Source: Shimia sp. R9_2 (GTDB lineage Bacteria; Pseudomonadota; Alphaproteobacteria; Rhodobacterales; Rhodobacteraceae). From it: 64,000 nt of DNA. The position numbers and the translations under genes are program-made. The notes under the pieces are model-generated. The model did not search any database. It worked only from the letters and a program-made list of their open reading frames with translations, and had not been told where the DNA came from. Location: the NCBI RefSeq assembly GCF_017743735.1, contig NZ_JAGHRO010000003.1, forward strand, positions 62,001-126,000, read 5' to 3'. Shown one piece after another: positions 1 through 64,000 of the stretch; position 1 is the first letter of the stretch; the number at the start of each line of letters is the position of its first letter.

Positions 1-301
1 GGCTGAGGCGCTGGCAAATGTAGAGATCAAAGCGCCGGCGGTGCCGCTGTTTGCAAATGTGCGCGCGGCAGCGGTGCGTGATCCCGACGAAATCCGCAAA
101 CTGCTGGTGGAGCAGGTGACCGGCTCTGTGCGCTGGCGCGAATCGGTGATCAATATGGCCGCGGATGGTGTGACCGAATTCTGGGAAATCGGCGCAGGTA
201 AGGCGCTTTCGGGCATGATCCGTAAGATCGACCGCAACAATGCGGTGCGCGCGGTGGGGACGCCTGATGATGTGCTGGCGGCTGTGGCCAGCCTCAAATG
301 A
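1..301 (+). CDS. fabD: Malonyl-CoA:ACP transacylase, C-terminal fragment
   Basis: The frame is open from the left edge (codons begin at base 2) and stops with TGA at 299-301, so only the last 99 residues are present. They match the end of FabD: a segment reading KAPAVPLFANVRA, then the VRWRESV stretch, then the FWEIGAGKALSGMIRKID stretch, typical of the C-terminal part of the acyltransferase domain. FabD loads malonyl groups onto acyl carrier protein in the cytoplasm. The active-site Ser and His lie upstream of the window. The stop overlaps the next start (ATGA), and fabG, acpP and fabF follow, which supports the call. Confidence 0.9.
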   Translation, partial: AEALANVEIKAPAVPLFANVRAAAVRDPDEIRKLLVEQVTGSVRWRESVINMAADGVTEFWEIGAGKALSGMIRKIDRNNAVRAVGTPDDVLAAVASLK

Positions 302-915
302 TCCGACCCAGGCTGAGACGGCGCTTTCTGGCTGGGGCGGCGGCGCTTGGCGTCGCCGTTGTGGCGGGCTGCACGCATTTGCAGGTGGCCTACCTCAATT
401 CCTATGACAGCATTGCGTTTGAGCCTTCAGGTGAGGACCTTTTGGTGTCAGGCACGCTCAATCAGTTCAGCCTTGCGTCGTTTGAGCAGGCGATTGCCGA
501 AAACCCAGAGACCACGCGCCTTGTGCTGATGTATGTGCCCGGATCGGTGGACGATGAGACCAACCTGAAGCTTGGCAATCGGGTGCGTGATCTGGGGTTG
601 GACACGCATCTGACAGCGGACAGCGAAGTGCATTCCGGCGGGACGGATCTGTTCCTCGCAGGTTTGGAGCGCTCGATGGAAGAGGGCGCGATCATCGGGG
701 TGCATAGCTGGGCCGAAGGCAATCGCGCGGGGGCGGACTTTCCGAAGGATGACCCTGTTCACGAAAGCTATGTGAGCTATACCGCACGCATGTTGGGCAG
801 TGCAGATTTCTATTGGTTCACGCTTGACGCGGCACCTGTAGAAGACACTTACATTATGACACCGGCAGACATTGCCAAATACGGGCTTTTGACCAAGCCT
901 GTGGTGAAAAACTGA
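298..915 (+). CDS. ClpP/crotonase-fold-like lipoprotein (COG3904-type), unknown function
   Basis: A 205-residue protein with a positively charged N-terminus (RPRLRRR), a hydrophobic stretch and a lipobox VAGC with Cys25, so it is predicted to be an exported lipoprotein. The middle resembles the predicted periplasmic ClpP-like family I know as COG3904: a block on displaced strand and helix (LGNRVRDLGLDTHL), then HSGGTDLFLAG where the family usually has a Ser-rich nucleophile region, then the GVHSW histidine region. The usual SAC-like nucleophile motif is not clear, so activity is uncertain. It overlaps fabD by ATGA and sits 13 bases before fabG, so it is co-transcribed and probably translationally coupled. 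The function is not established. Confidence 0.75.
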   Translation: MIRPRLRRRFLAGAAALGVAVVAGCTHLQVAYLNSYDSIAFEPSGEDLLVSGTLNQFSLASFEQAIAENPETTRLVLMYVPGSVDDETNLKLGNRVRDLGLDTHLTADSEVHSGGTDLFLAGLERSMEEGAIIGVHSWAEGNRAGADFPKDDPVHESYVSYTARMLGSADFYWFTLDAAPVEDTYIMTPADIAKYGLLTKPVVKN

Positions 916-928
916 GAGAGACAGAACT

Positions 929-1666
929 ATGTTTGATCTGACTGGAAAAACCGCGCTGGTGACTGGCGCATCGGGTGGCATCGGCGGCGCGATTGCAAAG
1001 GCGCTGCATGACGCGGGCGCAACCGTGGGCCTGTCTGGCACACGTGTGGAGCCGCTTGAGGCGCTGGCAGCTGAGCTGGGAGAGCGCGCGCATGTGCTGC
1101 CGTGCAACCTGAGCGACTCAGAGGCGGTGGATGCGCTGCCAAAGCAGGCCATCGAGGCGATGGGCAGCGTGGATATTCTGGTGAACAACGCGGGCATCAC
1201 CCGCGATCAGATTTTCATGCGCATGTCGGACGAGGAATGGCAGAGCGTGATCGACGTGAACCTGACCAGCGCGATGCGTCTGTGCCGCGGTGTGATGCGT
1301 CCGATGATGAAATCCCGCTGGGGCCGGATCATCAACATCAGCTCTATAGTTGGTGCGACCGGCAACCCGGGGCAGGCGAACTATGCCGCCTCCAAGGCCG
1401 GTCTCGTCGGTTTGACCAAATCCATCGCCTATGAGGTGGCGAGTCGCGGAATCACAGCCAATGCAGTGGCGCCGGGCTTTATCGCGACAGCGATGACCGA
1501 CAAGCTGACCGACGATCAGAAAGACAAGATCAACGGGCAGATTCCTGCGGCGCGCATGGGCACCTCCGAGGAAATCGCTGCGGCTGTGCTGTATTTGGCA
1601 AGTGCTGAAGCAGGTTATGTGACAGGCACCACCTTGCATGTGAACGGTGGCATGGCCATGTTGTGA
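929..1666 (+). CDS. fabG: 3-oxoacyl-[ACP] reductase
   Basis: A 245-residue short-chain dehydrogenase that reduces 3-oxoacyl-ACP with NADPH in the fatty acid elongation cycle. The Rossmann glycine motif TGASGGIG is at residues 13-20 and NNAG at 86-89. The catalytic set is Ser139, Tyr152 and Lys156 within the typical FabG stretch ending GQANYAASKAG. The length equals the family norm. An AGAGAG stretch precedes the ATG. It lies between fabD and acpP, the usual fab gene order. Confidence 0.97.
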   Translation: MFDLTGKTALVTGASGGIGGAIAKALHDAGATVGLSGTRVEPLEALAAELGERAHVLPCNLSDSEAVDALPKQAIEAMGSVDILVNNAGITRDQIFMRMSDEEWQSVIDVNLTSAMRLCRGVMRPMMKSRWGRIINISSIVGATGNPGQANYAASKAGLVGLTKSIAYEVASRGITANAVAPGFIATAMTDKLTDDQKDKINGQIPAARMGTSEEIAAAVLYLASAEAGYVTGTTLHVNGGMAML

Positions 1667-1715
1667 CCGTACGCGGCCCGCGAAAGCGGGCTGCAGCTGT
1701 CGCTGGGGAAAGCGT

Positions 1716-1743
1716 TTGCCTTGTGAGGTGGATGTGTTATAGG
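1716..1743 (+). promoter_or_regulatory. Candidate acpP promoter
   Basis: TTGCCT at 1716-1721 and TATAGG at 1738-1743 are separated by 16 bases, within the 238-base fabG-acpP gap. This would give acpP its own strong transcription with a leader of about 155 bases. It is inferred from consensus similarity only. A small open frame in the gap (1663-1857) has no recognisable protein features and was not called. Confidence 0.4.
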
Positions 1744-1904
1744 CGGCGAGTATTTTCCGGGTGCCCCCTAATTATGCAGAGGGCGGACGGAGACCTTCCG
1801 GGACGACCGGACCAGAACCGTCCCGGTTGGGGCACAAATCAGACCCATCTAAAATGATGGGAATTCAAACGGGCCAACACGCCCAAGACGAATGAGGAAT
1901 TGAC

Positions 1905-2138
1905 ATGAGCGACGTCGCAGACCGCGTGAAAAAGATCGTTGTAGAGCACCTGGGTGTGGAAGAGGACAAAGTTGTTGAAGCAGCGTCCTTCATCGACGAT
2001 CTGGGCGCAGACAGCCTCGACACCGTGGAACTGGTGATGGCTTTTGAAGAAGAGTTCGGCATCGAGATCCCGGACGACGCAGCCGAAACCATCCAGACCT
2101 TCGGCGACGCGGTCAAATTCATCTCCGAAGCTTCCTAA
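1905..2138 (+). CDS. acpP: Acyl carrier protein
   Basis: A 77-residue acidic protein with the phosphopantetheine attachment motif [10 protein letters not shown], modified serine Ser37. It carries the growing acyl chain for FabG, FabF and FabD and for lipid A and phospholipid acyltransferases. The length and the four-helix pattern are standard. A GAGGAA ribosome binding site lies 7-12 bases before the ATG. A strong terminator follows at 2161-2192. Confidence 0.98.
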
Positions 2139-2160
2139 GCTCTTCGAGATAACTTTTGTG

Positions 2161-2192
2161 AAACGGCGCTTCCCTCAGGGAGGCGCCGTTTT
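2161..2192 (+). terminator. Rho-independent terminator of acpP
   Basis: A perfect 9-bp stem, AAACGGCGC (2161-2169) with GCGCCGTTT (2183-2191), is extended internally by CCC/GGG and ends in a short T run. It lies 22 bases after the acpP stop. Confidence 0.85.
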
Positions 2193-2291
2193 GCTGTCGT
2201 GTCTGCGAGTTTGCGCGACGTTTTTTTTGCCTTGCGGTGTTCTTTGGGTGGTAAACTGACCTCATAAAGTTTGCTGGAGGAGATTTCCGCA

Positions 2292-3035
2292 ATGATGATT
2301 TACCCCACAATGGAACTTCTGGACGGTCGCTGTGTGACCTTGGACAAAGGCGATCTGGACAGCCCGCAGATTTGGCATGTGGACCCGGTGGAAACGGCCA
2401 AAGGGTTTGCCGCATCCGGCGCAGAATGGATGCATTTGACGGATTTCAACGCGGTTCAGGGCAGCGATCAAAATGCCGAGCTGGTTGAGGAGATTATTCG
2501 CGGGGCAGGGCTGCCTGTGCAACTGGGCGGCGGTATGCGCTCCCGTGAGCAGGTGGAGCACTGGATCGAGAAAGGCGCAGGCCGGATCGTGCTGGGCACC
2601 ATGGCGGCCTATGACCCCAATACGGCGATTGAACTGGCGCATGCCCATCCGGATCAGATCGTGCTGGCGGTGGATGTCTGGCAGGGGCAGGTGATGACCG
2701 AAGGCTGGCGCAAGGCCGGAGCCTTTGACCCGATTGCCTATGTGAACGCTTTCTCAGAAGCACCTTTCGCCGGCATCGTTGTGACCGATATTGATAGCGA
2801 CATGACCGACGTGGAGGCGCAGCTTGGTCTGATCTCCGGCATCGCAGAACAAAGCCGCTGGCCGGTGACCGCGAGCGGCGTTGTGCGCGGCGCGGATGAT
2901 ATTTCTCGCCTGAAATATGATCCGAACATTCAGGGCGTTCTGATTGGGCGCGCATTGTTCCACAAGTCGCTGACTGTGGAAGAGGCTCTTGAAGTGGCCA
3001 AGCCAGAACCGGAGGCGGTGGCGGAGTTCTTGTAA
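2292..3035 (+). CDS. HisA-like TIM-barrel protein with Asp8-to-Glu change
   Basis: A 247-residue (beta/alpha)8 protein of the HisA/HisF family. Family marks are the N-terminal strand followed by LLDGRCVTL, the TDFNAVQG block, a phosphate loop QLGGGMRS (about 78-84) and a second phosphate loop TASGVVRG. In true HisA (phosphoribosyl-formimino-AICAR-phosphate isomerase) the catalytic acids are Asp8 and an Asp near 127-130. Here position 8 is Glu (TMELLDG) while Asp128 (AVDVWQG) is kept. A GGAGG 11 bases upstream selects ATG 2292. It lies alone between acpP and fabF, with no other his genes. It may be a diverged paralogue with a changed substrate, so I do not assign the histidine step. Confidence 0.75.
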   Translation: MMIYPTMELLDGRCVTLDKGDLDSPQIWHVDPVETAKGFAASGAEWMHLTDFNAVQGSDQNAELVEEIIRGAGLPVQLGGGMRSREQVEHWIEKGAGRIVLGTMAAYDPNTAIELAHAHPDQIVLAVDVWQGQVMTEGWRKAGAFDPIAYVNAFSEAPFAGIVVTDIDSDMTDVEAQLGLISGIAEQSRWPVTASGVVRGADDISRLKYDPNIQGVLIGRALFHKSLTVEEALEVAKPEPEAVAEFL

Positions 3036-3054
3036 CACCCGTTTCTGTCTCTGA

Positions 3055-3157
3055 GCACTTTGCGTTTTCTCGGATTGCGCTGCCCGACCGCTCCCTTCCT
3101 CCCCTCTGTGGTCTCATCAGCAGCGCAATTCGGCCCCCCGGGGTAAACGCAAAGTGC
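3055..3157. repeat. Long two-part inverted repeat upstream of fabF
   Basis: The outer arms GCACTTTGCGTTT (3055-3067) and AAACGCAAAGTGC (3145-3157) are perfectly complementary over 13 bp. The inner arms ATTGCGCTGC (3074-3083) and GCAGCGCAAT (3120-3129) are perfect over 10 bp. The two stems are nested with a 6/15-base internal loop and a 36-base apical loop, and CCCCGGGG lies in the 3' side of the internal loop. It occupies nearly half of the 228-base gap between the HisA-like gene and fabF. Transcribed, it would fold into a roughly 103-nt hairpin; as DNA it could be a small palindromic element. Confidence 0.7.
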
Positions 3158-3263
3158 CTTAAGCGTGCGATATCAGCAAAAGCCAGCGCACGCGCTCTTG
3201 CACGCCACAGGCAATCCAAGCTATTTGGGTGGGCAAATTGCCAAAGGCTAGGAGAGCAATGAA

Positions 3264-4523
3264 ATGCGTCGAGTAGTAGTCACCGGTCTCGGTCTGGTCA
3301 CCCCGCTGGCGTCGGGCGTGGAAGAAAGCTGGTCACGTATTCTGGACGGTCAGTCCGGTGCGGGCACCATCACCCGTTTTGATCCTGAGCGTGTGACCAC
3401 CAAATACGCCTGCGAAGTGCCCTATGGCGATGGCAGCGACGGCACCTTCAATCCTGATGATTGGATGGCTCCGAAAGAGCGCCGCAAGGTGGATGATTTT
3501 ATTCTCTATGGTCTGGCCGCTTCGCAGATGGCTGTGGAAGATTCCGGCTGGAATCCAGAAGACACCGAGGCGCTGGAGCGCACCGGTGTGATGATCGGCT
3601 CCGGTATTGGTGGCCTGCAGTCCATCGAGCAGACCACGCTGCTTTTGAACGAAAAAGGCCCGCGCCGTGTGTCTCCGTTCTTTATTCCCGGCGCGTTGAT
3701 CAACCTGATCTCTGGTCAGGTGAGCATCAAATACGGCTTTAAAGGCCCCAACCATGCGGTTGTGACGGCCTGTTCCACCGGCGCGCACGCCATTGGTGAT
3801 GCGGCCCGTCTGATTGCCTCTGACGATGCGGATGTCATGGTTGCCGGTGGCGCGGAAGCGGCGATCTGTGAGATCGGCATTGCGGGCTTTAACGCCTGTA
3901 AGGCGCTCTCCACCAAATATGAAGATGACCCCAAGAAAGCCTCGCGCCCCTATGATGCGGACCGCGATGGGTTCGTGATGGGCGAAGGTGCTGGCATTGT
4001 GGTGCTGGAAGAATATGAGCACGCCAAAGCGCGCGGCGCGAAGATCTATGCCGAGGTGCTGGGCTATGGCCTGTCTGGTGACGCCTACCACATCACGGCC
4101 CCTTCTGAGACCGGCGAAGGTGGCGAACGCTCCATGCGTGCCGCGCTGAAGAAAGCGGGTCTTGAGCCGAAAGATCTGGATTACATCAACGCGCATGGCA
4201 CCTCGACCATGGCGGACACCATCGAGCTTGGCGCAGTTGAGCGCCTGATGGGCGAGCACGCGGGCAAGGTGACCATGTCGTCGACCAAATCCATGACCGG
4301 TCACCTTCTGGGTGCTGCGGGCGCGATTGAAGCGATCTTCTCGATCCTTGCGATCCGCGATCAGGTGGCACCGCCCACCATCAACCTCGATAGCCAAGCG
4401 GTTGAGACGCCTGTGGATCTGGCACCGAACCAGAAGCGTGAGCGTGAAATCAATGTGGCGCTGTCCAACAGCTTCGGCTTTGGCGGCACCAACGCATCGG
4501 TGATCTTCGGGAAGGTCGGCTGA
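3264..4523 (+). CDS. fabF: 3-oxoacyl-[ACP] synthase II
   Basis: A 419-residue beta-ketoacyl-ACP synthase that condenses malonyl-ACP with acyl-ACP. The active-site triad is Cys170 in VVTACSTGAHA, His311 in NAHGTST and His347 in TGHLLGAAG, and the C-terminal GFGGTN glycine motif is present. The length is within the FabF range. AGGAGAG lies upstream of ATG 3264. It overlaps mltG by one base (TGATG), as in the common fabF-mltG arrangement. Confidence 0.97.
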   Translation: MRRVVVTGLGLVTPLASGVEESWSRILDGQSGAGTITRFDPERVTTKYACEVPYGDGSDGTFNPDDWMAPKERRKVDDFILYGLAASQMAVEDSGWNPEDTEALERTGVMIGSGIGGLQSIEQTTLLLNEKGPRRVSPFFIPGALINLISGQVSIKYGFKGPNHAVVTACSTGAHAIGDAARLIASDDADVMVAGGAEAAICEIGIAGFNACKALSTKYEDDPKKASRPYDADRDGFVMGEGAGIVVLEEYEHAKARGAKIYAEVLGYGLSGDAYHITAPSETGEGGERSMRAALKKAGLEPKDLDYINAHGTSTMADTIELGAVERLMGEHAGKVTMSSTKSMTGHLLGAAGAIEAIFSILAIRDQVAPPTINLDSQAVETPVDLAPNQKREREINVALSNSFGFGGTNASVIFGKVG

Positions 4524-5674
4524 TGTGGCGCGCTGTCGCGTCTAACGCGCTGACGCTTTTGATTGTGGCGCTGTTCCTTCTGGGCGGCGTCATTCTCTTT
4601 GGGCAGTCCACTTACCGGGCCACGGGTCCACTCACAGAGCCTGTGTGCCTGCGGGTGCAGAGTGGATCGAACATGAGCCGTGTCTCGCAAGATCTTGAAA
4701 AAAGAGGCGCAATCGCCAACGGGATGCTGTTCCGCCTGGGGGCGGATTACTCCGACAAGGCCGACCAGCTGAAAGCCGGTGCGTTTCTGGTGCCTGCTGG
4801 CGCGTCGATGGAAGAGATCGTTGATATCGTCACGCGGGGCGGGGCGAGCACCTGCGGCACCGAGATTGTCTATCGCGTTGGCGTGACACGCAAGGTTGTG
4901 CAAGTGCGTGAGCTGGACCCAGCGACTGGCAGATTTGTGGAAGTGGCCTCCTTCAACCCTGCGGAAGAGACAGCGCCGTCTGAGTTCACCCGCGTGCGCG
5001 CGGCGTCGGACACACGCTACCGTATTGCCGTGGCCGAAGGTGTGACCAGCTGGCAGGTGATGGATTCTCTGAACAACATCGATCTGTTGACCGGCGAGAT
5101 TGAGCGCCCTCTCGAGGGTAGCCTTGCGCCAGACAGCTATGAGGTGCGTGTCGGGGACACTCGGGAAAGCGTGATTGCGCGGATGCAGAAGGCACAAGAG
5201 GTGCTGGTGGCAGCTGCGTGGGAAAGCCGTGCAGAGGGTGTGCCGCTGGATAGTGCCGAGGAGCTTTTGATCCTTGCCTCCATCATCGAGAAAGAGACCG
5301 GTGTGCCGGAAGAGCGCCGTCAGGTGGCCAGCGTGTTTGCCAACCGTCTGGACCGCGGCATGCGTCTGCAGACCGACCCAACGGTGATCTACGGGGTGAC
5401 CGAGGGTGTTGGCGTGCTGGGCCGTGGATTGCGCCAGAGCGAGCTGCGCCGCGAAACACCTTGGAACACTTATGTGATCCAAGGGTTGCCACCCACACCG
5501 ATTGCAAACCCGGGACGTGCAAGCCTTGAGGCTGCTGCCAATCCGGATCAGACGCCTTACATCTTCTTTGTGGCGGATGGGACCGGCGGACACGCCTTTG
5601 CGACCACCTTGTCGGAGCACAATCAGAACGTGGCCAAATGGCGCCAGATCGAGGCCGAACGGGCCAATCAGTAA
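4523..5674 (+). CDS. mltG: Endolytic murein transglycosylase
   Basis: A 383-residue inner-membrane protein with one N-terminal membrane segment (about 9-28) and a periplasmic YceG-like domain. The family hallmark LASIIEKETG is present, with Glu256 corresponding to the catalytic Glu of E. coli MltG. The following FANRL and LQTDPTVIYG blocks, and the late TPIANPG block, are also typical. MltG cleaves nascent glycan strands and sets their length. The start overlaps the fabF stop by one base, so translation is probably coupled. A terminator follows directly. Confidence 0.95.
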   Translation: MWRAVASNALTLLIVALFLLGGVILFGQSTYRATGPLTEPVCLRVQSGSNMSRVSQDLEKRGAIANGMLFRLGADYSDKADQLKAGAFLVPAGASMEEIVDIVTRGGASTCGTEIVYRVGVTRKVVQVRELDPATGRFVEVASFNPAEETAPSEFTRVRAASDTRYRIAVAEGVTSWQVMDSLNNIDLLTGEIERPLEGSLAPDSYEVRVGDTRESVIARMQKAQEVLVAAAWESRAEGVPLDSAEELLILASIIEKETGVPEERRQVASVFANRLDRGMRLQTDPTVIYGVTEGVGVLGRGLRQSELRRETPWNTYVIQGLPPTPIANPGRASLEAAANPDQTPYIFFVADGTGGHAFATTLSEHNQNVAKWRQIEAERANQ

Positions 5675-5694
5675 GGTCTGACACAGCGAAAATC

Positions 5695-5728
5695 AAAAAC
5701 GCGGCTCCCGATTGGGGCCGCGTTTTTT
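5695..5728 (+). terminator. Rho-independent terminator of fabF-mltG
   Basis: AAAAACGCGGC is paired with GCCGCGTTTTT around an inner CCC/GGG and a short loop, followed by a run of T. It lies 20 bases after the mltG stop and faces a minus-strand gene, so it could work in both directions (A-run on the left, T-run on the right). Confidence 0.85.
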
Positions 5729-5761
5729 GTTGTCATGACTCGGCAGGACGCTGCGCGGATC

Positions 5762-5935
5762 TTAGCAAATGTCCTCTGGGCGCATTTCCATCTCCACTTC
5801 GATGGGCGCTGGTTTCTGAAAGGTATTGGTGATCGCATCTGCCGCCGGGCCTGCCTGCACAGTGATGAGCAGCAGCGCAGCGGCGAGCGCCAGTTTTCCG
5901 CGCCATGACAGCTTGGAAAGAAAAGTCGTACCCAT
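5762..5935 (-). CDS. Small exported or membrane protein, 57 aa, unknown
   Basis: The start at 5935 is chosen because GAGGGA lies 7 bases upstream of it; a longer frame up to 5977 lacks this. The protein has a basic N-terminus (LSWRGK), one hydrophobic stretch (about 13-28) ending in an AGPAADA-like signal cleavage region, and a short acidic tail ending in Cys. I recognise no family. It lies opposite the GTA operon and shares the upstream region with it. Confidence 0.5.
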   Translation of the reverse strand: MGTTFLSKLSWRGKLALAAALLLITVQAGPAADAITNTFQKPAPIEVEMEMRPEDIC

Positions 5936-6087
5936 GACTTGGTCCCTCAAAATGACACTTTGAGCACCCCACCGCACAAACCTCTACAAATCGATAAGGC
6001 CGGGAATGTGGCGCATTGCTTGGCATCAGGAAACACAGCGTTTCCGGTTTTGCAAAGCGGATGCGCAACGGTCTGCGCACGGTGCGT

Positions 6088-6141
6088 TAAGTGACTGTAA
6101 GTGCTTAAAATATTGACTTGAGACACGATGCTTCATAGCGT
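6088..6141 (+). promoter_or_regulatory. Candidate GTA operon promoter with TAAGTG direct repeat
   Basis: The 313-base gap 5936-6248 holds TTGACT (6113-6118) and TAGCGT (6136-6141) with a 17-base spacer, 107 bases before GTA gp1. Immediately upstream, TAAGTG occurs twice (6088-6093 and 6098-6103), a 10-bp period that puts both copies on the same helix face, ending 9 bases before the -35. That is where an activator would contact polymerase. GTA operons of this group are known to need a dedicated activator (GafA in Rhodobacter capsulatus); assigning this repeat to it is a guess. No other feature was seen in the gap. Confidence 0.45.
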
Positions 6142-6248
6142 TTGGTCCATGCTGGACCACCTCTGGTTGGCGGCTTTCTGCCGAAAGCGCGGGTTGGATG
6201 GGGACTTATGCGGAGGGGATCACTGCGCATGAGAGGCGATGAGCACCA

Positions 6249-6599
6249 ATGACACATTATTTTCCGCCCCCGGGCGCGCGCACGCTTGATCCTGAATTGG
6301 GCGTGCTTCGGAAGACTTTGTCCGATCTCAACCAAGATCTGCTGCGTGTGCATAACGCGCTGCGCGCAGAGGATTGGGCACAGTTTGACGAGGCAACGCA
6401 GGTCTATGGTCATCTGCGGCAGTGCATCCGGTTGGCCTTATTGATGGAGGCAGACTTTGAAGAACGCGATGCAAGACAGGGCCATGCCGCCCGAAGCAGC
6501 CCCCTTGACCTCGATGCGGCACGAACTTCGATCCGGTGCCGCCTGGATCGCCTCCGAACCTGCCGAGGTTCAGGCGGCTTTTCTGGACAGTCTGAGTGA
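6249..6599 (+). CDS. GTA gp1, small terminase (TerS)-like protein
   Basis: A 116-residue, largely helical protein, the right size and place for GTA gp1, shown in R. capsulatus to be the small terminase. Typical features are the DLLRVHNALRAEDWAQFDEA helical segment and the late LDLDAARTSIRCRLDRLR segment. It starts at ATG 6249, with GAGAGG 12 bases upstream. Its last 47 codons overlap the start of the large terminase in another frame. It would recognise DNA for headful packaging, without strong sequence specificity in GTAs. Confidence 0.75.
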   Translation: MTHYFPPPGARTLDPELGVLRKTLSDLNQDLLRVHNALRAEDWAQFDEATQVYGHLRQCIRLALLMEADFEERDARQGHAARSSPLDLDAARTSIRCRLDRLRTCRGSGGFSGQSE

Positions 6600-7869
6600 G
6601 GGGGAGCTGTTGGCGCTCCCCTTTTTGTTTGATTTCTGGGCGCTGCCGCATCAGCTGCCGCCCGACGGCGACTGGAAGACCTGGGTGATCCTGGGAGGGC
6701 GCGGGGCAGGCAAAACGCGCGCGGGGGCTGAATGGGTGCGCAGTATGGTGGAAGGCGCGCAGCCGCATGATCTGGGACAGGCGCGGCGGGTGGCTCTGGT
6801 CGGAGAGACCATAGATCAGGTGCGCGAAGTGATGATTTTTGGCGAAAGCGGGCTGATAGCCTGTGCGCCGCCGGATCGGCGACCTGTTTGGGAGGCGGCG
6901 CGGCGCAGGCTTGTCTGGCCAAATGGGGCGATTGCGCAGGCGTTTTCTGCCCATGATCCAGAGAGCCTGCGCGGACCGCAATTTGATGCGGCCTGGGTGG
7001 ATGAGCTGGCGAAGTGGCGCAATGCGCAGGCGACGTGGGACATGTTGCAGTTTGCGCTGCGGCTTGGCGAGAACCCGCAGCAGGTGGTGTCAACGACGCC
7101 GCGCAATGTAGCCGTGCTCAAGAAACTGCTGAAGGCGGACAGCACGGTGCAGACCAGCGCGCCGACTGAGGCCAACAGGGCGTATCTGGCAGAGAGTTTC
7201 CTGCGAGAAGTCGAGGCGCGCTATGCCGGTACACGGCTGGGGCGGCAGGAGCTTGCCGGAGAGCTGCTGGAGGACATGGACGGCGCGCTTTGGACACATA
7301 GCCAGCTGGAGGGCCTCAGATGTGAGGCGCTGCCGGAGATGGACCGGATCGTGGTGGCGGTGGATCCGCCGGTGAGCGGGCATGCGGGGTCTGATGAATG
7401 CGGGATCATTGTGGTGGGCGCCTGCACCAAAGGAGCGGTGCAAGAGTGGCGGGCCTGTGTGGTCGATGACGTGAGTGTGCGGGCCGCCAGCCCGGATACC
7501 TGGGCGCGGGTGGCGCTGACCGCGATGGAAAGCTGGGGCGCGGACCGGCTGGTGGCGGAGGTCAATCAGGGTGGGGATCTGGTGCAAGCGGTCATCAATC
7601 AGATTGACCCGTTGGTGCCTTACAAAGCGGTGCGCGCCAGCCGCAGAAAGGCTGCGCGGGCAGAACCTGTGGCTGCGCTTTATGAACAAGCGCGTGTGAC
7701 CCATATGGCCGGGCTTGAGACGCTCGAAGATCAGATGTGTGAAATGACCACCCAGGGTTTCGCGGGGCAAGGCAGCCCGGATCGCGTGGATGCACTGGTC
7801 TGGGCCTTGCATGAGCTGATCATTGCGCCATCGGCACATTGGCGGCGGCCGAGACTGCGCGAGCTGTGA
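6457..7869 (+). CDS. GTA gp2, large terminase (TerL)
   Basis: A 470-residue packaging ATPase/nuclease. Walker A GGRGAGKT is at 80-87, followed by RAGAEWVR. The Walker B-like AAWVDELAKW carries Asp182-Glu183. The nuclease domain begins with VAVDPP (Asp303) and ends with a conserved RVDALVWAL (Asp445). The chosen start is TTG 6457 because GGAGG lies 6 bases upstream; internal ATGs at 6469, 6484 and 6514 are alternatives, and GTA homologues would fit the last. It drives DNA into the prohead and cuts it. Confidence 0.95.
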   Translation: MKNAMQDRAMPPEAAPLTSMRHELRSGAAWIASEPAEVQAAFLDSLSEGELLALPFLFDFWALPHQLPPDGDWKTWVILGGRGAGKTRAGAEWVRSMVEGAQPHDLGQARRVALVGETIDQVREVMIFGESGLIACAPPDRRPVWEAARRRLVWPNGAIAQAFSAHDPESLRGPQFDAAWVDELAKWRNAQATWDMLQFALRLGENPQQVVSTTPRNVAVLKKLLKADSTVQTSAPTEANRAYLAESFLREVEARYAGTRLGRQELAGELLEDMDGALWTHSQLEGLRCEALPEMDRIVVAVDPPVSGHAGSDECGIIVVGACTKGAVQEWRACVVDDVSVRAASPDTWARVALTAMESWGADRLVAEVNQGGDLVQAVINQIDPLVPYKAVRASRRKAARAEPVAALYEQARVTHMAGLETLEDQMCEMTTQGFAGQGSPDRVDALVWALHELIIAPSAHWRRPRLREL

Positions 7870-8000
7870 GCTGCGCAACACCGACCGTGCGATCAGGAAG
7901 TCGCAAGTTAAGACAAATTTTAGATACCTGTCAGGGTCAAAACGCCAAACGCGTGGCGGGATGCGACAGCGCAAGAACCTTCAGAATGGGAGCGTCATAA

Positions 8001-9200
8001 ATGCTAGGAAAGATCTTTCAGCGTGGCACAGAGCCAAAGGCCCCCGTGACAGCGACGCCTGAGAAGAAGGCAAGCGCCACGGGGCCGCTTGTGGCCTGGC
8101 ACGGTGCAGGGCGCGTGGCCTGGAGCCCGCGCGATACGGTATCGCTCACGCGCACAGGCTTTGCGAGCAATCCGGTGGGATTTCGCTGTGTCCGGATGAT
8201 TGCCGAGGCCGCTGCGGCCTTGCCGGTGGTCTTGCAGGACAGCCGCGCACGCTTTGAGGATCATCCCATACTGGCGCTTTTGGTGCGGCCCAATGGCGGG
8301 CAGGGACATGCGGAACTGTTTGAGGCGCTTTATGGGCAGTTGCTGCTTTCGGGCAATGGCTATGTCGAAGCGGTTTCAGGTGCGGCGGAGGCGCCTGCAG
8401 AGCTGCATGTGCTGCGCTCTGACCGCATGAGCGTGGTGCCGGGCAATGACGGCTGGCCGATTGCTTATGAATATGTGGTGGGCGCGCGCAAACATCGGTT
8501 TGCGGTGGGGGATGTCTCTCCGATTTGCCATATCAAGATGTTTCACCCTCAGGACGATCATTATGGGTTGTCGCCCATGCAGGCGGCGGCGATGGCGATG
8601 GATGTGCACAACAGTGCCTCGCGCTGGTCCAAAGCATTGCTCGACAATGCGGCGAGACCGTCCGGCGCGATTGTCTACAAGGGGCATGAGGGGCATGGCA
8701 GCCTGAGCAATGATCAATATGACCGGCTGGTGAGCGAGATGGAGAGCCACCATCAGGGCGCGCGCAATGCAGGGCGGCCGATGTTGCTGGAAGGTGGTTT
8801 GGACTGGAAGCCCATGGGGTTTTCACCAAGCGACATGGAGTTTCAGAAAACCAAAGAGGCCGCGGCGCGGGAGATTGCCTTGGCATTTGGCGTACCGCCG
8901 ATGCTGCTTGGTATCCCCGGAGACGCGACCTATGCGAACTATCAGGAGGCGAACCGCGCGTTCTACCGCCTGACGGTTCTGCCTCTGGCGAGCCGGGTCA
9001 CGGCGGCGGTGGGGACTTGGCTGGCGCAACATACCGGCGAGGCTTTGCAGCTCAAACCCGATCTGGATCAGGTGCCGGCCTTGGCACCGGAGCGGGAGGC
9101 GCATTGGACCCGCATCGCAGGGGCGGATTTTCTGAGCGAGGCGGAGAAACGCGCGATGCTGGGTCTGCCTGCGCCCGCGGCTGAGGATGGCGATGCGTGA
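8001..9200 (+). CDS. GTA gp3, portal protein (HK97 family)
   Basis: A 399-residue phage portal protein that forms the dodecameric DNA channel at the capsid vertex. Recognisable parts are the early SNPVGFRCVRMIAEAAAALP segment, the LLLSGNGYVE block, the HIKMFHPQDDHYGLSP block and the GVPPMLLGIPGDATYANYQE segment near residue 300, all typical of the HK97 portal family in GTAs. It follows gp2 after 131 bases. The end overlaps gp3.5 by 14 bases. Confidence 0.95.
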   Translation: MLGKIFQRGTEPKAPVTATPEKKASATGPLVAWHGAGRVAWSPRDTVSLTRTGFASNPVGFRCVRMIAEAAAALPVVLQDSRARFEDHPILALLVRPNGGQGHAELFEALYGQLLLSGNGYVEAVSGAAEAPAELHVLRSDRMSVVPGNDGWPIAYEYVVGARKHRFAVGDVSPICHIKMFHPQDDHYGLSPMQAAAMAMDVHNSASRWSKALLDNAARPSGAIVYKGHEGHGSLSNDQYDRLVSEMESHHQGARNAGRPMLLEGGLDWKPMGFSPSDMEFQKTKEAAAREIALAFGVPPMLLGIPGDATYANYQEANRAFYRLTVLPLASRVTAAVGTWLAQHTGEALQLKPDLDQVPALAPEREAHWTRIAGADFLSEAEKRAMLGLPAPAAEDGDA

Positions 9201-9420
9201 GCCGCGCTACGGTTTTGAGCATTTTGACTGTGCGCCGGGTCTGCGGCTTGAGGCGCATGAGCGGGTGGCAAAGTTGCAGTTTGATAGTTTGAACCGCCGA
9301 TTGGACAAGATTGAGCAGCTGATGGAGCGCTTGGAGCGGCGGCTTTGGCTGACAGTATATGGCGTGGTTGGCGTGATCCTGTCTCAGGCCGTCCAGTCGC
9401 TGATGAGCGTGACGCCGTGA
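9187..9420 (+). CDS. GTA gp3.5, small protein
   Basis: A 77-residue protein at the conserved position between portal and protease that corresponds to orfg3.5 of Rhodobacter GTA. It has a helical, charged middle (RLDKIEQLMERLERR) that could form a short coiled coil, followed by one hydrophobic segment (about 53-71). ATG 9187 lies inside the gp3 end, and a second ATG at 9193 is possible. Its role is unknown; the position and the membrane-like segment are all that can be said. Confidence 0.75.
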   Translation: MAMREPRYGFEHFDCAPGLRLEAHERVAKLQFDSLNRRLDKIEQLMERLERRLWLTVYGVVGVILSQAVQSLMSVTP

Positions 9421-9450
9421 GGCGCATTTGGCGAAGTGAGAGGGAAGCGG

Positions 9451-10002
9451 ATGCAGCAACAGATGGAACTTGAAACCAAATTCGCGCGCGTCGGGAAAGG
9501 GCTGGAGGTGGAAGATGGCAATGTGATTGCCGGATATGCCAGCCTGTTTGATGCGCCAGACCAGGGTGGCGATGTGGTGCAACGCGGTGCCTACGCCAAG
9601 TCGCTGAAGGCGCTCTCAAAAAGCGGACGTCAGGTGAAGATGCTGTGGCAGCATGATCCGCGTGAGCCGATTGGCATCTGGGATGAGGTGCGCGAGGACG
9701 GCAAAGGGCTGTGGGTCAAAGGGCGACTGCTGGAGAGTGTGGCCAAAGGCCGTGAAGCGATGGCTTTGATTGCGGCCGGTGCGATTGACGGATTGTCGAT
9801 TGGCTACCGCACGCAGAAGGCGGCGAAGAGTGCGAAAGGCCAAAGGCTTTTGCAGGAGCTTGAGCTTTGGGAGGTGTCCCTGGTGACGTTTCCGATGCTG
9901 CCAAGCGCGCGGCTGACCGCGAAGGAGGACGGCGCGATGCCTGCATTGCGCGCGATGGTGGCTGCGTTTGAAGACGCCAGCCGTGTGATGACAGCGCGTT
10001 AG
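9451..10002 (+). CDS. GTA gp4, prohead protease (HK97 family)
   Basis: A 183-residue capsid maturation serine protease. The catalytic residues are His68 in MLWQHDPREPIG and Ser116 in IDGLSIGYR; the start of the fold (GYASLFDAPDQGGDVV) is also clear. AGAGGG 6 bases before ATG 9451 decides the start over the GTG at 9436. It cleaves the N-terminal scaffold arm of gp5, encoded next. Confidence 0.93.
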   Translation: MQQQMELETKFARVGKGLEVEDGNVIAGYASLFDAPDQGGDVVQRGAYAKSLKALSKSGRQVKMLWQHDPREPIGIWDEVREDGKGLWVKGRLLESVAKGREAMALIAAGAIDGLSIGYRTQKAAKSAKGQRLLQELELWEVSLVTFPMLPSARLTAKEDGAMPALRAMVAAFEDASRVMTAR

Positions 10003-10035
10003 AGCGCGCGAAACAACAGTAGCGAGAACGGGAAG

Positions 10036-11217
10036 ATGTCGAAAACCGAGACCGAGTCTCGGATCGGAGAAGATGTGTCTTCGATCCAGGATGTGACCGA
10101 TGCGGTGGAGAAATTCACCAGCGATCTGAGTGCCTTCACAGGTGACATTCAAGCAGAGTTGAAACAGCAGAAAGAGCGATTGACCATGTTAGAGCGCAAA
10201 TCCATTTCCGCGGCGCGGCCACATCTGGCCGCAGCCACCGACTTTGACGCGCCCCATCAGAAGGCGTTTGACGCCTATCTGCGCACAGGGGAAGATGACG
10301 GGCTGCGTGGGCTTGAGCTTGAGGACAAGGCTATGTCCTCAAGTGTGAACAGCGATGGCGGTTATCTGGTGGATCCGCAGACCGCAGAGACCATCAAATC
10401 CGTGCTCAACAGCACCGCGAGCATCCGCGCGATTGCCAATGTGGTGACGGTTGAGGCGGGCTCTTATGATGTGCTGATTGACAGCTCTGATGTGGGCGCG
10501 GGCTGGGCGGATGAGACCAGCGCGACCGCTGAAACCGGCACGCCGAATATCGAGCGCATTGCCATTCCGCTGCATGAGCTTTCGGCCCTGCCCAAAGCCT
10601 CGCAGCGGCTGTTGGATGACAGTGCGTTTGACATTGAAGGCTGGCTAGCGGGTCGGGTCGCCGACAAGTTTGCCCGCGCTGAAGCGGCGGCCTTCATCAA
10701 CGGGGATGGGGTGGACAAACCCACGGGGATCATGACCTATCCCACCGTTGCCGAAGCAAGCTGGAGCTGGGGCAACATCGGTTATGTGGCCACGGGTGCG
10801 GACGGGGATTTCAACGGTGCGGATGCGCTGGTGGAATTGGTCTATGCGCTGGGGGCGCAGTATCGCGCCAATGGCAGTTTTGTGATGAATTCCAAGACCG
10901 CCGGAGCGGTGCGTAAGTTGAAAGACGCGGACGGGCGCTTCCTGTGGTCAGACGGATTAACGGCGGGAGAGCCGGCGCGATTGCTCGGCTATCCGGTGCT
11001 GATTGCCGAAGATATGCCGGACATTGCCAGCGGCGCAGACGCCATTGCCTTTGGAGATTTTGCGGCGGGCTACACTGTGGCGGAGCGGCCTGATCTGCGC
11101 GTGCTGCGCGATCCCTTCAGCGCCAAACCTCATGTGCTTTTCTATGCCACCAAACGCATAGGCGGCGACGTGAGCGATTTTGCGGCGATCAAATTTTTGC
11201 GGTTTGCCTTGTCGTAA
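10036..11217 (+). CDS. GTA gp5, major capsid protein (HK97 fold)
   Basis: 393 residues. The N-terminal ~98 residues are helical and charged (scaffold or delta domain with coiled-coil character, 20-55). A likely gp4 cleavage region is around Lys98, just before the SSVNSDGGYLVDPQ segment that begins mature GTA capsid proteins. The core carries HK97-capsid features such as LSALPKASQRLLDDS, the FINGDGVDKPTGIMTY segment and the LLGYPVLIAEDMP segment. It builds the small capsid. Confidence 0.96.
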   Translation: MSKTETESRIGEDVSSIQDVTDAVEKFTSDLSAFTGDIQAELKQQKERLTMLERKSISAARPHLAAATDFDAPHQKAFDAYLRTGEDDGLRGLELEDKAMSSSVNSDGGYLVDPQTAETIKSVLNSTASIRAIANVVTVEAGSYDVLIDSSDVGAGWADETSATAETGTPNIERIAIPLHELSALPKASQRLLDDSAFDIEGWLAGRVADKFARAEAAAFINGDGVDKPTGIMTYPTVAEASWSWGNIGYVATGADGDFNGADALVELVYALGAQYRANGSFVMNSKTAGAVRKLKDADGRFLWSDGLTAGEPARLLGYPVLIAEDMPDIASGADAIAFGDFAAGYTVAERPDLRVLRDPFSAKPHVLFYATKRIGGDVSDFAAIKFLRFALS

Positions 11218-11359
11218 TTCCCGGGTGGGCGCGGGGGTGATCCTCCAAGCCCCGGGCGCGCGTCGGACTGCGTCACGTTGTCTGGCTTACCCCCTCCGTT
11301 GAAGCGACGTGAGGACGCGCGCCCTTCTGACCGTAAGTGAGAATATTTGGAGTTATTCC
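11218..11359. other. gp5-gp6 intergenic gap, GC-rich inverted segments
   Basis: This is the largest gap but one within the GTA operon. It contains CCCGGG-rich complementary blocks around 11220-11262 that could fold into an imperfect hairpin without a T tract. It could attenuate transcription after the highly expressed capsid gene. No gene was seen here. Confidence 0.3.
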
Positions 11360-11959
11360 ATGATGTTAATCGAAGAAGCTTCGGTGCCTGTTTCGGCTTT
11401 GCCGGTGGCTGCATTCAAGGAGCATTTGCGGCTTGGCAGCGGCTTTGCGGAAGACAGTTTGCAGGACGGCGTGCTGGAAAGCTTTCTGAGTGCAGCGATG
11501 AGCGCTGTGGAAGCGCGCACCGGCAAAATCCTGATCCGGCGGACTTTTGGCTGGACGGTTTATGGCTGGCGCGATGGGGTGGCGCAGGGGCTTCCGGTGG
11601 CGCCGGTCACGCAAATCCTTGAAGTGACGCTGACAGATGCGCAGGGCGTGGCTGTGACGGTCGCTTCAAGTGCTTACCAGCTTGTGCAGGACACGCATCG
11701 ACCATCGGTGCGCGGTGTGGCCGGAGCCTTGCCCGGGATCCCCACCAACGGCAGCGTGACCCTGCGCTTTGAGGCGGGGTTCGGCGCAACCTGGGCAGAG
11801 ATCCCTGCAGACTTGCGGCAAGCGATTCTGCTGTTGGCGGCGCACTACTATGAGTTCCGGCAGGAAACCACGCTGAGTGAAGGCTGTATGCCGTTTGGCG
11901 TGACCAGTTTGCTGGAGCGGTATCGCGCGGTTCGCTTGGGGCTGGGGGCAGACCAATGA
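11360..11959 (+). CDS. GTA gp6, head-tail connector adaptor
   Basis: 199 residues, with the start at ATG 11360 because GGAG lies about 7 bases upstream; a longer frame from 11309 has no such site. It resembles the gp6-like head-tail connector family: N-terminal helices with LPVAAFKEHLRL, then VEARTGKIL, and a C-terminal ADLRQAILLLAAHYYEFR helix. It forms the ring below the portal. The stop overlaps gp7 (ATGA). Confidence 0.88.
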   Translation: MMLIEEASVPVSALPVAAFKEHLRLGSGFAEDSLQDGVLESFLSAAMSAVEARTGKILIRRTFGWTVYGWRDGVAQGLPVAPVTQILEVTLTDAQGVAVTVASSAYQLVQDTHRPSVRGVAGALPGIPTNGSVTLRFEAGFGATWAEIPADLRQAILLLAAHYYEFRQETTLSEGCMPFGVTSLLERYRAVRLGLGADQ

Positions 11960-12306
11960 GCCCGGCGGTCAAAGCAGTGACGCTGTCGCGCAAGCTGGTA
12001 CTGGAGCGGCCCTTGGCGGCACCGGACGGCGCAGGCGGCTTTGCCCGCACATGGGAAGCTCTTGGAACGGTCTGGGCCGACGTGCGCCTGCGCAGCGGGC
12101 GGGAGCGTGATGGCGGGGACATGTCGCTGAGCAGCGTGCGTTACAAGATCACGCTGCGCGGGGCTCCGGTCGGGTCGCAGATGCGCCCGATGCCGGACTG
12201 CCGGTTTCGCGACGGGGCTAGGATTTTCACAATCGAGGCTGTGGCGGAGGTGGATGGCCTTGGGCGCTACCTGATTTGCCACGCCACCGAGGAGGAAGCG
12301 CAATGA
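11956..12306 (+). CDS. GTA gp7, head closure / stopper protein
   Basis: A 116-residue small beta-barrel protein of the phage head-tail adaptor type: GGFARTWEALGTVWADVR, then GRERDGG, then YKITLRG, a pattern common to head closure proteins. It overlaps gp6 and gp8 by four bases at both ends, so translation is coupled. It would seal the capsid exit after packaging. Confidence 0.85.
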   Translation: MSPAVKAVTLSRKLVLERPLAAPDGAGGFARTWEALGTVWADVRLRSGRERDGGDMSLSSVRYKITLRGAPVGSQMRPMPDCRFRDGARIFTIEAVAEVDGLGRYLICHATEEEAQ

Positions 12307-12719
12307 GCTATGGGTCAGGCGCAGCGCTTCAGACGGCAGTGTATCAGGCGCTCCAGGCGGATGTGGCTCTGGATGGTCTGGTGAATGGCGCGATCTATGA
12401 CGCGATGCCTGCCGGTCAGGTGCCTGAGCTGTTTGTCTCGCTGGGCGCAGAGACCGTGCGGGACCGCTCTGATCAGTTGAGCGGCGGCGCGGAGCATCGC
12501 TTTGTTGTCTCCGTTGTCTGCGAGGCGACAGGATTTGCGCGCGCCAAGACCGTTGGGGCGGCAATCAGTGACATTCTGACTGGCAATCGGCTGCCCTTGG
12601 CGCGTGGGCGTGTGGTGTTTCTCGTCTTTGATCGCGCAACGGCCAGACGGGACACGCAGAAAAATCTGCGTCGGATTGACCTGCGGTTTCGGGCGCGGGT
12701 CGAGGACGATCAAAGCTAA
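12303..12719 (+). CDS. GTA gp8, tail terminator / completion protein (DUF3168)
   Basis: A 138-residue protein of the DUF3168 family: LQTAVYQALQADVALDGLV, an IYDAMPAG turn, then strands with FVSLGAET and HRFVVSVVCEATGFARAK. ATG 12303 overlaps the gp7 stop. In siphophage-like particles this family terminates the tail tube at the head side. Confidence 0.87.
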   Translation: MSYGSGAALQTAVYQALQADVALDGLVNGAIYDAMPAGQVPELFVSLGAETVRDRSDQLSGGAEHRFVVSVVCEATGFARAKTVGAAISDILTGNRLPLARGRVVFLVFDRATARRDTQKNLRRIDLRFRARVEDDQS

Positions 12720-12735
12720 GTTTCGGAGAGAGATG

Positions 12736-13149
12736 ATGGGTGCACAGAGCGGCAAAGATCTGTTGATCAAGGTAGATCTGACCGGGAGTGGTCAGTTTGA
12801 GAGCGTGGCGGGGCTGCGCGCGACACGGCTCAGTTTTAACGCGGAAAGCGTGGATGTGACCTCGCTTGAAAGCCAGGGAGGCTGGCGGGAGTTGCTGGCA
12901 GGAGCCGGGGTGAAATCGGCGGCGCTGAGTGGATCGGGGGTGTTCAAAGACGCCACCACGGATGAGCGTGCGCGCCAGATCTTCTTTGACGGGGAAACAC
13001 CGAACTTTCAGGTGGTTATTCCCGATTTTGGCATCGTGGAAGGGGCGTTTCAGATCACGTCCATCGAGTATGCGGGCAGCCATGACGGCGAAGCAACCTA
13101 TGAGGTGGCAATGGCCAGCGCCGGGGCGCTGAGCTTTGCGGCGGCGTAA
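12736..13149 (+). CDS. GTA gp9, major tail protein
   Basis: A 137-residue tail tube protein (TP901-1-type major tail family): GKDLLIKVDLTGSGQFESVAG opening, RATRLSFNAESVDVTSLESQ, and a DGEATYEVAMASAG end. GGAG about 7 bases upstream favours ATG 12736 over the adjacent ATG 12733. It stacks as hexamers to make the tail tube. Confidence 0.9.
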   Translation: MGAQSGKDLLIKVDLTGSGQFESVAGLRATRLSFNAESVDVTSLESQGGWRELLAGAGVKSAALSGSGVFKDATTDERARQIFFDGETPNFQVVIPDFGIVEGAFQITSIEYAGSHDGEATYEVAMASAGALSFAAA

Positions 13150-13151
13150 AA

Positions 13152-13499
13152 ATGGCCAATCCGTTTGCAGGTGAAGTGACGCTGACGATGAACGGGCAGT
13201 GTCATGTACTCAAGCTCACATTGGGGGCGCTTGCGGAGCTTGAGGCGCAGCTTGGCGAAGACACGCTGGTGGCCTTGATTGCGCGGTTTGAAAACGGAGC
13301 GTTTGCGAGCCGTGATGTGCTGGCGCTGATTCTGGCCGGGCTGCGCGGTGGCGGATGGGCCGGAGTGAAAGACGAGCTGATGCAGGCGGATATTGCAGGT
13401 GGGCCGATGGAGGCGGCGCGGGTGGCCGCGCAGCTGTTGGTTGGCGCATTTGGCGCGCCGGAGGTCCATGGCGCACGAGAGACAGATGGCGCGGTTTGA
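13152..13499 (+). CDS. GTA gp10, tail assembly chaperone-like protein
   Basis: A 115-residue GTA-family protein: N-terminal two-strand segment, then LTLGALAELEAQLGEDTLVALI, then VLALILAGLRGGG. It lies between tail tube and tape measure, where siphophages encode tail assembly chaperones (often G and G-T by frameshift). Here the second protein, gp10.1, is a separate overlapping gene in another frame. Confidence 0.85.
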   Translation: MANPFAGEVTLTMNGQCHVLKLTLGALAELEAQLGEDTLVALIARFENGAFASRDVLALILAGLRGGGWAGVKDELMQADIAGGPMEAARVAAQLLVGAFGAPEVHGARETDGAV

Positions 13500-13689
13500 C
13501 TGGCCTGCACTGATGCGCGCCGGGATTGGCGGATTGCGACTGACACCAGCGGACTTCTGGGCGCTCACGCCAGCGGAATTGTCGCTGTTGTTGGGAGAGG
13601 GGCGCGGCCAGAGCGCGCTCACTCGCGCAGGGTTTGACGCCTTATTGCGCGCCTATCCAGACAAATATGAGGAGCCAGAAGATGGATGA
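13468..13689 (+). CDS. GTA gp10.1, second tail assembly chaperone-like protein
   Basis: A 73-residue protein (67 if ATG 13486 is used) with the conserved GTA pattern FDWPALMRAGIGGLRLTPAD, then FWALTPAELSLLLG. GGAGG lies 3 bases before ATG 13468, while GAGAG lies 4 bases before ATG 13486, so the start is uncertain. It overlaps gp10 upstream and gp11 downstream. Confidence 0.8.
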   Translation: MAHERQMARFDWPALMRAGIGGLRLTPADFWALTPAELSLLLGEGRGQSALTRAGFDALLRAYPDKYEEPEDG

Positions 13690-14335
13690 TTTTGACGCCT
13701 TTGACGGAGAGATTGAGGCGTTGGAAGGCAGCCTCGGCGATGCGGCGGCGATGGTGGCCGGTTTTGACGGGGCGCTGCGGCGGATGCAGCAGTCTTTGAG
13801 CGCGACGGGTCAGGATGCGGCGAGCCTTGAAAAGAGCATGAACCGCGGGTTGCGCAAAGCCTTTGATGGTCTTGTGTTTGATGGCGCCAAGCTTTCAGAC
13901 GCGCTGAGCAATCTGGCGCAAAGCATGGTGAATGCAGCGTATCGCAGTGCAGCGCGGCCGGTTCAGGATCAGCTTCGGCAGGTCATCACCAGTGGTGTTG
14001 GCAGTTTTCTGGGGGATCTGTTGCCGTTTGCGGATGGGGCCGGTTTCACACAGGGGCGCGTAATGCCCTTCGCCAATGGGGGCGTCGTGAACGGGCCGGT
14101 GAGCTTTCCCATGCGTGGTGGGCGCGGCTTGATGGGGGAAGCGGGCCCCGAAGCGATTTTGCCGCTGTCGCGCGGGCCGGATGGAAAGCTTGGCGTGCGC
14201 AGCGCGCAGGGGGCGGTCCCGGTGCAAGTGGTGGTGAATGTCTCAACGCCGGATGCCGAGAGTTTTCAGCGCTCCAAAGGGCAGATCGCGACGCAGATGA
14301 GCCGGGCTTTGGCACGGGCGCAACGCAACAGATAG
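13682..14335 (+). CDS. GTA gp11, short tail tape measure protein
   Basis: A 217-residue protein starting inside the end of gp10.1. It has a helical N-terminus, then ALSNLAQSMVNAAYRSAARP, a Gly/Phe-rich hydrophobic stretch, and the tape-measure signature GGVVNGPVSFPMRGGRGLMG followed by GPEAILPLSRG. Tape measure length sets tail length; this is far shorter than in usual long-tailed phages and agrees with the short tail of GTA particles. Confidence 0.9.
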   Translation: MDDFDAFDGEIEALEGSLGDAAAMVAGFDGALRRMQQSLSATGQDAASLEKSMNRGLRKAFDGLVFDGAKLSDALSNLAQSMVNAAYRSAARPVQDQLRQVITSGVGSFLGDLLPFADGAGFTQGRVMPFANGGVVNGPVSFPMRGGRGLMGEAGPEAILPLSRGPDGKLGVRSAQGAVPVQVVVNVSTPDAESFQRSKGQIATQMSRALARAQRNR

Positions 14336-14344
14336 GAGGGCGCG

Positions 14345-14977
14345 ATGAGTTTTCATGAGGTGCAGTTTCCCACGACGTTGAGTTTTGGCTCCGTAGGAGG
14401 GCCGCAGCGTCGCACGGAGGTGGTGACGCTGGTGAATGGATTTGAGGAGCGCAACACGCCTTGGGCGCATTCGCGGCGCAGCTATGATGCAGGCTTGGCG
14501 ATGCGTTCTGTGGATGACCTAGGGACGTTGATTGCGTTTTTTGAGGCGCGGCAAGGGCAGCTCAACGGGTTTCGCTGGAAAGACTGGTCGGACTACAAAT
14601 CATGCCCAGTGTCTCAGGATGTGCGGTTTGATGATCAGGTGATCGGATCAGGAGATGGCGGCAACACGCTGTTTCAAATTATAAAAACCTATGTATCCGG
14701 TGCGCAGAGCTATGCGCGGCCGATCCACAAACCGGTAGAGGGCACTGTGCGGGTCGGCGTGGACGGTGTTGCGCTTGTGGAAGGCAACGACTTCACAGTG
14801 AACAGCGAGACTGGCGAGATTACATTGATCTCCCCTCCTGCTGTCGGCTCTGAGGTCACCGCAGGGTTCGAGTTTGATGTGCCGGTGCGTTTTGACACGG
14901 ATCAGATCCAGACCAGCGTTGCGAGTTTCAAGGCGGGCGATGTGCCCAATGTGCCGATTGTCGAGGTGCGGGGCTGA
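14345..14977 (+). CDS. GTA gp12, distal tail protein (DUF2460)
   Basis: A 210-residue DUF2460 protein that forms the distal tail ring. Recognisable parts are SFGSVGGPQRRTEVV, then the RQGQLNGFRWKDWSDYKSC stretch, and a C-terminal barrel with RVGVDGV and TGEITL. AGGAGG sits 5 bases before the ATG. The stop overlaps gp13 (TGATG). Confidence 0.92.
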   Translation: MSFHEVQFPTTLSFGSVGGPQRRTEVVTLVNGFEERNTPWAHSRRSYDAGLAMRSVDDLGTLIAFFEARQGQLNGFRWKDWSDYKSCPVSQDVRFDDQVIGSGDGGNTLFQIIKTYVSGAQSYARPIHKPVEGTVRVGVDGVALVEGNDFTVNSETGEITLISPPAVGSEVTAGFEFDVPVRFDTDQIQTSVASFKAGDVPNVPIVEVRG

Positions 14978-15861
14978 TGGCGTTTCAAACAGAGCTTTTA
15001 GCGCATCTTCAAAGCGGGGCCACAACGGTTGCGCGCGCCTGGGGGATTGAGCGGAGTGACGGTGTTAGACTGGGATTCACGGATCATGATCGGGATCTGA
15101 GCTTTGAAGGCTTTGCTTTCCGCGCCTCCACTGGATTGACGGCGAGCGCTCTTGAGCAAGGCACCGGGTTGGCTGTGGACAACAGTGAGGCGGTTGGGGT
15201 GCTCAGCGATGCTTCGGTGCGCGCCGAGGATATCGCAGCGGGGCGTCTGGATGGGGCGGAGATCACCTGTTGGCTGGTGAACTGGGCGATGCCCACTGAG
15301 CGCAGTGTGCTGTTTCGCGGCTCCATCGGGGAGATGCGGCAGGCCGGTGGTGCTTTTGTGGCCGAGCTGCGCGGGTTGTCAGAACGGCTGAATATGCCGC
15401 GTGGGCGGGGCTATCAAAGGGCATGCACCGCCGTGTTGGGAGATGCGTCCTGCGGGGTGGATGTGACCGACCCTGCGATGGTAGCGGACCCGGTGGTGGA
15501 AGAGCTGCGCGGCCGCAGCGTGTTTCGGTTCAGCACTCTGTCGGGTTTTGATCCGGGATGGTTCACACATGGTCAGCTGCGCGTGCTCAGCGGTGCGGCA
15601 GACGGGCTCACGGGGTTGATCAAGCGCGATACTTTTGAGGGTGGCTGGCGTGTGGTCGAGCTGTGGGAGCCGATGCCGACTGCGCTGGCGTCTGGGGATC
15701 AACTGCGTCTGATTGCGGGCTGCGATAAGCGGTTTTCAACCTGCGGGGCGAAATTTAGCAACAGGCTGAACTTTCAAGGGTTTCCCGACATTCCCGGTGA
15801 AGACTGGATCACCAGTTATCCCACCAAGAGTGGCAGCAACACCGGAGGCAGTTTGCGATGA
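14977..15861 (+). CDS. GTA gp13, baseplate hub protein (DUF2163) with Cys cluster
   Basis: A 294-residue DUF2163/BR0599-type hub protein. Its first half is a hub domain (GFTDHDRDLSFEG). Cys150, Cys159, Cys249 and Cys256 are placed to bind a metal or iron-sulfur cluster; as I recall, the R. capsulatus GTA structure showed an Fe-S cluster in this protein. It connects the distal tail ring to gp14 and gp15. The end overlaps gp14 (ATGA). Confidence 0.92.
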   Translation: MAFQTELLAHLQSGATTVARAWGIERSDGVRLGFTDHDRDLSFEGFAFRASTGLTASALEQGTGLAVDNSEAVGVLSDASVRAEDIAAGRLDGAEITCWLVNWAMPTERSVLFRGSIGEMRQAGGAFVAELRGLSERLNMPRGRGYQRACTAVLGDASCGVDVTDPAMVADPVVEELRGRSVFRFSTLSGFDPGWFTHGQLRVLSGAADGLTGLIKRDTFEGGWRVVELWEPMPTALASGDQLRLIAGCDKRFSTCGAKFSNRLNFQGFPDIPGEDWITSYPTKSGSNTGGSLR

Positions 15862-16355
15862 ACACAGCGGACGGAGCACAGGTGGTGGAAATCGCCCGAC
15901 GCTGGATTGGGACGCCTTATCGCCATCAGGCAAGCCTGATGGGCGCAGGCACGGATTGCCTGGGGCTTATTCGTGGGGTGTGGCGCAGGCTTTACGGCCA
16001 AGAGGCCGCTTTGGTGCCGCCCTACACAAAGGACTGGGCAGAAGCGCGCAATGAGGAAGTGCTCTGGCAGGCGGCGGCAACTTATTTGCTGCCAAAATCG
16101 CTCGCCGAGGAGGCTGCGGGGGATGTGCTGTTGTTTCGTATGAAATCGGGCGCTGTGGCCAAGCATCTTGGCATCGCAGGGCGCGTGGGGGCGGAGGCCA
16201 GCGTGATCCATGCCTACGGCGGACATGCGGTGGTGGAGAACGCGCTGAGTCTGCCGTGGCGTCGCCGCATCGTTGGGCGTTTTGCGTTTCCTGCGCCCGA
16301 GACGGATCTTTCAAAGACAACAGCCAATAAGGAGTGCAGCACATGGCAACGGTGA
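15858..16355 (+). CDS. GTA gp14, NlpC/P60-family cell wall peptidase
   Basis: 165 residues. The catalytic Cys34 lies in GTDCLGLIRG, the catalytic His103 in VAKHLGIAG, and His118 in a VIHAYGG segment could complete the site. It sits at the tail tip and would cleave peptide cross-links of peptidoglycan during DNA entry. The last residues overlap the gp15 start. Confidence 0.93.
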   Translation: MNTADGAQVVEIARRWIGTPYRHQASLMGAGTDCLGLIRGVWRRLYGQEAALVPPYTKDWAEARNEEVLWQAAATYLLPKSLAEEAAGDVLLFRMKSGAVAKHLGIAGRVGAEASVIHAYGGHAVVENALSLPWRRRIVGRFAFPAPETDLSKTTANKECSTWQR

Positions 16356-19300
16356 TTTTGGCTGCGGCAGGCGCGGCTGTTGGAGGATCGCTTGGTGGGT
16401 CGGTTGCCGGGATCACGACTGCGGCGGTTGGCCGCTTCGCCGGCGCGACCGTTGGCAAGCTGATTGATCAGAGCCTGCTGGGTGGCGGTGCCGATGTGGT
16501 GGAAACCGGCAAAGTGGAGCGCTTTCGCCTGACTGGATCTGCGGAAGGCGCAGCACAGGCGCGTGTCTTTGGACGGGTGCGCCTGCCCGGGCAGGTGATC
16601 TGGACAACACGCTTTTTGGAAACCGTGACTGAGACAGAGGCGAGCGGCGGCAAGGGGCGCCCCAGCCAGCCCAAGACGCGCAGCTACAGCTATTCGGTGT
16701 CTCTGGCGATCGCCCTGTGTGAGGGAGAGATTGCCCGCGTGGGGCGGATCTGGGCGGATGGTATTGAGCTCTCCCCAGAAGATTTCACGTTTCGTGTGCA
16801 CAGCGGCAGCGCCGATCAACTGCCCGATCCCAAGATGGAAGCGGTGGAAGGCGCAGGCATGGTGCCAGCTTATCGCGGGACCGCTTATGTGGTGATTGAA
16901 GATCTCGAGCTGGCACCCTTTGGCAATCGTGTGCCGCAGTTCAGCTTTGAGGTTGTGAGACCAACGCCAAAGTCTGTGCCGTCACATGCCTCTGACTATG
17001 CCGAGACCGTGCGTGCTGTCGCCTTGATGCCGGGAACAGGTGAGTACGCCTTGGCCAAGTCACAAGTCTATTTGCAGAGCGAAACCGGTGAAACGCGCGC
17101 TGCGAATGAAAACACACCGGCTGGAAAGTCGGATTTTTGCGCGTCAGTGGAGGCGCTGACCGAGGAGTTGCCAAACTGTAAGGCCGCATCGCTGATCGTC
17201 AGTTGGTTTGGCAATGACCTTCGTGCGGCAGAGTGTGAGCTGAGACCCAAGGTTGAGCAGAGTGACGTGGCTGGCGAGAAGATGCCTTGGCGTGTTGCTG
17301 GCGTTCCTCGTGCGCAGGCGCAGGAGGTAGCACGTGTCGCGGGGCGACCGGTTTATGGGGGGACGCCTGCGGATGCAGCGGTGATTGAGGCGATCCGCCA
17401 TTTGCAGAGCGCTGGGCAGGACGTGATGTTTTACCCGTTCATTCTGATGGAGCAGTTGGAGGGCAATGGGCGTAGCGATCCATGGAGCGACGCTACAGAC
17501 CAGCCGGTGTTGCCGTGGCGGGGGCGTATCACGCTTTCCGAAGCACCGGGGCAGGTTGGGACGACAGATGGCACAAGCGCGGCGGATGCGGAGGTCGCAG
17601 CGTTCTTCGGCACCGCGCAAGCTACAGACTTTCAGGTGTCGAGCGATGGCGTGAGCTACAGTGGGCCGGAGGAGTGGTCTTATCGGCGGTTTATACTGCA
17701 CAATGCCGCGCTATGTGCCGCGGCGGGGGGCGTTGACGCCTTTTGCATCGGCTCGGAAATGCGCGCCCTGACACAGATTAGAGGGGCCAACGGATTTTCG
17801 GCTGTTGAGCAGTTGATCGCCCTTGCGGCGGAGGTGCGTATCCTACTCGGATCATCCGTCAAGATCGGCTACGCGGCTGATTGGTCGGAGTATTTTGGCT
17901 ACCACCCGCAGGATGGCAGCGGGGATGTGTATTTTCATCTAGATCCCCTCTGGGCGGATGCGGAGATCGATTTTGTCGGGATCGACAACTATATGCCGCT
18001 GTCAGATTGGCGTTATGAGGCGGACCATAGTGATGGGGAGTCCTGGGATGCGGTTCACAATCTCTCCTATCTGAAAACACAGATTGCGGGCGGAGAAGGG
18101 TACGACTGGTATTACCCGTCGCGCGCGGCGCGGGATGTGCAAAGCCGCAGTCCGATTGAAGATGGTGCATTTGGCGAACCTTGGGTCTATCGCTACAAAG
18201 ACATCAGGAATTGGTGGTCCAATCCGCATCATGAGCGCATTGGAGGCCAGCGTCAGGCCACTCAGACAGCATGGGTGCCAGCTTCAAAGCCTGTCTGGTT
18301 TACGGAGATAGGCTGCGCAGCAATCGATTTGGGTACAAACCAGCCCAATAAGTTTCTGGATGAAAAATCCTCTGAATCCGCTTTGCCGTTTTACTCCAGA
18401 GGGTTGCGGGACGACCTTATGCAGCAATCTTATATGCAAGCCTTGCACGAGTATTGGAAGCAGCCAGCCAACAATCCTGTCTCCGGGGCATATGGCGGGC
18501 CTATGGTCGACACCCAGCGCATGTTTGCCTGGGCATGGGATGCACGTCCGTTTCCCGCCTTTCCCAATGAACGGGAGATTTGGACGGATGGTCGAAACTA
18601 TGCCAAGGGGCATTGGCTCAATGGGCGGGCCTCAAACCGCACCTTGGCGTCGGTTGTTGAGGAGATCTGCATTGCTGCTGGCGTTGAGCACTACGATGTT
18701 TCGCAGCTCTACGGTGTCGTGCGTGGCTATGTGCAGAGTGACGTGGCAGATGGGCGCGCCGCTTTACAGCCTTTGATGTTGCGCCATGGATTTGATGCGC
18801 TGGAGCGCGATGGCGTCCTGTGTTTCGTGATGCGGGGCTTGCGTGGCGAAACAGTGTTGAACACAGATGATTTGGCGCTTTCAAGTGATATCGATGGGGA
18901 TTGGGAGCTGAGCCGGGCACCGAATGCGGAAATGGCGGGCCGTGTGCGTTTGAACTTCACCTTGGCGGAGCGGGACTTTGATGCGGCCTCAGAGGAAGCC
19001 ATTTTGCATGATGAAGCCACTTTTGCGGTGGCGCAAAGCGAGGTGACGGAGGTTTTGACGCGCAGTGAGGGTCGGCAGACCGCTGAGCGCTGGCTTGCAG
19101 AGTCCCGCGTCGCCAGAGACCGCGTGAAGCTGGCTCTCCCCCCGAGCCGGATGGAGCTTGGCACGGGGGATGTGGTCGCGCTGGGCCAAGATGGCATGGA
19201 GCAACAGAGCTTTCGACTTGATCGCGTGACACAGCAGGGGGCGCAGGTTCTGGAGGGCGCACGCATCGCGCCTTCGATCTATGTTCCCTCAGAGACGGAA

Positions 19301-20266
19301 AGTGATCCGCCCAGAGGCAGTGGGTTTGTGCCGCCGGTACCAGTACAGTCGCTTTTTCTGGATGTGCCTTTGATGACGGGGAACGAAGTGCCCCACGCGC
19401 CCCATATTGCCTGCACCGGCAAACCGTGGCCGGGCAGCGTGGCGGTTAATTCCAGTGATACGGACGAGGGCTACGCGCTCAATCAGCTTCTGGACGCGCC
19501 TGCCTTCGTTGGGATTACCAAATCGCCGCTACTGTCTGCTGATGCAGGACTGTGGGACCGCAGCGCTGGGCTGAAGGTCGAGATGATCCAAGGTACGCTT
19601 CAAAGCCTCCCGCGCCTTGAGCTGCTAAATGGTGGCAATCTCGCCTACATCGGCGATGGCACCCCCAAGGGCTGGGAGGCTTTTCAGTTCCAGACCGCCG
19701 AGCTGGTCGGGGAGCGCCGATACAGGTTATCAGGTCGCCTCAGAGGGCAGCTTGGGACAGAAGGCGATGTTTCAGCAGCCTGGCCGGAGGGAAGTTGGCT
19801 TGTGGTCATGTCTCCGGCGGTGACACAGATTGATTTGCCCCGCCAATACCGGGGTGCCGAGCGCAATTACCGTATCGGCCCCGCGCAGCGCGCATTGTTT
19901 GACCCGACATATACCCACTATGTGGAGGCGTTTGAGGGGATTGGCCTTAGACCCTATGCCCCTGTGCATCTCAAGGCGCAAAGGGATGCCGCAGGGGACC
20001 TCACATTGAGCTGGATCAGACGCACCCGACTTGAAGGAGACAGTTGGGAGGGGCTGGATGTGCCTTTGGGAGAAGAGAGCGAAGCCTACTTGATCAAAGT
20101 TTTTGTTGGAGAGGTTCAAGTGCGGGAAGAACAGGTGCAGACACCGAGCTGGACGTATTCTCAAGCGGATCAGCAGACAGACGGGATTGGCGCTGGAGGG
20201 CGCATTGAGGTGGCACAGATCTCAGCCATTTTTGGTGCGGGCAGCGCAGCGCAAATCGCAGTTTAG
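16343..20266 (+). CDS. GTA gp15, host specificity / tail tip megatron protein
   Basis: 1307 residues, the largest gene of the cluster. AAGGAG about 9 bases upstream selects ATG 16343. A Gly/Ala-rich N-terminus (GAAVGGSLGGSVAG) is followed by a tail hub region. A GTA-type TIM-barrel glycosidase-like domain lies around residues 430-730 (DPLWADAEIDFVGIDNYMPL, VWFTEIGCAAIDLGTN), then a phage-tail type domain and a C-terminal fibronectin-like segment. It likely contacts the recipient surface and may hydrolyse glycan. Confidence 0.93.
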   Translation: MATVILAAAGAAVGGSLGGSVAGITTAAVGRFAGATVGKLIDQSLLGGGADVVETGKVERFRLTGSAEGAAQARVFGRVRLPGQVIWTTRFLETVTETEASGGKGRPSQPKTRSYSYSVSLAIALCEGEIARVGRIWADGIELSPEDFTFRVHSGSADQLPDPKMEAVEGAGMVPAYRGTAYVVIEDLELAPFGNRVPQFSFEVVRPTPKSVPSHASDYAETVRAVALMPGTGEYALAKSQVYLQSETGETRAANENTPAGKSDFCASVEALTEELPNCKAASLIVSWFGNDLRAAECELRPKVEQSDVAGEKMPWRVAGVPRAQAQEVARVAGRPVYGGTPADAAVIEAIRHLQSAGQDVMFYPFILMEQLEGNGRSDPWSDATDQPVLPWRGRITLSEAPGQVGTTDGTSAADAEVAAFFGTAQATDFQVSSDGVSYSGPEEWSYRRFILHNAALCAAAGGVDAFCIGSEMRALTQIRGANGFSAVEQLIALAAEVRILLGSSVKIGYAADWSEYFGYHPQDGSGDVYFHLDPLWADAEIDFVGIDNYMPLSDWRYEADHSDGESWDAVHNLSYLKTQIAGGEGYDWYYPSRAARDVQSRSPIEDGAFGEPWVYRYKDIRNWWSNPHHERIGGQRQATQTAWVPASKPVWFTEIGCAAIDLGTNQPNKFLDEKSSESALPFYSRGLRDDLMQQSYMQALHEYWKQPANNPVSGAYGGPMVDTQRMFAWAWDARPFPAFPNEREIWTDGRNYAKGHWLNGRASNRTLASVVEEICIAAGVEHYDVSQLYGVVRGYVQSDVADGRAALQPLMLRHGFDALERDGVLCFVMRGLRGETVLNTDDLALSSDIDGDWELSRAPNAEMAGRVRLNFTLAERDFDAASEEAILHDEATFAVAQSEVTEVLTRSEGRQTAERWLAESRVARDRVKLALPPSRMELGTGDVVALGQDGMEQQSFRLDRVTQQGAQVLEGARIAPSIYVPSETESDPPRGSGFVPPVPVQSLFLDVPLMTGNEVPHAPHIACTGKPWPGSVAVNSSDTDEGYALNQLLDAPAFVGITKSPLLSADAGLWDRSAGLKVEMIQGTLQSLPRLELLNGGNLAYIGDGTPKGWEAFQFQTAELVGERRYRLSGRLRGQLGTEGDVSAAWPEGSWLVVMSPAVTQIDLPRQYRGAERNYRIGPAQRALFDPTYTHYVEAFEGIGLRPYAPVHLKAQRDAAGDLTLSWIRRTRLEGDSWEGLDVPLGEESEAYLIKVFVGEVQVREEQVQTPSWTYSQADQQTDGIGAGGRIEVAQISAIFGAGSAAQIAV

Positions 20267-20384
20267 CCTCGATCACGAGAAAATGAGGTGTTCCATTCCA
20301 TTTGGTTTTATGTGCATTCACACCTTTGAATTTGGCGCTTGTTGATTACCTAGTGTAGTCTGACAGGGACAGAAAGGTGTGACC

Positions 20385-21206
20385 ATGGCTGAGATGCAAC
20401 CAAAAGTAACCGAGCTGGACCCGGTTTGGCAGCAGATCACGCGTGAAGCCCAAGAGGCCGTGCGTGAAGAACCTCTGATGGGTGGTTTGGTACACGCTTG
20501 TGTATTGCACCATCACTCCATTGAACGCGCGTTGAGCTATCGCTTTGCGGCGAAACTCTCGTCCAATGAGATGTCGATGGTGATCCTGCGCGAGATTGCG
20601 GATGAAGCTTTTGCCGCTGATCCGGCCCTCGCAGCGTCGGCGCGTGCGGATCTTATGGCGATTTATGAGCGTGACCCAGCTTGCCACCGTTTGCTGCAGC
20701 CGATTCTTTATTTCAAGGGCTATCAGGCGGTGCAGGCCTACCGTATCGGCCATTGGCTTTGGGAGCAGGGGCGCTATGACCTGTCCTACTTCATCCAGAT
20801 GCGCACCAGTGAGATTTTTGGCATCGACATCCATCCGGCTGCCAAGATTGGCAAAGGGATAATGATTGACCACGCCCATTCCATTGTGATCGGCGAAACC
20901 GCTGTGGTGGGCGACAATGTCTCCATGCTGCACTCGGTGACGCTGGGCGGGACCGGCAAAGAGGAAGAAGACCGCCATCCCAAGATTGGCGACGGCGTTC
21001 TGATCGGTGCAGGTGCCAAGGTGCTTGGCAACATTCGCGTGGGGCACTGCAGCCGTATCGCAGCGGGTTCTGTGGTGCTTCAGGAAGTGCCGCCATGCAA
21101 AACCGTCGCGGGTGTTCCTGCGAAAGTGGTTGGTGAGGCCGGTTGTGACCAGCCTGCGGTCAGCATGGATCAGGTGCTGTCCGAAGCGGGCAAGGTCAAA
21201 GTCTAA
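20385..21206 (+). CDS. cysE: Serine O-acetyltransferase
   Basis: A 273-residue enzyme making O-acetylserine for cysteine synthesis. It has an N-terminal helical domain, then a left-handed beta-helix of hexapeptide repeats. Catalytic Asp148 (GIDIHPAA) and His163 (MIDHAHS) are present, with the acetyl-CoA site HSVTLGGTGKEEEDRHPK including His198. AAAGG precedes ATG 20385 (a GTG two codons earlier is less likely). It directly follows the GTA operon but has its own 118-base upstream region and ends in a terminator. Confidence 0.95.
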   Translation: MAEMQPKVTELDPVWQQITREAQEAVREEPLMGGLVHACVLHHHSIERALSYRFAAKLSSNEMSMVILREIADEAFAADPALAASARADLMAIYERDPACHRLLQPILYFKGYQAVQAYRIGHWLWEQGRYDLSYFIQMRTSEIFGIDIHPAAKIGKGIMIDHAHSIVIGETAVVGDNVSMLHSVTLGGTGKEEEDRHPKIGDGVLIGAGAKVLGNIRVGHCSRIAAGSVVLQEVPPCKTVAGVPAKVVGEAGCDQPAVSMDQVLSEAGKVKV

Positions 21207-21222
21207 CCTTATTGAGAATTGT

Positions 21223-21264
21223 CAGAGCGGCTTGTGATTTCTTTTGTGAAATCAAGCCGCTCTG
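21223..21264. terminator. Hairpin between convergent cysE and a minus-strand gene
   Basis: CAGAGCGGCTTG-TG-ATTTC (21223-21241) pairs with GAAATCAAGCCGCTCTG (21248-21264) with a two-base bulge. There is only a weak T-rich tail. The stop codon of the minus-strand neighbour (21252-21254) is inside the right arm, so the element probably serves both genes. Confidence 0.7.
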
Positions 21265-21767
21265 CTTTGTTTGTGATCTTCGTTTGCAGCCTTGTTGGAA
21301 GGTGCAAATTCAAACGCATCCACCAATGATCCAAACTGTACCTGTGTGGAACGGGTCGATTTGAAAGCTTGGTGCGCAGCAAGGGCTGGCTCTGCGATTA
21401 ACGCTGCGCTGCTCTCGGATGTATCTTCCAGATCTGTTGAAACCTTCGCCACGACGGCTTGAAGTTTCGAAATTTGTTCATTGAGGTCCGCGATCTGGCC
21501 TGACAGCTCTTGGTTCCGTTTGGCGTAAATCCGGTATGCCGAGGTAAAGCCGATCAGGCATGCAACAGGGGCGACAGCTGCGCCAAAGGTTCCCAATGTC
21601 AAAAGATGCGACCAAAAGGGGGACGCGCTGGGCAGTGGGATGAATGCTGACAGCGCAGCGGCTGTTGCACCAGCCATGGAAGCTGCGGCGGCCACAGATG
21701 TTAGCACGGTGCTTCTGGACGCGCGCTTGTGGGTCGCTATGGCTCTTGAAAATCGTGTTTCTGACAC
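21252..21767 (-). CDS. Membrane protein with cytoplasmic coiled coil, unknown
   Basis: 171 residues from GTG 21767, chosen because AGGAGA lies just upstream; ATG 21797 would add 10 residues but has no ribosome binding site. Two hydrophobic segments (about 22-44 and 53-77) are followed by a coiled coil (NQELSGQIADLNEQISKLQ) and a low-complexity tail. No family is recognised. Base composition is lower in GC than the neighbouring GTA genes, and it could be lineage-specific. Confidence 0.65.
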   Translation of the reverse strand: MSETRFSRAIATHKRASRSTVLTSVAAAASMAGATAAALSAFIPLPSASPFWSHLLTLGTFGAAVAPVACLIGFTSAYRIYAKRNQELSGQIADLNEQISKLQAVVAKVSTDLEDTSESSAALIAEPALAAHQAFKSTRSTQVQFGSLVDAFEFAPSNKAANEDHKQSRAA

Positions 21768-21932
21768 AAGTCTCTCCTGACGCTTGGCCCAACCCATGTG
21801 ATGCGTAGCGACGTTATAGGGAGGGTCTTATCAGATGTTTAAACTTGTGCCGGTTTACAACTCAGCCCAGCGGAGAACCGCGTGAAGAGGGCAGCTCTCA
21901 GCGTTATTCCGCTGGAATACGGGCTGAGACGA

Positions 21933-21963
21933 AGGTGAGAGGGGCAAAAGTGCCATCTCACCT
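21933..21963 (-). terminator. Stem-loop after pdhC
   Basis: AGGTGAGA (21933-21940) and TCTCACCT (21956-21963) form an 8-bp stem with an inner GGCA/TGCC pair. It lies 15 bases past the pdhC stop on the minus strand. There is no clear T tract, so termination may be weak or Rho-assisted. Confidence 0.45.
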
Positions 21964-21978
21964 CCGACAAAGCGACGC

Positions 21979-23268
21979 TCAGGCGAGCATCGCCATTGGA
22001 TTTTCGAGATTGTCGACGATGGACTGCAGCAACTGCGCGCCCAAAGCGCCGTCGATCACACGGTGGTCGACAGACAGGGTGACAGACATCACCGTGGCCA
22101 CGCTGATTTGTCCGTCCTCATCAACAACAGGTTTCTTCGCACCTGCGCCGACGGCGAGGATTGCGCCATGAGGCGGGTTGATCACCGCGTCAAAGTTGTC
22201 GATGCCAAACATGCCGAGGTTGGAAATCGCAAAACTGCCGCCCTGATACTCATGTGGGGCCAGTTTGCGGTCTCGGGCACGGGCGGCGAGGTCTTTCATC
22301 TCCGCTGATAGGGCGGACAATGACTTCATTTCCGCGTCTTTGAGCACCGGGGTGAAAAGGCCACCGTCGATGGCGACCGCAACGGCCACATCGGAGGGTT
22401 TGAGCTTTAAAATCCGGTCGCTGGCCCAGACGGCATTGGCATCCGGCACCTCTTGCAGGGCCAATGCACAGGCTTTGATGATGAAATCATTGACCGAGAG
22501 CTTTGCGCCGCGTTTTACCAACTGTTTGTTCAATTGGCTGCGGAAGGCCAGAAGCGCGTCCAGTTTGATGTCACGCCGCAGATAGAAATGCGGAATTGAC
22601 TGTTTGGCCTCTGTCAAACGTGCAGCGATGGTTTTGCGCATGCCATCAAGCGCGACTTCTTCAAAGTCGCGGTCTGCATACATGCGCAGGATGGTATCCG
22701 TTTCGGGGCCGCTGGCCATTGGAGCAGCTTTTGCAGCTGGGGCGGCTGAAACACTTGCCGGCGCTTTGGCTGCGGCTGGTGCGACGCTTGCCCCTTCCAC
22801 GTCAGCTTTCACGATCCGACCGCGCGGGCCGGAGCCTGTGAGTGTGGCCAAATCAATACCCTTGTCGGCCGCTATTCTGCGCGCGAGCGGTGAGGCAAAG
22901 ATACGGTTGCCATCGGAGCTGACAGGAGCGGAGGGCGCAGGGGCGCTGGCAGCGGGTGTTTTGTGGGCCTCGGGTGCCTCTGCAGGCGCAGCGGCAGGTG
23001 CGGCGCCAAGATCGTCCGCGCTTTCGCCATCTTCGAGCAAAATGGCGATAACGGCGTTGACCTGGACCCCTTCGGAGCCTTCCGGAACCAGAATTTTGCC
23101 GACAATCCCGTCTTCGACGGCTTCAAACTCCATCGTGGCCTTGTCGGTCTCGATTTCCGCGAGCAAATCACCGGAGGAGACCGTGTCCCCTTCTTTCACA
23201 AGCCATTTGGCCAAAGTGCCTTCTTCCATCGTAGGGGAAAGCGCGGGCATGAGGATTTCTATGGGCAT
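21979..23268 (-). CDS. pdhC: Pyruvate dehydrogenase E2, dihydrolipoamide acetyltransferase
   Basis: 429 residues: one N-terminal lipoyl domain with modified Lys43 in [11 protein letters not shown], an Ala/Pro linker, a peripheral subunit-binding domain (RIFASPLARRIAADKGIDL), a second linker, then the catalytic acetyltransferase domain ending with DHRVIDGALGAQ (active-site His and Asp). It forms the core of the PDH complex and transfers acetyl to CoA. GAGGAG 9 bases before the start overlaps the pdhB stop. It is last of the pdhABC operon. Confidence 0.96.
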   Translation of the reverse strand: MPIEILMPALSPTMEEGTLAKWLVKEGDTVSSGDLLAEIETDKATMEFEAVEDGIVGKILVPEGSEGVQVNAVIAILLEDGESADDLGAAPAAAPAEAPEAHKTPAASAPAPSAPVSSDGNRIFASPLARRIAADKGIDLATLTGSGPRGRIVKADVEGASVAPAAAKAPASVSAAPAAKAAPMASGPETDTILRMYADRDFEEVALDGMRKTIAARLTEAKQSIPHFYLRRDIKLDALLAFRSQLNKQLVKRGAKLSVNDFIIKACALALQEVPDANAVWASDRILKLKPSDVAVAVAIDGGLFTPVLKDAEMKSLSALSAEMKDLAARARDRKLAPHEYQGGSFAISNLGMFGIDNFDAVINPPHGAILAVGAGAKKPVVDEDGQISVATVMSVTLSVDHRVIDGALGAQLLQSIVDNLENPMAMLA

Positions 23269-23280
23269 CTGCGTCTCTCC

Positions 23281-24660
23281 TCAGCGATAGGTCACTTGTT
23301 TCACCGCCGCGATGACCTCATCGGTGGTCGTCAGCGCCAGTTTTTCGAGGTTTGCGGCGTAAGGCATGGGCACGTCTTTGCCGGTGCAGTTGATCACCGG
23401 GGCGTCCAGAAAGTCAAAGGCGCGCTGCATGATGGTGGCCGAGAGGTGGTTGCCGATGGAGCCAACCGGCCAGCCTTCTTCAACGGTTACGCAGCGGTTG
23501 GTTTTCATCACCGAGGCAATGACCGTGTCATAATCAATCGGGCGCAGGGTGCGCAGGTCGATGACTTCGGCGGAAATGCCGTCTTCAGCCAACTTCTCGG
23601 CCGCCTCAAGCGCATATTGCATGCCGATGCCGAAGCTCACGATGGTCACATCAGAGCCTTCACGCCAGATGCGCGCCTTGCCAAAAGGAATGGTGAAGTC
23701 CTCGATGTCGGGCACGTCAAAGCTGCGGCCGTAGATGATCTCGTTTTCCAGGAAAATCACCGGGTTCGGATCGCGGATGGCGGATTTCAGCAGGCCTTTG
23801 GCGTCTGAGGCCGAATAAGGCATCGCCACCTTCAAGCCCGGGATTTGGGCATACCATGCGGCGTAATCCTGGCTGTGTTGCGCGCCGACGCGGGCAGCGG
23901 CACCGTTGGGGCCACGGAACACCATGGGCGCGCCCATCTGACCGCCGGACATATAGAGCGTTTTGGCCGCCGAATTGATAATTTGGTCAATGGCTTGCAT
24001 CGCAAAGTTGAATGTCATGAATTCAACAATTGGCTTCAGCCCGCCAAAGGCGGCACCGACTGCAATGCCGGCAAACCCATGTTCTGTGATCGGCGTGTCG
24101 ATCACCCGTTTGCTGCCAAACTCGTCGAGCAGACCCTGGCTGACCTTATAGGCGCCCTGATACTCGGCCACTTCTTCGCCCATGAGGTAGACATCGCCGT
24201 CGGCGCACATCTCTTCGGCCATGGCGTCGCGCAGGGCCTCACGCACGGTCTGAGACTTCATGGGGGTGCCTTCAGGCCAATCCGGGCTCAGATCAGGTGC
24301 GGGGACCTCTGGAGCTGCGACAGTGGCAGGTGCGGCGCTGTTGGCCTCTAAGGCATCATCTGCGGGTGCAGCGGCCTCAGCAGGGGCTGTGGCGGCTTCC
24401 AGCGTGCTGACGTCTTCGCCGTCTTCGGCGAGGATCGCGATGGCGGTGTTGACCGCGACGCCTTCGGTGCCCTCAGCCACCAGAATCTTGCCGATGACGC
24501 CTTCGTCAACGGCTTCAAATTCCATGGTGGCCTTGTCGGTTTCAATCTCGGCCAAGATGTCGCCGGATTGTACGGTGTCGCCTTCTTTGACCAACCATTT
24601 GGCCAAGGTGCCCTCTTCCATAGTGGGCGACAGGGCTGGCATGAGAATTTCAGTAGCCAT
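23281..24660 (-). CDS. pdhB: Pyruvate dehydrogenase E1 beta with N-terminal lipoyl domain
   Basis: 459 residues, about 130 longer than a bare E1-beta because a lipoyl domain (Lys43 in [11 protein letters not shown]) is fused at the N-terminus through an Ala-rich linker (about 85-130). The E1-beta core starts near [14 protein letters not shown] and includes [16 protein letters not shown], then [17 protein letters not shown] and [15 protein letters not shown]-like blocks. This fusion is known in several alphaproteobacteria. It pairs with PdhA to form the ThDP site. Confidence 0.96.
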
Positions 24661-24684
24661 GATAAATGTCCTCTCGTCCGGGGC

Positions 24685-25674
24685 TTAGGCGTAAATGTCT
24701 GTCCAGAGCTCGGCCTCATCAGGCAGCGGGCTCTCTTTGGCAAAATCAGCGGAGGCGTTGACGATGGCTTTGATCTCTTTGTCGATCGCTTTCAGATCAT
24801 CCTCACTGGCGTGGTTGCCGGTCAGCAGCATTTGACGCACGTTTTCAATGGGATCACGCTCCTCGCGCATCTTCTGCACCTCTTCGCGGGTGCGGTATTT
24901 GGCGGGGTCAGACATGGAGTGACCGCGATAGCGGTAGGTCTTCACCTCAAGGATGTAAGGTCCTTTGCCGGAGCGGCAGTGTTTGATAGCGCGTTCGCCC
25001 GCGTCTTTCACCGCAAGCACATCCATGCCGTCGACCATTTCCCCTGGAATGCCAAAGGCTTCGCCGCGTTTGTAAATGTCGTGCGATGAGGTGGAACGCG
25101 CCTGAGCGGTGCCCATGGCGTATTGGTTGTTTTCGATCACAAAGACCACGGGCAGATCCCAGAGAGCGGCCATGTTGAAGGTCTCATAGACCTGACCCTG
25201 GTTGGCGGCGCCGTCCCCGAAGTAGGTGAAGGTCACGCGGCCGTTGTCTTTGTATTTGTCCGCAAAAGCGAGGCCTGCGCCAAGCGGCACCTGAGCGCCG
25301 ACGATGCCATGGCCGCCGTAGAAGTGTTTTTCCTTGGAAAACATATGCATGGAGCCGCCTTTACCTTTGGAATAGCCGCCCTCACGCCCGGTGAGTTCGG
25401 CCATCACGCCATTGGCGTCCATGCCACAGGCCAGCATGTGGCCGTGATCGCGGTAGGAGGTGATGCGTTTGTCGCCTTCCTCTGTGGCGGCTTCCAGCCC
25501 CACCACAACGGCTTCCTGTCCGATGTAGAGGTGGCAGAATCCGCCAATCAAACCCATGCCGTAAAGCTGACCGGCTTTCTCTTCAAAGCGCCGGATCAGA
25601 AGCATGTCGCGATAATATTGTGTGAGCTCTTCACCCGAGACGTTGGGCTTTTTCGCCGCACGTTTCGCCGCCAT
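24685..25674 (-). CDS. pdhA: Pyruvate dehydrogenase E1 alpha
   Basis: A 329-residue ThDP-dependent decarboxylase subunit. The ThDP motif runs from GDGAANQG to NNQYAMGT; the RSTSSHDIYKRG phosphorylation-loop region and YRYRGHSMSDPAKYR are typical. GGAGG 8 bases upstream selects ATG 25674 over an upstream start at 25689. It is first in pdhA-pdhB-pdhC with short gaps. An extended inverted repeat precedes the ribosome binding site. Confidence 0.96.
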   Translation of the reverse strand: MAAKRAAKKPNVSGEELTQYYRDMLLIRRFEEKAGQLYGMGLIGGFCHLYIGQEAVVVGLEAATEEGDKRITSYRDHGHMLACGMDANGVMAELTGREGGYSKGKGGSMHMFSKEKHFYGGHGIVGAQVPLGAGLAFADKYKDNGRVTFTYFGDGAANQGQVYETFNMAALWDLPVVFVIENNQYAMGTAQARSTSSHDIYKRGEAFGIPGEMVDGMDVLAVKDAGERAIKHCRSGKGPYILEVKTYRYRGHSMSDPAKYRTREEVQKMREERDPIENVRQMLLTGNHASEDDLKAIDKEIKAIVNASADFAKESPLPDEAELWTDIYA

Positions 25675-25684
25675 CGTGGTTCCT

Positions 25685-25723
25685 CCCAAGTGCTAAATGG
25701 TTTAACTTTAAACCATACTTGGG
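25685..25723 (-). promoter_or_regulatory. Extended inverted repeat at pdhA leader
   Basis: ATGGTTTAA (25697-25705) and TTAAACCAT (25708-25716) are perfect 9-bp arms with a 2-base centre. Outside them CCCAAGT (25685-25691) and ACTTGGG (25717-25723) also pair, with a 5-base asymmetry on the pdhA side. In the mRNA, GGG of the GGGAGG ribosome binding site is part of the outer arm. It may be a repressor operator or a translation-controlling hairpin for the PDH operon. Confidence 0.6.
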
Positions 25724-25894
25724 AAAATGGTAGCGGAAGCCCGAAGCGGTGGCGAGCGAAAAAAGCGTTTGGTTTTCAGGAAGCTGTGGAGCGGGGCCGG
25801 GAGACGTATTCTTGAGCAGCGGAGTGCTGGTCTAAGTTGTTGAAACCAGAGAGGTTTGCCTAAGCTTTTTAAACTCTTCCTGTAGGCGCAGCGG

Positions 25895-26197
25895 TCAGCG
25901 GATCACCACTTCGTCGGCTCGGATCATGCCCAGCACGTCACGCACCTGTTGGTCCAGCAGGTCCAGATCCAGATAGCTGTCTGACAGGCGGCGGGTGAGG
26001 TTTTCCATATAAGCAACATCTGCCTGAGCGAGGGCAAGCTCGGCCTCAAGCTGTTGCTTCTCCGCGAGGATTTCGACACGGCGGAACAAGCCGTAGTCGC
26101 CCTGCACGGCGGCAAAGGTAAAGTAGATCGCCAGCGCAAACGCCAAACCAAAAAACACAACAGCACCAAGAGCTGGGCGGGGGGATGTACCTGTCAT
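25895..26197 (-). CDS. ftsB: Septum formation initiator protein FtsB
   Basis: 100 residues. A short cytoplasmic tail, one membrane segment (about 9-30), then a periplasmic coiled coil (RRVEILAEKQQLEAELALAQ) and the C-terminal segment typical of DivIC/FtsB. It joins FtsL and FtsQ in the divisome. It lies upstream of pdhA on the same strand, a frequent neighbour in alphaproteobacteria, with a 220-base gap. Confidence 0.88.
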   Translation of the reverse strand: MTGTSPRPALGAVVFFGLAFALAIYFTFAAVQGDYGLFRRVEILAEKQQLEAELALAQADVAYMENLTRRLSDSYLDLDLLDQQVRDVLGMIRADEVVIR

Positions 26198-26524
26198 TTT
26201 TGCCTCTAATGCGCCTTTTGCGGCGTCTTTGGACTAATGTAGCTTAGGTGATTCTTGCTGTGAAACTCTTAAGACAATGTCGGAAAAAATTGCCGCAAGG
26301 CGTTGTTTTTATACCTCTGTGGGCGGGATGACAACGTTTGGCAGCATAAAACATCAGGGGTTAATATCGGCCAAACGCGGCGCACGTTACTCAAATTTAG
26401 TTAAAAAACAGTATATTAAGGCGCAGCTGATTTTGCACCTCAAAAATGTCGAAGATTTTTTTACTATGAAACGGGGGACGTTAATTTTTGGCGGATTTTG
26501 CGGAATCGGCGAAAATTCGATGTT

Positions 26525-26568
26525 CGGTATCACGTCGGTATCCCTACGGTATCGCGTAGGTGCGATTT
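26525..26568. repeat. Four phased 11-bp tandem repeats (CGGTATC-N4), copy A
   Basis: The units are CGGTATCACGT (26525-26535), CGGTATCCCTA (26536-26546), CGGTATCGCGT (26547-26557) and the degenerate AGGTGCGATTT (26558-26568). The period is exactly 11 bases, with a 7-base conserved core and a 4-base variable spacer. A second array of the same design lies at 62021-62075. The 7+4 geometry is that of direct-repeat sites for OmpR/PhoB-type response regulators. Confidence 0.75.
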
Positions 26569-26684
26569 TTCGGCGGTTTGTGGCGGCGCTGATCGTGGAC
26601 ACAACGGGCGTTGCGCAAAGGGTCTCTTAGGGCGCTGAGAGTGCGCTGCACCCCGCAGAATTGCGGCTGGGAAGAGGCGGCATG

Positions 26685-26713
26685 AAAAAAGGCGCCCCAA
26701 TGAGGAGCGCCTT
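26685..26713 (-). terminator. Rho-independent terminator of fba
   Basis: Read on the minus strand, AAGGCGC...GCGCCTT flank an inner TCC/GGG pair and a short loop, and six T follow. It begins 25 bases after the fba stop. Confidence 0.85.
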
Positions 26714-26737
26714 GGATGTTTGATAGGCCTGCGGCCC

Positions 26738-27631
26738 TTAGCCTGCGATGGAGGCCTGATAGATGGTCTCGATAGAGTCCGCGATGGTGCCGTTGAACTC
26801 TTCTTCGGTCTGCTGGGCAGAGAGGCCCTCGGTCAGGGCGCGGGAGAAGCTTGCGATCATGCCGGTGTTCTCAGAAAGGCGTGCGTTGGCTTCTTTGCGG
26901 CTGTAGCCACCGGAGAGCGCAACCACTTTCATCACGCGCGGGTGGTCCACCAAGGTTTTGTACTGGTTGGCCGTGTTGGGCAGGGTGAGCTTCAGCATGA
27001 CCTGCTTGTCCTCTGGCAGGGCGTCGAGCTCTGCTGTCAACGCGCCAAGCAGAATGTCTTCGGCTTCGGATTTGTCAGCGATGGAGATGGTCACCTCTGG
27101 CTCGATGATCGGCACGAGGCCGTGGCCGAGGATCTGTTTGCCCACTTCGAACTGCTGGGACACAACCGCCTTGATGCCGGCCTCATTGGCGGCAGAGATC
27201 ACGGAGCGCATCTTGGTGCCAAACACGCCTTTGGCGGCCGCACGCTCACAAAGCGCGTCAAGCTCTGGCATCGGCTTCATCACCTGACAGCCGTTTTCCT
27301 CATCCGCGAGGCCTTTGTCGACTTTCAGGAAAGGCACGACGCCGCGCTGCTCCCAGAGGAAGGTCGGGGAGGGCTGGCCGTCGATGTCGCGGTCCATGGT
27401 CATTTCAAAGAGGATCGCGCCGACCACTTTGTCGCCGGTGAAGGCTGGGGCCTGCGCAATACGGGAGCGCATGGCGTGGATCATGTCGAACATTTCCGCG
27501 TCCGAGCTGTAGGCGGTTTCTTCAACGCCATAGAGGCGGAGCGCCTTGGGTGTGGAGCCACCGGATTGGTCCAGCGCGGCGATAAAACCGTTTCCGGCGG
27601 AAATCTTTTCGGCTTGTGCTTGATTAGACAT
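26738..27631 (-). CDS. fda: Class I fructose-bisphosphate aldolase
   Basis: 297 residues, closely resembling the short class I aldolases such as Staphylococcus Fda: FIAALDQSGGSTPKALR, VVPFLKVDKGLA, FGTKMRSVI, GLVPIIEPEV, and Schiff-base Lys214 in VMLKLTLPN. It interconverts fructose-1,6-bisphosphate with glyceraldehyde-3-phosphate and dihydroxyacetone phosphate in the cytoplasm, without a metal. It follows pgk on the same strand and has its own promoter (27687-27715) and terminator. Confidence 0.95.
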   Translation of the reverse strand: MSNQAQAEKISAGNGFIAALDQSGGSTPKALRLYGVEETAYSSDAEMFDMIHAMRSRIAQAPAFTGDKVVGAILFEMTMDRDIDGQPSPTFLWEQRGVVPFLKVDKGLADEENGCQVMKPMPELDALCERAAAKGVFGTKMRSVISAANEAGIKAVVSQQFEVGKQILGHGLVPIIEPEVTISIADKSEAEDILLGALTAELDALPEDKQVMLKLTLPNTANQYKTLVDHPRVMKVVALSGGYSRKEANARLSENTGMIASFSRALTEGLSAQQTEEEFNGTIADSIETIYQASIAG

Positions 27632-27686
27632 TGGTGTCCCCGGTCAAAATCTGTTGAGAATAAAGGGTTATGTCCCCATTACCCCC

Positions 27687-27715
27687 GCTATAGGCGAGCG
27701 GGGTCGGGACTTCAA
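27687..27715 (-). promoter_or_regulatory. Candidate fba promoter
   Basis: On the minus strand TTGAAG (27710-27715) and TATAGC (27687-27692) are 17 bases apart. This puts transcription start near 27680 and gives a leader of about 48 bases. A 7-bp stem CCCCGCT/AGCGGGG (27683-27703) overlaps the -10 region and could affect this promoter or end pgk transcription. Confidence 0.55.
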
Positions 27716-27811
27716 TTATGGTGGCGCTATCGAGGTTTAATTTGAGGCTCGATTTAAATCAGCGCCAGCCATGAGAGGCGATTGTGCCCAAGCTGCCTAA
27801 CTGCGCAGCGT

Positions 27812-29002
27812 TTACTGGTTCAGGGCCGCCACGCCGGGCAGCTCTTTGCCTTCCATCCATTCAAGGAACGCGCCGCCTGCGGTGGAGATGTAGCTGAAGT
27901 TTGCCGCTGCGCCGGAGGCGTTCAGGGCCGCCACGGTGTCGCCGCCGCCAGCCACAGAGACCAGCGCGCTAGATTTGGTGAGCGCGGCGGCTTTGATCGC
28001 GGCCGCATCGGTGGCGGCATTGAAAGGCTCGATCTCAAAGGCGCCCATGGGGCCGTTCCAGATCAGGGTTTTGGAGGCTTCAAACACCTCAGCCACGGCG
28101 GCCACGGTGGCCGGACCCGCATCCAGGATCATAGCATCCGCCGGGCAAGCATCAGAGGCGACAGTTTCATTGGCGGCATTGGCGGCAAATTTGCGCGCGA
28201 CCACAACGTCGGTGGGCAGCACGATGTTACAGCCAGCCTCTTTGGCTTTGGCGAGTATCTCGGACGCGGTGTCGGTCATGTCGTGTTCGGCCAGAGATTT
28301 GCCAACGTCGATGCCTTGGGCTGCCAAGAAAGTGTTGGCCATGCCGCCGCCGATCACGAGGTGATCCACCTTGGCCACAAGGTTGCCGAGCAGCTCCAGT
28401 TTGGTGGAGACTTTTGCGCCGCCGACAACGGCGGTCACAGGGCGCACAGGTGTGGCCAGCGCGCCTTCAAGCGCGGAGAGCTCTGCCTGCATCAGACGGC
28501 CCGCGCAGGCGGGGAGAGCGTGGGCGAGGCCACAGGTGGAGCTGTGGGCGCGGTGGGCGGCGGAGAACGCATCGTTGCAGAAGACATCGCCAAGGGCGGC
28601 CATCTGCGCGGTCAGCTCGGCGTCGTTCTTGGTTTCACCTGCGTGGTAGCGGGTGTTTTCCAAAAGCAGAACCTGACCTTCAGGCAGCGCCTCAACGGCG
28701 GCCTCAGCGGCGGCACCAACGCAATCGGCGGCAAAGAGCACAGAGGTGCCAAAGGCTGCTTCAAGTGCGGGCACCAGTTGCTGCAGGCTCATCTCCGGCA
28801 CGCGCTCGCCTTTGGGGCGGCCAAAATGCGCCAAAAGGATCGGCTTGCCACCGGCGGCCAGAATGTCGCGCACGGTTGGCACAATGCGGTCGATGCGGGT
28901 GGTGTCGGTCACAATCCCGTCAGCCACAGGCACATTGATGTCCACCCGGGTCAGCACCCGTTTGCCGTTCAGATCCATTTGACCGAGGGTTTTCCACGCC
29001 AT
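27812..29002 (-). CDS. pgk: Phosphoglycerate kinase
   Basis: 396 residues, standard length. RVDINVPV at the N-terminus with [49 protein letters not shown] and GGGDTVAAL near the C-terminus are the substrate- and ATP-binding blocks. It makes ATP from 1,3-bisphosphoglycerate. ATG 29002 follows GGAG by about 10 bases. A TTG start at 29017 is less likely. Confidence 0.97.
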
Positions 29003-29035
29003 GATCGAAATCTCCAAAGAAATTATGTTGTGGTC

Positions 29036-29063
29036 TACCTAGCGTACTGGCGGGCTGGGTCAA
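29036..29063 (-). promoter_or_regulatory. Candidate pgk promoter
   Basis: On the minus strand TTGACC (29058-29063) and TAGGTA (29036-29041) are 16 bases apart, about 34 bases before the pgk start. It lies back to back with the cyclophilin promoter. Confidence 0.4.
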
Positions 29064-29070
29064 CGATCAC

Positions 29071-29099
29071 TTGGCATTCGCGGCGCAGATGATTAACTA
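29071..29099 (+). promoter_or_regulatory. Candidate promoter of the cyclophilin pair
   Basis: TTGGCA (29071-29076) and TAACTA (29094-29099) are separated by 17 bases, about 32 bases before the first cyclophilin start. Confidence 0.5.
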
Positions 29100-29130
29100 G
29101 CGCCCAAGAATTCAGATGAGGAGCGCCCCA

Positions 29131-29643
29131 ATGGCCGAGATCAAAGACCCCGAGAACACCATCCTGATGGAACTGAAAGACGGCACTGTTGTGATTGAGC
29201 TGCTGCCGGATGTGGCACCGGGGCACAGCGAGCGCATGAAAGAGCTGGCGCGTTCCGGTCAGTATGACAATGTGGCGTTCCACCGTGTGATTGACGGCTT
29301 CATGGCGCAGACTGGCGATGTGGCCAACGGCAACATGGAAAAAGACTTCAACATCCGCATGGCGGGCACCGGTGGTTCTGATCTGCCAAACCTGAAGGCG
29401 GAATTCTCCAAGCTGCCACATGACCGTGGCACATTGGGTGCGGCGCGCAGCCAGATGCCAGACAGCGCGAACAGCCAGTTCTTCATCAACTTCTCCGACA
29501 ACCACTTCCTGAACGGTCAGTACACCGTTTATGGCCGTGTGATTGAGGGCATGGAGCATGTGGACGCGATTGTTCGCGGTGAGCCACCTGCCAGCCCGGA
29601 CCGCATGATCAGCGTGAAGGTGGCTGCTGATGTCGACGCTTAA
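29131..29643 (+). CDS. Cytoplasmic cyclophilin-type peptidyl-prolyl isomerase
   Basis: 170 residues without a signal peptide. Cyclophilin marks are YDNVAFHRVIDGFMAQTGD (catalytic Arg in FHRV), a RGTLGAARSQMPDSANSQFF block and NGQYTVYGRVIEGM. It catalyses proline isomerisation in protein folding. GAGGAG 8 bases upstream of ATG 29131 sets the start. Its end overlaps the start of an exported paralogue by 14 bases. Confidence 0.94.
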   Translation: MAEIKDPENTILMELKDGTVVIELLPDVAPGHSERMKELARSGQYDNVAFHRVIDGFMAQTGDVANGNMEKDFNIRMAGTGGSDLPNLKAEFSKLPHDRGTLGAARSQMPDSANSQFFINFSDNHFLNGQYTVYGRVIEGMEHVDAIVRGEPPASPDRMISVKVAADVDA

Positions 29644-30193
29644 GCTTGCAGCCGCTTTTGCCGTGCTGGCCAGCCCTGCGCTGGCCTCCGGCATTGAGAT
29701 CGAGGTCGCAGGCGAAGGGGCCAATGGCACCATCGTGATCGACCTGTTTGAGGATGTGGCACCGCAGCACGCGGCGCGCATTGCCGATTTGGCCGCCAAA
29801 GGTGAATACGACAATGTGGCGTTTCACCGGGTGATCCAGGGCTTCATGGCGCAGACCGGCGACGTGCAGTTCGGCGATGTCTCTTCCGAAGATTACGACG
29901 CACGCTACTCGGGCCGTGGTGGCTCCGATCAGCAGGATCTGCCTGCGGAGTTTTCCGACCTGAGCTTTGAGCGTGGTGTGGTTGGCATGGCGCGCAGCCA
30001 GAGCCCAAACAGCGCAAACAGCCAGTTCTTCATCATGTTTGACGAAGGCACGTTCCTCAATGGTCAGTACACCGTTGTGGGCAAAGTGACCGAAGGCATG
30101 GATGTGGTTGACGCAATCAAGCGCGGCCACCGTCAGAGCGGTGCCATCACCGGCGCGCCGGATGTGATGAAAAAGGTCACCGTGACAGAGTGA
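29630..30193 (+). CDS. Periplasmic cyclophilin-type peptidyl-prolyl isomerase
   Basis: 187 residues with a signal peptide (about 1-20, cleavage near SPALASG). The mature domain resembles its upstream neighbour: YDNVAFHRVIQGFMAQTGD, GMARSQSPNSANSQFFIMF and NGQYTVVGKVTEGMD. It would act in periplasmic folding. The pair looks like a duplication in which one copy gained export. A strong terminator follows. Confidence 0.93.
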   Translation: MSTLKLAAAFAVLASPALASGIEIEVAGEGANGTIVIDLFEDVAPQHAARIADLAAKGEYDNVAFHRVIQGFMAQTGDVQFGDVSSEDYDARYSGRGGSDQQDLPAEFSDLSFERGVVGMARSQSPNSANSQFFIMFDEGTFLNGQYTVVGKVTEGMDVVDAIKRGHRQSGAITGAPDVMKKVTVTE

Positions 30194-30258
30194 TCTGGGA
30201 CCGAGTGATCTGAGAATAGATCTGCGACGGGGCTATCCCTCGCAGGTTCAGACATGAC

Positions 30259-30297
30259 AACGCCGACCGCAGAGTGCTCTGTGGTCGGCGTTTTTTT
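30259..30297 (+). terminator. Rho-independent terminator after cyclophilin pair
   Basis: AACGCCGACC (30259-30268) pairs with GGTCGGCGTT (30283-30292), with an inner CAGAG/CTCTG helix, and seven T follow. It faces the end of a minus-strand gene. Confidence 0.88.
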
Positions 30298-30315
30298 GTC
30301 GGGCCTGCAGCGGGC

Positions 30316-31500
30316 TCAGTGCGCGGTGACGGCGCGCATCTCGAGCTGTGGTTGCCAAGCGGTTTGGATGATCGGCTTGTCGCTGTTGTTGACGATAACA
30401 TGGGGTTGCTCGTGCACGGAGATACTGAGCTTGGTGGCATCGTGCTGGGCGGTGATGGTCAGGCGAGCACCCTTGTGGGCGGGCACGGCGCGGTCCAGAA
30501 GGTAGGCGGTGCGGCCCCAGTGGCCGTCTGTATCATCGTCGGTTCCAAGCCCGTTGCTCACAGAGATGCCCGGTGCGAGCACCATTTCAAAGCTGAGGCA
30601 GACCGCGTGGATTGTGCCGCTGCCCGCGCTGGTGAGCTCGGTGGTTACACGGTCGGGATCAATGCTCGGGTTGGCAAAATCAAAATGGAAGAGATCGGTG
30701 GTGGGGCCAAGGGGGCGCAGGCCGCAGGCGGTGAAGTCATTGGGAGTGACCTGCGCGACGGAGGCAAAATGGTGGAAGGCGCTGAGGTCAAAGCCTTCGG
30801 CCTCCTGCGGACGCCAGAGGTTGACGAGTTTCTCGCTTTCCACCAACTGCGCGCGGACAGTGCCGCTTTCGGGGATGGCGCGGGCGCCGGGTTTGGCGAG
30901 GGTGGCCATGGCATGGGCCAGTGTGGCCAATGCGCCTTCGCCCAGAAGGTTGCTGTCCACAATCTCAGACAGCACCACATCGGCGCGTTCCGGCATGTCT
31001 TCGCCAATGACGATGTTGTGGGACCATTTGGAGATCACGGTGATCTTGTGGCTGAGACCATTGGCGGCAATCACACGTTTGGCGGCCTCGGCGATCATGG
31101 GCTGCTGTTCGCAGGCGTAGACATGTTCGGCGCCAGCGCGCGCTGCCAGCATGGCGGTGAGGCCCGCGCCGGAGCCGATGTCGAGCACGATGTCGCCGGG
31201 TTTCACCTTGGCGGCAATAGCTTCGGCGTAAGCGGCGTTGCGGGTTTTGTCGGCCATCATGGGGAAATGCCAGCGCGGGACAAACATCTGGTGCAGCTGT
31301 TCGCGCAGAAGCTGGGCCTCGTGGTGGTGCGGATCAATCTCAAGCGCTTCAGACAGAAGCTTGGAAGCGGTAAGGCCGCCATCGCCCAGCGGGGCGTTTT
31401 GGGCACGGGCCACAAGCGCGTCGGCCTGTTCTTTGGCTGTGTTCGGGGCGTGGAAGGGGGGCACATTCTGTGCGGTCGGGGCGGGCTGATTTTCCAGCAA
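30316..31500 (-). CDS. Protein arginine methyltransferase (PRMT7/9)-like protein
   Basis: 394 residues. The N-terminal part has one TPR-like helix pair (about 43-70). Then comes WHFPMMADKTRNAAYAEAI, as in PRMT7/9, SAM motif I DIGSGAG (107-113), an acidic residue at the end of the next strand (Glu131), a double-E loop SEIVDSNLLGEG with Glu179 and Glu188, and a GHW (326-328) where PRMTs have the THW loop. These are the diagnostic PRMT elements. Known PRMTs methylate protein arginines using SAM; the substrate here is unknown. A small-molecule or L11-type methyltransferase role cannot be excluded. Confidence 0.75.
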   Translation of the reverse strand: MLENQPAPTAQNVPPFHAPNTAKEQADALVARAQNAPLGDGGLTASKLLSEALEIDPHHHEAQLLREQLHQMFVPRWHFPMMADKTRNAAYAEAIAAKVKPGDIVLDIGSGAGLTAMLAARAGAEHVYACEQQPMIAEAAKRVIAANGLSHKITVISKWSHNIVIGEDMPERADVVLSEIVDSNLLGEGALATLAHAMATLAKPGARAIPESGTVRAQLVESEKLVNLWRPQEAEGFDLSAFHHFASVAQVTPNDFTACGLRPLGPTTDLFHFDFANPSIDPDRVTTELTSAGSGTIHAVCLSFEMVLAPGISVSNGLGTDDDTDGHWGRTAYLLDRAVPAHKGARLTITAQHDATKLSISVHEQPHVIVNNSDKPIIQTAWQPQLEMRAVTAH

Positions 31501-31699
31501 TTTTAGGATCCCTGATTTTCGTCAAAACTAAATCAAGGCTTAGAGATACGTGGTTAAGGAGAGGTGAAGTGAGGCAGGGCAAAAGACGCGCCAAAGCCCC
31601 ACTCACAGAGATGTGTCTTAGGAGATGAAATTTATCTCACAGCAGGTAGGGGCAGGGCGCGGGCCGGTGCGGCGGCGCACGCCACTATTTCACGTTTCG

Positions 31700-32389
31700 T
31701 CAGTCATCCGTGCTGGCGAGTTTCCAGAGCACAGCGCCAATTGCGGCCCCTACAAGCGGGGCCACCCAGAAGAGCCAGAGCTGGGCAAGGGCAGGGCCGT
31801 CTGCAAAGAGCGCAACGCCGGTGGAGCGGGCCGGATTGACGGAGGTGTTGGTCACCGGGATGGAGATTAGGTGGATCAGGGTCAGGGCCAAGCCAATTGC
31901 AATCGGGCCAAAACCGATGGGCGCGCCGTGGGATGTGGCCCCCAGGATGATAAAGAGGAAGGCCGCTGTCATCACAATCTCGGTGATCAGCGCGGAGATC
32001 ATGGAATAGCCTTGCGGAGAGGCCTCGCCATAGCCGTTGGAGGCAAAACCACCTGCGCCTGCAAAATCCGGTGCGCCGGAGACAATCAGATAGAGCACGA
32101 GGGCGGCGGCGATGGCACCAACCACCTGTGCGATCCAGTAGGGGATCAGGTCTTTGCCCTCAAAGCGGCCCGCAATCATCAGGCCCAAGCTGACCGCCGG
32201 ATTGAAATGCCCGCCGGAGATATGGCCCACCGCATAGGCCATGGTCAGAACGGTGAGGCCGAAGGCCAGGCTGACACCGAGCCAGCCGATGCCCACATCC
32301 GCGACGCCAGCGGCGAGGACCGCGCTGCCGCAGCCGCCGAGAACAAGCCAAAAGGTGCCAATAAATTCTGCAAATAATTTGTTGAACAT
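31700..32389 (-). CDS. aqpZ: Aquaporin Z family water channel
   Basis: A 229-residue, six-helix membrane channel with two NPA boxes: [10 protein letters not shown] (NPA 63-65) and [11 protein letters not shown] (NPA 185-187). GAGG 7 bases before ATG 32389 sets the start; an in-frame ATG at 32401 lies on the ribosome binding site itself. It passes water across the inner membrane. It stands alone between the methyltransferase and the bactofilin pair. Confidence 0.94.
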
Positions 32390-32500
32390 AACGTACCTCA
32401 TAAATCACATGGGCGAGATGGTAGGAGGCGTGGGCGTTCAAAGGAAGCCTTTTGTCAGAGGCACTTGGGGCGTGAAGTTGGAGCAGCGGCACCCGGCGCA

Positions 32501-32535
32501 AAGAAAAACCGCCGCAGCCCGGAGGCGACGGCGGT
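32501..32535 (-). terminator. Rho-independent terminator of the M23-bactofilin pair
   Basis: On the minus strand ACCGCCG...CGGCGGT flank an inner CCTCCGGG-containing loop, followed by five T and C. It starts 25 bases after the bactofilin stop. Confidence 0.8.
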
Positions 32536-32559
32536 AGATGTTTCCCAATGGGAAGATCT

Positions 32560-33075
32560 TTACTTGGCGCCTTTGGCGACCGGTGCGGCAGCAGGGGCTG
32601 CTGCGGCGACCGGAGCGGCTTTGCCGCCGGTCAGCGGGTCTTCCTGACGCTGCACGGAACCTTCGAAATGCGCGCCGCTTTCGATGGCGATGGTTTTGTG
32701 GATGATGTCGCCTTCCACACGAGCGGTAGAGGTGAGGCGGACTTTCAGACCGCGCACGCGGCCCACGATGCGGCCGTTGATCACCACGTCATCAGCAATC
32801 ACTTCGCCTTTGATGGTGGCGGTTTCGCCAACGGTCAGCAGATGGGCGCGGATGTCGCCTTCAACGGTGCCTTCGACCTGAATGTCACCGGTGGTTTTCA
32901 GATTGCCGGAGATGTGCAGATCAGAGGACAGCACAGAGGCTGGCGGCTTTGCCTTTGGTGCGGATTTGAAATCGCTCGCTTTGGCAGGGGCCGCAGGAAT
33001 AGCGGATTCGGCAGCGGGGGAGGCCGGAGTGTCAGATTTCGGTGCGGGGTCGTTGATTTTGCTTTTAGAAAACAT
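32560..33075 (-). CDS. Bactofilin
   Basis: 171 residues. A Pro/Ala-rich unstructured N-terminus (1-45) precedes a right-handed beta-helix core (SDLHISGNLKTTGDIQVEG, GRIVGRVRGLKVRL) and a Pro/Ala-rich C-terminal tail: the bactofilin (DUF583) layout. Bactofilins polymerise into cytoskeletal filaments that place cell wall enzymes. Its start overlaps the end of the M23 peptidase by 11 bases, matching the widespread functional pairing of M23 peptidase and bactofilin. Confidence 0.93.
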   Translation of the reverse strand: MFSKSKINDPAPKSDTPASPAAESAIPAAPAKASDFKSAPKAKPPASVLSSDLHISGNLKTTGDIQVEGTVEGDIRAHLLTVGETATIKGEVIADDVVINGRIVGRVRGLKVRLTSTARVEGDIIHKTIAIESGAHFEGSVQRQEDPLTGGKAAPVAAAAPAAAPVAKGAK

Positions 33076-34378
33076 CTCTTCCAGCCTTGATAAATGTCAT
33101 CGGGTTCACAGCACGGCCATTGACGCGCACCTCATAGTGTAGATGCGTGCCGGTCGAGCGTCCAGAGTTGCCCATATCACCAATGCGGTCTCCGCGCGAG
33201 ATTCTTTGACCAACTTTTACGCGGATTTTCGCCAGATGCGCATAACGTGTCTCAATTCCGTGCTCGTGCCTGATTTTTACCAGACGGCCGTAGCCGGATT
33301 GCCAGCCCGCATGCACCACCACGCCATCAGCGGTGGAATGGATCGGGGTGCCGTAGCGGGCGGCGAAATCGGTGCCTTTGTGCATCCGGCCCCAGCGCAT
33401 GCCAAAGCCTGAAGTGTAGCGGAAGGCGGACTTCACAGGGTTGGCAAAAGGCACGGTTTCGGCGGCGATGCGGTACATATTGAGCTGGTCAAGCTGTTCC
33501 AGCAGGCGGTTGGCGCGCAGGGTTTCGGCGGTCAGCTCGCCACCTTTGGAGGAAAAGCTGAGGGGCAGCAACGGGCCACCCTGACCGCTATAGCCGCGAC
33601 GGACCTCATCCATCAGGCTTTTGGGGTCAAGCCCTGCGGCGGTGAACATCTTATTCAGAGGCTCAACAGAAACGGTCATGGCGTCTTCGAGCTGGCGGAA
33701 GATCTGGTCGTTCTTCTCTTCCATCAGAAGCAGCTCGCGCTCCATTTCATCTGCGGCTTCAGAGGCGGCGCGGGCGTCGGCCACCAGTTGGTCACGCTCC
33801 GCGGCGGTTTCGGTCAGCGCGGTGGCGAGCACGTCCAGCATGTCGTTGCCCAGCGGTGAGGTGCCGATGAGCGCGGTCTGGGTTTCGGCTTCGGCCTGAT
33901 CGCGGGCCACCACTTCGTCGCGCGCGGCCTCCCGTTCCTGCATGGTGCGGCGCAGGGTGGCCTGAATGACTTCGATGCCGGTTTCCAGCTCGCGGCGGCG
34001 GATTTCGGACTCAAGCAGTTGCGACTGCATCATGGAGACCTGCTCCAGCGCGGTGTTAAAACGCGCCTGTGCCGAGAGCGCCTCATCGGTGCGCGCGTCA
34101 CGTTCTGCGGAGAGATCATTGAGCCGCTGCTCATAGGTCATCTGATCGCGCTTGGCCTGCTCACGGAAATTGCCGGAGCCGATGCTGTCCATTAGCAGAA
34201 TCGCGGTGGCGATGATGGTCCAGGCGACAATGGCGGAGGAGCCAAGAAAGGCGATCAGCTGGGTGCTGGGCCGCAGACGGATGAAGCGGGTGTCGTTGTC
34301 TGATCTGAGGAAAAGACGTCGTTCCGGAAAAAAGCGTTCAAGCACCGAATGCAATCGGATCGCGAGGCGTGTTCTCAC
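33065..34378 (-). CDS. M23 (LytM-type) metallopeptidase with coiled coil
   Basis: 437 residues: a cytoplasmic N-terminus, one membrane segment (about 41-63), a long periplasmic coiled coil (70-230), then a LytM domain with zinc ligands His333 and Asp337 (HKGTD), catalytic His381 (YAHL) and His414 in HLHYE. All ligands are present, so it is probably an active endopeptidase of peptidoglycan cross-links. It is co-transcribed with the bactofilin downstream and probably positioned by it. Confidence 0.93.
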   Translation of the reverse strand: MRTRLAIRLHSVLERFFPERRLFLRSDNDTRFIRLRPSTQLIAFLGSSAIVAWTIIATAILLMDSIGSGNFREQAKRDQMTYEQRLNDLSAERDARTDEALSAQARFNTALEQVSMMQSQLLESEIRRRELETGIEVIQATLRRTMQEREAARDEVVARDQAEAETQTALIGTSPLGNDMLDVLATALTETAAERDQLVADARAASEAADEMERELLLMEEKNDQIFRQLEDAMTVSVEPLNKMFTAAGLDPKSLMDEVRRGYSGQGGPLLPLSFSSKGGELTAETLRANRLLEQLDQLNMYRIAAETVPFANPVKSAFRYTSGFGMRWGRMHKGTDFAARYGTPIHSTADGVVVHAGWQSGYGRLVKIRHEHGIETRYAHLAKIRVKVGQRISRGDRIGDMGNSGRSTGTHLHYEVRVNGRAVNPMTFIKAGRDVF

Positions 34379-34627
34379 GTTAGTACCCTTCGTATTGTCC
34401 CATCCCCGAACGCCTCACCCCCGAGACATTCATGTTCTGACATCTGTTAACCGATATCTTGCGGCAAAGTCTTAACGGCGCGATGGGGGCGCGGCAAGGA
34501 TTTTGACCTTCTGGTACAGGGCACGGCGCATATGCGCGTATTGATCGGCGAATTGTCGCCGAGATCGGCGATGGCGCGTCCAAGCGTCGCGCCATTAACC
34601 ATGTTTTCGAAGAGGTTAGCAGATGTG

Positions 34628-35458
34628 CTAGCGGGCGTAGGCCGGTGGCTCTTCGTCGGCGAGGGGCCAGTAGAAATCCGGTGGCAGACCGGCGTCGGCG
34701 CGTTTTTCCTCGTTAAACGGCGGCTTGAGGGCGCCGTGGAAATAGCGCTGCACGAGGGTGTGAAACTGCTCTTTGGGGTCAAGCGCGTGGCGGCCGCAGA
34801 GGAAGTTGAACCATTTGGAGCCATAGGCCACATGGCCGACCTCTTCGGCATAGATGATGCGCAGGGCTTCCAGCGTTTGCTCGTCTTTGGCGTTCTCAAA
34901 GATCTTGATCATGCCTGGCGTCACATCCAGCCCGCGCGCCTCAAGCACCATGGGCACAACCGCGAGGCGGCCCAGAAGATCATCGGCGGTGTCCTCGGCG
35001 GCGCGCCACATGCCCGCGTGGGCGGGGAGCGCCCCATAGAAGCTGTCTTTGGCTTCAAGGCTGTCGCACACCAGATTGAAATGATTGGATTCTTCGGCGG
35101 CAGACTTCACCCAGTCGTCATAAAACCCAAGCGGCATTTCGGTGTCGGTGAAGCGCGCGATGATGTCCCAATGCAGGTCCACCGCATTGAGCTCGATATG
35201 GGCGACGGCATGCAGCATGGCAATGCGGCCCTGTGGGCTGCCGGGGCGGCGGCGCGGCACGTCACGCGGATCGAGAAGCGCGGGTTCTGCCGGGCGGGCC
35301 GGTTGCATCGGCGGCGTGGCCTTGCCAATGGGCAAAGGCGCACCGGCCTCACGGGAGGCAAACCAGGTGGCGGCATGTTGTTTGGAAAGGGCCGTTTTGG
35401 CACGGCCGTCGGCGGTGGTGAGCACCTCCACCGCCATGTCTGCAAGAGATTGCACCAT
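34628..35458 (-). CDS. DUF455 ferritin-like protein
   Basis: A 276-residue DUF455 family protein with a ferritin-like helical bundle. Likely metal ligands are in AHIELNAVDLHWD, the AAEESNHF segment and YAEEVGHVAYG, i.e. the ExxH-type pairs of diiron bundles. It is coupled to bcp by a one-base overlap (TGATG), which suggests an oxidative stress or metal-linked oxidation role, but the reaction is unknown. The 249 bases beyond its stop hold only short hairpins. Confidence 0.88.
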   Translation of the reverse strand: MVQSLADMAVEVLTTADGRAKTALSKQHAATWFASREAGAPLPIGKATPPMQPARPAEPALLDPRDVPRRRPGSPQGRIAMLHAVAHIELNAVDLHWDIIARFTDTEMPLGFYDDWVKSAAEESNHFNLVCDSLEAKDSFYGALPAHAGMWRAAEDTADDLLGRLAVVPMVLEARGLDVTPGMIKIFENAKDEQTLEALRIIYAEEVGHVAYGSKWFNFLCGRHALDPKEQFHTLVQRYFHGALKPPFNEEKRADAGLPPDFYWPLADEEPPAYAR

Positions 35459-35919
35459 CAGAGCGCCTTCACCGCCTCAAGCACCTCTTCGGCGTGGCCG
35501 GGCACTTTGACCTTGGGCCATGTGCGCGAGATCTTGCCGGTGCTGTCAATCAGAACGGTGCTGCGGACAATGCCCATGAAGGTTTTGCCGTACATCTTTT
35601 TCTCGGCCCAGACGCCAAAATCCTCGCAAACAGAGCCGTTTTCATCGCTCAAAAGAGGCACGGTAAGCTCTTGTTTGGCAACAAACTTATCGTGACTTGC
35701 CATGCTGTCCTTGGAGATGCCAAATACTTTCACGCCTGCGGCTTCAAACTCTGCCAGCAGGCCGGAGAAAGCGACGGCTTCCTTGGTGCAGCCTGAGGTG
35801 TTGTCACGGGGGTAGAAAAACAGCACAACCGGCGCAGGGCGCAAGGCAGAGAGAGTGACCTCTGCACCGCCTGTGGACGGCAAGGTGAAATCGGGGGCCA
35901 TCTCATTGACATCAATCAT
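35458..35919 (-). CDS. bcp: Thioredoxin-dependent peroxiredoxin (Bcp/PrxQ)
   Basis: 153 residues from ATG 35919, with AAGGAG 7 bases upstream; the GTG at 35925 is less likely. Peroxidatic Cys44 lies in YPRDNTSGCTKEA. The resolving Cys found five residues later in E. coli Bcp is absent (Val49), and the only other Cys is Cys98. It reduces hydroperoxides. It is the first gene of the bcp-DUF455 pair. Confidence 0.94.
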   Translation of the reverse strand: MIDVNEMAPDFTLPSTGGAEVTLSALRPAPVVLFFYPRDNTSGCTKEAVAFSGLLAEFEAAGVKVFGISKDSMASHDKFVAKQELTVPLLSDENGSVCEDFGVWAEKKMYGKTFMGIVRSTVLIDSTGKISRTWPKVKVPGHAEEVLEAVKAL

Positions 35920-36086
35920 GGTCACACTCCTTGTTTTGGGCCACCAGGGGGCATGTCTGCCGGGGTTGGGTCAAACAGCGCCAGGCGTTATAGTTTGTTG
36001 ATACAGGCTTCCGAATATCAGAACAAACAGAGGCATCAACCCTGACAAAGATCAGTCTGGATACTTCCCCGGAAGGGGACGCGCCT

Positions 36087-39000
36087 GTGCAGGCCGATGA
36101 GGACGGAGACGCCGCTCACCACGATGAGACCGCACTGGAGGCGGAGACATCGGAGGATGCGGCGCGCGGACAGGATGCGGATGCGCCGGAAGGGGCTGTG
36201 CCTGATACTGTGGCGGAAGAGGGCGCGGTGAGCGAACCGGCGACCTCAGCCGCCTCGGCGGAAGCTGATGAGGATGAGGGCGAAGATGAGGGTGAGCCAA
36301 AGGGCCGTGTGCGCCGGTTTGGCATACTCGCGCTGTTGAGCCTTGCGGTGCCTGCGCTGTTGATCGCGGCGGCAGGGGTGGTGCTTTTGAGCAGCGGGCC
36401 GATCATTGCGCCGGAATGGCTGCGCAGCAAGATTGAGACCGAGCTGAGCCGCCAGCTGGCCTCGATTGATGTGCGGATCGAGGATGTGGCGCTGGAGTTT
36501 GAGCAGGACTGGGATCCGAGTATCTTGATGCGCGGGGTGCAGGTTCTGCCGGAGACCGGCGGCGGCGCGGTGAATGTGGAGCGGATCAATGTGCGCCTTG
36601 CCTTTGCGCCGCTGATGGACCGGCAGGTCTCGTTCCGCGATGTGCGTGTGTCGGGCGTGACCCTCACCGGTGTGCGGCAGATGGATGGCCGCCTGCGGAT
36701 TGTCTTGGGGCAGGTTGCCGGGCAGGGCGCGTTGCAGACCGATACGGATGTGTTCACCTTCGGCGAGCAGATCGAAGAGTTTCTGGAATTGCCGACGCTG
36801 GCGCATCTGGATGCCTTTGTGATCGAGGATGTCACGCTGCGGCTTGAGGATCTGCGCGCGCGCAAGGCGTGGACCGTGGATGGCGGGCATGTCACCCTGC
36901 GCCGTGAGGGCGAGACGGTCGAACTGTCATCGCAGATGACGGTGCTGGGCGGGCGCAGCTATGCCAGCACAATCGAGGCCTCGCTGACCACGCGCTATGG
37001 CACTCTGGCCACGGATTTCGGGCTGAACTTTCAGGATATTCCGAGTGAGGATTTTGCCTCTCAGGCGGCGGCGCTGCGCTGGTTGCAGATTCTGCGGGCG
37101 CCGATTTCGGGCGCGCTGAGGGCGAGCCTTGATGAGCAGGGCAACCTTGGGGACGTCAACGCCACGCTGCAGCTCGACGAAGGGGTCTTGCAGCCCGGTG
37201 GCGAGGTGCGGCCGGTGCCGTTTGAGAGCATGCGCAGCTATCTGACTTATGAGCCTGCGCGCAGTGCAATCCGCTTTGATGAGCTGTCATTGGCCAGCGA
37301 TCTGGTGCGGGTCTCCGCCTTTGGAGAGGCGTTTTTGCGCGGCCCTGAGGGCAGCGTGCCGGATGAGTTTTTGGTGCAGCTGACGTTGAACGAGTTCCGC
37401 GCCAACCCGCGCAATCTGGACGATGATCCGATCGCGCTGGAGCGCAGTTTTGCGGATTTCCGTTTGAAGCTCGATCCGTTTGAGCTGGATCTGGGGCAAC
37501 TGGTGGTGCGTCAGTCGGGCAATCAGGTGGTGCTGGACGGGCGTTTGGGCGTGGACGGGCCGCATTGGGATTATGCGCTGAATGCCAAGATGGATGAGGT
37601 GCAGGCCACCAATGTGCTGTCGGTCTGGCCCAAGAGTCTGGAGCCAAAGCCGCGCAAATGGGTGGCGGAGAACATCCGGCAGGCGCGGATCAAGAATGTG
37701 GATCTGGCGGTGCGGTCGCGCGGGGCGGAGCCACCTGATCTGTACGTCGGCTTCCAGTTTGAGGACGCGGTGGTGCGGGCGGTGAAAACCATGCCGCCGA
37801 TTGAGGGCGGCGTGGGCTTTGGCATTGTCAAAGACAACAAATTTCAGGTCGCTGTGGAAGAAGGCTATGTGGAAGCCGATCAGGGTGGCCGGATTGATGT
37901 GACAGGATCAAGCTTCACCGTGCTCGATATGCGGCTGAAGCCCTCTCCGGGGCGGGCGGATGTGAAGGCGGAAGGGCCGATCACCGCGGTGCTGTCGCTT
38001 TTGGATCGCGAGCCGCTGAAGCTCTTCACAAAGGCCAAGCTGCCGGTGGATTTTGCCCCCGGGCGCGCGGTGCTGACCGGGCATGCGGAAATGCTCTTGA
38101 AGGACAAGCTGCCACCTGAGGAGGTGCATTACGACATTTCCGGCGATTTGTTGGATGTGACCAGCACGCATTTCATTCCTGACAAGGAGATGAAGGGCAA
38201 TTTCACGGTGCATGCGACGCCAGAGCGGGTGGATGTGCAGGGAACGGGCACTCTGGCGGATATCCCTGTCACCGCGCATTGGCATATGTTTGGCGGCAAG
38301 GAGAACGAAGGGCGCAGTTGGCTGACGGGGACGGCGGAGCTGAGCGAAGCGGCGCTGGAGGCATTTGAGGTTGGGCTGCCCAAGGGCACCGTCTCTGAGG
38401 TGGGGACGCTGAATTATGACATGGAGATCATCCGCGATGTGCCGCCCAAGCTGACGTTGACGTCTGATCTGGTGGGCGTGCGCATGTCGGTGCCGCCCAT
38501 CGGCTGGCGCAAAGCGGCGAAGACGCCCGGCAGCCTGGCCATCGAGATGACAATAAAAGAGCCGCCGACCATCGACAGCGTGCGGTTTGAAGCGCCGGGG
38601 TTGGCGGCGGAAGGCGATATCACCATTGCCCCAAGCGGCGGGCTGGGGGTGGCCACATTGGACAAGCTGACCGTTGGGCGCTGGTTGAGCGGTACGGGGC
38701 GGCTGCGCGGACGCGGCACAGCGCCCCCTGCGCTTGAGTTGACCAGCGGACGTCTGGACATGCGCAATATGCCCGACACTGGCGGCAGCGGCGCAGGTGG
38801 TGCGGCAGGGGCTGCCAATGCCAGCGGCCCGATCACTGCACGGCTTGATGAGGTGGTGGTGACCGATGGCATCCGGCTGGCGCCGATGTCAGCTGAGTTG
38901 AGCACGCAGGGAGGGCTGTCCGGGCGGTTCTCCGGCAATTTCAACGGCGGTCCTGCAGTGAGCGGGCTGCTGGCGCCACATGCCAACGGCACGCAGGTAC

Positions 39001-39563
39001 AGGTGAAATCCAGTCATGGCGGGCAGATTGCAGCCTCGATGGGGGTGATCAAAGCGGCCAAGAACGGCGATATGACTCTGGATCTGATCCCGCGCGGGGC
39101 CAAGGGCGAATATGACGGCCGTCTGAGCATCAAATCGGTGCGGGTGCAGCAGGTGCCGGCGATTGCGGCGCTGTTGAATGCGATCAGCGTGGTGGGGCTG
39201 ATTGATCAATTGAATGGGCCGGGGCTGTTTTTCTCCGATGTGTTTGCCAAATTCCGCATCACCCCTGCGCAGTTGATTGTGGGGGAAAGCAGTGCGGTTG
39301 GCCCCTCTATCGGTCTCTCGGCCAATGGCACCTACAGTTTCGCGCAGCAATGGTTTGATATGCAGGGCACGATTTCGCCAATTTACGCGGTGAATGTGGT
39401 GGGGCGGCCTTTTGCGCGGCGCGGCGAGGGGTTGATCGGGTTCAACTACCGGATGCGGGGTCCGGCCTCCGATACATCCATTTCGGTCAATCCACTCTCG
39501 GCCTTGACGCCGGGCTTCTTTAGAGAGATTTTCCGCCGTCCGCCTCCGGACCTGAGCAACTGA
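36087..39563 (+). CDS. AsmA/YhdP-like large envelope protein
   Basis: 1158 residues from GTG 36087, where GGAAGGGG lies about 8 bases upstream and no in-frame ATG exists back to the stop at 35991. An acidic disordered N-terminus (1-70) precedes one membrane segment (about 79-102) and a long beta-rich periplasmic region with DUF3971-like and C-terminal AsmA-like parts ([38 protein letters not shown]). This family forms bridge-like grooves thought to carry phospholipid to the outer membrane. The exact member (YhdP-like or other) is an inference. Confidence 0.85.
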
Positions 39564-39607
39564 CTCGCCAGCCCCTCCAACTGACACAGCATACGGCGCA
39601 AACCCTG

Positions 39608-40654
39608 ATGCAGCTTTCTGATTTTGACTTCGACCTCCCGGAGGCTTTGATTGCCACACGCCCTGCGGAACCGCGCAGTTCGGCGCGGCTGTTGGTGGCC
39701 AAGGGTGATGAGATCATCGACGGGGTGGTGACTGACCTGCTGGACTGGCTGCAGCCCGGTGACCGGCTGGTGTTAAACGACACCAAGGTTATTCCGGCGC
39801 GCCTGTCAGGCTATCGTGTGCGCAGCGGGCCTGAGGGCGAGACCCAGGCGCGCATGGAGGTGACGCTTCTGGAGCCGCGCGCCGGTGGCGCTTGGGCTGC
39901 GCTGATCAAGCCGCTGAAGAAAATCCGTGAGGGTGAAGAGATCATCTTTGCTGCTGGTCTGAAGGGGCGGCTGCTGTCCAAGGAAGACGGGCAGGGCGTG
40001 GTGCAGTTTGATCTGCAGGGCGATGATTTTGACGCCGCTTTGGAAGCGGCGGGCAATATGCCGTTGCCGCCCTATATCGCCGCCAAACGCGCGGCAGATG
40101 ACAAAGACAAGACGGACTATCAGACCGTTTGGGCAAAGCACTCCGGTGCGGTGGCCGCGCCGACGGCCTCGTTGCATTTTGACGAGGCGCTTTTGGCGGC
40201 GCTGAAGGCGCGCGGTGTGAGTTTCACCCATGTGACATTGCATGTGGGGGCGGGGACGTTTCTGCCGGTGAAGGTCGAGAACGTCAAAGAGCATAAGATG
40301 CATGCCGAATGGGGTCGTGTGACCGAGGCGGCGGCAGCAGAGATTGCCGCCACCAAAGCCGCTGGCGGGCGGGTGATCCCGGTGGGCACCACCGCGCTGC
40401 GTTTGATTGAAAGTGCGGCGGCGGGCGGAGAGATTGCGCCGTGGGAAGGCAACACGGATATTTTCATCTATCCGGGGTTTGAGTTTCATGTGGCGGATGC
40501 GTTGATGACCAATTTCCATCTGCCCAAATCGACCCTGATGATGCTGGTCAGTGCGCTGCTGGGCCAAGACCGGATCCGCAATGTCTATGACCATGCGGTG
40601 AAAGAGGGCTATCGGTTCTTCTCTTACGGGGATGCGTCGCTGTTGCTCCCCTAA
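39608..40654 (+). CDS. queA: tRNA preQ1(34) S-adenosylmethionine ribosyltransferase-isomerase
   Basis: 348 residues, full length for QueA. Typical blocks are [34 protein letters not shown], then [17 protein letters not shown] and a [18 protein letters not shown] segment. It transfers the ribosyl part of SAM to preQ1 in tRNA wobble position 34 to form epoxyqueuosine. The start ATG follows the large AsmA-like gene by 44 bases, and the ribosome binding site is weak. Confidence 0.97.
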
Positions 40655-40710
40655 AGGGGCCGGCATTGCGCGGATGGTGTAGGGGCCAGCTCCCACACGC
40701 AGGTTTGAAT

Positions 40711-40756
40711 GGGGGCCAGCCCCCATACCCCCGGGATATTTCGGGAATGAGAAAAC
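40711..40756. repeat. Intergenic palindromic element, copy A
   Basis: A GGGGGCCAGCCCCC hairpin is followed by CCCCCGGGATATTTCGGGAA and TGAGAAAACGG. A similar unit lies at 49213-49275 after uvrA, sharing CCCCC-GGATATTT-GAATGAGAA with small changes. It sits in the queA-MFS gap and probably ends queA transcription. Confidence 0.6.
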
Positions 40757-40907
40757 GGCTCTGGTGGCAGGGCGGGCGCAGGCGATAGTGGTGCTGCGCT
40801 GATAAATAATTCAGGCTGCGTGCAAAACGACATCTGTTTGTCGTGATTGACAGCGATAGGATGCACACGGCATTTGCAAATGGATGCAAAGGTGAGAAGG
40901 TCTCAGA

Positions 40908-42173
40908 ATGGTTGAGTTTTTTAAAGGCGCCTGGGCGTTGCTTCTGGGGATGTTGCTCTTGATGGTGGGCAACGGCATGCACGGCACGCTGCTGGGTATT
41001 CGCGGCGAGAGTGCGGGATTCTCCACCTTTGAGATGTCGATGGTGATGTCGGCCTATTTTGTCGGCTTTCTGGGCGGCAGCCGGATGACCCCGGAGATGA
41101 TCCGGCGGGTGGGGCATGTGCGGGTCTTTGCGGCGCTTGGCTCGATGATCTCGGCGGTATTGATTCTGTTCCCGACGCTGGAGCATCCGATTGCCTGGAT
41201 TTTGGGTCGTGTGATCATGGGGTTCTGTTTCTCCGGCGTGTATGTGACCGCGGAAAGCTGGCTCAACAACGCCGCGAGCAATGAGACGCGGGGCAAGGCG
41301 CTGTCGCTTTATATGATGGTGCAGATGGTTGGGATTGTGACTGCGCAGGGGCTGATGACCGTGCCGGATGCCACAGGCTTTTTGCTGTTTGTGATCCCCT
41401 CGGTGCTGGTTTCGATTTCCTTTGCGCCGATTTTGCTGTCGATTTCGCCGACACCGGCGTTTGAGACCACCAAGCCGATGAGCCTGAAAGAGCTGTTTCA
41501 CAACTCCCCGCTTGGGGTGGTGGGCATGTTCCTGCTGGGCGGGGTGTTCTCTGCGCAGTTTGGCATGTCGGCGGTATTTGCGACCCGTGCCGGGCTGACC
41601 CTGACGGAGCTCAGTGTGTTTATTGCGGCCTTTTATGTGGGGGCGACGATCTTCCAATATCCGCTGGGCTGGCTGAGTGACCGGATGGACCGCCGCCGCC
41701 TGATTATGATTGTCTCTGTGATTGGCGCAGCCGGGGGCGCGATCGGTTTTGTGGCGGGTGACAATTACTATCTGCTGTTGATCGCGGCGCTGGTGATTGG
41801 CGGGTTTTCCAACCCGCTCTATTCCATGCTGATCGCCCACGCCAATGACTTCCTTGACTATGAGGACATGGCAGCGGCCTCCGGTGGCTTGGTGTTTGTG
41901 AATGGGGTTGGTGCGATTGCCGGTCCGATGATCACCGGTACGGCGATGGATCTGGTGGGGCCAAGCGGCTTCTTCATCTATCTGGTGTTCCTGCTTGCCG
42001 CCCTTGCGGTTTACGCGCTTTATCGCACCACGCGCCGTCCGGCGGCGGCTGTGGAAGACACCGCCAGCTTCACGGCGGTGATGCCGCATGCCTCGCCGCT
42101 GGTTGTTGAGGTGGCACAGGAAGTGGCCATTGAGACCGCTATGGAAGAAGAGCAGGAGGCGGCTGCCGGATAA
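40908..42173 (+). CDS. MFS transporter (YcaD/UMF-type)
   Basis: A 421-residue protein with about 12 predicted membrane helices. MFS features are MSAYFVGFLGGSRM in the first half, GRVIMGFCFSGVYVTAESWLNN, and the loop LSDRMDRRRLI between helices 8 and 9. The C-terminal 45 residues are an acidic cytoplasmic tail. The substrate is unknown. It has its own 253-base upstream region and a hairpin after it. Confidence 0.88.
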   Translation: MVEFFKGAWALLLGMLLLMVGNGMHGTLLGIRGESAGFSTFEMSMVMSAYFVGFLGGSRMTPEMIRRVGHVRVFAALGSMISAVLILFPTLEHPIAWILGRVIMGFCFSGVYVTAESWLNNAASNETRGKALSLYMMVQMVGIVTAQGLMTVPDATGFLLFVIPSVLVSISFAPILLSISPTPAFETTKPMSLKELFHNSPLGVVGMFLLGGVFSAQFGMSAVFATRAGLTLTELSVFIAAFYVGATIFQYPLGWLSDRMDRRRLIMIVSVIGAAGGAIGFVAGDNYYLLLIAALVIGGFSNPLYSMLIAHANDFLDYEDMAAASGGLVFVNGVGAIAGPMITGTAMDLVGPSGFFIYLVFLLAALAVYALYRTTRRPAAAVEDTASFTAVMPHASPLVVEVAQEVAIETAMEEEQEAAAG

Positions 42174-42186
42174 GGCGAGCGTGGCA

Positions 42187-42209
42187 TTGGGGCACCTGTG
42201 TTGCCCCAA
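42187..42209. terminator. Hairpin after the MFS gene
   Basis: TTGGGGCA (42187-42194) and TGCCCCAA (42202-42209) form a perfect 8-bp stem with a 7-base loop. There is no T tract, so it is a weak or bidirectional terminator candidate. Confidence 0.5.
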
Positions 42210-42324
42210 TCGCGCCCTGTGTCGCACCGTTGCAATTTGTGACTGTTCAGCCCTCAAAGTTTGTGTGTAACGTTTTTATTACGAAGCTCCTTGGGGGGGG
42301 AGCAATTTGAGAAGGAGTGGGGGC

Positions 42325-42900
42325 ATGGTTCGTCCCGAAGAAGTTCTTTCGTTCTGGCTTGATGAGGTTGGTCCGAAGGGGTGGTATGAGGTCTCTGATG
42401 TGTTGGATGAGACCATTCGTAATAGGTTCATGAGCACATGGGAAAAGGCGCGTGATGGCGGGTTGGGTCAATGGCTGACCTATGCCAGCGGTACCTTGGC
42501 CTATCTGATTGTCACAGATCAGTTCCCGCGCAATATGTTCCGGGGCAGCGGCACCGCTTTTGCCACGGACCGGAAGGCGCTCTGTGCGGCGAAATCGGCG
42601 TTGCACAAGAAGTGGGATCAGAGGATTGACGGCCCGGCGCGGCAGTTTTTCTTTCTGCCGCTGATGCACTCGGAAAACCTGTGTGATCAGGAGCAATGTG
42701 TGCGGATGTTTGTGGACCGTATGAAAGATTGCGAGAGCAACCTTTTGCATGCACAGGCCCATCGCGAAGTGATCCGCCAGTTTGGCCGGTTCCCTTATCG
42801 CAATGCGGCGCTGGCGCGGCCCTCAACAGAGCTGGAAACCGCTTATGTTGAAAAAGGCGGCTATGGCCACACCGTGCGGCTTTTGCAGGCCGCACAGTAA
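42325..42900 (+). CDS. DUF924 family protein
   Basis: A 191-residue all-helical protein of DUF924: VLSFWLDEVGPKGWY near the N-terminus, LIVTDQFPRNMFRG, FFFLPLMHSENLCDQE, and a C-terminal REVIRQFGRFPYRNAALAR segment. AAGGAG 9 bases before ATG 42325 sets the start. The biochemical role of the family is not established. It is convergent with the next gene, with a 13-base gap. Confidence 0.92.
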   Translation: MVRPEEVLSFWLDEVGPKGWYEVSDVLDETIRNRFMSTWEKARDGGLGQWLTYASGTLAYLIVTDQFPRNMFRGSGTAFATDRKALCAAKSALHKKWDQRIDGPARQFFFLPLMHSENLCDQEQCVRMFVDRMKDCESNLLHAQAHREVIRQFGRFPYRNAALARPSTELETAYVEKGGYGHTVRLLQAAQ

Positions 42901-42913
42901 GCCACAGCAGGCC

Positions 42914-43369
42914 TTATGAGCCTTCGTTGATCGGCGCGCTGTCGGTTTGCGGCAGGTGGCAGGCGGCAAGCTTGCCCAAGCCCGCACTTGCCCGCGCCGA
43001 CAACTGCTCGACACCTGCGCTCATCAGACGGTCTGGCGTGTCCGCCAGCGTGCGCAGGTTGCTGTTGATGTCCTCCAATTGGGATTGCAGGGCGTTGGCG
43101 CGAGCCTGGAGCGCGGCGGAGCCCGGCAGGTTTTGCGCGGCGCCTTGCTCAGACAGAGCGGCGAGATCGCTGCGCAATCCGCTAACCTCTGCTTGCAGGT
43201 TTGCGACCCGCTCCTGCATCGGTTTCACAATCTGCAGATTTTGCGCAAAGCTTTCGACCACACGTTCGGCGGTGCCTGACAGCTGCCAGAGCAGAAACAG
43301 GCACAGTGCCACAAGTATGAGTGTGGCGTTGAGCAGGGCAAGCAGCAGGTCTTTTATGGTTTTTTTCAT
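42914..43369 (-). CDS. Small membrane-anchored coiled-coil protein, unknown
   Basis: 151 residues from ATG 43369, with GGAG 8 bases upstream. One N-terminal membrane segment (about 8-30) is followed by a long helical and coiled-coil region (QERVANLQAEVSGLRSDL, ANALQSQLEDINSNLR) and a short tail with one Cys. No family is recognised. It is divergent from lpdA. Confidence 0.65.
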   Translation of the reverse strand: MKKTIKDLLLALLNATLILVALCLFLLWQLSGTAERVVESFAQNLQIVKPMQERVANLQAEVSGLRSDLAALSEQGAAQNLPGSAALQARANALQSQLEDINSNLRTLADTPDRLMSAGVEQLSARASAGLGKLAACHLPQTDSAPINEGS

Positions 43370-43552
43370 GGGAGCGCTCCGGAGATTGCGGGGGATTGCG
43401 GGACTATCTGTTGCGCGCAATGTGCGCCGAAAGTGACGCGATCTCTAGCGGAAATTTGCCCGTCATGCGCGCGGGCGGCTTTGTTGAAGCGGGGTGAGAA
43501 TCCCAGTAGGCTCCGATCTTGAAGCAAGACTTGGCAGGCGAGGAGCAGCACC

Positions 43553-44947
43553 ATGGCAGAGAAGACCTTTGATATGATCGTCATTGGTGCGGGGCCGGGC
43601 GGCTATGTTGCCGCGATCCGAGGCGCGCAGCTGGGGCTGAAGGTTGCCATTGTGGAGCGCGAACACATGGGCGGGATTTGCCTGAACTGGGGCTGTATCC
43701 CGACCAAAGCGATGCTGCGCTCAGCAGAAGTGTTCCACCTGATGGAACGGGCGGCGGATTTTGGCCTGAAGGCGGAGGGCATCGGCTATGACATCGACGC
43801 GGTGGTCAAACGCTCACGCGGGGTGGCCAAACAGCTGAGCAGCGGCGTGGCCTTCCTGATGAAGAAGAACAAGGTTGAGGTCTTTATGGGCGAGGCGACG
43901 CTGCCCGCCAAAGGCAAGGTCGCCGTGAAAAGTGACAAGGGCGTTGAGGCGCTGAGCGCGAAGAACATCGTGCTGGCCACCGGCGCGCGGGCGCGGGAAC
44001 TGCCGGGGCTTGAGGGCGATGGCAAGCGGGTCTGGACCTACAAGGACGCGCTGGTACCGCCGCATATGCCCAAGAAACTGCTGGTGATTGGCTCCGGTGC
44101 GATTGGCATCGAGTTTGCCAGTTTTTACAACACGCTGGGGGCGGAAACCACGGTAGTGGAGGTGATGGACCGCGTGTTGCCGGTTGAAGATGCGGAGATA
44201 AGTGCTTTTGCCAAAAAGCAATTTGTCAAACAGGGCATGAAGATCCTTGAGAAATCCATGGTCAAGAAACTGGACCGTGCCAAGGACAAAGTGACCGCGC
44301 ATATCGAGACTGGCGGCAAACTCACGACGCAGGAATTTGACACGGTGATCTCGGCTGTGGGGATTGTCGGCAATGTGGAGAACCTCGGTCTGGAAGCGCT
44401 TGGGGTTAAAGTTGACCGGACCCATGTGGTGACTGATCAATATTGTGCCACCGGTGTGGAAGGGCTTTATGCGATTGGCGATATCGCGGGGGCGCCCTGG
44501 CTGGCACACAAGGCGAGCCATGAAGGCGTGATGGTGGCGGAGCTGATTGCGGGTGGGAAACCGCATCCGGTGAAACCGGAAAGCATCGCGGGCTGTACAT
44601 ATTGTCATCCGCAGGTGGCGAGTGTGGGCTATACCGAGGCCAAGGCCAAAGAGCTTGGCTATGACGTGAAGGTCGGGCGTTTCCCCTTCATCGGCAACGG
44701 CAAGGCGATTGCGTTGGGTGAGCCTGAGGGCATGGTGAAGACGGTGTTTGACGCCAAAACCGGCGAGCTTTTGGGTGCCCATATGGTGGGCGCGGAAGTG
44801 ACCGAGCTGATCCAAGGCTATGTGGTCGGGCGGCAGCTTGAGACCACGGAGGCGGAGCTGATGGAGACCGTCTTCCCGCATCCGACGCTGAGTGAGATGA
44901 TGCATGAAAGCGTACTCGATGCCTATGATCGCGTGATCCACATCTGA
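43553..44947 (+). CDS. lpdA: Dihydrolipoyl dehydrogenase
   Basis: A 464-residue FAD-dependent E3. FAD-binding GAGPGGYVAAIR is near the N-terminus, the redox disulfide is in GGICLNWGCIPTKA, the NAD-binding region is GSGAIGIEFASF, and the C-terminal HPTLSEMMHE carries the active-site His-Glu pair. It reoxidises lipoyl groups of PDH or oxoglutarate complexes. GAGGAG is 8 bases before the ATG. It is 19 kb from pdhABC and may also serve other complexes. Confidence 0.96.
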   Translation: MAEKTFDMIVIGAGPGGYVAAIRGAQLGLKVAIVEREHMGGICLNWGCIPTKAMLRSAEVFHLMERAADFGLKAEGIGYDIDAVVKRSRGVAKQLSSGVAFLMKKNKVEVFMGEATLPAKGKVAVKSDKGVEALSAKNIVLATGARARELPGLEGDGKRVWTYKDALVPPHMPKKLLVIGSGAIGIEFASFYNTLGAETTVVEVMDRVLPVEDAEISAFAKKQFVKQGMKILEKSMVKKLDRAKDKVTAHIETGGKLTTQEFDTVISAVGIVGNVENLGLEALGVKVDRTHVVTDQYCATGVEGLYAIGDIAGAPWLAHKASHEGVMVAELIAGGKPHPVKPESIAGCTYCHPQVASVGYTEAKAKELGYDVKVGRFPFIGNGKAIALGEPEGMVKTVFDAKTGELLGAHMVGAEVTELIQGYVVGRQLETTEAELMETVFPHPTLSEMMHESVLDAYDRVIHI

Positions 44948-44973
44948 TTGAAAGAAAAAGAGAGTTTGGGGTG

Positions 44974-44998
44974 CGCCTCCGCTCTGGCGGAGGCGTTT
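44974..44998 (+). terminator. Terminator hairpin after lpdA
   Basis: CGCCTCCGC (44974-44982) and GCGGAGGCG (44987-44995) form a perfect 9-bp stem with TCTG loop, followed by three T. It overlaps the region just before the next gene's ribosome binding site, so it could also form in that gene's leader. Confidence 0.65.
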
Positions 44999-45012
44999 CA
45001 AGGAGTGTTTGG

Positions 45013-46185
45013 GTGAGCAGAACACAATGGTATTGGCCGGTTGTGGTGATCTGGCTCGCAGGCATTGGCGCGGCGGGGCAGTTTGCCAAGATCAGCGTGA
45101 CCTTTGATCAGATTGGTTTGCTCTATCCCGAAGCGGGGGCCAGTTTGGGCTTTGCGCTGTCGATCCTTGGCACGGCGGGGATTTTGCTGGGGGTGGTCTC
45201 TGGCGTTCTGGCGAGCCGCATCGGTATTCGCCGGACGTTGATTGGCGGGCTGGCGCTGAGCGCGGTGGTGTCTTTGGTGCAGGCCTTGGGTTTGTCGTTT
45301 GATGCCTTCCTTGTGAGCCGCGTGGTCGAAGGGTTGGCGCATCTGGCCATTGTGGTGGCGGCACCGGCGTTGATTGCGCGTGTTGCGCCGGAGGAAAAGC
45401 GCGCCTTTTCGCTGACGTTGTGGGGCACGTTTTTTGGCGTGGCCTTTGCGCTGTTTGCCTGGGCCGGGCGGCCCTTGGTGGCGAGTTACGGCGTGCAGGC
45501 GATGTTTTTGGCCCATGCGATCTGGATGGCGGGGAGCGTGGTGGCGGTGAGCCTGTTCAAACCGCCAGAGGATGCGCCAAGCGCGCCGGGCGGGCTGAGC
45601 GTTGGGGGGCTGCTAAAGCGGCATTGGGAAATTTACCGCTCGCCGTTTCTGAACGCGGCTGCGGTGGGCTGGCTGTTTTACACCTTCTGTTTTGTGAGCC
45701 TGCTGACCCTGATCCCGCCCTTTATTGCGCCGGAGTGGCGGACCTTCACCGTGGGGGCGATGCCGTTTATGAGTATGGTGTCTTCGATGACGCTGGGCGT
45801 GTGGCTGCTGCGCTATCTGTCTGTGTTGCAGGTGATTGTCTGCGGCTTTCTGGCCTCTGCGGGGGCAGCGGCCATGTTGCTGATCCTGCCCGGCGCGCCC
45901 TTGGTGTGTTTGATCTTTGCTGGGGCGCTTGGCCTCATACAGGGGGCGAGCTTTGCGCTGGTGCCTGTATTGAACGAGACTGCCGCTGACCGGGCGGATG
46001 CCAATGGGGTGTTTGCGCAGGCGGGCAATCTGGGCAACACGATTGGCACGCCGGTCCTTCTGGGTGTTCTGGCGGTTTCGGGCTATTGCGGGATGATCGT
46101 GGTGATCCTTGCGGCGCTTTTGGCGGGGGCGTTTGCACATCTGGGATTGGCGCGTGCCCGTGCGCGAAAAAGCGTCATCCGGTGA
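45013..46185 (+). CDS. MFS transporter, CynX/NimT-like
   Basis: 390 residues from GTG 45013, with AAGGAG 8 bases upstream. About 12 hydrophobic helices, an MFS loop ASRIGIRRTLIGG between helices 2 and 3 and a second-half hub GALGLIQGASFALVPVLNETA are seen. The substrate is unknown. It lies between lpdA and uvrA with separate signals on either side. Confidence 0.85.
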   Translation: MSRTQWYWPVVVIWLAGIGAAGQFAKISVTFDQIGLLYPEAGASLGFALSILGTAGILLGVVSGVLASRIGIRRTLIGGLALSAVVSLVQALGLSFDAFLVSRVVEGLAHLAIVVAAPALIARVAPEEKRAFSLTLWGTFFGVAFALFAWAGRPLVASYGVQAMFLAHAIWMAGSVVAVSLFKPPEDAPSAPGGLSVGGLLKRHWEIYRSPFLNAAAVGWLFYTFCFVSLLTLIPPFIAPEWRTFTVGAMPFMSMVSSMTLGVWLLRYLSVLQVIVCGFLASAGAAAMLLILPGAPLVCLIFAGALGLIQGASFALVPVLNETAADRADANGVFAQAGNLGNTIGTPVLLGVLAVSGYCGMIVVILAALLAGAFAHLGLARARARKSVIR

Positions 46186-46236
46186 GGGGTTCAAAACGTA
46201 ATCATCCCTGATTATGTGTGGGCCTTGCGAACGGGC

Positions 46237-46266
46237 TTGGCGAATGGTTTTGTTCTCTGTATGTTC
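46237..46266 (+). promoter_or_regulatory. LexA (SOS) box and promoter of uvrA
   Basis: GTTC (46252-46255), seven bases, GTTC (46263-46266): the direct-repeat SOS box GTTC-N7-GTTC known for alphaproteobacterial LexA. It covers TATGTT (46260-46265), a -10 candidate 17 bases from TTGGCG (46237-46242). Bound LexA would block this promoter, which fits a DNA damage gene. Confidence 0.85.
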
Positions 46267-46331
46267 GCGATAACTGAGGGGCAGTGAGTCCGTGGGGCCG
46301 CTGTCTGCTGCCGCAGCCGTTGGGGGTATTG

Positions 46332-49193
46332 ATGGCCGAGCTGAAAAATATCGAGGTGCGCGGGGCGCGCGAGCACAATCTGAAATCCATCGACGTGGAT
46401 ATTCCGCGCGATCAGCTGGTGGTGATCACCGGCCTGTCGGGCTCCGGCAAATCCTCGCTGGCCTTTGACACGATCTATGCCGAAGGGCAGCGGCGCTATG
46501 TCGAGAGCCTGAGCGCCTATGCGCGCCAGTTCCTTGATATGATGGAAAAGCCGGATGTGGATCACATCAGCGGGCTGTCCCCGGCGATTTCGATTGAGCA
46601 GAAGACGACCTCCAAGAACCCGCGCTCGACCGTGGGCACGGTGACGGAGATTTATGACTATCTGCGTCTGCTGTTTGCCCGTGTTGGCACGCCGTATTCG
46701 CCGGCCACAGGGCTGCCAATTGAGGCGCAGCAGGTGCAGGATATGGTGGATCGCATCATGGGCCTTGAGGAAGGCACACGCGGCTATCTGCTGGCGCCGA
46801 TTGTGCGCGACCGCAAAGGCGAATATCGCAAGGAATTCCTTGAGCTGCGCAAGCAGGGCTTTCAGCGGGTGAAAGTGGATGGGGAGTTCTATGAGCTCGA
46901 CACGCCGCCGACGCTGGATAAGAAATTCCGCCATGACATTGACGTGGTGGTGGACCGTCTGGTCGTGCGCGAGGGCATGGAGACCCGCCTGGCGGACAGC
47001 CTGCGCACTGCGCTGGATCTGGCCGATGGCATTGCCGTGCTGGAGACCGCCCCCAAAGAGGGCGATCCGGAGCGGATCACCTTCAGTGAGAAATTTGCCT
47101 GTCCGGTCAGTGGGTTCACCATCCCAGAGATTGAGCCGCGACTGTTTTCCTTCAACGCGCCCTTTGGGGCCTGCCCGGATTGCGACGGGTTGGGCAAGGA
47201 GCTGTTCTTTGATGAGCGTCTGGTGGTGCCGGATGTGACGCTGAAGGTCTATGACGGGGCGCTGGCGCCGTGGCGGAAGGGCAAATCGCCTTACTTCCTG
47301 CAGACCATTGAAAGCCTCGCCAAGCATTACGGCTTTGACAAGAACACCCCGTGGAAGGATCTGGACAAAAAGGTCCAGCAGGTCTTCCTGTATGGCTCTG
47401 GCGATGAAGAGATCGAATTCCGCTATGACGAAGGCGGGCGCGTTTATCAGGTGTCGCGGGTGTTTGAGGGGGTGATCCCCAATATGGAACGCCGCTATCG
47501 CGAGACCGACAGCAACTGGATCCGCGAAGAGTTTGAGAATTATCAGAACAACCGCCCTTGTGGTGCCTGCCGCGGCCACCGTCTGCGCGAAGAGGCGCTG
47601 GCGGTGCGGATTGCTGAGAAACATGTGGGCCATGTGGTGCAGCTTTCCATCCGCGAGGCGCTGGCCTGGATTGAGGGCGTGCCTGCGAGTCTGAGCAAGC
47701 AGAAAGAAGAGATTGCCCGCGCCATTGTGAAGGAAATCCAGGAGCGGCTTGGATTCCTGAATAATGTGGGATTGGAATACCTTACGCTGTCCCGTTCAAG
47801 TGGTACTTTGTCGGGCGGGGAGAGCCAGCGGATCCGTCTGGCCAGCCAGATTGGCTCTGGTCTCACCGGGGTTCTCTACGTGCTGGATGAGCCGTCGATT
47901 GGCCTGCACCAGCGTGACAATGACCGGCTGTTGACGACGCTCAAAAACCTGCGCGATCAGGGCAACACCGTGATTGTGGTCGAGCATGATGAAGAAGCGG
48001 TGCGCGAGGCGGATTATGTCTTTGACATCGGGCCAGGCGCCGGGGTGCATGGCGGGCAGGTGGTCTCCAAAGGCACGCCTGCGGATATCGCCGCCGATCC
48101 AAAATCGCTGACCGGGCAGTATTTGTCCGGCGCACGCGAGATTGCGGTGCCGACCGAGCGGCGCGAGGGCAATGGCAAGACCGTGAGCGTGGTGAAGGCC
48201 ACGGGCAACAACCTCAAGAAGGTCACGGCGGACTTCCCGCTGGGCAAATTTGTCTGTGTGACCGGGGTCTCGGGCGGCGGCAAATCCACGCTAACCATTG
48301 AGACACTATTCAAGACTGCTTCGATGCGTCTGAACGGTGCGCGCCAGACGCCTGCGCCTTGTGAAACGATCAGGGGGCTTGAGCATCTGGACAAGGTGAT
48401 CGACATCGACCAGCGGCCTATTGGGCGCACGCCACGCTCCAACCCGGCGACATATACCGGCGCGTTCACGCCGATCCGCGATTGGTTTGCTGGACTGCCG
48501 GAAGCCAAAGCGCGCGGTTATAAGCCGGGGCGGTTCAGTTTCAACGTGAAAGGCGGGCGCTGTGAGGCCTGTCAGGGCGACGGGGTCATCAAGATCGAGA
48601 TGCACTTCCTGCCGGATGTCTATGTGGAATGTGAGACCTGCAAAGGCGCGCGCTACAACCGCGAGACGCTGGAGATTAAGTTCAAGGGCAAGAGCATTGC
48701 CGATGTGCTGGATATGACCGTGGAAGAGGCGCAGGAGTTCTTCAAAGCGGTGCCGAGCATTCGCGACAAGATGGACGCGCTGATGCGGGTGGGGCTGGGC
48801 TACATCAAGGTGGGCCAGCAGGCGACGACCTTGTCAGGCGGTGAGGCGCAGCGGGTGAAGCTCTCCAAGGAACTGGCGAAGCGCTCCACCGGCCGTACGC
48901 TCTATATTCTGGATGAGCCCACCACCGGTCTGCATTTTGAGGATGTGCGCAAGCTCTTGGAAGTGCTGCATGAATTGGTGGATCAGGGCAATACGGTTGT
49001 GGTGATTGAGCACAATCTGGATGTGGTGAAGACCGCGGATCACATCATTGATATTGGCCCGGAAGGCGGTGACGGCGGTGGCAAGATTGTTGCCAAAGGC
49101 ACGCCGGAAAAGGTCGCCAAAGTCGCGGCCAGCCATACAGGACGCTACCTGAAGGATATGCTGGCGCCGAAGAAGAAGGTGGCGGCGGAGTGA
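46332..49193 (+). CDS. uvrA: Excinuclease ABC subunit A
   Basis: 953 residues, the size of E. coli Uvr[16 protein letters not shown] opens the protein, Walker [10 protein letters not shown] is at 34-42, ABC signature LSGGESQRI and second LSGGEAQRV are present, and two zinc-binding Cys sets are seen (CPVSGF...CPDC and CEAC...CETC). It detects helix-distorting lesions with UvrB. ATG 46332 fits the known N-terminus; the upstream frame to 46284 is not conserved. It is controlled by the LexA box upstream. Confidence 0.97.
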
Positions 49194-49212
49194 ATTCGGC
49201 GAAGTGAGGTAA

Positions 49213-49275
49213 GGGGGCGTTGCCCCCTCGGCCTGCGGCCTTCACCCCCAGGATATTTGACGAATGAGAAGAGGG
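49213..49275. repeat. Intergenic palindromic element, copy B
   Basis: An AGGGGGC-GTT-GCCCCCT hairpin is followed by GGCCTGCGGCC and then CCCCCAGGATATTTGACGAA and TGAGAAGAGG. It shares its right half with the unit at 40711-40756. It lies 20 bases after uvrA and may serve as its terminator. Confidence 0.6.
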
Positions 49276-49322
49276 CGGCCCTTGCGGGGGCTGCGCCGAT
49301 CTGACGCCTGCCTGTGTTTGGG

Positions 49323-49769
49323 TCAGATGCGTGAGGCGGCTTTGGGCGTGGCTGCTGTGTCGGCCAGCCGGAGTGGCAGGATGAACATCAGCAGGAAGCC
49401 GAGGTTCAGCACTGCGTTGAACCACGCGCCTGCGGCGATGGAGCCGAGGCTGTCGACCACAAACCAGCTCCAGATCCCGTAGGCGATGATCTTGCCGCCG
49501 GTTTGTGGGTCTTTGACATAGACCCGCGTGGTGACCTGCCAAAGGGTCACGCCGAGGCCGACGAGCACGCCGCCGCCGATGGCTGCGAGGACCTGATCTG
49601 TTTTGTCCGAAAAACGCTGCTGGCCGTCCAGTGGCAGGTGGACCAGATCGCTGAACCAGCTGAGCAGGCCGAAGGATTGGGTGAGCAGCGCGAGCAGGGC
49701 GCCGAGCCCCATGGCGATGGAGAGGCCGCAGCCGCATTTGAGAGAGGTGATGACGCGATCCTGTGTCAT
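49323..49769 (-). CDS. Small multi-pass membrane protein, unknown
   Basis: 148 residues from ATG 49769, with AAAGGAG 9 bases upstream. Four hydrophobic segments are seen (about 13-34, 61-82, 94-117, 119-140). A CGC motif lies near the N-terminus. No family was recognised. It is divergent from an XRE/MmyB-type regulator gene, across a perfect palindrome, so it is a likely target of that regulator. Confidence 0.7.
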   Translation of the reverse strand: MTQDRVITSLKCGCGLSIAMGLGALLALLTQSFGLLSWFSDLVHLPLDGQQRFSDKTDQVLAAIGGGVLVGLGVTLWQVTTRVYVKDPQTGGKIIAYGIWSWFVVDSLGSIAAGAWFNAVLNLGFLLMFILPLRLADTAATPKAASRI

Positions 49770-49826
49770 TTGAGGTGCTCCTTTGTCTGATGACTGGAGG
49801 CTGCGCGTCTTCCTGCGGCAAAACAA

Positions 49827-49841
49827 TTACCTCTGAGGTAA
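49827..49841. promoter_or_regulatory. Perfect palindrome, candidate operator of the XRE regulator
   Basis: TTACCTC (49827-49833), one central T, GAGGTAA (49835-49841). It sits midway in the 124-base region between the divergent membrane protein and regulator genes, a typical place for an operator controlling both. Confidence 0.6.
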
Positions 49842-49893
49842 GTGCGCGGGCGCAGATCTGCGGTATGGTGATGGGAAAGCAGGGAGGCGCGCT

Positions 49894-50676
49894 GTGGGGC
49901 TGGAGTTTGGGACAACGTTGAAGGAATGGCGGCAGGTGCGGCGGGTGAGCCAGCTGGATCTGGGGCTGTCTGCCGGGGTGAGCGCGCGGCATATCTCGTT
50001 TCTGGAAACCGGGCGGTCGCGTCCAAGCCGGGGCATGGTGCTGCGGCTTTGTGAGCAGTTGGATGTGCCGATGGCGCAGCGCAACCGCCTGCTGATGGCA
50101 GCGGGATTGAGCCCGGCTTATGCCAAGCGCGACCTGAGTGTGGAAGAGATGGCACCGGTGCAGGCGGCGGTGGATTGGACGTTGCAGCGGCATGCGCCTT
50201 ATCCGGCCATGGCGCTTGACCGGCATTGGCGTCTGGTGGCGGTGAATTCTGTGGCGGAGCAGATTCTGGCGGGGCTTGGGGTGGCCTGTGGCGACAGTCT
50301 GATTGAGATGATGATTGGCTCAGAAGTGCTGCGTCAGGCGCTTGTAAACTATGAGGAAATCCTTGGGCATATTGTGGCGCGACTGCGGGTGGAAAGCGCG
50401 CATTTTGGGCAAGACGATGTGCTTGAGGATGCGATCACGCGGATGTCGGCGCTGCTGTCACAAGAGGCGCGGGCGATGGAGGGGATGAAGCCTGCGATTA
50501 TACCGGCGATTTATGAGTTGGGCGGGATGAGGATGTCTTTTTTCTCGACCATCACGCAGTTTGGCTCGACCGAGGACATCGCGTTGTCGGAACTACGCAT
50601 TGAGATGTTATTTCCGGCGGATGAAGAGACCCGGATGGCGCTGGAGGCGATGGCCACGGGGACTGATGGGCGCTGA
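49894..50676 (+). CDS. XRE-family regulator with MmyB-like ligand domain
   Basis: 260 residues from GTG 49894. An N-terminal helix-turn-helix (about 8-62: REVSQLDLGLSAGVSARHIS-like region, FLETGRSRPSRGM) is followed by an MmyB/MltR-type ligand-binding domain (ALDRHWRLVAVNSVAEQIL, a PAS-like segment). Such proteins are usually autoregulated and control a neighbouring divergent gene, here the small membrane protein. The ligand is unknown (fatty acids or acyl-CoA have been suggested for the fold). Confidence 0.88.
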   Translation: MGLEFGTTLKEWRQVRRVSQLDLGLSAGVSARHISFLETGRSRPSRGMVLRLCEQLDVPMAQRNRLLMAAGLSPAYAKRDLSVEEMAPVQAAVDWTLQRHAPYPAMALDRHWRLVAVNSVAEQILAGLGVACGDSLIEMMIGSEVLRQALVNYEEILGHIVARLRVESAHFGQDDVLEDAITRMSALLSQEARAMEGMKPAIIPAIYELGGMRMSFFSTITQFGSTEDIALSELRIEMLFPADEETRMALEAMATGTDGR

Positions 50677-50693
50677 TTGGTGTTGGGAGGCCG

Positions 50694-52271
50694 TCAGGCT
50701 GCCATCAGCGCGCGGGCCTCGTAGCTGCGCAGGCTCAGGCGGGCAGAAATGTCGCTGAGGGCAATGCCGCGGCGGTTCATCACTGCGCGCAAGGAGCGGT
50801 TGGCGATCGGGTCAAAGCTGCGCAGGGTTTGCATGCCGGGTTGAAAGCTCTCGCTCCACTGGCCTTCGGACAGGAGCAGCTCATGCTGGGACATGAGGAT
50901 GTGGAAATAGGTGACCGGAGATGCGCTCTCGCAGATGGTGACATCACGCCCGTCCACGAGGTCTTTGGCTTTGACCAGAACCTCATCACAGCCAAACAGC
51001 AGTTCGGCGCGTGCGCCATAGATCAGCACGCGGTGTTGAGGGGAGACCACCAGATCGCGGTCATTGTCCAGCACACCAGCCCTGATGCGGATCGGCAGGG
51101 ATTCCGGACGCGGTGGCATTTCGGATTTGCCAATCCAGACAATGGGTTGCAGGCCGGAGTCTAATGTTTCCACCAGCATGCCTGCGCGCAGGTCTTTGAC
51201 CAGAACATCGCCCGCTGCGGTGCGGATAAGGGTGCCGGGGGTGAAACAGGGCGGGCGCTGTTCGATCTCCACAAGCGCGGTGTCGGTTTCGCCTGCGGAA
51301 TCCTCAATGGTGTAGTTGAAATAGACGGTTTCATTGTCGGTGTCGGCATCCACGGTGAGGGTGCCATCGGGGTTGAGGGTCACTTCCTGGCCGGTGTCGA
51401 GGATCACGCTGTTGGGCAGGCCGGTGCTGGGATCCGCGCTGACCGGAATGCCGTTGATATGGGTGATGGTCAGGGTGGGGCCAGCGGTGGAGTTGTCGTT
51501 GTCGAGCACGTCGAGGGTTTTGCTGCCGCCGAATTTGATGGAGACGTCGTCATCCTGCGCCACAATGGCGGTTTGTACCGAGCCGCCTGCGATCAGAAGG
51601 TTTGAATCGTAGTTGCTGTCGGTTGCGTCCGCGATGCCGATGACCAGTTCGTTTACCCCGTCCTGAAGAGGGGCCACGAAGGTCAGGGTGACGGTGAAAC
51701 CGTCCATTTCGGTGTTGAACTGATCGTTGCTGTTGTCGACGTAAATGTTTTCATTGGCGTCGTTGATGTTGCCGATGGAGGCTGAGCCGTCGCCGACGGA
51801 GATCTGGGCTTCCACCCCGTTCACCCAGACCCCGATGGCGTCGTTGTAGCTCAGAAATTCAGGGTATTCTTCGGAAGAGAGTACGAAGTCGATGGTGAGC
51901 AGTTCTCCGGCGGAGCCGTTGAAATCAATCACCATGTAAGAGGCGTCAAAGGTGTTGGTGCCAGCGGCGGCGTTGAACAGCGCGTTGTTGTTTTCGCCGG
52001 TGGTGTTGGTGGAGGTGTTGCCGCGCACATTGGTGTTGGTGGTGCCGCTGTTGTTGGTGAAATCGCGGGCATAACCAGTGGAGAGGATGACCCCGCTATC
52101 AGCCGGGGCGACGCCGGGGCTGGTGCTGTCGGCGCCGGTGTAAATGCCGGAGCTGAGCGTGTCTCCGACATACTGTGACGAGACGATGCGGGAGGGATCG
52201 CCGAAGATTTCGGCGGCCATGGCATCGGCGGTGGCCGATGTGTTGATGTTCAGCTCCGTTGCGATCGCCAT
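50694..52271 (-). CDS. Secreted choice-of-anchor L / Hint-domain protein
   Basis: 525 residues, no classical signal peptide. Residues 1-240 look like an anchor-L domain (IVLSTGYARDF-like, SSEEYPEF, DAIGVWVNG, NEDQF-type Asp/Asn-rich loops), 240-335 are a VCBS/cadherin-like repeat (DVLDNDNS), and 342-475 are a Hint domain starting CFTPGTLIRT, with VSPQHRVLI. The Asp/Asn richness suggests calcium binding and a type I secretion substrate. The Hint domain could be autoprocessing, with Cys342 as nucleophile. The target is unknown. Confidence 0.8.
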   Translation of the reverse strand: MAIATELNINTSATADAMAAEIFGDPSRIVSSQYVGDTLSSGIYTGADSTSPGVAPADSGVILSTGYARDFTNNSGTTNTNVRGNTSTNTTGENNNALFNAAAGTNTFDASYMVIDFNGSAGELLTIDFVLSSEEYPEFLSYNDAIGVWVNGVEAQISVGDGSASIGNINDANENIYVDNSNDQFNTEMDGFTVTLTFVAPLQDGVNELVIGIADATDSNYDSNLLIAGGSVQTAIVAQDDDVSIKFGGSKTLDVLDNDNSTAGPTLTITHINGIPVSADPSTGLPNSVILDTGQEVTLNPDGTLTVDADTDNETVYFNYTIEDSAGETDTALVEIEQRPPCFTPGTLIRTAAGDVLVKDLRAGMLVETLDSGLQPIVWIGKSEMPPRPESLPIRIRAGVLDNDRDLVVSPQHRVLIYGARAELLFGCDEVLVKAKDLVDGRDVTICESASPVTYFHILMSQHELLLSEGQWSESFQPGMQTLRSFDPIANRSLRAVMNRRGIALSDISARLSLRSYEARALMAA

Positions 52272-52505
52272 CTGATGCCCCTCTCAGCGGTCTGCTCTTG
52301 CGCCGTGCGGTTTTTGTTTCCGTTTTGGCAACAACAGCTATGCGGTCAAAAAAGGCGCAAAAGGGGCAATGGTTGGGAAAGATTAACCAATTTTGGGGGC
52401 AGGCACGGGATTTGGTAACCAAGAAACGGCCTGTAAAAATAAGAAAAAGCTGCGCCTTTGGGGGCGCGGCTGTGAACTTTGACTGATCGCTGTGCTGGCG
52501 CTTTG

Positions 52506-53378
52506 TTAACCGCGTCCGCGTTTCTCAAAGCGTGGCAGCATGGCGGAGAAATCGGTGCCAAGGCCGCCTTCCTTCTCCACAAACTGCTCATAAAGCGCGG
52601 CGGCGGCCTGACCCATTGGCGTGTCTGCATCCGCGCTTTCAGCGGCCTGTTGGGACAGGCGTAGGTCTTTGAGCATGAGTTCGGAGGCAAAGCCCGGCTG
52701 ATAGTCGTTGTCGGCCGGGGATTGCGGGCCAACGCCGGGGGCAGGGCAGTAGGCGTTCATGGTCCAGCTGTAACCCGAGGATGTGGAGACCACGTCAAAC
52801 ATGGATTGGCGGTCAAGCCCGAGCTTGTCGGCCAGCGCAAAGGCTTCGCAGGTGGCAATCATGGTCACGCCCAGGATCATGTTGTTGCAGATCTTGGCGG
52901 CCTGACCAGCGCCCGCGTCGCCGCAATGCACAGCCTTTTGTCCCATGATGGCAAACAGAGGATCGGCCTTGGCGAAGGCCTCTTTGGAGCCGCCCGCCAT
53001 AAAGGTCAGGGTGCCGCCTGCGGCGCCGCCAACACCGCCGGACACCGGCGCGTCCACGGGCAGGAGGCAGGCGGCAACGGCGTGGCCCGCGACTGCACGG
53101 GCGCTGTCCACATCCACGGTGGAGCAGTCCACAAAGCCTGCACCGGGGGACATCACCGGAATGATCTCCGCCGCCACAGCGCGCAGGATCGCACCGTTGG
53201 GCAGCATGGTGATGACCATATCGGCCCCCGCAGCGGCCTCGGCACCGGAAGGGGCCATGGTGACGCCTTCGATGGCGACATCTGCCATGTCAAAGCCTGT
53301 GACCTCGTGGCCCGCCTTGGCCAGATTGGCCGCCATGGGGCCGCCCATGTTGCCAAGTCCAATAAATCCGATCTTCAT
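52506..53378 (-). CDS. mmsB: 3-hydroxyisobutyrate dehydrogenase
   Basis: A 290-residue beta-hydroxyacid dehydrogenase. NAD-binding GLGNMGGPMA is near the N-terminus, the substrate block DAPVSGGVGGAAGG at 109-122, and catalytic Lys162 in GQAAKICNN. It oxidises 3-hydroxyisobutyrate to methylmalonate semialdehyde in valine breakdown. It is last of the operon acyl-CoA dehydrogenase - hydrolase - mmsB, 14 bases after the hydrolase. Confidence 0.95.
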   Translation of the reverse strand: MKIGFIGLGNMGGPMAANLAKAGHEVTGFDMADVAIEGVTMAPSGAEAAAGADMVITMLPNGAILRAVAAEIIPVMSPGAGFVDCSTVDVDSARAVAGHAVAACLLPVDAPVSGGVGGAAGGTLTFMAGGSKEAFAKADPLFAIMGQKAVHCGDAGAGQAAKICNNMILGVTMIATCEAFALADKLGLDRQSMFDVVSTSSGYSWTMNAYCPAPGVGPQSPADNDYQPGFASELMLKDLRLSQQAAESADADTPMGQAAAALYEQFVEKEGGLGTDFSAMLPRFEKRGRG

Positions 53379-53392
53379 GGCGATTGCCTCCC

Positions 53393-54424
53393 TTATTCAA
53401 ACGTCAGCTTATCCGCGCCAAGCGGCAGCACCATATTGGTGACAGCCATGGGCGGGAGCGCTTGCAATGTGTATTTCCATTGCGGATTGCGGTCTTTGTC
53501 GATGATTTGTGCGCGGATGCCTTCCAGAAAATCGCCGTGTTCCATGGCGCGGAAGGTGAAGCGGTACTCCTGATCCAGCGCGAAGCGGATTTCAGGCAGG
53601 CCGCGCACGCGGTGAATGATCTCAAGCGCCGCGCCCATGGCGATGGGAGAGTTGCGCGAGAGTTTCTTGAGCGCGTCTTTGGCAAAGTCGCTGTCACTGT
53701 CTTGCAGTGAGGTGAGAATGTCGCTCAGGCGCTCGCCGCCGAAATGGGCGTTGATCTGATCGCACTGTTGTTTCAGCGGACCGGATGCAATGGGCTGTGC
53801 GGCGGCGTCGATCAGCTCCCAATCGCCGGTGTCTTCCAGCCGGGCGATGAGATCTGGCCAGCGGTCTTCTGGGATGTAGTAATCGGCAAAACCTGTGTAG
53901 ATCGCGTCTGCCGCGCCCAGTCGGGCCGCGGTGAGGCCGAGGTATTCGCCCAGACGCCCCGGAGCCTGCGCCAGAATGAGCGAGCCGCCCACATCAGGGA
54001 CAAGGCCGATGCCAACCTCAGGCATGGCGATCTGGCTGCTGTCGCCCACAATGCGATGAGAGCCGTGGCAGCCGACGCCGACGCCGCCGCCCATGGTGAA
54101 GCCCTGCATGAAGCTGGCCACAGGTTTGGGGAACTCAAACAGTTTGGCGTTCATGCGGTATTCATCGGCCCAGAACGTCTGGCCAAAGCTGAAATCGCCT
54201 TTGGTGCCGGTGTCGTAAAGTTCGGCAATGTCGCCGCCCGCGCAGAAGGCTTTGTCGCCTTCCGCATCAATCACGATCATCTTGACCGCATCATCCGCGC
54301 GCCATGTGTCCAGCGCGGCCTCAATCGCGCGGCACATGTCATAAGACATCGCATTGAGCGCCTTGGTGCGGGTAAAGGTGATGCGGCCGGTTTGGCCCGC
54401 CTTGCGGATGTGGATGTCAGACAC
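53393..54424 (-). CDS. 3-hydroxyisobutyryl-CoA hydrolase
   Basis: A 343-residue crotonase-fold enzyme of the HIBCH type, longer than ordinary enoyl-CoA hydratases. KAFCAGGDIAELYDTG and SFMQGFTMGGGVGVGCHGSHRI form the oxyanion hole, and the MPEVGIGLVPDVGG block is typical of HIBCH. It releases free 3-hydroxyisobutyrate from its CoA ester, the substrate of MmsB encoded next. A plain enoyl-CoA hydratase is the alternative, less likely given the length and neighbours. Confidence 0.92.
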   Translation of the reverse strand: MSDIHIRKAGQTGRITFTRTKALNAMSYDMCRAIEAALDTWRADDAVKMIVIDAEGDKAFCAGGDIAELYDTGTKGDFSFGQTFWADEYRMNAKLFEFPKPVASFMQGFTMGGGVGVGCHGSHRIVGDSSQIAMPEVGIGLVPDVGGSLILAQAPGRLGEYLGLTAARLGAADAIYTGFADYYIPEDRWPDLIARLEDTGDWELIDAAAQPIASGPLKQQCDQINAHFGGERLSDILTSLQDSDSDFAKDALKKLSRNSPIAMGAALEIIHRVRGLPEIRFALDQEYRFTFRAMEHGDFLEGIRAQIIDKDRNPQWKYTLQALPPMAVTNMVLPLGADKLTFE

Positions 54425-54444
54425 GTCTGCGCTCCGTCTTTGGG

Positions 54445-55584
54445 TTACGCCGCAATCATCTGGCGGGAAATGATCAGACGCATGATTTCATTGGTGCCTT
54501 CCAGAATCTGGTGCACGCGCAGGTCGCGCACGATTTTCTCGATGCCATAATCCGCGAGATAGCCGTAGCCGCCGTGCAGTTGCAAACAGCCGTTGGCCAC
54601 TTCAAAGGCGGCGTCGGTCACCATGAGCTTGGCCATGGCGCAGAATTTGGTGGCCTCGTGGTCGCCGTTGTCGAGCTTCCATGCGGCCTGACGCAGGAAG
54701 GTGCGGGCAGCCTGTAGCTTGGTTTCATACTCAGCCAGGCGGAACTGGAGTGCCTGAAACTGGTTGATGGATTTGCCGAAGGCTTTGCGCTCTGACATGT
54801 ATTGCACGGTCATATCGAGTGCTTTCTGTGCGCCGCCAAGGGCTGAGGCGGAGATATTGAGGCGGCCGCCGTCCAGACCGTTCATCGCGTAGCTGAAGCC
54901 TTTGCCTTCCTCGCCGATCAGATTGTCGGCGGGCACTTTGCAATCGTCAAACTGCACCTGAGAGGTTGGCTGGGCAAGCCAGCCCATTTTCTTCTCCAAT
55001 GCGCCAAAGGACAGGCCTTCGGTGCCGTCTTCAACCACCACGGTGGAGATGCCTTTGGGGCCGTCATCGCCGGTGCGCACCATGCAGACGTAAGCATCGG
55101 AATAGGATCCGCCGGAGATGAAGGCTTTGGTGCCATTGAGCACATAGCCTTCGTTGCTGCGCTCCGCGCGGGTTTTGAGGGCGGAGGCGTCAGAGCCTGA
55201 GCCGGGTTCTGTGAGGCAATAGGAGAAGACTTTGTTCATGGCGCAGAGTTCGGGCAGCCATTTCTGTTTGGTCTCTTCAGAGCCGAATTTGTCGATCATG
55301 CCGCCACACATGTTGTGGATCGACAGGAAGGAGCCAACGGAGGGGCAGGACATGGCGAGGGCTTCAAAAACCAATGTGGCGTCAAGGCGGGAGAGGCCAG
55401 AGCCGCCGTAGGCCTCTGACACATAGATGCCGCCCAGACCCAGCTCTGCGATCTGAGGCCAGAGGGCTTTGGGGATGGTGCCTGCGGCTTCCCAGTCTTG
55501 GGCAAAAGGCGCGATGTGCTCTTCGCCAAATCCTTTGGCCATATCAAAGATCAGGGTCTGTTCTTCGGTCAGTGCAAAATCCAT
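54445..55584 (-). CDS. Acyl-CoA dehydrogenase, isobutyryl-CoA type
   Basis: A 379-residue acyl-CoA dehydrogenase. GAGG 8 bases before ATG 55584 fixes the start; a longer open frame upstream is not coding. FAD- and substrate-binding blocks SYCLTEPGSGSDASALKT and GSYSDAYVCMVRTG are present, with the catalytic Glu362 in LEGTNEIMRL. By context (hydrolase and mmsB downstream) it oxidises isobutyryl-CoA to methacrylyl-CoA in the valine pathway. Confidence 0.93.
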   Translation of the reverse strand: MDFALTEEQTLIFDMAKGFGEEHIAPFAQDWEAAGTIPKALWPQIAELGLGGIYVSEAYGGSGLSRLDATLVFEALAMSCPSVGSFLSIHNMCGGMIDKFGSEETKQKWLPELCAMNKVFSYCLTEPGSGSDASALKTRAERSNEGYVLNGTKAFISGGSYSDAYVCMVRTGDDGPKGISTVVVEDGTEGLSFGALEKKMGWLAQPTSQVQFDDCKVPADNLIGEEGKGFSYAMNGLDGGRLNISASALGGAQKALDMTVQYMSERKAFGKSINQFQALQFRLAEYETKLQAARTFLRQAAWKLDNGDHEATKFCAMAKLMVTDAAFEVANGCLQLHGGYGYLADYGIEKIVRDLRVHQILEGTNEIMRLIISRQMIAA

Positions 55585-55810
55585 GTCTCTTCCTCTGGTC
55601 ACATTCCAGGCGCAGATTGCGCCGGATGCGGTGCTGATGCTGGAAGAGACCGAAGCCGCCAAAAGCTGCGCGCTTCGCGGCCTCCCCTCCGCGAATTGAA
55701 CAGTTGTTAAATTAACACCGATCCCGATGCATTGCAAAGGAAGAAAGCGGCAAAATACCAAGGATTGCGCGGCGAAAACGCAGAGTGGTTTTGCAGAAAT
55801 GCAGAGGGTG

Positions 55811-57757
55811 TCAGCTGGCTTTGGTCCAGCTTTGGCTGTGCAGTTTGACGTGCGCTGCCTCGATGTCACTGTTGGCTTCAGGCGAGGTCAGCCAGTAGTG
55901 CAGCCGCGCTTTCTGTGCGGTGGTCAGCGCATCAAAGCCCGCGATCATGCCGGTGCCGCAGGTCTGGGCGTGATCCAGCGCCAGCTGGGCCTGTTGGACC
56001 AACTGATGGCAATGGCCTTCGGCATTGGGCTCGGCGGTGGCGTGGCCAAAGCTGGCCTGCAGGCGCAGGTGAACACCCGCGTCGAGGGTGACTTCGTGCA
56101 GTTTGATGCGGTGGCGCACGCGCTCGGCAACCTCACGGGCTTTGCTGCCGTTGGCGCAGGGCAGCAGGAACATGAAGGAGGCCTCTTGGTAGCGGCAGAT
56201 CCGATCGGTTTTGCGCAGCAGTGAATGGCTGAGCAGCTCGGCAACGCTGCGCAGGGTCATGTCGGCGACTTCTTGGCCGTGGGTGGCTGCGATTGCCTGG
56301 AACGAGTCGATTTCCAGAACCACAAGAGAGAGGCCATCGTCGCAGCTGTCTTTCTCCTGCCAGGCCAGAAGCAGCTCATCGTCAAAGGCGTGGCGGTCCA
56401 AGAGGCCGGTGAGCTGGTCATGGCGCGCGGAGGCCATAGCGTTTTGGTGCAGCTCTGTGAGGTTCTTGCGGGCCTGACGCAGGAATTCTGCGCGGTTGAG
56501 TTCGGTGATCACGCGGTGGCCGACCTTCCAGCTGTAGACCGAGATGAAGATCAGAAACGCCGGATTGGCGAGGTAGATGCCGCCAAAGTGGTTGCTGGTG
56601 TAGATGTCATGAAGACCAGCGGTCATCGGTAAAAGCCAACCAACGGAGTAGAACCATGCGTCCGGCTGTTTGACTCTGATGGCGCGGGCGCTGGTGGCCA
56701 GGATCAACACAAAGGTTGCGAAACAATAGAGGTGCACCAGAGAGATGGCTTCGGTGACCTGCGGCAGGGGGGCCGTGAAGATGAAGGCCGCGCCGAGCAT
56801 GCCCACCATGCCGATCAGGATCGGGCCTTTCAGATTGCTGAAGCGACGCCACAGCAGGGCCTGATGCATGGCGTAGGTGGTCCAGGCAATGAGCAGGATG
56901 TCGGCGATTTCCAGCCGTGTCAGGAAGCTGCGCAGGTTCATGCCAAGGATGATTTCCAGCGTGCCGGTCATGGTGAGCGCGCGCAAAAACAGCGCGAAGC
57001 CACCCAACGCCAGGATCAGTGTGGCCGGATCTTTGCGGTAGAGCAGGAACAGGAACAGGTTGAAGATGGAGACAAAGAGCGTGATGCCCATGACCATGCC
57101 GTCGCTGAGGCGCAGCATCTGCAGGTAGTTCTGATACGCGCCGGATTGCGCGATATAGGGCGCGCGGAGAATGCCGCCGTAGCTTTGCAGCTCTTTGCGC
57201 ACATGCACCATGAGGTAGCCGTCGCTAAAGTCTTCGAGGCTGTAGGCGCGCATGGTGTGGGCGGGCACGATGGGGCCGCTGAGGGTGCCATCTTCGCCAA
57301 GTTCATGCCAGTTCGCGGGATCATTCGCCGGGATCCAGTAAACCACATAGGCATCGGCCACGCGAGGCAACACGAGGATCAGGTGGTTGTGGGGATCATC
57401 CGGCAGGGAGATGCGGCTGAGATAGGTGGCGATGCCGTGGGAGAACGGGTTGGTGTTGGCCTCTGTGAGCGTGTCGCGCCAGTCAGATGGCACGGCGATG
57501 GCGTCCAGATTATCTGCTATGAAAGCATCATGGGCCTCTTCCGGTGTCAGGTGTGCGCCAAATTCAAACCACCAATCGCCGTTGAGCATCGCATAAGGCG
57601 TTTCGTGAAAGTCACGCTCTGTCAGATCAAAATGCACGCCGGAAACGGCGTTTTGAGCCTGCGCGGGCTGAGGCAGGCTGAACATGAGGACAGAGAGCAG
57701 AAACGCCTGAAAGAGGGCTGTGACTGTGGAGAGGTTTGGGAGTGTTGCGCGCGCCAT
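55811..57757 (-). CDS. 7TM sensor protein with degenerate GGDEF domain
   Basis: 648 residues: signal peptide (1-35), a periplasmic DISMED2-like beta domain (40-200), seven membrane helices (about 215-410), a short linker helix and a C-terminal GGDEF-type domain (442-600). The domain starts well (DQLTGLLDRHAF, 447-458), but the catalytic signature is QEASF (524-528) instead of GGDEF or GGEEF, so it is probably not a diguanylate cyclase. It may bind c-di-GMP or GTP, or act by protein contact. It lies between two parts of the valine pathway. Confidence 0.85.
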   Translation of the reverse strand: MARATLPNLSTVTALFQAFLLSVLMFSLPQPAQAQNAVSGVHFDLTERDFHETPYAMLNGDWWFEFGAHLTPEEAHDAFIADNLDAIAVPSDWRDTLTEANTNPFSHGIATYLSRISLPDDPHNHLILVLPRVADAYVVYWIPANDPANWHELGEDGTLSGPIVPAHTMRAYSLEDFSDGYLMVHVRKELQSYGGILRAPYIAQSGAYQNYLQMLRLSDGMVMGITLFVSIFNLFLFLLYRKDPATLILALGGFALFLRALTMTGTLEIILGMNLRSFLTRLEIADILLIAWTTYAMHQALLWRRFSNLKGPILIGMVGMLGAAFIFTAPLPQVTEAISLVHLYCFATFVLILATSARAIRVKQPDAWFYSVGWLLPMTAGLHDIYTSNHFGGIYLANPAFLIFISVYSWKVGHRVITELNRAEFLRQARKNLTELHQNAMASARHDQLTGLLDRHAFDDELLLAWQEKDSCDDGLSLVVLEIDSFQAIAATHGQEVADMTLRSVAELLSHSLLRKTDRICRYQEASFMFLLPCANGSKAREVAERVRHRIKLHEVTLDAGVHLRLQASFGHATAEPNAEGHCHQLVQQAQLALDHAQTCGTGMIAGFDALTTAQKARLHYWLTSPEANSDIEAAHVKLHSQSWTKAS

Positions 57758-57887
57758 AGGGACTCTTCGTGTGGTGACGAACTGGCGATCACTACTGAGG
57801 TGACGGGTTTAACGCCACCTTAAAACGCAGGGGTATGGGCGCTCCAATACGGACAAAATGTCTAAAAATATAAGAGCTGACGGGCGC

Positions 57888-58307
57888 TTAAACAGCGCGG
57901 CTCAACAGCTGGTTGATCGTGTCATATGGCAGGCCAAGGATCGATAGGGCGGGCTGCTCTTTTTCCTGCACCATGGGCACCACGGCTGGGAAAGGCTCCC
58001 AGCTGCGCAGCGCGATGCGGGCGAGCTTTTGGCCTGCGGGTGTGGGGGCGAGGTAGACGATCAGGGTCTGGGCGTTGTTGCCGGTGAAGGCGTCGGCCTT
58101 TTGGGCCTGAATTTTCATGAGTTCGAGGAAGTCTTCGTCCCATCCGGTGAGATGGGTGAGATCCACCAGCTGCTTCTGGCCGGGGCGGAACTCTGGATGT
58201 TGGGCATATTCGGCAAAGGCGGTCAGCGTATCGGACATATTCGCAAAGCCCTCATAGCGCACATAGACCACGCCCAGAGAGGACAGTATTTTGAAAGAGA
58301 CCGACAT
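57888..58307 (-). CDS. SpoIIAA-like small cytosolic protein
   Basis: 139 residues with alternating strands and helices like the SpoIIAA/STAS-type fold (VVYVRYEGFANMSDTLTAF, KQLVDLTHLTGWDEDFLEL, AQTLIVYLAPTPAGQKLARI). It ends with LSRAV. It is a common hypothetical in this group and no function is assigned. It follows mmsA after a terminator and precedes the 7TM-GGDEF gene with a 130-base gap. Confidence 0.65.
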   Translation of the reverse strand: MSVSFKILSSLGVVYVRYEGFANMSDTLTAFAEYAQHPEFRPGQKQLVDLTHLTGWDEDFLELMKIQAQKADAFTGNNAQTLIVYLAPTPAGQKLARIALRSWEPFPAVVPMVQEKEQPALSILGLPYDTINQLLSRAV

Positions 58308-58326
58308 TTTTGCCCCGTGTTACGCC

Positions 58327-58355
58327 AAAAAAAGGGGCAGCAATGCCGCCCCTTT
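58327..58355 (-). terminator. Rho-independent terminator of mmsA
   Basis: On the minus strand AAAGGGGC...GCCCCTTT with an inner GGC/GCT-containing loop, followed by seven T in total. It begins 30 bases after the mmsA stop. Confidence 0.8.
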
Positions 58356-58384
58356 CGGTACATCAACACAGTTTGGATTGTGGA

Positions 58385-59884
58385 TCAATCCATCGCTTTG
58401 AAGTTCAGCGCAGCACCGTCCTTGATGCCGGAGAACCAGCGCGAGGTGACCTTTTTGGTCTGGGTGTAGAACTTGAACGCGTCGGGGCCGTATTGGTCCA
58501 GATCGCCAAAGCCAGATTTCTTCCAGCCGCCAAAGGAGAAGTAAGACAGCGGAACTGGGATTGGGAAGTTTACGCCAACCATGCCGACGTTCACACGGTT
58601 CACGAAGTCGCGGGCCACGTCGCCGTCGCCGGTGTAGATCGCGGTGCCGTTGCCGTATTCATTGTCCATGACCAGCTGCAGCGCGTCCTCATAGTTGTCC
58701 TGACGCACCATGGACAGAACCGGGCCAAAGATCTCTTCTTTGTAGATCTCCATGTCCGAGGTCACGTTGTCAAACAGGGTCGGGCCAACAAAGTAACCTT
58801 CTTCATAGCCCTGAATGTTCAGGCCACGGCCGTCTGTCAGCAGTGTCGCGCCCTGATCAACACCCGAGGTGATCAGGCCTTCGATGCGGTCTTTGGCCTG
58901 AGCGGTGATAACCGGGCCGTAGTCAACATCGTCGCCACCGGTGTATGGGGCCACTTTCAGGCTCTCGATTTTTGGAACCAGACGCTCGACCAGCGCGTCA
59001 GCAGTGCCTTTGCCAACTGGAACCGCAACAGAGATCGCCATGCAGCGTTCGCCAGCGGCGCCAAAGCCTGAGCCAACCAGCGCGTCTGCTGCTTTGTCCA
59101 TGTCCGCGTCGGGCATGATGACCATGTGGTTTTTCGCGCCGCCAAAGCACTGAGCGCGCTTGCCGTTTGCGGCCGCACGACCATAGATGTACTGAGCGAT
59201 TGGGGTCGAACCCACAAAGCCAACGGCCTGAATGGTTTCGTTGTCGAGGATCGCGTCAACGCACTCTTTGTCGCCGTGAACAACCTGAACCACACCATCG
59301 GGCACGCCTGCTTCTTTGAACAGTTCAACCAGACGCATTGCGGTGTTTGGTGTGCGCTCGGAAGGTTTCAGGATGATTGCGTTACCGCAGGAAACAGCGG
59401 GTGCCATTTTCCACAGCGGGATCATCGCAGGGAAGTTGAACGGGGTAATGCCCGCAACAACGCCAAGAGGCTGACGGATGGAATACAGGTCGATGCCTGG
59501 GCCTGCGTCGCCGACGAACTCGCCTTTGTTCATGGCAGGTGCGCCCATGCAGACTTCGACAACTTCCAGACCACGCTGGATATCGCCTTTGGCGTCGGGC
59601 AGGGTCTTACCGTGCTCTTTGGACAGGATTTCTGCCAGCTCGTCCATGTGCTCGTTGATCAGGGCACCGAACTTCATGAACACGCGTGCGCGACGCTGCG
59701 GGTTCACCTTGGCCCATTCCTTTTGCGCGACGGCCGCTTTTGCAACAGCTGCGTCCAGTTCAGCTGGGCTTGCCAGTGGCACCTGGCTGATGATTTCGCC
59801 AGTGGCCGGGTTACGGGCTTCGGCAAAACGGCCAGACGTGCCTTTCACGTGTTCGCCGTTAATGTAGTGAGTCAACTCTTTCAT
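58385..59884 (-). CDS. mmsA: Methylmalonate-semialdehyde dehydrogenase (CoA-acylating)
   Basis: A 499-residue aldehyde dehydrogenase superfamily protein. The catalytic Cys281 is in GAAGERCMAISVAV, with GITPFNFPAMIPLWKM, LKPSERTPNTAMRL and VGFVGSTPIAQYIY as NAD and substrate blocks. The usual active-site Glu of other aldehyde dehydrogenases is replaced, as known for the CoA-dependent MMSDH branch. It gives propionyl-CoA. GGAGG 6 bases before ATG 59884 sets the start. It is divergent from a LysR gene. Confidence 0.96.
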   Translation of the reverse strand: MKELTHYINGEHVKGTSGRFAEARNPATGEIISQVPLASPAELDAAVAKAAVAQKEWAKVNPQRRARVFMKFGALINEHMDELAEILSKEHGKTLPDAKGDIQRGLEVVEVCMGAPAMNKGEFVGDAGPGIDLYSIRQPLGVVAGITPFNFPAMIPLWKMAPAVSCGNAIILKPSERTPNTAMRLVELFKEAGVPDGVVQVVHGDKECVDAILDNETIQAVGFVGSTPIAQYIYGRAAANGKRAQCFGGAKNHMVIMPDADMDKAADALVGSGFGAAGERCMAISVAVPVGKGTADALVERLVPKIESLKVAPYTGGDDVDYGPVITAQAKDRIEGLITSGVDQGATLLTDGRGLNIQGYEEGYFVGPTLFDNVTSDMEIYKEEIFGPVLSMVRQDNYEDALQLVMDNEYGNGTAIYTGDGDVARDFVNRVNVGMVGVNFPIPVPLSYFSFGGWKKSGFGDLDQYGPDAFKFYTQTKKVTSRWFSGIKDGAALNFKAMD

Positions 59885-59921
59885 GGCATCCTCCATTGAA
59901 CTTTGGCGACACAATAGGCTT

Positions 59922-59974
59922 GCAAAAATGTGTGGAAAAGAGACAACTGTTCAAAACTGTTTTGCAAAAATACA
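59922..59974. promoter_or_regulatory. Candidate LysR operator between mmsA and its regulator
   Basis: CAAAAC-T-GTTTTG (59952-59964) is a 13-bp perfect palindrome with T-N11-A-like spacing. TTGCAAAAAT occurs twice about 40 bases apart (about 59922 and 59962), and ACTGTT is directly repeated around it. The element lies in the 104-base divergent region. Confidence 0.5.
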
Positions 59975-59988
59975 GAGGGGGCAGGGTG

Positions 59989-60882
59989 ATGGTTCAGTGG
60001 GATGACATGCGGGTGTTTCTGGCGGTGGCGCGCGAAGAGAGCCTTTCGGCGGCCGGGCGGCGGCTGCAGGTGGATCCGGCAACGGTGGGGCGGCGTGTGG
60101 CGCGGCTTGAGACCGCGTTTGAGGCGCCATTGTTTGTGAAATCGCCAACAGGCTATGCGTTGACCGATGCAGGGCAGCGCCTGATGAGCCACGCGCTTCG
60201 GGTGGAGCAGAGCCTTCAGGAAGCCACTGAGGAAATGGTGGGGCAAAGCACGGGGCTGTCTGGGCAGATCCGTATCGGGGCCCCTGACGGGGTGGCCAAT
60301 TTTCTGTTGCCGCAGGTCTGTGCGCGGATTGCGGAGGATAACCCGGATCTGGATATTCAGATTGTGGCGCTGCCCCGTGTGGTGAGCCTGTCACGCCGTG
60401 AGGCCGATCTGGTGGTCGCCGTAAGTGCGCCCACGGCCGGGCGACTGACGGTTCAGAAGATCACCGACTACAAGCTGCATCTGGGGGCGGCGCGCTGGTA
60501 TCTGCGCAATCATCCCAAGATCAATGAGGTGGCCGATCTCAAGGACCATCTGGTGACCGGCTATATTCCGGACATGATTTTTGACAAGGAGCTCGACTAC
60601 CTCAGTGAGGTGGGTGTAGAGCGGGTGCGCCTTGCGTCAAACTCGGCCTCGGTGCAGTTCAACTGGGTGCGCACGGGATCGGGCATCGGGGTGGTGCATG
60701 ACTTTGCCATTCCGTCAGCTCGGGGTGTGGTGAAGATATTGCCGGATCAGATTTCCCTGACCCGGAGCTTTTATCTCATACGGCATGCGGATGATCGGCG
60801 GCTGGAGCGGCTCAACCGCTTCTCTGAGGCGCTCTGTGAAGGCATGCGGCAAGAGGTGGCCCATCTGGAAGCGCAAGCTTGA
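59989..60882 (+). CDS. LysR-family regulator, divergent from mmsA
   Basis: 297 residues. A winged helix-turn-helix is at residues 5-65 (MRVFLAVAREESLSAAGRRL, then VGRRVARLE), and the effector domain follows. GAGGGGGC precedes ATG 59989. It probably activates mmsA in response to a valine-pathway intermediate, because of its divergent position and the shared operator region. Confidence 0.88.
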   Translation: MVQWDDMRVFLAVAREESLSAAGRRLQVDPATVGRRVARLETAFEAPLFVKSPTGYALTDAGQRLMSHALRVEQSLQEATEEMVGQSTGLSGQIRIGAPDGVANFLLPQVCARIAEDNPDLDIQIVALPRVVSLSRREADLVVAVSAPTAGRLTVQKITDYKLHLGAARWYLRNHPKINEVADLKDHLVTGYIPDMIFDKELDYLSEVGVERVRLASNSASVQFNWVRTGSGIGVVHDFAIPSARGVVKILPDQISLTRSFYLIRHADDRRLERLNRFSEALCEGMRQEVAHLEAQA

Positions 60883-60939
60883 CATGCGATTAAGGAGCGG
60901 CAACGCTTGACTTACTTATAGTTTATATCGGAGGTCACT

Positions 60940-61374
60940 ATGCTCGTTCATCAGATACTCAAGTCCAAAGGGTCCGAAGGTGTGCTGACGGTAAAGCCTG
61001 GAACCTTGGTGTCTGATGCGGCAAAAATCCTTTCCGATAAAGGCATTGGCACGGTGATCGTGTCTGAGGACGGCGTTGTGCCGCTGGGCATTCTGTCTGA
61101 GCGCGACATCGTGCGCCAGCTTGCCAAACGCGGGGTGGGCTGTCTGTCTGACAAGATCGACGACTATATGACAACCGAGCTTGTCACCTGTGCCCGCAAT
61201 GATGATGCGGTGAGCGTGCTTGAGAAGATGACCCAGGGGCGGTTCCGCCACATGCCGGTGATGGAAGACGGCGCGCTGGTGGGGCTTATTTCGCTGGGTG
61301 ATACGGTCAAGGCGCGCCTCTCAGAACTGGCGATGGAAAAGGACGCATTGGAAGGCATGATCATGGGGCACTGA
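60940..61374 (+). CDS. Twin CBS-domain protein
   Basis: 144 residues made of two CBS motifs (about 10-65 and 78-132): AAKILSDKGIGTVIVSED, GILSERDIVRQLA, then VLEKMTQGRFRHMPVMEDG and GLISLGDTVKARLSEL. Such pairs bind AMP, ATP or SAM and signal energy state to a partner. No enzymatic domain is fused. The partner is unknown. It starts at ATG 60940, with GGAGG upstream. Confidence 0.9.
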   Translation: MLVHQILKSKGSEGVLTVKPGTLVSDAAKILSDKGIGTVIVSEDGVVPLGILSERDIVRQLAKRGVGCLSDKIDDYMTTELVTCARNDDAVSVLEKMTQGRFRHMPVMEDGALVGLISLGDTVKARLSELAMEKDALEGMIMGH

Positions 61375-61478
61375 GGTGCCGCAACGTCTTAGTCCCGCAG
61401 AAATACCTATCCTGAAAACAGGTCTTGCAAATGGCCGCGCAATAATGTTGCGTGCGCGCAGGACCACGGGAGGATGCC

Positions 61479-61976
61479 ATGCGCACAGCGCTTTACCCAG
61501 GCACGTTTGACCCTATCACTTTGGGTCACATCGATATTATTCGCCGCGCCACACAATTGGTGGACCGGCTGGTGATTGGCGTTGCGATCAACCGCGACAA
61601 AGGCCCGCTGTTTTCGCTGGAAGAGCGTGTGGCCATGATCGAGGGGCAATGCGCCAAGCTGGCGGAAGAAACCGGCGTCGAAATTCTGGTGCATCCCTTT
61701 GAAAACCTGCTCATTGATTGTGCCAAAGAGGTGGGCGCTCAGATAATCGTGCGCGGCCTGCGGGCGGTCACGGATTTTGAGTATGAATACCAGATGGTTG
61801 GCATGAACCGTGCCTTGGATGCGAGCATCGAGACCGTCTTTCTGATGGCCGATTTGAAGCATCAGGCGATTGCCTCAAAGCTGGTGAAAGAGATCGCGCG
61901 GCTGGATGGGGATGTGTCCAAATTTGTGCCGCCTGCGGTCAATGAGGCGCTGCTGGACCGGCTCGGCAAGCGGTGA
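61479..61976 (+). CDS. coaD: Pantetheine-phosphate adenylyltransferase
   Basis: A 165-residue CoA biosynthesis enzyme. The nucleotidyl transferase motif is YPGTFDPITLGH (T14-L-G-H17, the family form of HxGH), with RGLRAVTDFEYEYQMVGMNR and the second nucleotide block KHQAIASKLVKEIA. GGGAGG 5 bases before ATG 61479 sets the start. It joins ATP and 4'-phosphopantetheine to dephospho-CoA. Confidence 0.97.
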   Translation: MRTALYPGTFDPITLGHIDIIRRATQLVDRLVIGVAINRDKGPLFSLEERVAMIEGQCAKLAEETGVEILVHPFENLLIDCAKEVGAQIIVRGLRAVTDFEYEYQMVGMNRALDASIETVFLMADLKHQAIASKLVKEIARLDGDVSKFVPPAVNEALLDRLGKR

Positions 61977-62020
61977 GTTTGTCGGCGGTTTAACCTTTAA
62001 ATTGATGCGGTTTTGGCTTG

Positions 62021-62075
62021 CGGTATCGCGGCTGTATCCCGTCGGTATTGCGTCGGTGTCGTTTCGGCTCCGCGA
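62021..62075. repeat. Phased 11-bp tandem repeats (CGGTATC-N4), copy B
   Basis: The units are CGGTATCGCGG (62021-62031), CTGTATCCCGT (62032-62042), CGGTATTGCGT (62043-62053), CGGTGTCGTTT (62054-62064) and the weak CGGCTCCGCGA (62065-62075). The exact 11-base period and core match the array at 26525-26568. It lies in the 284-base coaD-DUF808 gap, 186 bases before the DUF808 start. Nothing else was recognised in the gap. Confidence 0.75.
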
Positions 62076-62260
62076 ATAAAACGTCTGTGTTAAGCGCAGG
62101 GGCGTCGCAACGGGGGCAGGCGCAACACGCGGGGCGCCTCCTGTCTGTGCTGCGCAGGGTTGGCATCTTCGGGTCAGACTTCCCCCTAGGCAAATCTGCA
62201 CAGATCAGGCATCTAGGATCAAACACCCGATAAGGGAACAGGGCGACAGGAGAGGTGCAG

Positions 62261-63241
62261 ATGGCTGGCGGATTGCTTGCGTTGTTGGATGATGTGGCAG
62301 GCATTGCCAAAGTGGCGGCGGCCTCGATTGACGATGTGGCGGCAGGCGCGGCGAAGGCCAGTGCCAAGGCGGCGGGCGCGGTGATCGATGATGCGGCGGT
62401 TACACCGAAATACCTGCATGGGTTTGAAGCCAAGCGCGAGCTGCCGATTATCTGGAAAATCGCCAAAGGCTCGATCCGCAACAAGCTGTTGATCCTGCTG
62501 CCGGCGGCATTGCTGCTGGCCAATTTTGCCCCCTGGCTGATTTCGCCGCTGTTGATGCTGGGCGGGGCCTACCTTTGTTTTGAAGGCGCTGAAAAAGTGC
62601 TGCACGCCTTTGTGCCACATGACACCCATCATGGCGCAGAAGACGAGGCCGAGGGCGATCCGGCGCATCTGGAAGAGAAGAAAGCCGCAGGCGCCATCAA
62701 GACGGATTTCATCCTGTCTGCGGAAATCATGACCATCATCCTTTCGGGCATTCCGGAGAGCAATTTCTGGATGGAAGCCTCCACATTGGCGCTGGCCGGG
62801 GTGGGCATCACCGTGGCGGTTTATGGTTCTGTGGCGCTGATCGTGAAGATGGATGATGTGGGGCTGGCGATGTATGCGGGCGGTGACTGGTCGCTGACCC
62901 GTGCGATTGGCCGCGGGCTGGTGCGTGGCATGCCCTATTTTATGAAACTGCTGACCCTTGTTGGCACGGCAGCGATGCTGTGGGTTGGGGGCTCCATTGT
63001 GATCCATGGTCTGGAAGAGCTGGGCTTTGGCTGGCTTGGCCATCATATTCATGATTGGGCCTATGCGGCGGGCCATGCGGTTCCGGCGGCCTATGAGGGT
63101 TTTGTGGAATGGACCAGCAAGGCGGCCATGGACGGGGTCTTTGGCCTCGTGCTTGGTGCGGCTTTGATCCCGGTGGCGACCAAAGTGATTGGCCCGATCT
63201 GGGGCGCGATCTTTGGCAAAGGCGAAGAGGCCGCGCATTAA
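62261..63241 (+). CDS. DUF808 (YedI-type) membrane protein
   Basis: A 326-residue inner-membrane protein: an N-terminal cytosolic part (LLALLDDVAGIAKVAAASIDD) and several membrane helices (about 85-110, 150-210, 225-260, 300-320). The pattern matches DUF808. GGAGAGG precedes ATG 62261. The function is not known. A terminator follows at 63268-63287. Confidence 0.88.
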   Translation: MAGGLLALLDDVAGIAKVAAASIDDVAAGAAKASAKAAGAVIDDAAVTPKYLHGFEAKRELPIIWKIAKGSIRNKLLILLPAALLLANFAPWLISPLLMLGGAYLCFEGAEKVLHAFVPHDTHHGAEDEAEGDPAHLEEKKAAGAIKTDFILSAEIMTIILSGIPESNFWMEASTLALAGVGITVAVYGSVALIVKMDDVGLAMYAGGDWSLTRAIGRGLVRGMPYFMKLLTLVGTAAMLWVGGSIVIHGLEELGFGWLGHHIHDWAYAAGHAVPAAYEGFVEWTSKAAMDGVFGLVLGAALIPVATKVIGPIWGAIFGKGEEAAH

Positions 63242-63267
63242 GCATGATGCGCGCATTGGCGTAAGAT

Positions 63268-63287
63268 CGCCGATCACGGCGTTTTTT
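63268..63287 (+). terminator. Rho-independent terminator of DUF808 gene
   Basis: CGCCG (63268-63272), loop ATCA, CGGCG (63277-63281), followed by six T. Confidence 0.75.
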
Positions 63288-63364
63288 AAACGCGCATTTC
63301 AGATTTTTGCGGGTGTGACACTTATTGGATTGGACATACCCGCAAACTAGCCCATACAGAGCAA

Positions 63365-64000
63365 ATGCTTGCACGTCCTGTAAAATACATCTGGCAACAT
63401 CTGCGCTATATTCCTTTGTGGACCGCGCTGACCTCGTCGAAATGGCGCAGGTATGACAAGCGGGCGCGCAGCCTTGGCAATATGATTGGCTGGGTCATGC
63501 GCTGGATCCCGATTGCGCGGCGGCGGTTTGACCGGGAGGTTCTGCGCATCTATCCGGATATGCCGCGGGCAGAGCGGTTGGCCCTGAGCCGGAAGATGGG
63601 GCAGAACATGGGGCGGACCCTGTTTGAGGTGTTCCACAACACCGAGTTTCAGGCAGGGCAGGAGCATTTCCACATCTCAGGCCCCGGTCTTGAGATTTTG
63701 GAGAAGGCCCGCGCCGAGGGCAAAGGGGCGATCCTTGTGTCTGGCCATTTCGGGCAATGGGAAGCTGTGCGTGCGGTGCTGAAGCATCGCGGTATGGAGA
63801 CCGCCGGGGTCTATCGGCGTCAGAGCAATCGGCATTATCAGCGGCTCTTGTCACGCGGCATTGAGCAGGGCGGGCGGCCCGCGCTGACCACGGGGCCAAA
63901 TGGCACCAAGGCGATGGTGCGCCATCTGCGCGCCGGTGGATTTGTGGCGATCCTGCTGGATGAGAAAACCGTGGACGGTGAGATGATGCCGTTTCTGGGG
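63365..64000 (+). CDS. LpxL/HtrB-like lipid A acyltransferase, N-terminal fragment
   Basis: The frame is open from ATG 63365 to the right edge (212 residues, no stop). It has a basic N-terminus and the acyltransferase HX4E motif: His128 and Glu133 in SGHFGQWEAV, followed by GVYRRQSNRHYQRLL. This matches the HtrB/LpxL lysophospholipid acyltransferase family, which adds a secondary acyl chain to lipid A precursors at the inner membrane. The C-terminal part is outside the window. It could also act in ornithine lipid or phospholipid acylation. Confidence 0.85.
   Translation, partial: MLARPVKYIWQHLRYIPLWTALTSSKWRRYDKRARSLGNMIGWVMRWIPIARRRFDREVLRIYPDMPRAERLALSRKMGQNMGRTLFEVFHNTEFQAGQEHFHISGPGLEILEKARAEGKGAILVSGHFGQWEAVRAVLKHRGMETAGVYRRQSNRHYQRLLSRGIEQGGRPALTTGPNGTKAMVRHLRAGGFVAILLDEKTVDGEMMPFLG

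Follow-up and report, generated by a model that had tools for sequence, protein, structure and literature searches.

In Rhodobacter capsulatus, yceG precedes g1 of the gene transfer agent (GTA) cluster and cysE1, which affects GTA/DNA receipt, lies downstream (PMC9552610); GafA binding has been placed within the 174-bp region upstream of g1 (PMC6363796). In other roseobacters, 22 GTA clusters have been described as adjoining cysE (PMC8224337), and CcGTA of Caulobacter has two regulators, GafY and GafZ, according to PMC11150451. Purifying selection on RcGTA-related genes has been reported, as cited in PMC9836097, and GTA pseudogene formation and loss in several lineages, together with the idea of cheaters, are in print (PMC10883770).

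The window analyzed here is a 64,000-nucleotide stretch (62001-126000 of contig C19) of a 4.47-Mb Shimia genome in 25 contigs. All 17 RcGTA-type head-tail genes are present at 6249-20266 on the + strand, each frame ending at its own stop, confirming the original prediction of a full gene set from gp1 to gp15 in order and free of frameshifts or stops. The locus matches RcGTA in its 17 genes and their order, and the two also share yceG/mltG on the upstream side of the cluster and cysE on the downstream side, a single full-length gafA, and an unlinked endolysin and holin. Unlike RcGTA, the window has no g16, because only 112 bases (20267-20378) separate g15 and cysE; moreover, a search for head spikes with a weak probe gave none, and tspA is not beside lysS. 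Compared with the GTAs of other roseobacters, which have the same cluster and the cysE neighbour, no essential difference was found, and the locus represents a further species. In contrast to CcGTA, the genome has one 360-aa GafA rather than GafY and GafZ; Caulobacter vibrioides was the one control genome matching both GTA_TIM and DUF6456. We conclude, with a probability of about 0.93, that the cluster is the structural operon of an R. capsulatus-type GTA, i.e., a system of a known kind.

Gene content of the cluster and its flanks

Pfam matches were obtained for 14 of the 17 genes, i.e., all except g1, g3.5, and g11, and NCBIfam added g3.5, g11, and an above-cut-off match for g14 (Table 1). 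The NCBIfam equivalogs of g3.5, g11, and g15 are named after GTAs. When nine cluster proteins were tried against the PDB, the best match was an RcGTA chain for seven (g3, g5, g6, g9, g12, g13, and g15); the sole match of the g11 protein was a tape-measure protein of 612 aa without RcGTA origin. The g1 product matched nothing in Pfam, NCBIfam, PHROGs, or PDB, and we take it as the putative TerS from its place, its length of 116 aa, and conservation near its C terminus across a genus alignment of 17 rows; such a conserved C-terminal stretch has been described for GTA TerS (PMC6854486). The predicted ATGA couplings are seen as 4-base overlaps at g6/g7 and g13/g14; in addition, g12/g13 overlap by 1 base and g1/g2 by 86-143 bases, depending on the choice of g2 start. 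As for the catalytic residues of TerL and of the NlpC/P60 peptidase, which had been claimed to be kept, the TerL translation contains GGRGAGKT and later WVDE, which we take to be the TerL motifs, and the g14 translation has a Cys and a His at positions that presumably are those of NlpC/P60 enzymes. Four Cys are present in the g13 translation; in RcGTA, four hub Cys hold an Fe-S cluster, as described in PMC7296036.

Table 1 Features of the GTA cluster and its borders in window coordinates
Feature	Position	Strand	Basis and remarks
g1 5' leader, possible hairpin 6205-6212 with 6226-6233, Shine-Dalgarno-like GAGAGG	6202..6251	+	Alignment of 16 leaders, folds
g1, putative small terminase (TerS)	6249..6599	+	Position; length 116 aa; C-terminal stretch conserved within genus
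g2, large terminase (TerL)	6469..7869	+	Terminase_6N, Terminase_6C; start uncertain, TTG 6457 or ATG 6514 possible
g3, portal	8001..9200	+	RcGTA portal Rcc01684 E 1.1e-183; TIGR01537
g3.5, GTA head formation protein	9187..9420	+	NF048001, RCAP_rcc01685 family
g4, prohead protease	9436..10002	+	Peptidase_S78, TIGR01543; start GTG 9436 or ATG 9454
g5, major capsid	10036..11217	+	RcGTA Rcc01687 E 1.5e-175
g6, adaptor/head-tail connector	11360..11959	+	RcGTA Rcc01688 E 3.3e-53
g7, head completion	11956..12306	+	Phage_HCP
g8, tail completion	12303..12719	+	Tail_completion_gp17
g9, tail tube	12736..13149	+	RcGTA Rcc01691 E 1.9e-72
g10, tail protein	13152..13499	+	Phage_TAC_11, GTA-gp10
g10.1, tail assembly chaperone	13468..13689	+	Phage_TAC_6; TIGR02216 rcc01693 family
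g11, tape measure, 217 aa	13682..14335	+	NF058675 RcGTA_tape 334.8 bits, cut-off 220
g12, distal tail protein	14345..14977	+	RcGTA Rcc01695 E 4.1e-93
g13, baseplate hub	14977..15861	+	RcGTA chain 6tba_7A E 4.9e-91; TIGR02218
g14, NlpC/P60 peptidase	15858..16355	+	TIGR02219; Pfam NLPC_P60 below gathering score
g15, megatron (baseplate)	16343..20266	+	NF048004 1847 bits; RcGTA 6tba_8A E 0; GTG start 16334 possible
cysE, serine acetyltransferase, host gene adjoining cluster	20379..21206	+	SATase_N

Genes upstream of the cluster are a fabG-like short-chain dehydrogenase gene, a His_biosynth gene, fabF, and mltG, and on its other side lie cysE and pyruvate dehydrogenase-type genes. In the congeners, the cluster sits between mltG and cysE wherever the contig extends that far. 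The gap between mltG and g1 (5675-6248 in the window) varies among the 20 genomes measured: it is 536-574 bases in the six genomes that make up the clade of the window, 442 and 464 bases in two others, and 177-271 bases in the other 12. As had been predicted, no integrase, replication gene, or repressor was detected in a scan of the 17 genes of the cluster and 25 ORFs in its flanks (298-42170), six of the latter having no Pfam family; one flank ORF (21252-21797) gave weak PHROG matches, including an Rz-like one at E 0.0056.

These flanks bear on a highly improbable alternative, namely that the cluster is a prophage that makes an RcGTA-like particle and is still mobile as a phage. That phages have such baseplates is indicated by PDB 8gtc, which we take to be a phage with a megatron-type baseplate: it shares the distal tail, hub, and megatron proteins, and its chains are second-best for g12, g13, and g15, with scores below those of RcGTA. 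Similarly, two genomes (G002 and G027) have a diverged g12-g15 set with no g1-g11 matches nearby. Housekeeping genes on both sides, the lack of integrase, replication, and repressor genes among the scanned flank ORFs, the constant mltG-cysE placement in congeners, and the GTA-named equivalogs nevertheless argue against a prophage, and we consider this alternative to be largely refuted already. The original claim of a GTA rather than a prophage is supported by these equivalogs, the RcGTA best matches, the short 217-aa tape measure, and the housekeeping flanks, and the two checks proposed with it, on unlinked GTA genes and on dN/dS, came out in its favour.

The diverged sets themselves (L063 on contig C7 of G002, and L068 of G027) are 42-54% identical to the window and perhaps belong to a phage with an RcGTA-like baseplate. 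Separately, g15 sequences 58-60% identical to that of the window occur in records labelled as actinobacterial (Enemella evansiae and Nocardioides marinus; L102 and L143), which probably are mislabelled or contaminated.

Selection on the cluster and its loss across the genus

Relative to the nearest relative (G011, with a g15 78% identical to that of the window), NG86 dN/dS was 0.051-0.150 for 16 of the 17 genes and 0.269 for g1, in agreement with the prediction of a cluster under selection with ratios not near 1; because dS ranged from 0.57 to 2.12, and was near saturation for many genes, these ratios are rough. Over all pairs with dS of 0.05-1, the medians were 0.05-0.34 for 16 genes, some of which had very few such pairs (one each for g13 and g15). 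For these comparisons, damaged rows, rows cut by contig ends, and rows of odd length were removed beforehand, which left 17-24 rows per cluster gene. The g1 median was 0.69 over 93 genus pairs, with values up to 1.24, with the caveat that g1 overlaps g2 and aligns poorly; at this longer distance, g1 alone appears not clearly constrained.

GTA_TIM was found in 23 of 25 genus genomes. The cluster is without a damaged gene in 14 genomes, two of which (G012 and G024) have one odd-length frame each, and another three (G005, G019, and G020) are cut by contig ends and undamaged where visible. Two clusters have a single frameshift (in g8 of G001 and g5 of G021), three have stops or several lesions (G007, G013, and G016), and three have large deletions (G003, G004, and G022). 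In G013, an early g3 stop may precede the true start, and only the g14 and g15 stops were counted. On a fabF/mltG/cysE tree, the six disabled clusters in the latter two groups represent six separate events. Because 6 of 25 congeners have a disabled cluster, we conclude that the GTA cluster is not indispensable. Loss in several lineages is already described in PMC10883770 and, therefore, the genus series adds new detail and not a new principle.

Two of the deletions left in-frame joins. In G003 (L069, 6249-7886), portal residues 1-237 are fused to megatron residues 988-1306 in a 545-aa ORF, and in G022 (L061, 13202-15691), TerL residues 5-181 are fused to megatron residues 649-1310 in an 878-aa open frame; that both joins are in frame may be luck, with a chance of about 1 in 9.

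The unlinked genes have largely survived these losses. gafA is open in 23 of 25 genomes (broken in G016, which also has the g15 stop, and cut in G005), and endolysin and holin are open in all 25. In the genomes with deletions, gafA branch dN was not steadily above that of the sister and endolysin was mixed; holin branch dN was higher in four of five comparisons, most so in G022 compared to G020 (0.132 to 0.066). Given their survival in deleted species, gafA and the lysis genes might conceivably have a further role. However, the leftover g2 and g15 pieces in deleted clusters were slightly faster in six of seven comparisons; because they are barely faster, the deletions look recent and the survival of these genes proves little.

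The leader in front of g1

Directly 5' of g1, the window contains TGCGGAGGGG and then CGCATGAGAGGCAATGAGCA, separated by a short spacer. The former block, TGCGGAGGGG, is exact in 15 of the 16 undamaged clusters with g1 available (G009 has one mismatch). Among the eight damaged clusters, it is kept in G013, G016, G021, and G022 and altered in G001, G003, G004, and G007. A model built from 16 leaders was run with cmsearch over 31 sequences, in which the window, itself a training row, scored 69.6 bits. The four clusters with a kept block scored 64-72 bits, G007 scored 40.4 bits, and G004 35.9 bits; in G003, the match of 12.4 bits (E 0.37) was below a 13.1-bit match elsewhere in the same stretch, and in G001 nothing was found at E up to 1. 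G001 combines this ruined leader with its single g8 frameshift, which points to a seventh cluster in decay. Beyond the genus, the model gave weak matches where a g1 candidate begins, in L065 (16.3 bits, E 0.022) and in L066 (15.3 bits, E 0.046); a third one, in L067 (13.5 bits), lies away from g1.

Of 126 cells, 99.2% conform to the 8-pair stem, and none of the eight pairs changes on both sides, leaving the hairpin unproven by covariation. It formed in three of four folded leaders (z -2.80, -1.50, and -2.22); the fourth folds otherwise (+0.75). Rfam gave nothing at the leader and one sub-threshold match upstream, and a literature search aimed at such a g1 leader returned nothing relevant. We also considered the leader as a signal shared across a GTA regulon and rejected this, as, with a limit of E 1, the model found nothing at the loci of gafA, the lysis genes, and lysS in the source genome. 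In the tail-fibre stretch of that genome, the model gave one 11.2-bit match (E 0.89), and a looser consensus script gave four scattered weak matches in the gafA and lysis stretches of relatives (L155-L199).

The leader may act as RNA or, in view of the GafA binding upstream of g1 in R. capsulatus (PMC6363796), as a site in the DNA. Tentatively, and with the odds rather against it, we propose that it is a cis-acting RNA hairpin by the ribosome site that would gate translation of TerS and, thus, the making of the whole particle, in the GTA operons of Shimia and perhaps of relatives, and that it would wear away once the particle is lost. The leader offers a compact target in the search for what may be a new step of control.

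Unlinked genes and proposed working of the GTA

The original prediction had proposed a search for unlinked GTA genes, and this search succeeded in part: gafA, endolysin, and holin were found, as was a candidate for the tail fibre, and head spikes were not found with the weak probe. Specifically, gafA is a single DUF6456 gene on contig C18, which is open and encodes 360 aa with the start suggested by relatives. The endolysin (a muramidase with Glyco_hydro_108 and PG_binding_3) and the holin (GTA_holin_3TM) are encoded side by side on contig C19, 68 kb downstream of the cluster; NF040573 was also matched at these lysis genes. The tail-fibre candidate, which would correspond to rcc00171, is a DUF2793 protein encoded on C11; its N-terminal part matches 8gtc_S (E 1.9e-8), and its best match, 9cod_A, is to the C-terminal part and unrelated-looking. 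As a marker of GTA function, DUF2793 proved uninformative: six of the 25 genus genomes lack it, including three whose cluster is undamaged, and in G002 the only match sits just behind the second, phage-like g12-g15 set.

The head-spike genes (rcc01079/80) were sought with a narrow motif back-translated from nine R. capsulatus residues quoted in PMC7296036. It had one match among the 25 genus genomes, a chance one, and none among 394 family genomes, so that the probe was probably blind. The lone genus match was rejected, as the locus by eye consists of ABC-transporter-like ORFs. tspA is absent beside lysS, where the six neighbours belong to other families; according to PMC13420450, some species that encode a GTA have lost tspA, which is dispensable for transfer, and its absence here therefore has no bearing on membership in the RcGTA type.

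We also considered that the cluster is an intact-looking relic in which expression was lost too recently for lesions to have appeared. Loss is common, as shown by the six separate inactivation events among 25 genomes, and the leader of G022 is unworn though most of its cluster is gone; against this, the cluster, leader, gafA, endolysin, and holin of the window's genome are all undamaged and dN/dS relative to the nearest relative is low, and we regard a relic as very improbable.

For a working R. capsulatus-type GTA, we propose, by analogy with published RcGTA work, that GafA is made in a few cells and probably turns on a promoter before g1, that the operon would build a small tailed particle, and that TerS and TerL would pack host DNA into this particle irrespective of its origin. 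Lysis of the cell would then fall to the unlinked endolysin and holin, and neighbouring cells would take up the DNA fragments. The particle may thus be producible, as had been proposed originally.

The cluster is one more well-preserved member of a known family, and more can be gained from the genus than from this one cluster: its series of intact, broken, and deleted clusters offers a direct way to test why GTAs are retained in some species and lost in others.
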